In this document: piece after piece, positions 1 through 30,685 of the stretch
Position numbering within the stretch: the first letter of the stretch is position 1
Layout of the letters: the number at the start of each line of letters is the position of its first letter
Source: a virus
Direction: 5' to 3' (one strand)
Length of the DNA stretch: 30,685 nucleotides
Virus record (IMG/VR): IMGVR_UViG_3300025941_000076
Location: 1 to 30,685 of that record
Translations under genes and position numbers: made by a program
The notes under the pieces: model-generated
What the model saw: the letters and a program-made list of their open reading frames with translations, nothing else
What the model was told of the DNA's origin: nothing
Databases searched by the model: none

Positions 1-1
1 A

Positions 2-865
2 GTGGTCTCCCGAGAACTTGGGGTGCTTATCCCTGGCTGGGAGACTTCGCTGATGAACAACCTAACGGATATCTACGATGGATTTACAGTCGATCAGAAG
101 CGACGAGGGAAAGATCTTAGGATCAAAATTAAGGCTCCACAGATTAATCTTTTGGGAGCGTGTACTCCTGCATATCTTAATGAAGTCATGCCTACGGGAG
201 CTTGGGATCAAGGGTTCATTTCCCGCACCCTGCTCATATATTCAGGTGAGCGAGTCAGTCGAGACCCTTTCCTCGATGAGGGACTTGGCCCCTCCGCAGG
301 TCGCCTGCACGCTGATCTTCTCCATGATCTTAAAACTATCGCGCTCGAGTACGGTCAAATGTCCTTCACCACTCCCGCCGCAGCTGCAATCAAGGCCTGG
401 ATCAGAGGAGGGTGCAAACCCGAGCCCGAACACTCCAAGCTCCAGTACTACAACTCCCGGAGAACCGCCCACCTCCTGAAACTGTGCATGATCTCCAGCA
501 TCGCGCGGCGAGGCAATAAGATCATCGAACTCGACGACTACGCCCAGGCCCTCAATTGGTTGATGGAAGCTGAGTCATACATGCCAGACATCTTCAAATC
601 AATGGTATCTGGCGGGGACTCCAACGCGATGGAGGAGACCTGGAACTACGTGTGGACCCTATACGGCAAGGAGAAAAAGCCCATCTCGGAGCATCGCATA
701 GTCCACTTTCTGCGCGAGCGCGTCCCCGCGCACTCCATCATGAAGGTCATCGAGATGATGGTCCGGGGAAGAATGTTCGAGCTTCAGTCGGACGAGGGTA
801 CAGTGGGCTACAAACCCGCGTCGCGGGAGGCCCGACTCACCGGGCGAGCTGATCCTCGAGAGTAG
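2..865 (+). CDS. Replicative helicase/ATPase, DUF3987-like (3' part, truncated by window edge)
   Basis: The gene runs in from beyond the left edge, so the GTG at base 2 is probably an internal codon. The visible 287 residues resemble the C-terminal half of the DUF3987/RepA-like helicase-primase proteins of phages. Residues 4-10 (RELGVLI) sit where a Walker-B-like acidic segment lies, LLGACTP (50-56) looks like a sensor motif, and GFISRTLLIY (71-80) looks like an arginine-finger segment. The last 80 residues are helical and may be a winged helix. The expected role is unwinding or priming phage DNA in the cytoplasm. Its 3' end overlaps the convergent late gene by 29 bases and I see no terminator between them. 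The family call rests on motif recognition; the exact subfamily is uncertain. Confidence 0.7.
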   Translation: MVSRELGVLIPGWETSLMNNLTDIYDGFTVDQKRRGKDLRIKIKAPQINLLGACTPAYLNEVMPTGAWDQGFISRTLLIYSGERVSRDPFLDEGLGPSAGRLHADLLHDLKTIALEYGQMSFTTPAAAAIKAWIRGGCKPEPEHSKLQYYNSRRTAHLLKLCMISSIARRGNKIIELDDYAQALNWLMEAESYMPDIFKSMVSGGDSNAMEETWNYVWTLYGKEKKPISEHRIVHFLRERVPAHSIMKVIEMMVRGRMFELQSDEGTVGYKPASREARLTGRADPRE

Positions 866-1181
866 CCCCGCCGGGATCACGCTCGTCAATGCCACTCATG
901 ACCTTGATGTAGATCTCACGAGCGTTGCGGTGCCCGCGGAGGGCTCGATCTTGACTTGCCTGATTGGTGTCAGTCATCCAGTTCTGGAATAGGAGTCCGA
1001 CGCGGGCGGTATAAGCAGCCTCTACTCCGCGCCGGTCAAGTCGATCGAGCTTCTTGTCGTACTTAGATGGTTGCATAGGTGGAACTCCTTCGCCTGGGCT
1101 CTGATCGCTGACAACGAGCATCAGGAAGAATGCGATCCCCAGGGCTATTACGAAGGCTATTAGTGGCCCAAGGTACTTCAT
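837..1181 (-). CDS. Small membrane-anchored protein downstream of the endolysin
   Basis: This 114-residue protein has one strong N-terminal transmembrane segment (about residues 4-25, rich in L, I, V and F) and then a charged, helical, soluble tail. Its ATG overlaps the endolysin stop as ATGA, so translation is coupled to the lysin. Position and topology (N-in anchor, charged outer domain) fit an inner-membrane spanin or a one-segment holin-type lysis protein. There is no lipobox Cys and no embedded second frame to prove a spanin pair. It is the last gene of the late block. Function is inferred from position only. Confidence 0.6.
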   Translation of the reverse strand: MKYLGPLIAFVIALGIAFFLMLVVSDQSPGEGVPPMQPSKYDKKLDRLDRRGVEAAYTARVGLLFQNWMTDTNQASQDRALRGHRNAREIYIKVMSGIDERDPGGATLEDQLAR

Positions 1182-1954
1182 GTGATAGCCGTACCGTTGA
1201 TGTAAACTGTAACCTTTCCGTCCTCGATTACGATCTTAATCTCAGTGGGCCCTTGGCCCACGGGGGGAGGTTCCTCCGGTCCCGGAGGCTCGATATGAGG
1301 GGGATTTCCTACGTAGACCGGAGGCAGTGAGTCATCAGTGGCCTCGCGCTGAATGTAAATGGTGTTATCGAGTTCGAGGAGACACTTGAGAACTGGCATA
1401 CAGCCCACACGTGAGTCACGAGCCCCGCTACTCCACTGGCCGTCGGCCACGTAGAACCCGCTCGTGTAGATATTAGTCCCCGCATAGACGTAGGCCGAGG
1501 GGCTCCCGTGGAGCCTGTAACCCCATCCATTGTAGGACTCCCACCAAAATGCGGCCTTCTCCAGCCGCCAATCCTCCACGTCGTCGAGCCCGTGATCCTC
1601 GAGCGCGATTATCGCCGCCCTGTCCCAGGCGTCTTGCCCGTAGTAGGGCCCTTGCCCTTTCGGGACGTGGGTCGAGACTTTGTTGAGCGGGTCCCCTTGC
1701 GCGAGCTGGGTAGAGAAGTCACAATCCGCTTCACGAAAATGAGTAGGTCCGATCCACCACCAGGGGACCCCCGTCTTCGCTTCGACATTCTGATATCGTG
1801 CCTTGTTCGCGAGGATTTTCTTGGCCATGGTCATAGCCATGGTCAACTTGTTGCGCTCCATGATATCCCACCAGCCCGCGGCCTCAGGCCAGAAGGTCCC
1901 GTACTTGGGGATTGTCGTGGAGGTAGTGATTGCCCGGGGCGTGATCTCACTCAT
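1178..1954 (-). CDS. Endolysin, lysozyme-superfamily glycosidase with C-terminal extension
   Basis: The 258-residue protein matches the phage lysozyme-family type with the signature WWWIGPTHFREADCDF (about 65-80), in which Glu75 is the likely catalytic acid. The family features QGDPL (86-90), the THVPKGQGP segment (95-103) and ESYNGWGY (139-146) follow in order. It should cleave the glycan strand of host peptidoglycan to release progeny. There is no signal peptide, so export probably needs a holin. After about residue 200 comes a Pro-rich linker and a short beta-like tail (TEIKIVIEDGKVTVYINGT), an unusual extension that could help bind the wall. The ATG overlaps the preceding gene's stop as ATGA, and the protein's own stop overlaps the next ATG. 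Confidence 0.85.
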   Translation of the reverse strand: MSEITPRAITTSTTIPKYGTFWPEAAGWWDIMERNKLTMAMTMAKKILANKARYQNVEAKTGVPWWWIGPTHFREADCDFSTQLAQGDPLNKVSTHVPKGQGPYYGQDAWDRAAIIALEDHGLDDVEDWRLEKAAFWWESYNGWGYRLHGSPSAYVYAGTNIYTSGFYVADGQWSSGARDSRVGCMPVLKCLLELDNTIYIQREATDDSLPPVYVGNPPHIEPPGPEEPPPVGQGPTEIKIVIEDGKVTVYINGTAIT

Positions 1955-2283
1955 TCGACTACCGAGACTGTTCCAAGGATCAGGGAGGTAGTGTCTGTGT
2001 CGGTTTCAAACACCATAATCAGTTTATAAAGCTTGGGTCGTAACGCAAACATAGCTGGTGCCTCGACGCGCCACTGTACGATCCCGGGCGCGGGCAGGGT
2101 GATACTGCCCTGACGCATAGTGATAATCAACTCATCGAACCGACTGAGCTGGTCCTGGAGCCTCAGAATGACATCGACTACCCCAGAGAAATCGTATAGA
2201 GTGTCGTTATCGATACTCCACACTTCTACCGTCTCTACCCAAGTACTGTAGATCGAGGCAGGCGGGATTGATCCATCGAGCAT
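1951..2283 (-). CDS. Hypothetical virion-associated protein
   Basis: I do not recognise this 110-residue protein. It is predicted to be mostly beta, with alternating hydrophobic stretches, a segment QDQLSRFDELIITMRQGSITLP near the middle and a closing strand pattern (KLYKLIMVFETDTDTTSLILGTVSV). It has no signal or transmembrane segment. The ATG follows an AGAGG site by five bases. It lies between the collar-domain fiber and the endolysin and is coupled to the latter by an ATGA overlap, so a tail or fiber accessory role is likely but unproven. Confidence 0.65.
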   Translation of the reverse strand: MLDGSIPPASIYSTWVETVEVWSIDNDTLYDFSGVVDVILRLQDQLSRFDELIITMRQGSITLPAPGIVQWRVEAPAMFALRPKLYKLIMVFETDTDTTSLILGTVSVVE

Positions 2284-2292
2284 CTTCGACCT

Positions 2293-3606
2293 CTACAGTT
2301 TGATAAACCAAGTCACGAGTCGGCTCAGTCCCATATTATTGAATGGCTGAGCCACTCCACTGGTGCCGCCTCGAGTATCCGTAGTAAAGTCGTGGTCGTG
2401 AGCGCCAGAGGCAGTAGCATTAGACACAAAGTCAGTGAAGCCAGCTATATTAACCATGTTATGGAAGTGGGCTATGTCTTGCGTGGCAGTCGTGCCGCCG
2501 ACATCGATAAAGTGGGCGTGGTCTAGGTTATAGCCACTGTTGATTGCTGTATCAGTGGTTCTATTTTGGCTGCTATTATCGCCGTTAAGTCTGTTTCCGC
2601 CTGTCGCACTTTGGTTATTTCCGCGAAAGAAATCATCCACATAGTTATGCGCGTGGTTCAGATCGTAACCCGCCTGAGAGTTAGCATAGGTCGAGAACCG
2701 CCCATTAACCCCTTGAACGAAGCCGCTTGAACCTCCTGCGGTGCCCCAGGCATGACTGTGGGCTGCAAAATTTCGATTGTCCGTTCGTAGCTCGACGCCG
2801 GTATCTCCACTGGACTTGGTAGTGTGCTGGTGCCCCAGGTGTCTGGCGGTCGTCCCCTGATGGAGATGCGGGGGCATCTGAGTAATACTAAGGACATTAG
2901 AGTTGGTTCCTATACTCGCGGCCGGGAAAGTTGTAGTACCAATATTAAATAACAGTCCAGCAAAAGCATTAGCCGGGGTAGGATTACCCATGTCGTCGAG
3001 CCCTACAAACGTCGACCCGCGACAGTCTGGCAAGACGATATTCTTGTTAGCGTTAAAGTCAGCTATAGCTCCAGAGACAGTTCGACCTCCAGAGACAATA
3101 GCTATAGCCTCATGAACATTGTTATACAAATACTGAAACAGGTTAAAAACATCGCTGTTAGTGTTATTCAAACCAGTAGCTCGCTCAGATGCGCCTGAGG
3201 CTGCGTTGCCGATAGTCCTTCCATTCAACCTGACATAGCCAGGTTTACTGGCGTTAATAAACTCGCCATGGATCATTCCAGTCGAGACGCGCTCCTCTGG
3301 CGGGATAACCACAGTCAGATCGACAGGATTAGGATTAGGTACTCCAAGAGTGAAGGTTATCTGAACGTCGTCTTTTGACTTCACCTGAAAGTCATAGCTT
3401 ACCGTATAGGGCACGAACACGTCAGGCCATCGACCATTCGCGTCCGCGACTACAGGGATTGGATGAGCACTAGACTCGCCTGCGTCGCGATATACTGTCA
3501 GCGGTGACGTTGTCCCGCCCTGGAAGAAGAACGCCTTAGCTCCGTCCGCGCGGAGGTCATCAGCATAGCGCTCGACCATCCCACTTCTATTCCACAGGCT
3601 GCCCAC
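2293..3606 (-). CDS. Tail fiber protein with phage tail-collar-like domain
   Basis: This protein of about 437 residues starts with a beta-rich virion-attachment region containing a fiber-type motif (FFFQGGTTSPLTVYRDAGE; dressed as a 'price tag' of value, space and time parameters in many phage fibers). The middle matches the tail-collar fold: GMIHGEFINASKPGYVRLNGRTIG, then a VLPDCRGSTFVGLDDMG segment typical of that domain. The C-terminal half is Gly/Asn/His-rich with repeated LDHAHxxxD-type motifs, which may bind metal ions in a trimeric tip. I choose the GTG at 3606 because GGAGG lies five bases upstream; a TTG at 3618 and an ATG at 3579 are alternatives. It overlaps the upstream gene by about 20 bases. 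The likely role is host recognition. Confidence 0.8.
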   Translation of the reverse strand: MGSLWNRSGMVERYADDLRADGAKAFFFQGGTTSPLTVYRDAGESSAHPIPVVADANGRWPDVFVPYTVSYDFQVKSKDDVQITFTLGVPNPNPVDLTVVIPPEERVSTGMIHGEFINASKPGYVRLNGRTIGNAASGASERATGLNNTNSDVFNLFQYLYNNVHEAIAIVSGGRTVSGAIADFNANKNIVLPDCRGSTFVGLDDMGNPTPANAFAGLLFNIGTTTFPAASIGTNSNVLSITQMPPHLHQGTTARHLGHQHTTKSSGDTGVELRTDNRNFAAHSHAWGTAGGSSGFVQGVNGRFSTYANSQAGYDLNHAHNYVDDFFRGNNQSATGGNRLNGDNSSQNRTTDTAINSGYNLDHAHFIDVGGTTATQDIAHFHNMVNIAGFTDFVSNATASGAHDHDFTTDTRGGTSGVAQPFNNMGLSRLVTWFIKL

Positions 3607-4996
3607 GAGCGCCTCCAATGACAGTGGCGGGATCTACATCAGTCCCAAGATTGTTGTTCAGGTTCCTCGTCGCGAGGTTAAACCCAACTATTGCGGCGTT
3701 TCCGCCAGAGCGTACTACCCGTTCATAGGCCCGGGACCACGCGGCCACTGTTGCCGCGAGCGCGGGCGAGGTCAGAGCATGGGCCACGACCTTCACAGGG
3801 ATCATCGTGCCGAGCACCGCAAGCGGAGCAGCTACAGCTCCGGCCCCTGTAACAGCCCCAGCAACAGATGCTACCCCAGCAGCTTTGGCCATGGTCCCCG
3901 TCGAGGGCCCTCGCCACGTCGGCGCACGCTCGGTGACCTCTGCTATGCTGTCAAGGTGGTGCCTCAGCGAGCCTGAGCCGCCCTGACCAAAGAGGATATT
4001 CTTTGAGGCCTCTGGCAGTTCGCTGTAGCGACGGACAAAGTCGCCTGCACCGAACTCTCCGACCTCGTTCTTGCCCAAGTGCTGAACCAGCTGGGCCTGG
4101 ACCTCGCCCTGCTTCTTGGCGGGGGTTAGCTGGCGCATCCGCGCGAGCGCGGCAAGGTCCTCTGGCGTGCCAGTTCGGGCCATATTGGCCATTTGGGCTA
4201 CGGCGTCCTCAGCTGGCTTGTCCGTCACAGTGGTCAGCCGGGGCGGCACTGGACCAGTAGAGCCCGCGATCCGCCCCTGGAGCATCTCGCCGGTAGCCCC
4301 AACTTCCGCGCCAGGCTCGATCCCGCCTTTAGAGATGGCCTTGCTCAGCGCCGCCCCGCCTCGCATAGCGGCAATGCCCGGGGCCACTGGCCCACCCAAG
4401 GCCGCAGGAAGGGCATTCTGGGGCTCCTGGAGCTTCCCACCGGCATCACCAAGGAACCGATTAAATCCTGCCTTTATGCCTGCCCCGACCTCTGGCAGGA
4501 ACCGGCTGATAGCATCTGTTACTGGCCCCTCCTGGCGTCCTCTGGTGCCGCGCGAGGTGGCAATGGCCGCGACTTCTCGGGCCTGCTCGGCTGGGTCCTG
4601 AGACAGTGTCGTTCCCTCGAGAGGCGAAGGCTTGGTTGGGACTGGCTTTGCTGTTTCCACTGGTTCATCAAAGACGAAACCCTTTGGTACGGCACTTGGC
4701 GGCGCCTCGTCAAACTTAAATCCTTTCGGAACTGCATATGGTTGTTCCGTGTCACTTTTTGGAGTACCGCCCCCTGCCATCGACAAGACCTTGGTCGGAT
4801 CGCCGTAGCGCTCCCGTGTCCCGGGCGGGGCTATCCTTGGGGGCGGCATTCGCTGCTGCTCCTCGATGTAGTCACCAACTGGATCAGAACTGAATGGAGC
4901 CCAGCGCTGACGGAAGGTGTCCACAGAGGGATCAACAGGATTTAACCTGCCCCACCGAGGCTCGTTTGGCTGCAGATAGTCAAACTCTCTGGCCAT
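3587..4996 (-). CDS. Putative internal virion (ejection) protein, Ala/Pro/Gly-rich
   Basis: The 469-residue protein has a low-complexity N-terminal half with two copies of AVPKGFxFDE (about residues 87-112), a short motif type often seen in podovirus internal or injection proteins. A charged helical middle follows. The region around residues 370-400 is a hydrophobic Ala/Gly/Val run (AKAAGVASVAGAVTGAGAVAAPLAVLGTMIPV) that could insert in a membrane. It starts TAATG-coupled to the preceding ejection-type gene. Position after the gp10-like hub and before the fiber and lysis genes matches where P22-like phages keep DNA-ejection proteins. The role in forming a DNA conduit through the host envelope is inferred. 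Confidence 0.65.
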   Translation of the reverse strand: MAREFDYLQPNEPRWGRLNPVDPSVDTFRQRWAPFSSDPVGDYIEEQQRMPPPRIAPPGTRERYGDPTKVLSMAGGGTPKSDTEQPYAVPKGFKFDEAPPSAVPKGFVFDEPVETAKPVPTKPSPLEGTTLSQDPAEQAREVAAIATSRGTRGRQEGPVTDAISRFLPEVGAGIKAGFNRFLGDAGGKLQEPQNALPAALGGPVAPGIAAMRGGAALSKAISKGGIEPGAEVGATGEMLQGRIAGSTGPVPPRLTTVTDKPAEDAVAQMANMARTGTPEDLAALARMRQLTPAKKQGEVQAQLVQHLGKNEVGEFGAGDFVRRYSELPEASKNILFGQGGSGSLRHHLDSIAEVTERAPTWRGPSTGTMAKAAGVASVAGAVTGAGAVAAPLAVLGTMIPVKVVAHALTSPALAATVAAWSRAYERVVRSGGNAAIVGFNLATRNLNNNLGTDVDPATVIGGARGQPVE

Positions 4997-6657
4997 TAGG
5001 TATACGGCTCCGCTCTACCGTTCTTGATAATGTACCTATTACCTTGTTCATCAGTACCAGTCTTACCCTCATGCTCGGGTCCGAATTTAGTTATGGGTTG
5101 AGCTGTTGGCTGCGCCGTGGGCGTGCCCCCACCTTGAGCCGAAGCTACAACCTTCTGCCCCTCCGTTGTAAGACTACCATCCTTGTTTACGAAGAGTGGA
5201 TGCTCATCAGCATACTTGTCGATAACCTCATTCACTCCCCAGGAAGTAGCCCGCAGCGGATTATTCTTCATAAAGCTTCTGGCTTCTTTAGAGACTCCTC
5301 GATCGTACTCAGCCATCTGGCGGAGGTTACCTATGATAGCCTTGATGCCACCTGGAGTTTGCAGGATCTGCGGGAATATCTTCTCGACGAACGCCCTATC
5401 AGCGTCGGAGAAGGACTTACTGAAGCTCCCGACATGGGCCATAAGAGCCTGATTGGAAAGAGAGGTAAACTCTTGATTGATCGCAGCCGAGCGTTCCGCG
5501 GATGTAGCAAGTTGCCCTAGCCTGTTCTTGAATGCAGTCGGATCAACTCCAACTATTTTCATCAAAGATAGTACTTGATTGACCCCTTCAGCATATTTAT
5601 TAGCTGATGTACCTGCTATGAAGTCCTTGTCCTGAGTAAGAGTACTCATTCGATCGAGCGTGGCAATGAGCTGCTGTGACTGGCCAGCTTTCTTTTCGGT
5701 GTCGAGGTAGATCTTTTCTGCGGACTTGATCTTGTCCGGGGCCTGTTGCAGCTCTAGCTTGTAATCACCAAAGCTGACATCGGGCTGACCCGCTTGTCGT
5801 CGAGCGATCCGTTCTTCCTGCCAGGCCTGTTGATCAGGGGTCAGTTTGAGCTTGCCCATAGCATCCCGGAAGCGCTCCATAAGAGCCCGTCCCGGGCCGC
5901 TAGTCATTAACTGTCGTGGCATCCCAGACAGGGCCTGTCCCACCGCAGCGGCCTCAGCCTGGGCATCGGCCTGATATGCAGGCACCTTTAGCGGGCCGCT
6001 CTCTGGTGCCGTGGCAGGAGCCGCTTGAGGTGGTGGTGCTCCGACGGCCGGGGCGGCTGCAGCATTGAGTGTTTCCGCACTCATTACCGGGGTCTGTCCA
6101 GGCAGTGTATTAGGCGTGGGTGGAGGCCCCGCCAGCTGCTGTGGCTGAGGCTGTGCCGTACCCTGCTGTGCGGCAGCTATGATGGCATCACTTGGGCTGG
6201 GCTCGGCCGCAGCCTGTTGTGGCCCCGCCTGAGGGGGAAGGGCACTTCGTGGTCCTACTCCTGGAATAGCCCCGGGCGCGCCCTGAAATGGATCTGGCGC
6301 AGGCGGGGCCTGAGCTGGCCCTGGAGTCAGTGGTATGTTGGGTGCTTGCTCCGCTGGAGCGGCTTGCCCGCCAGGCATCCCAGGCCAGCGAAAGTTCTTG
6401 AGGTAATCGGCCTGTATCCTATCCGACTCGCCCTTCTGCGTCAGTTGTCGACGCGCGAGCGCGGCTGCCTGGAGCTTCAACCCGGCCTCCATATGACCCG
6501 CGGCGAGCAACTGCGATGCCTTCCGCTCCAGCGAGTCTGGATCAGTGCTCTTGAGATCCGCAAGCGTTTCCCTCAGTACAGCCCTATCTTGGGCCGCTCC
6601 TGCTATCGCAGGAAGCTGTCCAAGCAGACTGAAGTCCACGTTAAAGTTGTCGGCCAT
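4996..6657 (-). CDS. Putative internal virion (DNA ejection) protein, Gln/Pro/Ala-rich
   Basis: This 553-residue protein has a helical N-terminus (LADLKSTDPDSLERKASQLLAAG), then a long disordered Pro/Gln/Ala tract from about residue 95 to 230, and then a helical C-terminal half. The ATG at 6657 is preferred over the TTG two codons upstream because AGGGA lies six bases before it. The AGGGA overlaps the stop of the upstream gene. The composition and position among three consecutive low-complexity proteins behind the tail hub resemble podovirus ejection proteins. I see no catalytic motif. The function is inferred from context. Confidence 0.65.
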   Translation of the reverse strand: MADNFNVDFSLLGQLPAIAGAAQDRAVLRETLADLKSTDPDSLERKASQLLAAGHMEAGLKLQAAALARRQLTQKGESDRIQADYLKNFRWPGMPGGQAAPAEQAPNIPLTPGPAQAPPAPDPFQGAPGAIPGVGPRSALPPQAGPQQAAAEPSPSDAIIAAAQQGTAQPQPQQLAGPPPTPNTLPGQTPVMSAETLNAAAAPAVGAPPPQAAPATAPESGPLKVPAYQADAQAEAAAVGQALSGMPRQLMTSGPGRALMERFRDAMGKLKLTPDQQAWQEERIARRQAGQPDVSFGDYKLELQQAPDKIKSAEKIYLDTEKKAGQSQQLIATLDRMSTLTQDKDFIAGTSANKYAEGVNQVLSLMKIVGVDPTAFKNRLGQLATSAERSAAINQEFTSLSNQALMAHVGSFSKSFSDADRAFVEKIFPQILQTPGGIKAIIGNLRQMAEYDRGVSKEARSFMKNNPLRATSWGVNEVIDKYADEHPLFVNKDGSLTTEGQKVVASAQGGGTPTAQPTAQPITKFGPEHEGKTGTDEQGNRYIIKNGRAEPYT

Positions 6658-6666
6658 AGTCAATCC

Positions 6667-7761
6667 CTACGCTGCGAGTCCAAGGCCCTTTAGGAAGCTA
6701 CTGCCAGCCGGTGTCCCTGCCCCCGCCCCGGCCAAATTGAGGCCCAGGTTCCACAGGTTCTTCGAGCCCGCCATCTCCGCGTTCGCGGCAGTCTGGAAGG
6801 TCGGCGAGTACTGGCCAGCGATGTTCTGGAAGCCCTGAGAGGACTGTCCAGACAGCGTGGACAGCAGGTTGGCAATGCTGTTGCCTGTCCCAGTATACAC
6901 CCCACTCTGATCCTCGCCGCCGCGCTGAGCCAGATTGGCCAGGCTGGTCCCGGTTCCGAGCAGGGTATTGGCCACGTTAGTACCTGTGCCCGACAACAGA
7001 TCGGACAGCTTGCCGCCGGTACCAGTGTAAATGTTGGCCGCGCCAGTGCCTCCCGTAAGGGCGGCGTTAGCTGTGCCCGAGGCCGCAGTCGAGGCCGCGT
7101 TCGCGCCAAGTGGGGCGTAGGCACCCTGTTGGGCCTGACCAAGACCAGAGACGCCCGCTCGCCACGCACCGTAGTCCTGATTGGCAAGGCCCTGTCCGTA
7201 GGTCTGCGCTTCGCGGAGCTGGTTTCCGCCTGCGGCCATGCCAGAGGCATTCGCATTGCGAAGAACGGACTCGAGCCCTTGGTTCAGCTGAAACTGATAG
7301 CCGGGACTAGACTGGAACGCGGCCTGAACCTGTCCCGCCATAGGCCCAAGGCCAAAGGCCCCCTGCGCAATGTCACCGCCCTGGAGAGCCCGTGCATCAT
7401 AGCCTTGCCCTTGTCCAGCGAGTCCGCTGAAGGCATCTGTTGCCCCCTGAACACCGCTTCGGAGTGACTCAAGACCACCAGTCTGTCCAGCCAAAAGGGC
7501 ATTGGTTCCGCCAGTCTGCCCTCCGTAGAGGGCCGCGATTGCCTGGGGCGAGTAGTTCTGGATATCTCCGCGCGCCGTGGCTTGACCACCCTGAAGGGCG
7601 TTGATGGCACTGCCCTGTCCGCTTTGGAGGGCATCTATGCCGCGGGTCTGCGCGGCGCCGATGCCGGACTGGATCTGGTTGGAGATCCCCGTAAGATACT
7701 GCTGCTGTTGCTCTGCAGCTTTCTTAACGGGATCGCCAGTAAAGATATCGAACAGGCCCAT
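6667..7761 (-). CDS. Putative DNA injection protein, Gly/Ala/Gln repeat-rich
   Basis: The 364-residue protein opens with MGLFDIFTGDPVKKAAEQQQQ, a pattern common at the start of small podovirus injection proteins. A region of imperfect short repeats follows (GxxALQGGQ, GGTNALLAGQ), then repeated YTGTGxxxxxLLSGTG units at about residues 238-305. The C-terminus is Ala/Gly/Leu-rich and could contact membrane. It has a strong AGGAGG site five bases before the ATG, so it is probably well expressed. It is the first of three adjacent ejection-type genes. No enzymatic motif is visible. Confidence 0.7.
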   Translation of the reverse strand: MGLFDIFTGDPVKKAAEQQQQYLTGISNQIQSGIGAAQTRGIDALQSGQGSAINALQGGQATARGDIQNYSPQAIAALYGGQTGGTNALLAGQTGGLESLRSGVQGATDAFSGLAGQGQGYDARALQGGDIAQGAFGLGPMAGQVQAAFQSSPGYQFQLNQGLESVLRNANASGMAAGGNQLREAQTYGQGLANQDYGAWRAGVSGLGQAQQGAYAPLGANAASTAASGTANAALTGGTGAANIYTGTGGKLSDLLSGTGTNVANTLLGTGTSLANLAQRGGEDQSGVYTGTGNSIANLLSTLSGQSSQGFQNIAGQYSPTFQTAANAEMAGSKNLWNLGLNLAGAGAGTPAGSSFLKGLGLAA

Positions 7762-7770
7762 TATAGCCTC

Positions 7771-8535
7771 CTATGCCTTTTTCAGGCCGTACATCGCTAT
7801 GCGCCCACCGACTATCGTGCCAGAGGCAAAGAAGAACCTCACAGCATTGCATGGAGTAGCATCGCTGACTTCATGGCCAGAGCCAATCACTTGATAGGTG
7901 CCACTACCAGCATCGTAGTAATCAGACGAACGCCAACTAGCCATATTTAGATTTTGGCCACTGTTTGGATAGACTGTTGTCTCAGAACTATTACCCCATG
8001 TAGAGTTTGTAACTCCACCGATCCTGAAGTATGTAGTATTGCCTTCTGAGGCCGAGCTGTATGCTAGTGGAGTTGCACCACCGCCAATATAAGAATAGAG
8101 CCAGGTCCATATATTGGAGGTATTCTTCCACGTCGCGCCGCCATCCAGACTCATCTGCATATACAGTGGTTGATTGTTAACAGAAGGCCTCAGTCCTGTG
8201 GCATGGAACTGATAGGCTGCGTAGGTGCTGTTCATCCCTGTAAATACAAGTGTTGGAGAGTTATTTGCCGTTTGAACCGAGAGGAATATCAGTCCCGGAG
8301 AAACGCCCGGGGGCGGATTTTGTAGCGCGGTAATAGCCGCTTGTTGTGCCGTGTTATTCGCTTGTTGTGCCGTGTTAATTGCCTGCTGTGTTGCAAGAGC
8401 TGTTTGCAGCGTCACGACATTCGCTTGAAGCTGCGTCGTGGTCGTGAATAGATCTTGAAGCCATGAATACCATTCAGGGTCCCAGTGACTCTGTTCGTCA
8501 GTAACTCTTGAAAACGGATCGAGTGGGGCCTTCAT
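7771..8535 (-). CDS. Putative short tail fiber/needle-like structural protein with coiled coil
   Basis: This 254-residue protein has a short N-terminal region (WDPEWYSWLQDLFTTTTQLQ) that could dock to the virion. A Gln/Ala/Thr heptad-like coiled coil follows (about residues 33-72, with repeated TAQQANNTAQQAA). After a Pro-rich hinge (NPPPGVSPG) comes a beta-rich C-terminal domain. That plan of anchor, trimeric stalk and globular tip is typical of short fibers or needles. The ATG overlaps the stop of the gp10-like hub gene as ATGA. A role as a fiber or plug bound to the hub is inference. Confidence 0.65.
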   Translation of the reverse strand: MKAPLDPFSRVTDEQSHWDPEWYSWLQDLFTTTTQLQANVVTLQTALATQQAINTAQQANNTAQQAAITALQNPPPGVSPGLIFLSVQTANNSPTLVFTGMNSTYAAYQFHATGLRPSVNNQPLYMQMSLDGGATWKNTSNIWTWLYSYIGGGATPLAYSSASEGNTTYFRIGGVTNSTWGNSSETTVYPNSGQNLNMASWRSSDYYDAGSGTYQVIGSGHEVSDATPCNAVRFFFASGTIVGGRIAMYGLKKA

Positions 8536-9950
8536 CCAGAGTACCCCCGCGCTTCAAGATCATCTATCGAACCCCCCGACAGTCCCACATGAACCGGATC
8601 GGAGACCCGCAGACGGAACCGAACGCCCTGGCCCTTGGACAGCCCGCACTGCAGAACATATGGGTGCGAGAGCGACTCCCCGGGACCTCCAAGGCGACGC
8701 ATCACAGGGTCTCCATAGGTGTATCCCCCGTCGAGGGACCAAGAGATCTCCACCCTGGGATCTGTTACAGTGGAGGTCGTCCCTACAGCAGTCGTCAACA
8801 GGAAGCTGCTTCGAGGCACCATGACGCCGCGCGGAAAGCCTGACATCACCCCGCTTTCTACCTGCCAAATAAGGGGATCAGTTCCTTCGAGGAAGTATGA
8901 TCCACTGACCTGATACAGATCTCCGGTAAACTCGTCTCCAATGATCCATCGATCGAATATCCGTATACTCTTCATACCCTTCCAGTTAGACTGGTTAAAC
9001 GACTTGCGTTCGTTCCACTCGCCCGTGACTAGATTATACTCCCACGTCCAATTATCGTGAGAGGACAAGACCCAGAAGGCATTCTTACCGTACATATAGA
9101 CAAAGGCCTCGATGAGGTTACGGCCCCCGGCGAGTACCGCTGATTGAATGGCCCTACTAACATCATCGGTAGAGACTGGTGTAGGCGTGTATCCATCCAA
9201 CTTATAAACGATGAAGTCATCTCCGGCCCAGAGCAACTGGTTGGCCCATCCAGTCTCCCAACCAGCGACAGCATGAGTCCCAACGATACCCCGAGGGATA
9301 GTGACCTCGCGCGCGAACGGAAATGGACTTGTTCCTGCATCACGATAGACCCCCGTCCACTTATCTCCGAAGGCATAAAGTCGCCCTGCATACCGCAGCA
9401 CCCGCCTGACGAACAGGCCCTGCTCAGTATTCAGCGACAACGCCTGTACATTAGTAGAATTAAGATCGGAAGCATAGATCTGACCTCCACCAAATGACCA
9501 GACAAAGTATCCATCGATGTCACAAACACTCGTTGGCCCGGCGGGTAGGTTGACCGAGACAAAGGGTGTTGCCCCGGTACTGGTGTCAACATTAAAACAG
9601 CCGTTCTCAGTAACAACTACATTCTGTTTAACAACAGCATTATTCCGTCCAAAGGTAACTGGTTCAGTCCCTACCAATGTACCCAGATCTGTTACCGTAA
9701 AGACACTATCAAACCTCATGAGTTTATTATTAAGCACCCATACTGCAGCTGCTTCCGCGTCGAGAAAGCCCCTGGTGTGACCACTTATCGCAGTCGTCGC
9801 TATTCGTTGGAGACCAGGAGAACGCCTCACGATAATCTGCGACGGTGCTCCATAGGGTGTCTTCTCCACGTAGGCATTAATCAGCCTTCCACCAGACTCT
9901 TGTGGCCTGGTAGCCGGGGCTGACGTAGTTGGAAATACAATAGACGGCAT
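8532..9950 (-). CDS. Packaged DNA stabilization / tail hub protein (P22 gp10-like)
   Basis: The 472-residue protein is close in length to P22 gp10. It begins with the family hallmark RLINAYVEKTPYG...IVRRSPGLQ (about 22-47). It continues as repeated beta-blades with WVLNNKLMRFD, YFVWSFGGGQIYASD, YAGRLYAFGDKWTGVYRDAG and WVLSSHDNWTWEYN, as expected for a beta-propeller. In P22 this protein closes the portal channel after packaging and carries fibers. It starts TGATG-coupled to the gp4-like adaptor, and this adaptor-then-hub order mirrors P22-like tails. The assignment is strong at family level. Confidence 0.85.
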   Translation of the reverse strand: MPSIVFPTTSAPATRPQESGGRLINAYVEKTPYGAPSQIIVRRSPGLQRIATTAISGHTRGFLDAEAAAVWVLNNKLMRFDSVFTVTDLGTLVGTEPVTFGRNNAVVKQNVVVTENGCFNVDTSTGATPFVSVNLPAGPTSVCDIDGYFVWSFGGGQIYASDLNSTNVQALSLNTEQGLFVRRVLRYAGRLYAFGDKWTGVYRDAGTSPFPFAREVTIPRGIVGTHAVAGWETGWANQLLWAGDDFIVYKLDGYTPTPVSTDDVSRAIQSAVLAGGRNLIEAFVYMYGKNAFWVLSSHDNWTWEYNLVTGEWNERKSFNQSNWKGMKSIRIFDRWIIGDEFTGDLYQVSGSYFLEGTDPLIWQVESGVMSGFPRGVMVPRSSFLLTTAVGTTSTVTDPRVEISWSLDGGYTYGDPVMRRLGGPGESLSHPYVLQCGLSKGQGVRFRLRVSDPVHVGLSGGSIDDLEARGYSG

Positions 9951-10294
9951 CAGAAGTACTCAGCTTCCTGGGTCCCATAAGTGGGACCACTCGAGGTCAA
10001 CCGCCGCAGACGACTCTCGTAGTACTCCTTGATCTGCGGATCAAAGTTCTTCCCAGCTACCGGGGCACAGACATTAGCTAATAGTCCCGCGAGCGAGTCG
10101 AACCATTCAGCCGGGATATATCCATCATTGACTACCTCACAGATATTATCAGAGGCGAGCTGCATTATCAAGGGATCTACATTACTGTCAATCTTGTTCG
10201 AGTACTCCGCTTCGAGCCCCTGACCAGTCCCAACAATGTTGAGCTTGTCCGCAGCCTCACGAATAAGCTCAAAGCGGGTCTTTGTGGTTTTCAT
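9950..10294 (-). CDS. Head-tail adaptor, gp4-like tail accessory factor
   Basis: The protein is 114 residues, mostly helical, and shorter than P22 gp4 (about 166). It contains the adaptor-like pattern of an N-terminal helix with a GTGQ turn (LNIVGTGQGLEAE), a middle VDPLIMQLAS helix, and DGYIPAEWFDSLAGLLANVCAPVAG, resembling the gp4 family. It would bind the portal ring and extend the channel. P22 gp4 also has muramidase activity, but I see no catalytic motif here. It lies directly before the gp10-like hub (TGATG) and after a fiber-like gene (ATGA overlap). Confidence 0.65.
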   Translation of the reverse strand: MKTTKTRFELIREAADKLNIVGTGQGLEAEYSNKIDSNVDPLIMQLASDNICEVVNDGYIPAEWFDSLAGLLANVCAPVAGKNFDPQIKEYYESRLRRLTSSGPTYGTQEAEYF

Positions 10295-10908
10295 ATCGGC
10301 AGAACCTCTATGGTAATGTTCAGCCTGGTAATCGGCCCACCAGTCGAGGAAGACATACGCAGGATCTCTCCCGCAGCAATGTTAAGGTTCCACCCAGTCA
10401 AGGTTGTACTCTGGTACTTTCCATTGGAAAGTACTGGAGGATTTCCCCCTGTGATATCTACCAGTCCAGCAGGAAATGTGGCGAATGTGCCCTTTTGAAT
10501 AGCTATATTAGGATTTCCACTGGTTGCGTCACTGATAACAGTCACTTTTGTAATAGTGCAAGAGTATGGAACGACAGTATCCTGTGCGCTTGGAGTCGCC
10601 CCAATAAGCAGGATAGCAGGAATACCCCTGATCCTATGATTAACCGTTAGCTGAAGGCTCCCGCTGCCGGTGAACCCTAGACCACCGGCGACCCCAATAA
10701 CCTCTACGGAGCCAACACCAGGGGTGTCCCGTCCGAGTAGTCGATCCTCTGGGATCGAAGCCAGCGCGTTGATAGGGATATTGGCATAGGCCTGCGCTGC
10801 AAAAGTGTAGGTGCCACCACTCTTAGTGATGGTTATCCCGGTTCCCGCCAGGACTTGAGCGGGGAACCGGGGCAGGATGCGGGCGCGGAGACTCGGTTGT
10901 GTGCCCAC
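10291..10908 (-). CDS. Virion structural protein with phage beta-sandwich domain
   Basis: The 205-residue protein starts at a GTG preceded by GGGAGGG five bases upstream. The N-terminal third has the fiber-type pattern LAGTGITITKSGGTYTF followed by LLGRDTPGVGSVEVI. The C-terminal 110 residues match a widespread phage beta-sandwich with strands around TITKVTVISDATSGNPNIAIQKG, VLSNGKYQSTTLTGW and AAGEILRMSSSTGGPITR. Such domains occur in tail fibers and capsid spikes. It is encoded between the capsid genes and the adaptor, so either head fiber or tail appendage is possible. Confidence 0.65.
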   Translation of the reverse strand: MGTQPSLRARILPRFPAQVLAGTGITITKSGGTYTFAAQAYANIPINALASIPEDRLLGRDTPGVGSVEVIGVAGGLGFTGSGSLQLTVNHRIRGIPAILLIGATPSAQDTVVPYSCTITKVTVISDATSGNPNIAIQKGTFATFPAGLVDITGGNPPVLSNGKYQSTTLTGWNLNIAAGEILRMSSSTGGPITRLNITIEVLPI

Positions 10909-10950
10909 GAAAGCCCTCCCATTATCTAACTGGAGCCATATCTTTCCGCG

Positions 10951-11163
10951 CTATTTTTTCGCTTTGGACTTATCGTCCTCTTTAGGCTGGGCTGTATTTT
11001 CCTCTGGGACCGGGATTGGCTGACCCGGAGGAGGTGCCATAGGGTTCGGTGGCGGAGCCACTGGCTCACCCGGCTTCGGCACCGGCCCTTGGGCCGACTG
11101 TTGCGAGGGCGGCACGTGAACGTCAGGTGACTTCATGTTGTCTTCGTCTTTATGTTGGGCCAT
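10951..11163 (-). CDS. Small Pro/Lys-rich hypothetical protein
   Basis: The 70-residue product is low in complexity: a charged N-terminus (MAQHKDEDNMKS), a Pro/Gln/Gly middle and a Lys/Glu/Asp tail (KEDDKSKAKK). It is probably disordered. GGAG lies six bases before the ATG. It starts 19 bases after a strong hairpin that may end most capsid-gene transcripts. I do not recognise a family. Similar proline-rich miniproteins accompany capsid genes in some phages. Confidence 0.55.
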   Translation of the reverse strand: MAQHKDEDNMKSPDVHVPPSQQSAQGPVPKPGEPVAPPPNPMAPPPGQPIPVPEENTAQPKEDDKSKAKK

Positions 11164-11181
11164 TTCACTCTCCGTAAAAGC

Positions 11182-11202
11182 GGGAGGGGACTATCCCCTC
11201 CC
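11182..11202 (-). terminator. Hairpin terminator/attenuator behind the capsid genes
   Basis: A perfect 8-bp stem GGGAGGGG/CCCCTCCC with a five-base loop is followed on the minus strand by GCTTTTAC. The short T-run suggests partial termination. It would boost capsid and decoration mRNA relative to the downstream tail genes. Confidence 0.65.
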
Positions 11203-11218
11203 AGTTGGACGAGGTCAG

Positions 11219-11608
11219 TTACGCAAGCGGCTTGACGAACTGGATCATGATGTAGGCATCACCAGTAGCAGTCCCAGTGATGTTAGCATAGACATCGGTA
11301 TCAGCCACGAGCGGCATCACCAACGCCGCAAGTGGTACTGTGTTGAGACTGCCTGCTGTCAGTGCGATAGTGGCAGCAATTTCAGAGCCCGTAGGTGTCG
11401 TACCAATACCAAACACTGGAGTAGAGCCAGTGATAGCCGTCTCCACGTTGGTAGAGGCAGCAAGGATGATAGCCCCGGCCGGGAGTGTACCAACCTTGAT
11501 GCTGTAGACAGAGACACCACCAGTCGGCGCGGCTCGGGCAGCGATATACTGCACGAACTCATATCCGGCTTCGCGGGCGGCTCCCCTGTTGTTGAGTGTC
11601 GTTACCAT
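11219..11608 (-). CDS. Putative capsid decoration/head protein
   Basis: The 129-residue protein is beta-rich with many Ala, Thr and Gly (GTLPAGAIILAASTNVETAITGSTPVFGIGTTPTGSEIAATIALT) and ends in MIQFVKPLA. I choose the ATG at 11608: GAGGAGG sits nine bases upstream, and that site would lie inside the coding sequence if the TTG at 11626 were used. It lies directly behind the major capsid gene and before a terminator-like hairpin, a common position for decoration or head-stabilising proteins. That role is inferred from position and composition, not from a recognised family. Confidence 0.65.
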   Translation of the reverse strand: MVTTLNNRGAAREAGYEFVQYIAARAAPTGGVSVYSIKVGTLPAGAIILAASTNVETAITGSTPVFGIGTTPTGSEIAATIALTAGSLNTVPLAALVMPLVADTDVYANITGTATGDAYIMIQFVKPLA

Positions 11609-11622
11609 GTGTAGGGTCCTCC

Positions 11623-12807
11623 TCAATCAGACGAACAAGCGAAGAACCCATTCACCACTCCCCACTGCTTAAGAGTGGTCGCGGTGTATGGATGTCGCTT
11701 GAACATCTTGGAGATGCCGTAGGCCATCTCGATGCCGACGCCAGTGATGAAGCCGTAGTCGTCTTCCTTACGGAACGTGGGCTTGGCCATCTGGCCCCAC
11801 GCGAAGACTGCAGCCTGTTGGCCGAGCAGGAATACTGGCTCGACCCGCGTAGTGCCACCCTGACCCCCAAGCAGGAGGTTGCCGGTGCCTGCTGGACCCC
11901 AAGGACCAGGGTTGGCAGTCGTGCCCACGAAGCGGCTGATCTCAGGGACACACCTGACAATCACTCCGTCGTAGATCTGATCGCCATCTTGGAAGATAGG
12001 GTTCTTAGTCGCGCCGTACGGCCCTGACTGTTCGCGGGGCCTTGCGTCCTTATTGATGGTCTCCAGAGAGATCTTCAGGTCACGGAACGCATTAGTTCCC
12101 GCGCACGCGATGTAGTACTCATACCCATCATCAGTCCGATAGGGACGAATGTGGGGATCAGCATTCATCGCGAGCCGCTTCATCAGTGACAGGTTCGTGG
12201 CAGTGAACTTGTCATTGGTCGTGTCGCACTGACCAAGAGACGTAGCGAAGTCAGTCGCGTTGTTGGACACTGCGTTACCAAACAGGATACGATCCGAATT
12301 GGCAGCGCGCCACGCATCCTTCTGAGCCGTCGAAGCTTGATCGAACTGGATACCATTGACCCTCGTGCCGCCCGAAGACGGCGGAAGGGTCTCGGTCGGC
12401 AGGGCCATCAGCGCGGCAATGATCTCGTCCCGCTGAAGTTCCTTACCCCAATCGCTCAAGAGCGGCTTTGCCACTCCGAATACGTCGGCCGAGTCCTTAT
12501 GAGACTCTGCCTTCGTAGTCACCACGGCGTTACGAGCCCATTCGATCCTGACTCGCATACCGTAGTTGTCGATCTTCTCTTCGTTTCCGACCAGCGTCTG
12601 TGTCGCCACGCCAGCTCCCTGAAGACGCGAGACGATCGGGATGTTCATATCCTCGCCGCCCGCCTTCAGCTCACTGCGGATACGAATAACCGCGTTCAGG
12701 CCCTCACTCATGTAGGGCGAGAACTGATTACCTCTAACAAACTCTCGGTTGATTTCCTCTGTATACCGGACGAGTTTGTTATTGTCCTGAATGACTGTCA
12801 CAGCCAT
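11623..12807 (-). CDS. Major capsid protein, N4-gp56/DUF4043-like
   Basis: The 394-residue protein resembles the N4-gp56 (DUF4043) capsid family in length and motifs. The N-terminal segment has VRGNQFSPYMSEGLNAVIRI; residues about 71-102 hold TLVGNEEKIDNYGMRVRIEWARNAVVTT; and residues 227-245 hold DGYEYYIACAGTNAFRDLK, the most diagnostic part. The C-terminal region includes VEPVFLLGQQAAVFAWG. It forms the icosahedral shell by HK97-type folding around the scaffold encoded just upstream. AAAGGG lies eight bases before the ATG. A 31-bp dyad element sits about 25 bases before the gene and may control expression. Confidence 0.88.
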   Translation of the reverse strand: MAVTVIQDNNKLVRYTEEINREFVRGNQFSPYMSEGLNAVIRIRSELKAGGEDMNIPIVSRLQGAGVATQTLVGNEEKIDNYGMRVRIEWARNAVVTTKAESHKDSADVFGVAKPLLSDWGKELQRDEIIAALMALPTETLPPSSGGTRVNGIQFDQASTAQKDAWRAANSDRILFGNAVSNNATDFATSLGQCDTTNDKFTATNLSLMKRLAMNADPHIRPYRTDDGYEYYIACAGTNAFRDLKISLETINKDARPREQSGPYGATKNPIFQDGDQIYDGVIVRCVPEISRFVGTTANPGPWGPAGTGNLLLGGQGGTTRVEPVFLLGQQAAVFAWGQMAKPTFRKEDDYGFITGVGIEMAYGISKMFKRHPYTATTLKQWGVVNGFFACSSD

Positions 12808-12831
12808 GGCTGCAACCCTTTCCTGACTCGA

Positions 12832-12862
12832 GCCATATCAAAACATTTTGTTCCGGTATGGC
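12832..12862. promoter_or_regulatory. 31-bp dyad element, copy A (upstream of major capsid gene)
   Basis: The arms are GCCATATC (12832-12839) and GGTATGGC (12855-12862), extended by GA/TC on each side, with AAAACATTTTGTTCC between. Its length is identical to copy B. It lies 25 bases from the capsid ATG, in the 63-base gap after the scaffold gene, so it may be a capsid promoter/operator or a structured leader. Confidence 0.6.
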
Positions 12863-12870
12863 TCATACGC

Positions 12871-13668
12871 TCATCTCTCCTTGCCATTACTCATGGCATA
12901 TCGAAACAAGCTATCGTGGCTCATATCGCCCATCTTCTCCGTGTTTCCGGCGGAGGCGGTGGTCTTTGAGAGCGACGGGGGAAGTCGTGTCTCAGACGGT
13001 CGACTGGCAGCGCTTCCACGAACCTTATCTAGCATACTGGCCTGGAAGGTGGGATCAGCCATCTTCTCAGCCAGCTTCTTCTCAAACCAAGCGTTAGGAT
13101 CGTCACCAACGGCAGCAAGGGTAGCTTGCTTCCTGTGCCACTGCACGACCGCGTCGTAGCGGTTCGGTGACTGCACCACACGCTCGTAGTCGGCCACGTC
13201 GAGGGTTTGCTGAGCCCTGGCATCCAAGAACGCCTGTTCAGCTTCCGCGACCTTATCCTGCCCGTGCCGGGTCTCAGCGATCAGCTTGCTGTTGTACATC
13301 GTAGTAGCGTTTTGCTGTTCAACAACAGGCCGTAGATACCGCTGGATGATTTCTTCCGTGGCCTTGTCAGGGTTCTCGAAGAAGTCCGGCTTCTTCTCCT
13401 GCTGGCGCAGGTGAGTTGCGATCTCGTTCAGGCGCGACTCTAGCGCCCTCGCTCGATCTTCAGCCGCTCTTCGACCTTCAGCCTCCTCCCTCAACCGCCA
13501 AGTCGGAACGCCCGGCTCGGGAGGTTCCACAGCGGCCGGAGGTGGAGGCTCCGGTGCCGGGGGCGGGGCAGGTTCCGGCTCTGCCGGGGGCTCCGCTGGG
13601 GGAGTCACTTGCGCTAGATCGAACATCTCTTGCTGGAGCTGTTCGGGGCTCTTATCATCGTCTGCCAT
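12871..13668 (-). CDS. Scaffolding protein
   Basis: The 265-residue acidic protein has a disordered Pro/Glu/Ala N-terminus (about residues 20-52) followed by long charged helices (RLREEAEGRRAAEDRARALESRLNEIATHLRQQEKK). The composition and its position directly before the major capsid gene fit a capsid assembly scaffold. The C-terminus is Ser/Lys/Arg-rich (SHDSLFRYAMSNGKER) and could be the coat-binding tip, as in P22 scaffold. It would guide procapsid assembly and then leave. No protease motif is seen. The family call rests on context and composition. Confidence 0.78.
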   Translation of the reverse strand: MADDDKSPEQLQQEMFDLAQVTPPAEPPAEPEPAPPPAPEPPPPAAVEPPEPGVPTWRLREEAEGRRAAEDRARALESRLNEIATHLRQQEKKPDFFENPDKATEEIIQRYLRPVVEQQNATTMYNSKLIAETRHGQDKVAEAEQAFLDARAQQTLDVADYERVVQSPNRYDAVVQWHRKQATLAAVGDDPNAWFEKKLAEKMADPTFQASMLDKVRGSAASRPSETRLPPSLSKTTASAGNTEKMGDMSHDSLFRYAMSNGKER

Positions 13669-13710
13669 CTTCCATCCTTCCGCTGTTTCGTAGCGTTTAC
13701 GTATCCGGGG

Positions 13711-13863
13711 CTATCGTCCCCGGCGGCGAGGCACCGTTTCGTGGTGCAGACGCAATTCCATCAAAGTGTCTCGGAGCGCATAGCGCATCCCGCGATGCAG
13801 CTTCCTGCGACGCATTCTCCGCATCAGGTGCCGGATGAACCGGCTGAAGTCACTGTCCGACAT
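13711..13863 (-). CDS. Short Arg-rich basic protein (tentative)
   Basis: A 50-residue product from the ATG at 13863 (GGAAA five bases upstream) is dense in Arg, His and Leu (FIRHLMRRMRRRKLHRGMRY). A GTG start at 13915-13917 would give 68 residues but has no ribosome site. It could bind nucleic acid. Reasons for caution are its small size, odd composition and lack of a recognised family. It fills an otherwise empty gap in a tightly packed operon, which supports it being real. Confidence 0.42.
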   Translation of the reverse strand: MSDSDFSRFIRHLMRRMRRRKLHRGMRYALRDTLMELRLHHETVPRRRGR

Positions 13864-13942
13864 TTGCGTTTCCACAGACCATATGCGACTATCACTCGAC
13901 AGAGTAACCGTCGCCACCAGTTGTCATCGGGTGTAAAGGGTC

Positions 13943-14137
13943 TCATCGCCTCCGATAATCCCCCACTTTCAAGTGATCAATTCCTCCACGGCGGACAGGG
14001 CCCGCAACCGCGGGCTTTGCCTTGCCAGCTGTATTCAGCGCAATGGCAACCGCCTGTTTCTGTGGCTTTCCCGCGCTTATCTCGGTACGTATGTTCTGCG
14101 AGATAATTTTGGGATCTTTCCCTTTGATCAGTGGCAT
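13943..14137 (-). CDS. Small phage protein of the MPLIKGK type
   Basis: The 64-residue protein starts MPLIKGKDPKIISQNIRTE and continues AGKPQKQAVAIALNTAG. This is a widely recurring small protein type in tailed phages and prophages, often found among portal and capsid genes. Its function is not established. AGGG lies eight bases before the ATG. The tail is basic (GPVRRGGIDHLKVGDYRRR). I recognise the sequence type but not a role. Confidence 0.72.
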   Translation of the reverse strand: MPLIKGKDPKIISQNIRTEISAGKPQKQAVAIALNTAGKAKPAVAGPVRRGGIDHLKVGDYRRR

Positions 14138-14199
14138 GTCAGCACCCTACACAGATATCTGGCACCGGCTGTAGCGTTGCCGGGGCGGGATCAATCCTC

Positions 14200-14430
14200 T
14201 CAGCCGAACCGAAAGGGCCCAGGGACATGAATGCCCGCAGCTCCCAACAGCACCAATATCACCCAGACAACAACCAGTATCAGGATCACCATCATAAGTA
14301 TGTTAATGATCCGTCTGAACGGCTCTGGCAGCGGGATCAACGGCAGCAGCTGCTGAACAGCCCACCAGATCACCCCCATTATGATTAGGACAACTATGAT
14401 ACCAACTAGCGTCCCGATGAACCCACTCAT
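14200..14430 (-). CDS. Two-helix small membrane protein (holin candidate)
   Basis: The 76-residue protein has two hydrophobic segments (about 7-28 and 43-65) joined by a short Pro-rich turn (PLIPLPEPFRR). This resembles the small two-helix membrane proteins (Thivi_2564-like) that recur in phages. AGGAGG lies five bases before the ATG and overlaps the stop of the upstream gene, so translation is coupled. A class II holin is possible, but the endolysin lies about 13 kb downstream. It could instead be a structural or envelope-active protein. Confidence 0.68.
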   Translation of the reverse strand: MSGFIGTLVGIIVVLIIMGVIWWAVQQLLPLIPLPEPFRRIINILMMVILILVVVWVILVLLGAAGIHVPGPFRFG

Positions 14431-14431
14431 G

Positions 14432-15004
14432 TTATCCTCCTAGTATCCCGTTCTCGAAGAAGTCCTTATACGTGAACCCTGGCTTTGCCGGGGGCGGGAC
14501 CATCTGGGACTGAAGCCCTGCGAGCGTCTGGGGCTGTGCCGACGTATAGGGCACACTCCCAGCTGCTCCCGGGCCCGGTGCTCCGATCCGCGTCCACCAG
14601 CCCTTGTCAGGTCCCTCGATCCCGAAGCGCTCCCCTCCGGCAGCGTAGGTCTGCGGGCCACCCGCGAAGCCCACTGTACCCGAGGCGTTGCCTGTAGCAT
14701 AGTTGGTTATGTTCGAGCCTCCAAGGACGCTCTGTACCACTGGATCATACGCCGCGCGAGTGTTCTGATCTACCCCGCGCGCGGCACGCTGATGAGTCAC
14801 CCCCGGGAAGTACTCCCCAGACAACACATCGGCCAGCGACTTTCGCCGAGCCACAGCCCGATTGAGTGTGGTCTCGATGAAGGCCTGCCACGCTTGTGGC
14901 CCTTGCCCACCGACCTCGGCCTTGGTATAGGCCAAGAGCTTATCCCGCACACGGGGGTCCTGAAGCTCTTCCGCGAAGCGTCTCCGGCCAAGATCATCTG
15001 CCAC
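14432..15004 (-). CDS. Putative wall-hydrolase-like virion protein
   Basis: The 190-residue protein has a helical N-terminal domain with the pattern LLAYTKAEVGGQGPQAWQAFIETTLNRAVARRKSL and then VLSGEYFPG. This resembles cell-wall hydrolase (SleB-like) or lytic-transglycosylase-type domains that carry a Glu before 'NRA' repeats. The second half is Gly/Pro-rich (about residues 95-190) and probably flexible. I place the start at GTG 15004 because GGAGG lies five bases upstream; a GTG at 15010 overlaps that site. It overlaps the portal gene by 11 bases. A virion-borne enzyme that opens the wall at entry fits the position but is unproven. Confidence 0.55.
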   Translation of the reverse strand: MADDLGRRRFAEELQDPRVRDKLLAYTKAEVGGQGPQAWQAFIETTLNRAVARRKSLADVLSGEYFPGVTHQRAARGVDQNTRAAYDPVVQSVLGGSNITNYATGNASGTVGFAGGPQTYAAGGERFGIEGPDKGWWTRIGAPGPGAAGSVPYTSAQPQTLAGLQSQMVPPPAKPGFTYKDFFENGILGG

Positions 15005-17060
15005 CGGCACCTCCCGCTGGCTTGGGCTTCTGGGCGGCTTGCTTCAGCATCATCTGGTGCTTCTGCTCGCCCTGGACCAGGGCCTGATGGCCCTTCAGTT
15101 CATTGTGCCTTAGATCTTGTTGGCCCTTCATGGCGTTCAGCTGGATGTCTTGCTGTTGCATGGCCTGATTGGACTGAAGCTTGCTGAACTCGGTCGAGGC
15201 CTTGATCTGCGCGAGTTTCTGCGCGGATTGGACCTTCATGACGCTTTCCTGCATCTTCATTCCGTGCTCTTGCTGCTTCATAACCATTTCTTGCTGTTTT
15301 TCGCGAGGATCGTTACTCGCAGCGGCCTCCTGGGCCTTGGCTATGTTAAGGGCGGTCTTGGACTTCGTTTCATCAACTTTCGCAGCTTCGCCAGCAATGG
15401 TAATCGCCTTAGCCTGCTCAGCCACAGGATCTTTCTGCTCCAGAAGAGCCAGAAGCTTCCGCTTGAGCTGACCCTGTAGCGGAGCAAGCTCAAGTAGGAT
15501 CTGTGGAGGTATATTAGCCCCTTGAGCGGTGAGGGCGACCAGCGTATCATAGGCATCTCCCATCATGTTGACCTCATCTGGGCCCTCATCCAGGGAGAAG
15601 TTGACATCTAGCGTCCCAATCGAGTTCACGAGCCGCGGAAGCCCGTATTCATCCACCCCTACACCGTTGACCTGCACCAGTTGGGCCAGTCCCGCGTCGT
15701 CTGTGACCCGGATATAGCGCTCTGCGGTCCAATATCGCTGCACAGCGTTCCAAATAGCCCGATAAAGTCGTAGTTTCCAGTTCTTAATGCCTATAACGAA
15801 CGGCCCCAGCTCGGCGATACCTGCTTGTTGGAGCAGGTTGATCGCGCGTCCGGACTTGTACTCGAGGCCCTGACCTATTAGGGCCGGGCTGGGGCCGAAG
15901 TTCTCGATCTCATTCTTCGCGTCCTCTAGGAACTTGATTTGGCCTTCGATGTTAGTGATGCGCGCTGCATCATCGAACTCCATCTCGAAGCCCTTGTTGT
16001 AGATAACCACACCGTCCGGTCGAATGGCCTCCCGTCGAGTAACCTCAATATCAGCAAATGCTCCATCTTCCGCCTTGATCCTACGCGAAACCAGCTCATG
16101 TAGGCCCTTCGAGCGGCGCTGGTTGATCTCATCCTGGGATGAACGTAGATTACGGACGAAGCCATAGCGATCACCGTCATGATCCACGAAGCTGGAGAAC
16201 ATGATATACTTGCATATCATATCTCCCTTCTCATTGTAGAAGTAGCCCTTGCCCTCATCGATCTTCATCGAGCCCGTGAACAGGCACCACTTCCACCCCT
16301 TGCCGCTCTTATACCAGATATCCACTACCCGCAGGCGCTTATGCCGAGAGTCCACGTCAAACCAGCGCCTCTCCCGTTCCGGGTTCGAGGTCAGGTCCGC
16401 GCCGTCACCCTCCATCAGGGTCTTCATCTGATTGGCGGTCTCCTCGTCGGGCGCGAGCAGCATCGCATCTTCAATGTCGAGCCACTTGCCCTGGCCCATG
16501 AAGCGCGCGTCGGCGAAGTCGTGGTCATAAGAGCGCACATCGTAGAAAAAACTATCCGTTTTGACCAGAGCAAACCCGATATCCTTATCGTCCTTGTCCC
16601 CTTTGATGAGCATCATCTCGACGCCGCCAATACCGTCTACTGCGGCATTTTCCGTCGCGAAGGGGAAGAGCGCCTCCCGGAGGTCACTCTCCACCACATA
16701 ACGCACAACAGCTGTTGCCAGCTCGGCACCCATCTCATCCTGATCTCGCGGGGTCTTTGGGAAGGCCTTGGGGTCCTGCTTGATCTTCTCCATTAGCCCA
16801 ATGATCGAGTCAATCTTCCGCCCGATCCTGTTATACGTCACAACTGGTTGTTTGCGGCGGTTGAAGACCTCCACCTGATCCGCGGTCCACTGAGCCCCGT
16901 GCCGGTACCCTCGAGCGTTCTTCTGCTCCAGGATCTCATCGTGCTTAGATGCAACGTAGTCCAGATAGGACTGCTTGCAACGACGCAGCTCCCAATAACC
17001 CTCGTCGTCAATGTCACTATCATTGACCACATAGTCATCTTTATATGCTGCGTTGGCCAT
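14994..17060 (-). CDS. Portal protein, P22-like
   Basis: The 688-residue protein is close in size to P22 gp1 (about 725). Recognisable family segments are RGYRHGAQWTADQVEVFNRRKQPVVTYNRIG (about 50-80), the wing and stem region with RYGFVRNLRSSQDEINQRRSKGLHELVSRR, and EGQIKFLEDAKNEIENFGPSPALIGQ in the middle. The last 120 residues are a Gln/Met/Lys-rich helix set (KQQEHGMKMQESVMKVQSAQK...), probably the barrel above the ring. Twelve copies form the channel for DNA packaging and ejection. The ATG overlaps the upstream stop as TGATG. Confidence 0.88.
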   Translation of the reverse strand: MANAAYKDDYVVNDSDIDDEGYWELRRCKQSYLDYVASKHDEILEQKNARGYRHGAQWTADQVEVFNRRKQPVVTYNRIGRKIDSIIGLMEKIKQDPKAFPKTPRDQDEMGAELATAVVRYVVESDLREALFPFATENAAVDGIGGVEMMLIKGDKDDKDIGFALVKTDSFFYDVRSYDHDFADARFMGQGKWLDIEDAMLLAPDEETANQMKTLMEGDGADLTSNPERERRWFDVDSRHKRLRVVDIWYKSGKGWKWCLFTGSMKIDEGKGYFYNEKGDMICKYIMFSSFVDHDGDRYGFVRNLRSSQDEINQRRSKGLHELVSRRIKAEDGAFADIEVTRREAIRPDGVVIYNKGFEMEFDDAARITNIEGQIKFLEDAKNEIENFGPSPALIGQGLEYKSGRAINLLQQAGIAELGPFVIGIKNWKLRLYRAIWNAVQRYWTAERYIRVTDDAGLAQLVQVNGVGVDEYGLPRLVNSIGTLDVNFSLDEGPDEVNMMGDAYDTLVALTAQGANIPPQILLELAPLQGQLKRKLLALLEQKDPVAEQAKAITIAGEAAKVDETKSKTALNIAKAQEAAASNDPREKQQEMVMKQQEHGMKMQESVMKVQSAQKLAQIKASTEFSKLQSNQAMQQQDIQLNAMKGQQDLRHNELKGHQALVQGEQKHQMMLKQAAQKPKPAGGAGGR

Positions 17061-19081
17061 CAGTGTCGTCCTATGATGACTCGGCCCTGACGCGGCCTTC
17101 TGATCGAGTAGTCAGACTGTATTCCGTGTCCAATAGGATAAGTATAGCGCGGGTCGTGCGGGAAGAACGGATCGAACAGCGTATCCGCGTCGTTCATCTT
17201 CGAGGCGCTTATGAACTGATCATATACCAGCTGGGGCGCGAACAGTCGATCAGTGTCGATAATCTTGTCAGGGAATAGATCATTTCGCTGAACGACTATC
17301 GCCGAGAAGAAAGTGTCTGAGTCAGCAAAGAAGACTGGATTAACCTTCGACCCGACACTCGGTAAGAAGAAGTGATCTCCATCCGCAGTTTCATCAAAGT
17401 CTGCGTCGATGAACGTCGCAGGGCGTATGTTGGCAATACCAGCTACTACCGCAGGCGCAAAGAACGCATCTGCGTCAGTGAACAATACAGGTACTATAAA
17501 CGACTCAATAGATATAGCTGGGTTAAATATTGTATCCGAGTCAGTAAACTTCACAGGATTAATAAACAGTACCGTTACTGGAGCAAAGAGCAGATCCGCG
17601 TCGCTGAATAGAACAGGAGCTACGTTAACCCCACCAACAGCCAATGCGGGCGCAAAGAAGTTATCCGCATCATTAATCCTGCCAGCCATCGTGGGCTGTG
17701 CACCGCCACCAGTGACCAGCGCCATCCGCGGCGAGTCTGGATCAACGAACAGTACGGGCGTGATATTGACCGCTCCAACGGTCAGCGCGGGTGAGAAGAA
17801 CGTATCATTATCAGCGAACAGGTTCGGAGTGACTGGCTGCCCCGCAGCCGGGCCCCGGATAACCACAGTGACCGACATCGGCGGGGGCACATAGCGGTAA
17901 TTCCGCACCTGAGTCGAACTATCGGCCTCGTTGTAGATCCGCTTCAGGACCCCACCAATGACAGTGGGGGGATGGTGAGTATCGCTCTCTACATAGACCC
18001 CGGGATGGACCATAAACTGGCCCCCGCCAAAACCTGGGGTGAATATAGTGTCTATATCCATAAACTTGTTTGGCCTGATATCACCTGCAATGGGTCGAGC
18101 GATAACAACCGTCACTGACATAGGCGGTATAAACCGCCTGATATCCATCCACGCCGAGGCCGCTGCATAAGCAGTAATTGGCTCAATATCCTCATCAAAG
18201 TTAATAAGTCCTGGAGTAAAGAACGTATCTTGATCGCTAATTTGTCCGGGCAACAGGCTTATCGTACCCCCGGCTAAGGTCGGGGCCCGGAAACTGTCAC
18301 TATCTCCAAAGAAGAAAATACCAAGATTATATACGACCGAGACACTAGAAAATGCGTCAGTATCGACCAATAACGTTGGAGTCAGCTGTTTGGTCGCGGC
18401 GAGCCCTGGAACGTATAAAACGTCACTATCGATAAAGAACGATGGAGCTGTCTGCTTAAGCGTCGCGAGTACGGGAGCAAAGAATACGTCATTATCAGTG
18501 ATCCGAGCAGGACCAACACTCACGCCCCCAACAAAGCTCGGAGCAAAGAGGGTATCACTATCAACTAACAGGTTCGGGCGCGGCCCGATAAGTGGACTAA
18601 AGAACGCGTCTGCATCTACGAATAACGTAGTTGTAAAGCCCCCGCCTACAATCGGCACAAAGATTGTATCACTGTCAACAAACCGTACTGGCAGCGACGT
18701 TGATGTAGTCTTCGGAGCAAAGAATACATCAGCATCATTAAATGAGTTCTGACCCAGAATGACACTACTGGTCGAGAGCGTAGGAGCAGAGAACGTATCG
18801 TTATCTACTAGTTTCTGTGGCGTTACTATTCCAGCGTTTGGAATAGTAAAGGTCATTATAACTTCAGAATGCGGTATCCGCCTTCGTCGATAGAAATGAC
18901 TCGCCGCGGCGTACGGAGGCTGGACGACACGGGTCGTCGTAGGAGCAAATCCTACGTCCGAGTCCGCTATCCGCGCGGGCGCGATGTTCTGGGTACTCGG
19001 AGGCGCCGCCTGTTGACGCGGGGCACCAATCACCTCCGCGACAGGCTGGTAACGATACTTATAAAGCGGCCCTTCAGTCAT
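17060..19081 (-). CDS. DxDxxFxP repeat protein (putative virion fiber/adhesin)
   Basis: The 673-residue protein has about 23 copies of a loose 19-25-residue unit with core D-[SNATD]-D-x-x-F-x-P, a Gly-rich link and a Pro before the next 'xDxD'. The N-terminal 85 residues are different (YKYRYQPVAEVIG, then PHSEVIMTFTIPNAG). A block with RPIAGDIRPNK and PPPMSVTVVI, seen twice, interrupts the array near residues 320-420. The evenly spaced DxD pairs could bind Ca2+ and stiffen a beta-solenoid. The ATG at 19081 is preferred to a TTG at 19093. It lies between the GH9-like protein and the portal, so a virion surface fiber is likely; no enzyme motif is visible. Confidence 0.72.
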   Translation of the reverse strand: MTEGPLYKYRYQPVAEVIGAPRQQAAPPSTQNIAPARIADSDVGFAPTTTRVVQPPYAAASHFYRRRRIPHSEVIMTFTIPNAGIVTPQKLVDNDTFSAPTLSTSSVILGQNSFNDADVFFAPKTTSTSLPVRFVDSDTIFVPIVGGGFTTTLFVDADAFFSPLIGPRPNLLVDSDTLFAPSFVGGVSVGPARITDNDVFFAPVLATLKQTAPSFFIDSDVLYVPGLAATKQLTPTLLVDTDAFSSVSVVYNLGIFFFGDSDSFRAPTLAGGTISLLPGQISDQDTFFTPGLINFDEDIEPITAYAAASAWMDIRRFIPPMSVTVVIARPIAGDIRPNKFMDIDTIFTPGFGGGQFMVHPGVYVESDTHHPPTVIGGVLKRIYNEADSSTQVRNYRYVPPPMSVTVVIRGPAAGQPVTPNLFADNDTFFSPALTVGAVNITPVLFVDPDSPRMALVTGGGAQPTMAGRINDADNFFAPALAVGGVNVAPVLFSDADLLFAPVTVLFINPVKFTDSDTIFNPAISIESFIVPVLFTDADAFFAPAVVAGIANIRPATFIDADFDETADGDHFFLPSVGSKVNPVFFADSDTFFSAIVVQRNDLFPDKIIDTDRLFAPQLVYDQFISASKMNDADTLFDPFFPHDPRYTYPIGHGIQSDYSIRRPRQGRVIIGRH

Positions 19082-19082
19082 A

Positions 19083-22000
19083 TCACATCGCAAACACAGA
19101 GAACTGATACGGATTAGGTCCGGGAGGCGGAGGGATACCCGCGACCTGCTGTGTAAGCACTCCTGAGCCCGCCGGAGCGAATGTCACGTCCCCAGAATAG
19201 AACGCCGTTATACTGTGATCACCCACGAGCAGGCCCGTAAGCGTGAACGTAGCAAAGCCCCCTGCCAATATCCCAGACCCGATAGGGCTTCCATTATCCC
19301 TGAATGTGACTGTGCCCGTGGGCGGGCCTCCAGTCCCCGTGACAGTCGCAGTAAAGGTAACAGACTCCCCCACATCACTCGGGTTGTTGTTCGAGCTAAC
19401 CGTAACCGCCGCGGTAGTCTTCGGGACCTCGTCCCAGCTATCCAAATAGAACGCGACGTTCTGTAGCGGGAACACATCCTGTTGGATCGAGCGCTCTGTA
19501 AGACTCAGATGGAATACAACCTCCCAGGCTGCGTCGTAGACTGGAGTAGCATATCTCCCCGGAACAACATGACGCTCGAATACCTTATCTGCAGCTTCAA
19601 AAGTTATCTCTGGCCCCTCTATCGAGGCCGCATTAAACGATCCATGCCACTGGCCAAAATCATAGAACCATGCGCCAACACCAGTGAACATATAACAGCC
19701 GATACCCGGCGCGCAGTGATGTCCCGTGTAGATATCATCAGCGTTAAATATAGCCTCGTGCGCGCGAGTTCCTGTCCCAGAAACTGACGAGAACCCAGTC
19801 TGGTTGGCCCCCATAATAAAGCCCATGCCGTCCTGAAGAACCTGCAAGAACCGAGAGTCTCCAGTGATCACATGAGAAGCTATGAAAGCCCAATGGACTG
19901 CGGAGAGATCAATACCGTGTATCCCGAAGAAGATAACACCATTATCAGCAACAAACATCGTCCTATAGGGCTGCTTCGGCGGCGGCGTCGAGAACAACTC
20001 GAGCCCAGCCACATTCCGGGTCCAACAGCCCTGGAAAGTATCCCCGAGAACCTGTTTTGCTTGAGCATTAATCCCTGGAGTCCGATAGTACTCCCAAGCG
20101 GCTAGCTGTATGCCTCCATTAGTATCAAACCAGATACCGTTAGGATTGCCTCCACCATATCCTAGATCCGTCTCTATAACTGTCTTATAGTTCGCGCCCC
20201 CGGTAAGTCTATAGAGTGTTGCAGCAGCATTAGTTCGAGCGACTCCACTAATATAGGTCTGATTAATCTCCTCCACAGAGGCCACATACATAGAATGGGT
20301 CCAGGCCCCATTAGAGTATTTGCCTGTAGCTAAAAGCGCCTCGACACCCAACCCATCAAAATAGGCGAAACGCGCGGTACTGTCAGTATAAATCAGCTGA
20401 GCCCAGTCCCACGCCTTAACCGCACTATCCCTCCACATATTTCCAGCAGCCGTAAACCCATAAGCATAAAATCCCTGTGCGATCTTGGCCGCAGCAAAAG
20501 CATAATGAAAATTAGAGAACTGCTCTGGGAGGTTGGCGAAGCCAATACCATGAGTACGATCACAAGACGAAGCTGTAGTTCCCGTACCCGTATCCATCAT
20601 CAGGCCGCCAGGAACCGCGCCCTCGGGCAGATAACTCCCCGGCCCGTGCTGGCATCTCCGATAGCACTCCATACCGAAAACGGCCTGAGTAAACATCTCT
20701 GGTAGGCCGTTAGTCCCAGCGTACTCCGGAACTGACGGAAACATCTCCAGCAGCTTTGGCAATCCATAGTTCGTCGCTGCCGCGTGCGCGGGACGAAGTA
20801 GAGCAAGCTCCACGAAAGCATAGCAAGCTCCAGAGACACCATTCAACCGAGTGCACCAGTCACCCGCGTCGGCCCAAGAGCCCCCACCCAACCCATAATT
20901 AGACTGATACCACTGCCCCGGCGTGCCAGTAGGAAAGAACCAATCTGGGCGCGCCGCGGTTTGTTCTTGGACTACCGGAGCACCACCAGCAACGTTACCA
21001 CCCCAGCCCCATCCATACGGCAACTTGCTCTGATAGATCTTTCCATAGTTTCCCGCGTTAACCACTCCATCAATGTAGCTCGCGCCGCGGGTCTGTCCGA
21101 AGCGGCCGTCGTGTGCTAGGCCGTGACGGTGATTGTACTCGCCCCCGGCCATGATCTTAGCCAAATCACCCCAAGCGCTAGTTCGGATCGGAAATGGATC
21201 AGAAGTCCCCAATCCAGCAACTCTTAAGCGATAGGTACCGTCCGTAGCCGTATTATACGACCCAAACTGCATCTCGTAGGTGTTGGTCCCGGCTCTTGAG
21301 CTTTCATATTGCTCCACAAGATAACCTTGTGGATTTCCAGCAGCCAACCAGTCAGCATATGTTGGACTCAGAGCCCCTCTAACAGGGGCGCCATCCTCAA
21401 GGAAATCAGTTAAAGTAAATTGTGTTGGCGAGACAATACTAGCGACACGAACAGTATGATTTACATAGTAACCAGCGCCACTTCGATAGGTACCCGAGTT
21501 CATAATATCTTCAAATCGAAGTCTTTTACCTACCGCAAATCCATGAGGAGTTGAAACAGTAAATACCGCCGGATCTGTAGCACTCCACGCAGTAACAGCA
21601 TGTCTCTTGGCCGGGTCCGTACTATTATACGCACTTCTTCCGTCCGTACTCGAGTAACCGCTCGCGATATTATCAATCTGGAGGCCGATCCTCGTCTCAG
21701 CCTCTGTCGCTAATATTCTCTGAGTTATCGAGAACGGCCCAGCTACAGTGGTCCCGGCTCCATTAATTACATCGAACTGCGTAAACGCCGAGTAGTCCAT
21801 AGCTCCTTCATTAGGCGCCCCGGGCACCCACAGTGCCAAGTACGCAGTTTTTCCAACGTCACTAGTCTTGTATCCTATCTGGTTAACGCAGATAGCTATT
21901 GTCCGCGTCGAGCGATCATTCCATGTAAGATTGGTACTAATGCCCGCCGTAGAGTTAACAATAGCATACGGACCGCCCTGGGTCAAAGGTCCATCAAGCT

Positions 22001-22646
22001 TCAAGAAAACATAGTGTTTTAGTGTGGACGTTCTACCAAACTGACCACCATCCGCTGAGTCATTGTAACCATCGCCGTAGTTCTTCGATTTTACATAGAC
22101 AGCTACTACCGAGCGACCACCAAAAGAGGCCCAGTTCCCTGGCACCTTTACCGCAGCCCTGTTAACAAATGCATCAGGCGCGAGATCGCACGCCCGAAAA
22201 TACTCCTGATTTGCCCCAAATACCCAGCCCCTTCGGCCCGCCGGAGCATAAGTTGTCCATACATCATAACGCCAGGCTTTGCCCGTACCCGGAGTCCAAG
22301 TTCCTGTAAATCTGGTTGCACAGAGGTCAATAGAGTTATCATCGATCCGTGTCGAGTTCCACGATCCATTACAGTTTGGGACTCCAACAACCCCCGCGAT
22401 ACCAATACTACCAGAGGCTAGATATCCAAAGTATTGACTCTCTACAAAAGCTCCAGGACAAGTAATTCTAATCGATCCGTCGATAGGACTTGCACTCACG
22501 TTTGTTATAGTGATTGCATTGGGACTAGTCAGTGCAATAGAACTTCCAATACTGAAAACTTGTCCATAGGTAATAGGTGCGTCGCGCACCTCCACGCACA
22601 CCATATCAGGTGCGGCCATCGTGACTTCTCGAACACTAATAGGCAC
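19083..22646 (-). CDS. Tail protein with glycoside hydrolase family 9-like domain and Ig-like C-terminus
   Basis: The 1187-residue protein is a composite. Residues 30-125 hold a phage beta-domain (IAGVVGVPNCNGSWNSTRIDDNSIDL). Residues about 247-300 look like the GH9/CelD N-terminal Ig fold (ICVNQIGYKTSDVGKTAYLALWV). A second beta-domain interrupts it (about 345-415, PHGFAVGKRLRF...SPTQFTLTD), and it resumes at GTYRLRVAGLGTSDPFPIR (470-488). The (alpha/alpha)6-type catalytic part has WADAGDW (591-597; Asp593 and Asp596 fit the GH9 base/nucleophile DAGD) and MGANQTGFSSVSGTG (945-959). A bacterial Ig-like domain occupies about 1078-1170. It probably degrades a host polysaccharide during adsorption. 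The catalytic acid Glu is not certain. GTG at 22646 is used; ATG at 22619 is possible. Confidence 0.8.
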   Translation of the reverse strand: MPISVREVTMAAPDMVCVEVRDAPITYGQVFSIGSSIALTSPNAITITNVSASPIDGSIRITCPGAFVESQYFGYLASGSIGIAGVVGVPNCNGSWNSTRIDDNSIDLCATRFTGTWTPGTGKAWRYDVWTTYAPAGRRGWVFGANQEYFRACDLAPDAFVNRAAVKVPGNWASFGGRSVVAVYVKSKNYGDGYNDSADGGQFGRTSTLKHYVFLKLDGPLTQGGPYAIVNSTAGISTNLTWNDRSTRTIAICVNQIGYKTSDVGKTAYLALWVPGAPNEGAMDYSAFTQFDVINGAGTTVAGPFSITQRILATEAETRIGLQIDNIASGYSSTDGRSAYNSTDPAKRHAVTAWSATDPAVFTVSTPHGFAVGKRLRFEDIMNSGTYRSGAGYYVNHTVRVASIVSPTQFTLTDFLEDGAPVRGALSPTYADWLAAGNPQGYLVEQYESSRAGTNTYEMQFGSYNTATDGTYRLRVAGLGTSDPFPIRTSAWGDLAKIMAGGEYNHRHGLAHDGRFGQTRGASYIDGVVNAGNYGKIYQSKLPYGWGWGGNVAGGAPVVQEQTAARPDWFFPTGTPGQWYQSNYGLGGGSWADAGDWCTRLNGVSGACYAFVELALLRPAHAAATNYGLPKLLEMFPSVPEYAGTNGLPEMFTQAVFGMECYRRCQHGPGSYLPEGAVPGGLMMDTGTGTTASSCDRTHGIGFANLPEQFSNFHYAFAAAKIAQGFYAYGFTAAGNMWRDSAVKAWDWAQLIYTDSTARFAYFDGLGVEALLATGKYSNGAWTHSMYVASVEEINQTYISGVARTNAAATLYRLTGGANYKTVIETDLGYGGGNPNGIWFDTNGGIQLAAWEYYRTPGINAQAKQVLGDTFQGCWTRNVAGLELFSTPPPKQPYRTMFVADNGVIFFGIHGIDLSAVHWAFIASHVITGDSRFLQVLQDGMGFIMGANQTGFSSVSGTGTRAHEAIFNADDIYTGHHCAPGIGCYMFTGVGAWFYDFGQWHGSFNAASIEGPEITFEAADKVFERHVVPGRYATPVYDAAWEVVFHLSLTERSIQQDVFPLQNVAFYLDSWDEVPKTTAAVTVSSNNNPSDVGESVTFTATVTGTGGPPTGTVTFRDNGSPIGSGILAGGFATFTLTGLLVGDHSITAFYSGDVTFAPAGSGVLTQQVAGIPPPPGPNPYQFSVFAM

Positions 22647-22647
22647 T

Positions 22648-23394
22648 CTATGGTCCCCACGCTGCTTCTAACATGACACTCCCGCCGTAGCCAAAGTCAT
22701 TAGCGGGACTCAGTGACGATACCGAGGGTGTTATACTTCCAGCAGTTAGCGTGTGAACTACGTTCAAGAACGTGCCAGAAGACGCACGCCAGGCCCCGCC
22801 CGGATCAATTCCATCATCTATTAACGCTGGTACAGCGGACCAGTCCTGCGGCAAGGACGAGTCTGGATGAAGTACAGCAAACACTATAAGTGCGCCACCA
22901 GTTGGCACTGTAATTGGGCTCGGGAAAGCATGAGGGTCCCAACCCACAGACTCGTTAAAGGCCTGTGTTGCCGTGGGCGCGCCCGAACACCCAACGAGTC
23001 GACCTACCATGCACCCAGCATAGTCTCCGACTACATCAAGTGTGATTACTATGGTCGCGGTCGTTCCAGTTGGCCACGGCTTATACCAAATAGCATTAGC
23101 ATTTGACGCGCCGTTGCTGACGGCAAGCGTCATAGCACTGCCATCTATAGTAACCCCGGTTGTATTACGAAAGCCCGACGCGGACGCACACACCACTACG
23201 ATCCGATCCGACGCGGCAGCACCGATACTACATCCACTGAACGTGAACACCGAGTTAGCAAATGCCGAGGTCAGCACTGTTGGAGTCGCGGTCACCGCAA
23301 AGGCCAGCGCGCTCCCGGCCGGGGCCGGAGGCTGACGCGTGACCGCGTAGCCGAACGCAGGTCCGATAGTCTTTCTGCGGCGAAGCAGTGCCAT
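22648..23394 (-). CDS. Fiber-type beta-sandwich virion protein
   Basis: The 248-residue protein starts at ATG 23394, which overlaps the previous stop as TGATG; a longer reading from 23487 would overlap that gene and has no ribosome site. After a basic start (MALLRRRKTIGPAFGYAV) comes a recurrent phage beta-domain: FSGCSIGAAASDRIVVVCASASG, VTIDGSAMTLAV, WPTGTTATIVITLDVVGDYAG, and PTGGALIVFAVLHPDSS. Such domains occur in fibers and surface proteins of tailed phages. It stands next to the GH9-like gene and may anchor or co-assemble with it. The molecular role is unknown. Confidence 0.68.
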   Translation of the reverse strand: MALLRRRKTIGPAFGYAVTRQPPAPAGSALAFAVTATPTVLTSAFANSVFTFSGCSIGAAASDRIVVVCASASGFRNTTGVTIDGSAMTLAVSNGASNANAIWYKPWPTGTTATIVITLDVVGDYAGCMVGRLVGCSGAPTATQAFNESVGWDPHAFPSPITVPTGGALIVFAVLHPDSSLPQDWSAVPALIDDGIDPGGAWRASSGTFLNVVHTLTAGSITPSVSSLSPANDFGYGGSVMLEAAWGP

Positions 23395-24743
23395 CAGTAC
23401 ACGTTTATCCCGAGCGCGGTCATGTACGCATTTACCCTGGCCATTATATCCTGGGCCTGGGGGCCAAACCTTCTCCCACCGAACCAAGCCGCTGCCACCT
23501 GAAAATCAGCAGATCCAATCAGTATAGGTGCAGTAGCAGCAAACGCCCCACTTACTGCCCCGCCATCAGATCCCATAGTGGTACCATTCTTCCATCTAGT
23601 ATAACTGCTGCTATTCGACCGCGATACCATGTAGTTCCCTCGTACATTAGTGTTAGCGGCTCCAGTATCATTAGCTAGAACTGAAGCGTACAAGAGACCA
23701 CTAAAGAGTGGCAGTATCGAAGTATCAGTAGTAGTTCCTTGAATACTTATCGCAGTCCTACCGGTTCCTGTTGGATCATTAGTAGTAACATAGCATCCGA
23801 GTATCACAATGCCACTGGCGGCAAAGTTAAAGCCTGTATTGACGTTAGGATTAAACTGAGTGCTAAGATTGGAGAAGGCACTCCCCGTATAGCCCTGATC
23901 GGGAACAAATGTTCCCGGGGAGCTAGGAAAGGACTCTACAAGACCAAAACTCGTCTGTTTGAGGTTAGTTACGTAGGCCGTGCTGTCGGCCGCAGCTATT
24001 ATATACAGCCCGTCGAGGGTGGACCACCACCCGTCCTGTACCAGTCCGTTAATCAAATTGCGATAGAGCGTTGCCCGCCCCGAGGTCGGCGTCGGGATAC
24101 GATCAAAGAACTGTTTAACCGCGTATGTTTCTACAGAACCATAACCAAAAGCCTCTATCTTTGTAATTGAAGAAAGGTTCGAGCCGTCATCGTTATTCAT
24201 AGTATCGTCCGTTACCGAAGCTGTATCGGTGACGGGATAAGTATAAAAGCGCCTAAAGCCAGTAACACTAGTTCTTAGTCTAAGCTCGCTACTAGTATGA
24301 TGCATAGAAACAACCAATGATCTGCTTCCGTCATGAGAATAGGCTATGGCATCACTTGTTATAAGTCCCCCTGACGAAACACTTCCACTCGTACTCCCGG
24401 AGAACAGCACCTGCACTTGAGTACCATCAAAGTCGTAAATATCTCCGCTCGTCGCGCCCTTCCCGATATAGAGTTTATCCCAACTCAGTGTTCCGACTGC
24501 GGGGGCCTGTAGCGTTATCCTGAGTTGTGTGCCGTTGTTAATCCTATCAAAGCCTCCCCCAGAATAAGGAAGTATAACCTGCCTGTCTGTAGCTCCGGTC
24601 CACCCAGAGCCATCAATAGCACCAACATTCAGCGAGCGCTCGAACACGGTGAACCAGTCCGCCACGGGCGCAAGCTCATTATAGACATTTCCCGCACTAT
24701 AGGGAAATGACGATCCTATGATCCGTCGCTTGACCAGGCTCAC
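23394..24743 (-). CDS. Tail fiber with C-terminal LamG/concanavalin-like domain
   Basis: The 449-residue protein starts at a GTG that overlaps the previous stop as GTGA. The N-terminal part (about 40-170) is beta-rich and could be a jelly-roll (LSWDKLYIGKGATSGDIYDFDG). The middle has a common fiber motif (DGLYIIAAADSTAYVTNLKQ, PGTFVPDQGYTGSAFSNLSTQFNP). The last 170 residues are a LamG-like sandwich ending in AQDIMARVNAYMTALGINVY, a frequent fiber terminus. The likely role is binding host surface sugars. It is coupled by TGATG to the next fiber gene, so the two are made together. Confidence 0.74.
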   Translation of the reverse strand: MSLVKRRIIGSSFPYSAGNVYNELAPVADWFTVFERSLNVGAIDGSGWTGATDRQVILPYSGGGFDRINNGTQLRITLQAPAVGTLSWDKLYIGKGATSGDIYDFDGTQVQVLFSGSTSGSVSSGGLITSDAIAYSHDGSRSLVVSMHHTSSELRLRTSVTGFRRFYTYPVTDTASVTDDTMNNDDGSNLSSITKIEAFGYGSVETYAVKQFFDRIPTPTSGRATLYRNLINGLVQDGWWSTLDGLYIIAAADSTAYVTNLKQTSFGLVESFPSSPGTFVPDQGYTGSAFSNLSTQFNPNVNTGFNFAASGIVILGCYVTTNDPTGTGRTAISIQGTTTDTSILPLFSGLLYASVLANDTGAANTNVRGNYMVSRSNSSSYTRWKNGTTMGSDGGAVSGAFAATAPILIGSADFQVAAAWFGGRRFGPQAQDIMARVNAYMTALGINVY

Positions 24744-25039
24744 TTCAGTAGCACTCCCGTGGCCCCGAAGATCTCGAAGAGTCGATCTTTCCGCAGATAT
24801 TTTCCGCCGTTGTTATATCGCTCCCACGCGTCGAGCCGCATCTCGAGTGGCATACAGCCCTTGCCCACACACTGCCAACAAATAAAGCTGTCACAGCAGT
24901 TACAGTGCGGGATGGAGTCCCCGCCAGTCTCTTCCCCGCCGCAGTGCGCACAAATAATCCCGTCCTGCTCGAGATTAGAGCCACTAGCCCTAATCTCGAC
25001 GCCATACGACCGCTGTCGAGAGTGCCTCGTTATGAGCAT
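24740..25039 (-). CDS. Cys-rich zinc-finger-like small protein
   Basis: The 99-residue protein has Cys at positions 30, 33, 46, 48, 49, 54, 57 and 62 plus His32 and His45. They are arranged as CAHC, then HCNCC, FIC and WQC, which could form two zinc sites of the treble-clef or ribbon type. The rest is charged and helical. It lies between structural genes, where a metal-binding regulator or virion component is unusual. A hairpin (GGGGC-AA-GCCCC) ends one base before its ATG and may limit translation. I do not recognise the family. Confidence 0.65.
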   Translation of the reverse strand: MLITRHSRQRSYGVEIRASGSNLEQDGIICAHCGGEETGGDSIPHCNCCDSFICWQCVGKGCMPLEMRLDAWERYNNGGKYLRKDRLFEIFGATGVLLK

Positions 25040-25040
25040 C

Positions 25041-25052
25041 GGGGCTTGCCCC
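25041..25052 (-). promoter_or_regulatory. Hairpin immediately before a start codon
   Basis: GGGGC-AA-GCCCC on the minus strand ends one base before the ATG of the Cys-rich gene and contains the only G-rich ribosome-site candidate. It could mask initiation and keep this protein low. A two-base loop is tight, so the real loop would open one pair. Confidence 0.4.
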
Positions 25053-25534
25053 TACTCGTCGAACTTGACTTCCCAGAGCACCGTGCCCGTGTAGTCAGTG
25101 GTCGCGCCCTTGGCCATGCAGGCTACGCCGTTGAGGTTGACCGCAGGCCAGGGCAACCCGATCTCGTCGGGAGCGTACCAGATAAAGCCAGAGTGCTGGT
25201 TCAGGGCCTTGGTCCACAGCCGATTGGCGTAGGTGCCCTCGGCGGTGTAGTTGGCCTTCCACGCCGAGCCCGGGGCGGGCGGAGTTCCGGCCTCTATCGG
25301 CGGTACAAACACCGGAGTCACCGAGGTACCGGTCCCGTCCGCTGTCTGCCGTTGGATAGTATAGATGATGTTACAGTCCTGCGTGGCCGGGTTACTCACA
25401 GGGCCGATCGCGATCTCTCGCAGTGTCCCGCGGCGGAGCGTGGCGGTTTGCGCCCAGCCCGCGAGTTGGCTCTTGTAGGTCGTGCTTAGGGCCTGTAGCG
25501 TGCCCGCGAAGTCACTCGCGACATTAAACAGCAT
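25052..25534 (-). CDS. Virion structural protein (head or fiber component)
   Basis: The 160-residue protein matches a small structural protein type recurring in podo- and siphoviruses: LRRGTLREIAIGPVSNPATQDCNIIYTIQRQTADGTGTSVTP, then PGSAWKANYTAEGTYANRLWTKALNQHSGFIWYAPDE and GVACMAKGATTDYTGTVLWEVKF. It is predicted to be all-beta. AGGAGA lies five bases before the ATG. In related phages it is annotated as a structural or minor capsid protein; the exact place in the virion is not known. Confidence 0.65.
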   Translation of the reverse strand: MLFNVASDFAGTLQALSTTYKSQLAGWAQTATLRRGTLREIAIGPVSNPATQDCNIIYTIQRQTADGTGTSVTPVFVPPIEAGTPPAPGSAWKANYTAEGTYANRLWTKALNQHSGFIWYAPDEIGLPWPAVNLNGVACMAKGATTDYTGTVLWEVKFDE

Positions 25535-25545
25535 TGGAGTCTCCT

Positions 25546-25878
25546 TTAATGGCCTTTATGCTTGTCACCCAGGCCGGAGAACATCTCATCCGTGAGAATG
25601 AGCGTCGGACGGATCACCTGGTCGAATGGAATGACTGAGCGCCGACGACCCGTAGTCGGATCGTAGTGCTCGAGAAGGACCTCCATGCTCTTTCCGAAGA
25701 GTTCCTTCATTCTAGCCTCTACCTCTGATCGGAGCCCGTAGTTTTGCCTCAGGCAATTCGCGATGACGTTCATACTCGCGGACAGTACCTCCTCGATCGA
25801 GCGCCCGTTCGCGGCCCGAACAAAGGCCTCAAACAGCTCGCGGCCGACCTCGGGCTCGCGGAGAGGGTCTTTAGCCAT
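25546..25878 (-). CDS. Hypothetical helical protein
   Basis: The 110-residue protein is mainly helical with segments VGRELFEAFVRAANGRSIEEVLSA and EVEARMKELFGKSMEVLLEHYD. A short tail follows (PFDQVIRPTLILTDEMFSGLGDKHKGH). It overlaps the stop of the S74 protein gene by eight bases and lacks an obvious strong ribosome site, suggesting coupled translation. No family is recognised. It could be a chaperone or assembly factor for the neighbouring fiber genes, by position only. Confidence 0.6.
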   Translation of the reverse strand: MAKDPLREPEVGRELFEAFVRAANGRSIEEVLSASMNVIANCLRQNYGLRSEVEARMKELFGKSMEVLLEHYDPTTGRRRSVIPFDQVIRPTLILTDEMFSGLGDKHKGH

Positions 25879-26506
25879 GGAAAACAGCCCCGTAATCGAC
25901 GTGGAGCAACCCCTGGAAGCGGCGAACGGCGAGTGGAATGTGGCAAGCCACCTCCTGCGCGATCAGACCCACCTCCAGGGGAGCATCTGGCCTCCTGTAG
26001 CGGTACTCGTAGAGGCCCAGGGGGCCGTAGTCGCCGATCCTTCGGATATCGTGCTTCGCGCGCACGTCGGACAGCTGGAAAATGCCCGAGACGTTCCACG
26101 TCACCGTGATATTGCCTCCGTTCGGGGTCACTGGCAGGCCGCCGCCTGCGGTATCGTAGTACGAAATCAATCTCCAGGTGGTATTCGCGCCCGTATTCTT
26201 GCGGTAGATCACCAGGGCCTCTACAGAGTTGCCCGTGACCGAGGTATAGGTGAGATCCCCTCCATCAAAGACCCCGTCAGTACTCGATACTGTCGTGGCC
26301 GTGGGCGTTATGCGTTGATCAGTGCCCACAATGGCATTTGGACTCGTCAGGGTATTGGCGTAGAACTGTTGCGTTGCCGCATAAGTGTATACGCCAGTGT
26401 CCACGAGCGCGCAAAACGGACCCAGAGTAGCACTGTCAGTGATAGACGAGTCCGCGCTCGCGTCCATCAGAGCCTTTTTCCACAACGGATACAGAGCGGG
26501 AGCCAT
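25871..26506 (-). CDS. Structural protein fused to a C-terminal peptidase S74-type chaperone domain
   Basis: The 211-residue protein has two parts. Residues 1-143 match a widespread small phage structural protein (MAPALYPLWKKALMDAS, LVDTGVYTYAATQQFY, GVFDGGDLTYTSVTGNSVEALVIY, GLPVTPNGGNITVTW). Residues 144-211 match the S74 intramolecular chaperone (SDVRAKHDI, GLYEYRYRRPDAP, VGLIAQEV, PLAV, VDY). Ser146 and Lys151 are in the five-apart spacing of the known autocleavage dyad. S74 domains trimerise fibers and cut themselves off. The site would lie just before Ser146. AAGGAGA lies five bases before the ATG. This pairing of a non-fiber domain with S74 is unusual. Confidence 0.78.
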   Translation of the reverse strand: MAPALYPLWKKALMDASADSSITDSATLGPFCALVDTGVYTYAATQQFYANTLTSPNAIVGTDQRITPTATTVSSTDGVFDGGDLTYTSVTGNSVEALVIYRKNTGANTTWRLISYYDTAGGGLPVTPNGGNITVTWNVSGIFQLSDVRAKHDIRRIGDYGPLGLYEYRYRRPDAPLEVGLIAQEVACHIPLAVRRFQGLLHVDYGAVFHG

Positions 26507-26521
26507 CGGTGATCTCCTTGG

Positions 26522-27985
26522 TTAATAGACAACCCAGTCGCCGGGACCGGCGAGTTCTCTGGTGGTGTACCCAATCCTCACGGCCTTAGTTTCGACCTTT
26601 TTCACGGGCGAGAAAGGCCTCGACATGCACGCGTAGCGCCACTCGTCCGCGGCATGATCCTCGCCCTCGGTATTCACGTCTTCCATCTTGGTTACGTCAT
26701 GTTGGAGGGCTGGGATAGTGCGGATGCTTGCCGCGCACGTGGCGAAGCAATAGATCATAGGCGAGTCGTCGAAGCCAACGAGTCGCGCACGCATCTGATC
26801 CCAGCCCCCCATCGAGCCCCGCTGGGGGACTCGAGCGTTGTCGGCGGCATGAAAAGGCCGCCGTTTATGCCTGATAAGGACCTTGTTCATGCGTTCTGCT
26901 ATGGAAGGGCCCCCGTCCTCTCGGAAACAGGCCGGGTCGAGCACCCCATAGCGCAAGGTCTCCTGGTCCTCGCGCTCTGAGATGCCTTCTGCTACCTCTT
27001 CCGCGGTCATTTTCAGGCCGACGTTGATCGAGGCCGCACCATACCATTCCCTGTACCGCACAATAGCGCCGCGTGGGAGCACTCTCCCATCAGGGACCTT
27101 ATAATCATCCGTGACAATAGCCCACCACCCGACTGAAAATGGACGGGCGGAGCCCCAGTCCATACTTCTAAATCTGGCCCACTCGCGGGGGACGGGGAAG
27201 GGGTCTGTGACATGCTTGTCATATCTCCAGCAATCAAAATAGGCGCCCTCAATTACTGTCCAGTCTCCTTCGAGCCACGCTCGGACCATGGAGTCGCTGG
27301 ACAGGCCGCGGAGCCTGTCCGCGTAGGTCGGGTCCGAGGCAAGGAGAATTTTGTTATCTCGGAGTTTCGCCGGGATAAATAGTCGTCGGTGCTTGGTGAC
27401 GGGGTCAAGAATGGGCTCATATCCTCCAGGCGCAGGGTCAACGAAGTACGCCTTAACCCAGTGATGACCAACACCTCCGGGATTTGCAGCTGCTCGAATT
27501 CTTTTGGTATGGATATTGTGAGCCGACCGTAATCGGGCTCGTAGGAAACGGTAGCCGTAATCGGTTGGCCACTGGGTGAGTTCGTCCCAGCCGATCCATG
27601 TGTAAGCGTGTCCCTGGTATCGGGTCGCGTCGTGGTCGCGCTCGATGTACCGCATTCTGAGGCTGGCACCGTTCGCCCAGGACCAGGTTTTAGCTTGCTC
27701 ATGCCAAGATCCCCCTGAAATTGGAAATATCTCGCGCGCGCGGCGCAGGAGGTCCTCGAGTTCGTTGTAAGTGCGGCGGAAGACGACACCCTGCCAATAC
27801 TGCCCATAGGTAGGGACGTCCTGTAGAAAATCTCCGAGGAGGAAATCGGACTTTCCGCCCCCTGCGGCCCCACCATAGAACAGCTCCGGGCACCAGTCGG
27901 CCGTGATCGCGTCAGTTTGCGGGCCGGGCTGAGGACTCCATGCGACCCCGGTCGGACTCTCCTCTGGGCGGACCTTGGGCCTCAT
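26522..27985 (-). CDS. terL: Terminase large subunit
   Basis: The 487-residue ATP-driven packaging motor has a Walker A GGAAGGGKS (38-46), an IGWDELTQWP Walker B (131-140; acidic pair Asp134-Glu135), a likely coupling motif at AAANPGG, and a nuclease domain with candidate metal Asp residues in MDWGS (Asp276), VLDPA (Asp350) and AADEWRYA (Asp447). The ATG at 27985 is chosen over a TTG at 28015 because it overlaps the upstream stop as ATGA and GGTGAG lies six bases before it. It binds the portal and cuts concatemers. It lies upstream of the portal with a large fiber cassette in between, which is an uncommon order. Confidence 0.93.
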   Translation of the reverse strand: MRPKVRPEESPTGVAWSPQPGPQTDAITADWCPELFYGGAAGGGKSDFLLGDFLQDVPTYGQYWQGVVFRRTYNELEDLLRRAREIFPISGGSWHEQAKTWSWANGASLRMRYIERDHDATRYQGHAYTWIGWDELTQWPTDYGYRFLRARLRSAHNIHTKRIRAAANPGGVGHHWVKAYFVDPAPGGYEPILDPVTKHRRLFIPAKLRDNKILLASDPTYADRLRGLSSDSMVRAWLEGDWTVIEGAYFDCWRYDKHVTDPFPVPREWARFRSMDWGSARPFSVGWWAIVTDDYKVPDGRVLPRGAIVRYREWYGAASINVGLKMTAEEVAEGISEREDQETLRYGVLDPACFREDGGPSIAERMNKVLIRHKRRPFHAADNARVPQRGSMGGWDQMRARLVGFDDSPMIYCFATCAASIRTIPALQHDVTKMEDVNTEGEDHAADEWRYACMSRPFSPVKKVETKAVRIGYTTRELAGPGDWVVY

Positions 27986-28167
27986 GAGGGGCTCACCGTC
28001 CAGCCCCCGCACCAATCAGTGGGCTGACACGCTGGCCACATAGTCGCGGGATAGGCCAGTGCTGTGAGTTGCGCGAGCACGAGGTAGGGCGGGCCCTTGC
28101 GGCAAAGGCCGCCCATGTAAAAGGCGCACGTCGAGCAGGATTGGCCCTGGGGCGGTCTCACGGGCAT
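27982..28167 (-). CDS. Cys-rich miniprotein between terminase subunits
   Basis: The 61-residue protein has CSTC (11-14), a Cys at 22 in GGLCRKGPPYL, and a final Cys pair in WPACQPTDWCGGW (47 and 53). This spacing matches a small protein type found near terminase genes in several phages (pattern CxxC...CRxxPP...WPxC...DWCG). It may bind zinc or an iron-sulfur cluster; function unknown. It starts TAATG-coupled to the small subunit and ends ATGA-coupled to the large subunit. That coupling makes it a genuine gene despite its small size. Confidence 0.78.
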   Translation of the reverse strand: MPVRPPQGQSCSTCAFYMGGLCRKGPPYLVLAQLTALAYPATMWPACQPTDWCGGWTVSPS

Positions 28168-28793
28168 TAGTTCAGCTCCTTTGGATCGTGGACGACCTCA
28201 CTTGCCTCCTGGGACCCCGCCCCGAGTTCCTTGGCTCGCCGCTCTTTCCACTGGTCGAAGTTTTCCCGGGGCGGCCGATCAATGAAGTCCCGATCCATTT
28301 TCAGGGTGACCTCCTGGCCCGGGCCGTGCCCTGTGCGGTCTGCAAAGGTCTTTACCACATCAATGAGCAGGGGAATGCTGAATGTCTCTGGGTTGTCGTG
28401 CAACCGCTCTTGCAACAGCTCGATCGCGTCGAGGGACATATTGTTCATCCGCTCGGCGAGGTCGGCGAAGATGCTCTTTGCCTCTGCTCGATAGTCTTCT
28501 ACTAGCGCGCTGAAAGCGGGGTCATTGAGTAGGGTCGAGATGCGGCTCTGATTATAGCCAGTAACCAGGGCGGCCTGGGACTGTTTCATGCCCGTGGCGA
28601 GGCACTTCGCGAGGGAGTGGTGGCTGGCGTGGATGCGGACGAGGGACTTGGGCTTCGTGCCGCGGTTAGTGGCCAGGGCCGCGATGTCGGCCTCGGTTAG
28701 GTCGCGGGCGTGCTCGATGAACAGCTGGCGGGGCACGTTCCCCATGAGGCGGGGGCCCGTCGAGGTATCTAGATCGTCGATGAAGTCATCCAT
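28167..28793 (-). CDS. terS: Terminase small subunit-like DNA-binding protein
   Basis: The 208-residue protein has a helix-turn-helix pattern with MKQSQAALVTGYNQSRISTLLNDPAFSALVEDYRAE (about 77-112), like the DNA-recognition domain of small terminases. A helical oligomerisation region follows (FADLAERMNNMSLDAIELLQERL), and a charged tail (QWKERRAKELGAGSQEASE) could contact the large subunit. The ATG at 28793 is favoured by AGGA eight bases upstream and gives a normal size; a longer frame upstream has no ribosome site. It is the first gene of the late block, so the promoter and dyad region before it should control packaging and structural genes. Confidence 0.78.
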   Translation of the reverse strand: MDDFIDDLDTSTGPRLMGNVPRQLFIEHARDLTEADIAALATNRGTKPKSLVRIHASHHSLAKCLATGMKQSQAALVTGYNQSRISTLLNDPAFSALVEDYRAEAKSIFADLAERMNNMSLDAIELLQERLHDNPETFSIPLLIDVVKTFADRTGHGPGQEVTLKMDRDFIDRPPRENFDQWKERRAKELGAGSQEASEVVHDPKELN

Positions 28794-28858
28794 ATGGCTG
28801 GTCCTGTAATCGACGCAGTCCGGCCCCGCGCGAGTAGGGTGCTCCCCTCTCGGGGCGT

Positions 28859-28864
28859 TGTCAA
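28859..28864 (-). promoter_or_regulatory. Possible -35 box of a leftward late promoter
   Basis: On the minus strand TTGACA lies about 66 bases before the terminase small-subunit ATG. A 17-base spacer containing a CCCC-GAGA-GGGG dyad follows, and then only a weak -10 (CACCCT). The poor -10 suggests an activated promoter or a chance match. It is the only TTGACA in the leader of the late block. Confidence 0.35.
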
Positions 28865-28960
28865 GTAGATTGTGGTATGGCTGTTTCGGAACCAGCCGTC
28901 GGACCATACATATGGCTCTTTGCCGCGTCGGCTCCCCGACATAAGGGGCGGAGGCCCCGA

Positions 28961-28991
28961 GCCGTATCGAAACATTTTATTCTGATATGGC
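28961..28991. promoter_or_regulatory. 31-bp dyad element, copy B (upstream of terminase genes)
   Basis: The arms are GCCGTATC (28961-28968) and GATATGGC (28984-28991), flanking GAAACATTTTATTCT. Twenty-six of its 31 bases match copy A before the capsid gene, and all five differences are transitions. It lies about 168 bases before the late gene block. It may be a regulator binding site, a promoter element or an RNA processing hairpin. Confidence 0.6.
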
Positions 28992-29142
28992 GGGGTCACT
29001 CGATATGGCCATTCCCCCTCGGTATTCTGGCGGGGCTGAAGCGCCCAGCAATAAAAGTTCTTTTTTTAGCCCCCCGGCCTCTTTATGTTTCAATATTCGA
29101 GCCTGGTGCGCAACAAACAGCATGCATATATGCATACGTAAC

Positions 29143-29186
29143 AATAGTGCTCGATGTGTATGATAACAGCACTATTATTTCTTTTT
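29143..29186 (+). terminator. Possible terminator or operator hairpin
   Basis: AATAGTGCT (29143-29151) pairs perfectly with AGCACTATT (29168-29176) across a 16-base loop. A T-rich run (ATTTCTTTTT) follows on the plus strand. The stem is AT-rich, so termination would be weak; a protein-binding dyad is equally possible. Confidence 0.4.
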
Positions 29187-29270
29187 AGTCCACTCATACG
29201 CAACATAAGTGTGTCATGCATTATTGCATGACTCATCACGTTATTGTGATCACAGTCGAACCATATCGAG

Positions 29271-29298
29271 TTGACATGATCCCCCGTTGTGGTACTGT
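29271..29298 (+). promoter_or_regulatory. Sigma70-like early promoter
   Basis: A consensus TTGACA (29271-29276) is followed by a 16-base spacer and TACTGT (29293-29298). It lies about 50 bases before the ribosome site of the first early gene. CCATATCG ends two bases before the -35, where a regulator could act. A second promoter of the same design precedes the next early gene. Confidence 0.65.
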
Positions 29299-29348
29299 GT
29301 TCATACCGGATGGACATGGAGTCCGACGGGCCAACAAGGAGAGTCACG

Positions 29349-29708
29349 ATGGAATACCTTTATCAGTGCAAAAAGAATGGACTCGAGTACCTCTACACGA
29401 CTACCGTCGAGTTCACCGAACCCCAAGATGCCTACGCGTGGCGCCGCGGAGTCCGGGAATATGCCGATAACTATCATGCCTCGATCACGCGCAAGGGCTG
29501 GGAGGGCACGGACGCGGAGTTCGCCGAGGAGATCGACAAGTATTGCACCGAAGCGCGCGACAGGTTCCACGCGGGCGACGTCCCCGGGGAACGTGTCTCC
29601 GCCGATCCCAAGGCCATGACCGAGAAACTCGCGAAGCGGTTCAATGTCGATCCCGCGACCCTGATGGCCTTCCTCGAGTCCCAGGCCGCGCAAGGCCGCG
29701 CAGCGTAA
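29349..29708 (+). CDS. Early hypothetical protein
   Basis: The 119-residue protein starts at ATG 29349, nine bases after AAGGAGA; an in-frame ATG at 29289 lies on the promoter and is unlikely. It has an N-terminal beta-hairpin-like part with aromatic residues (MEYLYQCKKNGLEYLYTTTVEF), a charged helical middle (YAWRRGVREYADNYHASITRK) and a C-terminal helix pair (KLAKRFNVDPATLMAFLESQAAQ) resembling a small DNA-binding fold. No family is recognised. As the first gene after the early promoter it may take over host functions or regulate phage genes; this is inference. Confidence 0.68.
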   Translation: MEYLYQCKKNGLEYLYTTTVEFTEPQDAYAWRRGVREYADNYHASITRKGWEGTDAEFAEEIDKYCTEARDRFHAGDVPGERVSADPKAMTEKLAKRFNVDPATLMAFLESQAAQGRAA

Positions 29709-29716
29709 CGAAACCC

Positions 29717-29744
29717 GGGGGCGCAAATGCCCCCTCCTTTTCTT
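29717..29744 (+). terminator. Hairpin terminator after the first early gene
   Basis: GGGGGC (29717-29722) pairs with GCCCCC (29729-29734) over the loop GCAAAT, followed by TCCTTTTCTT. The stem is strong and the T-tract imperfect, so it may allow read-through into the small membrane ORF downstream. Similar GGGGC/GCCCC stems occur in other leaders. Confidence 0.6.
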
Positions 29745-29758
29745 GGGAGTCCACGGCA

Positions 29759-29842
29759 ATGGAACTCTATGTCGGCCTGTCGATCCTGACCACACTGCTG
29801 GTTTTAGCGCTGCATATCTGGATGTGGAGTTGGGGGGCCTAG
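29759..29842 (+). CDS. 27-residue single-helix membrane peptide
   Basis: The 27-residue reading frame has an almost entirely hydrophobic core (MELYVGLSILTTLLVLALHIWMW) that could span a membrane, and ends in SWGA. GGGAG lies 10 bases before the ATG. It fits exactly between two strong GC-hairpin terminators, which suggests a real minigene. A small toxic or envelope-acting peptide expressed by read-through is possible. Confidence is limited by its length. Confidence 0.45.
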   Translation: MELYVGLSILTTLLVLALHIWMWSWGA

Positions 29843-29857
29843 TGCCCCCTTTTTTTC
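29833..29857 (+). terminator. Strong intrinsic terminator
   Basis: GGGGGC (29833-29838) and GCCCCC (29844-29849) form a perfect stem with the five-base loop CTAGT, directly followed by TTTTTTT. It overlaps the stop of the small membrane ORF and should end the first early transcript. Confidence 0.85.
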
Positions 29858-30196
29858 TCTATTTTTTGAGTAGTTTTTAGAGTGTTTCCAGGGGCATGAA
29901 ATCCCATTTCTCGCGGTTTCTCGCGGGTTTCTCGTGTGAGGTGCGTGTGGTGTGTGGGGGACAGGGTGTCCAATGCCCACCCCCTCGCAGACGGACCATA
30001 CCGCCATACCCAGATTTTGGGCGCCAGTAAGCGCAGTTTTGCCTTCCAAAAACTCGATTTTCTTTCTTTACTATCACATATATATATATACTATAACCCC
30101 CTATTCATTCGAGTTTTCGATTTTGCCTAGTGGGGGAGCCATACATACATCACGACGGCGCGACTATATGTCGCATACACACCGCCCCCCAGTCCC

Positions 30197-30224
30197 TTGA
30201 CACACACCCACCACACATGATAAG
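30197..30224 (+). promoter_or_regulatory. Second sigma70-like early promoter
   Basis: TTGACA (30197-30202), a 16-base spacer and GATAAG (30219-30224) repeat the design of the promoter at 29271. It lies about 45 bases before the next early gene and just before a GGGGCAAGGCCCC hairpin. Confidence 0.62.
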
Positions 30225-30236
30225 CTCGTCGCGCCC

Positions 30237-30249
30237 GGGGCAAGGCCCC
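30237..30249 (+). promoter_or_regulatory. Leader hairpin GGGGC-AAG-GCCCC
   Basis: A 5-bp GC stem with a 3-base loop lies eight bases before the AGGAG site of the next early gene. A near-identical 13-mer, with T instead of G, precedes the last gene in the window. It could be the start of the transcript and stabilise the 5' end, or bind a regulator. Confidence 0.5.
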
Positions 30250-30270
30250 GACATCACAGGAGTCAACACT

Positions 30271-30516
30271 ATGATCCACGACGAGGGAAAGCTACTGCAA
30301 GATGCTATGGAAAACATGCCATGCGAATTGAAGTGTGCATCCTATAACGACGCGATAAGTCTGCAGGCCCGATTAAACCGTTACATCCGCAGCTTGAAAG
30401 ACGCTTATCGCGACAGGATAAATCCCTACGAGTCCGTAGAGATAATGCTAATTAAACCAAAAACTCTTCGTTTCGAGCGACACGAGGAGCACAAACTTAC
30501 TTCGGTAAAAACTTGA
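30271..30516 (+). CDS. Early hypothetical protein
   Basis: The 81-residue protein starts at ATG 30271, eight bases after AGGAG. It is helical at first (EGKLLQDAMENMPCELKCAS, then SLQARLNRYIRSLKDAYRDRI) and ends in a basic strand-rich tail (SVEIMLIKPKTLRFERHEEHK). A longer frame upstream would cross the promoter and hairpin and is rejected. No family is recognised. The Arg/Lys-rich surface suggests contact with DNA or RNA. It follows the candidate origin, so a replication accessory role is possible. Confidence 0.62.
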   Translation: MIHDEGKLLQDAMENMPCELKCASYNDAISLQARLNRYIRSLKDAYRDRINPYESVEIMLIKPKTLRFERHEEHKLTSVKT

Positions 30517-30542
30517 ACAAACATACGTATCGAACACAAAAA

Positions 30543-30562
30543 CGCCATAATTCCGCCATAAT
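30543..30562 (+). repeat. Direct repeat CGCCATAAT x2
   Basis: CGCCATAAT occurs at 30543-30551 and 30554-30562, an 11-base period that places both copies on the same helix face. It lies in the 158-base gap before the last gene and may be a regulator binding site. Confidence 0.5.
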
Positions 30563-30598
30563 CGGGGCGTACCATGGACTCGGCCGCGCAGCCCATCA

Positions 30599-30654
30599 CC
30601 AGTTCCCCGACGCGCGGCCACCCGGGGACTGGCAACGGGACGGGGCAATGCCCC
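30599..30654 (+). promoter_or_regulatory. Structured leader before the last early gene
   Basis: CCAGTTCCCCG (30599-30609) pairs with CGGGGACTGG (30623-30632) with one bulge, and GGGGC-AAT-GCCCC (30642-30654) forms a second hairpin. The AGGAGA ribosome site follows seven bases later. The double hairpin could control translation or mRNA stability. Confidence 0.5.
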
Positions 30655-30674
30655 TGCCCCAGGAGACCAATCCA

Positions 30675-30685
30675 ATGACTAACGC
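30675..30685 (+). CDS. Start of an early gene cut by the window edge
   Basis: AGGAGA at 30661 is followed eight bases later by ATG (30675), reading Met-Thr-Asn before the window ends. The strong ribosome site and structured leader make it a likely gene start. Nothing can be said about the product. Confidence 0.55.

Follow-up and report, generated by a model that had tools for sequence, protein, structure and literature searches.

A palindrome in phage capsid leaders is a probable DNA operator of a ParB-methyltransferase fusion protein

We propose that a 35-bp dyad in the capsid leader of an uncultivated phage is a double-stranded DNA operator, or parS-like site, for the phage's own fusion of a ParB_N domain with an N6/N4 methyltransferase (ParB-MTase), and that it likely serves transcription control; we put the probability of this reading at about 0.8. 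Phage fusions of a ParB-CTPase with a DNA methyltransferase are already known and frequent, and a survey from 2025 leaves their role open (PMC12704722). Our literature search of open-licence papers found no report of binding sites for these fusions.

The dyad occurs twice in the window

The window, by which we mean the whole stretch of 30,685 nucleotides analyzed here, is an IMG/VR phage fragment with its late genes on the minus strand. A first reading made from the sequence only had pointed to two 31-bp copies of a dyad (12832-12862 and 28961-28991), and we recovered both, with 26 of 31 bases identical and five differences, all of them transitions. Its estimate that the dyad lies about 25 bases before the capsid ATG (12805-12807) was also accurate, the distance being 24 bases. 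The full capsid-leader site (12830..12864, minus strand), which reads GAGCCATACCGGAACA-AAA-TGTTTTGATATGGCTC in gene sense, fills the gap between the stop codon of a probable scaffold gene (12871..13668, minus strand; assigned from position and relatives, without a family match) and the ribosome-binding site of the major capsid protein gene (phrog_334; 11623..12807, minus strand). Its core (12840..12854, minus strand), with the half-sites GGAACA and TGTTTT around an AAA centre, is the putative target of a helix-turn-helix (HTH), as judged by the helix co-variation described below. On either side follow outer arms with the motif RTAY, as ATAC at 12856..12859 (minus strand; 9-12 bp from the dyad) and as ATAT at 12835..12838 (plus strand).

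The second site, CCGCCATATCAGAATA-AAA-TGTTTCGATACGGCTC (28959..28993, minus strand; core 28969..28983, minus strand), was found both as a repeat and in a scan with the 35-bp capsid dyad. It is located some 170 bp upstream of the probable start (28793) of an ORF that we regard as the probable small terminase (28167..28907, minus strand; start at 28793 or 28907) on the grounds of position, relatives and an HTH-like stretch. The large terminase (26522-28015, minus strand) follows downstream of this ORF, and the portal gene is located at 14994-17060 (minus strand). A relative (G001) carries a counterpart of the second site at the equivalent position, 32842.

The two sites were listed as one pair (D13; 34 nt, 85%) among the repeats of the window, and a scan of the window with the 35-mer scored 28/35 at 28959, whereas no shuffled query exceeded 22/35. 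By our own estimate, the chance of finding any pair of 31-mers with at least 26 matches in the window is about 0.01. The pair alone is therefore suggestive, and it is the relatives that make the case decisive.

Some further sequences in the window resemble parts of the site. A stretch at 28873-28912, GTATGGCTGTTTCGGAACCAGCCGTCGGACCATAC, near the small terminase start retains the outer arms without a core and is perhaps a decayed or everted copy. A lone half-site, GGCATATCGAAACA (12894-12908), lies within the 3'-terminal part of the scaffold gene and some 30 bp away from the capsid site, and a lone outer arm, GATATGGCTC (10933-10942), in the short leader of the gene at 10291-10908. Separately, the gene at 17060-19093 (minus strand) encodes a 677-aa protein with many copies of a short DSDTFFAP-like repeat, and the DNA repeat families D1-D5 fall mostly inside it.

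Relatives keep the position of the site and exchange its core

In 78 of 80 IMG/VR capsid loci, we inspected the 110 bases that precede the capsid ATG. The closest relatives (98-100%) carry the dyad of the window, and relatives at 65-81% capsid identity have a palindrome of the same build in the same place, with a core sequence that differs in each lineage. In a sister group (65-70%), an intrinsic terminator (CCCGCC-loop-GGCGGGTTTTTT) occupies exactly the position of the dyad; these scaffold-capsid terminators were seen in the capsid leaders L059-L061 and L068-L084. Three leaders (L051, L055 and L056) have neither palindrome nor terminator.

Additional copies were sought by whole-genome hairpin scans and by scans with each genome's own capsid palindrome. 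The sequence-only reading had expected a functional element to recur in relatives, and numerous further copies were found. Each genome has 1-3 more copies of its own core, scoring above shuffled queries, and the cores agree within a genome and differ between genomes (2-4 sites per genome). The extra copies scored 31/34 in G007, 29/35 and 28/35 in G008 and 27/35 in G015, with shuffled maxima of 21-22, while those of G009, G005 and G011 each score lower over the full length, their support coming from the core. The core TGCCGG-AAA-CCGGCA appears four times in G009, and AACCGC-AAA-GCGGTT twice in G006 together with a weaker third copy; the fragments G014 and G016 have the capsid copy only. A de novo search for recurrent palindromes recovered the sites in roughly half the genomes and is weaker than the own-core scan, since it also returned chance pairs.

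The extra copies are mainly intergenic, with gene calls based on a simple longest-ORF choice. Their number and position vary among genomes, the commonest place being the early replication operon, directly or one to two small genes upstream of the ParB-MTase gene.

Other features were noted in these records. Three closely spaced palindromes of the GGGGTAATTTTTACCC type are present at positions 17128-17255 of the G015 record (L128), and in G011 a tRNA-like sequence, recognized by eye, ends immediately 5' of the operon site (L111, ~12565-12640). The G008 record carries identical 33-mers near both ends of its 45.9 kb (positions 96 and 45911; L103 and L105), which suggests terminal redundancy, i.e., a complete genome.

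The fusion protein is encoded next to one of its putative sites

ParB-MTase combines a ParB_N domain (PF02195) with an N6_N4_Mtase domain (PF01555). Its ParB half matches structures of Noc, Spo0J and ParB in profile searches through the HTH (E 5e-17), and all 31 sequences compared share the CTP-binding motifs (G56, R59 and E91-N92-xx-R95) without variation. The methylase, predicted from the sequence, has DFPYG as its motif IV. The record of the window stops short of the gene. Contig L116, which overlaps the window and is 99.97% identical to positions 1-13957, carries it at L116:1286-2575 (plus strand), 3.5 kb to the left of window base 1; a third site, GAGCCATCCCAGAATAAAATGTTACGGTATGGTTC, lies in the leader region (L116:673-707).

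ParB-MTase loci were found by a protein scan, and their upstream regions were compared with the capsid cores. Every locus with 1 kb of upstream sequence in the clade of at least 65% identity has a palindrome whose core resembles a capsid-leader core. The match mostly extends over 17-22 of 23 positions and is weaker (15/23) for one variant of the W lineage (L138, L145 and L150) and for L176. In many lineages, one or two small genes separate this operon site from the ParB-MTase gene, whose start is then 200-680 bp downstream.

The distribution of the gene agrees with that of the palindrome. ParB-MTase is present in 11 of 13 palindrome-bearing records, the exceptions (G005 and G014) being fragments, and absent from 9 of the 10 records whose capsid leader has a terminator or lacks a palindrome. 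The exception, G038 (L051), holds part of a ParB-MTase gene and a capsid leader without a palindrome. Because many records are fragments, these absences count as weak evidence.

Beyond this clade, G025 carries three sites with a core of its own and G031 two. Relatives of the protein in cultured phages reach at most 42% identity over any stretch, and full-length ones at most 30%. Of these more distant phages that encode ParB-MTase, the two that we examined, Microcystis phage Mel-JY34 and Vibrio phage VS-ABTNL-3, showed no such sites; intrinsic terminators were observed directly 5' of their ParB-MTase genes (L250 ~11500-11535 and L251 ~9960-10000, respectively). The scan of bacterial genomes gave only four matches, all in MAG contigs. 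Sequences like bacterial parS were seen twice, namely TGTTTCACGTGAAACA in G017 (L131:1095-1122) and GTTTCACGTGAAAC in G009, immediately adjoining the ParB-MTase leader site (L106:10656-10671).

The recognition helix co-varies with the core

To relate protein and site, ParB-MTase sequences were aligned with site cores from 19 lineages, and 341 windows of eight residues were ranked by a partial Mantel test corrected for overall protein distance. The HTH recognition helix (residues 133-140 of L144) and its overlapping neighbors came out on top of all windows (r = 0.48, p = 5e-5). At the level of single residues, position 2 of the helix goes with base 5 of the half-site (R with G in 14/14 arms, P with T in 10/10 and Q with A in 4/4), position 3 with base 4 (P with T in 8/8, Q with A in 16/20) and position 7 with base 2 (R with C in 14/14, E with G in 6/6). 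For one site (L173), we chose the better pairing of the arms manually.

Common descent does not account for this fit, since base 5 changes 8 times on a tree of the methylase half, compared with 8.7 times for shuffled labels, and since helix residue and base change together in the sister pairs L165/L166, L168/L169, L144/L156 and L167/L173. Two proteins from outside the training set also conform in part: in G031 (48% identical; helix TQPEASAR, core GATAAA) the pairings of Q with A at position 2 and P with T at position 3 hold, and the G011 helix SNAHVTRM fits at position 7.

The assignments can be compared with solved contacts, in which R173 of Caulobacter ParB reads a G in parS and Q158 of Noc reads an A in NBS (PMC7383237). 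Helix position 2 aligns by sequence with these two residues via the S-R/Q-x-H motif, and base 5 lies 6 bp from the dyad here and 6.5 bp in parS, by our own reckoning from the palindrome. The predicted pairings of R with G and Q with A at the 173-equivalent residue thus match the known ParB-parS and Noc-NBS contacts. Taken from the co-variation, binding of a ParB-MTase dimer to the dyad core is strongly supported. Another regulator may bind the dyad instead, although the co-variation is specific to the ParB-MTase helix; for the same reason, the small terminase with its HTH-like stretch is a weaker choice of binder.

The build of the site and the alternatives

Across 38 sites, the palindrome consists of two zones. 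The core pairs at ±3 to ±5 are complementary in 37-38 of the 38 sites. Positions ±2, ±6 and ±7 are also highly complementary; the value falls to 42% at ±8 and recovers from ±9 to ±15. Different lineages have the outer arms in common, and 80 of 86 arms contain RTAY, with its T at ±11 in 36 hits, at ±15 in 48 and elsewhere in four only, which places the motif at ±9-12 or ±13-16 bp from the dyad. RTAY is perhaps contacted or methylated by the fused methylase. Over whole genomes it is neither enriched nor avoided (O/E 0.90-0.93), and the top words among the enriched 8-mers of each genome do not include the outer arms.

The main rival to transcription control is delivery of methylation to phage DNA. 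The ParB clamp would then load at the sites and spread from them together with its methylase, modifying the phage genome in cis as an anti-restriction measure. The domain fusion and the conserved CTPase motifs fit this model, as do the dispersal of 2-4 sites over genomes of ~45 kb, the fixed registers of RTAY adjoining the core and the anti-defence role that has been proposed for such fusions (PMC12704722). Against it stands the fact that positions in the capsid leader and the ParB operon leader are kept despite complete turnover of the core, which loading alone would not need, and RTAY occurs in these genomes at close to its expected frequency. We consider this model rather unlikely.

Much less probable is an intrinsic terminator or attenuator between the scaffold and capsid genes. 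Such a function is what the sister clade has at exactly this position, and before the ParB-MTase gene itself, relatives at 55% identity or less have terminator-like hairpins or other small palindromes, the hairpins in several of them directly before the gene. Neither hairpin of the window is followed by a U-tract, however.

An RNA hairpin in the capsid mRNA leader, acting in translation control, RNase processing or mRNA stabilization, is equally hard to sustain, and we give it slightly less credence still. The location between scaffold stop and capsid ribosome-binding site would suit it, and the capsid site folds strongly, but it does so comparably on both strands (-18.5 and -17.5 kcal/mol; z -5.9 and -5.7). 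The sequence-only reading had stated that the arms stay pairable on plus-strand RNA through G-U wobble. The capsid gene being on the minus strand, the relevant transcript is the minus-strand one, and the wobble is uninformative, with one G.U and two A.C pairs in the capsid copy on the plus strand and two G.U and one A.C on the minus strand. In the orientation of the gene downstream, G.U pairs number 27 and A.C pairs 38 over the 38 sites, of which 20 have AAA as their centre triplet, 10 have TTT and the others a mixed one. Because A.C is as common as G.U and AAA and TTT interchange, we favor a double-stranded DNA site; moreover, the genome-specific stem is common to distant sites and linked to the HTH helix, which speaks against an RNA element.

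A phage-specific promoter, of the N4 hairpin type or for a single-subunit RNA polymerase, had also been suggested and is very improbable. Two copies before late genes and a hairpin with a 3-nt loop would agree with it. The site, though, is a 6+3+6 palindrome with symmetric arms whose core differs in every lineage and tracks the ParB helix, sites occur in the early leader too, no phage RNA polymerase was present among the proteins examined, and no sigma-70-like promoter was found beside either site of the window. Least credible of all is a centromere (parS) of a phage partition system, as the ParB_N domain and parS-like geometry are set against a ParB that is fused to a methylase, sites that lie in gene leaders, and a ParA-type ATPase (PF01656) found in none of 22 records (several possibly incomplete) and in 14 of 14 controls.

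What stands from the options first raised is thus the operator, a double-stranded palindrome whose core co-varies with an HTH helix. Its attribution to a late regulator is uncertain, because the candidate protein is encoded in the early replication operon and has one site in its own leader region.

Discussion

Under the operator reading, a dimer of the ParB-type HTH would read the 15-bp core, in which six bases flank the A/T-rich centre triplet on either side, with the fused methylase domains placed over the outer arms that carry RTAY. Bound at the leader of its own early operon, at the capsid leader and upstream of the small terminase, ParB-MTase would control transcription, regulating itself at the first of these sites and restraining the capsid and packaging genes as a roadblock or repressor. 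It may also spread from the sites as a CTP-dependent clamp. We infer the regulatory effect at the sites from sequence comparison; the clamp and the role of RTAY as a methylation target are likewise inferred. Transcription control is favored because the gene positions are kept despite complete core turnover, because one site lies in the leader of the protein's own operon and because a terminator replaces the site in the sister group. This parallel suggests a shared role in limiting read-through, with a protein roadblock taking the place of the terminator.

A tentative extension is a bipartite methylation switch, in which the HTH docks on the lineage-specific core and the methylase on the RTAY arms, and methylation of the arms or release of the clamp times the capsid and replication operons. 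If such a switch exists, a private protein-site pair in each lineage would stop co-infecting relatives from cross-regulating one another.

These uncultivated phages supply putative cognate sites, a readable helix-base code and conserved gene positions (capsid leader, own operon and terminase region) for a widespread and uncharacterized phage protein. Each lineage's matched version of protein and site is a testable target, and the about 19 natural pairs lend themselves to the study of how ParB specificity diversifies. The findings also suggest that modification of phage DNA may be tied to when genes are expressed.

The closest parallel in recognition is offered by Caulobacter ParB with parS and Bacillus Noc with NBS (PMC7383237), which share with the phage system the ParB_N domain, an equally placed HTH, a palindromic site and, judging from the co-variation, the same residue facing the same type of base (R with G, Q with A) at a similar distance from the dyad. 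The phage site differs in its 3-bp centre and conserved RTAY outer arms, and the phage protein in ending in a methylase rather than a ParB dimerization domain, in lacking a ParA partner and in a specificity that varies per lineage. KorB of plasmid RK2 and its OB operators (PMC11790492) likewise combine a ParB-family regulator with palindromic operators and a CTP clamp, which is proposed here. ParB-MTase, with sites in the leader region of its own operon and in the capsid leader, may act as a clamp-repressor in the manner of KorB. KorB silences promoters with KorA and without a methylase, whereas no promoter was recognized beside the phage sites.

The fusions surveyed in phages (PMC12704722) have the same domain combination as ParB-MTase; that survey names no binding site or tested function, whereas our analysis proposes cognate sites together with a helix-base code. 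A precedent for a methylase that regulates its own operon is M.SsoII (PMC6100179), which together with M.Ecl18kI (PMC3695355) exemplifies a DNA methyltransferase that binds a regulatory site and controls transcription of its own system, although M.SsoII is a cytosine-5 enzyme that belongs to a restriction-modification system and has, in place of ParB, a small regulatory region at its N-terminus. Finally, the stoperators of Cluster A mycobacteriophages (PMC9283540) are also sites dispersed over a genome and bound by a phage protein, with a stop of elongation shown there and proposed here; they are asymmetric, numerous in each genome and bound by a monomeric immunity repressor, whereas the phage dyads described here are palindromic.
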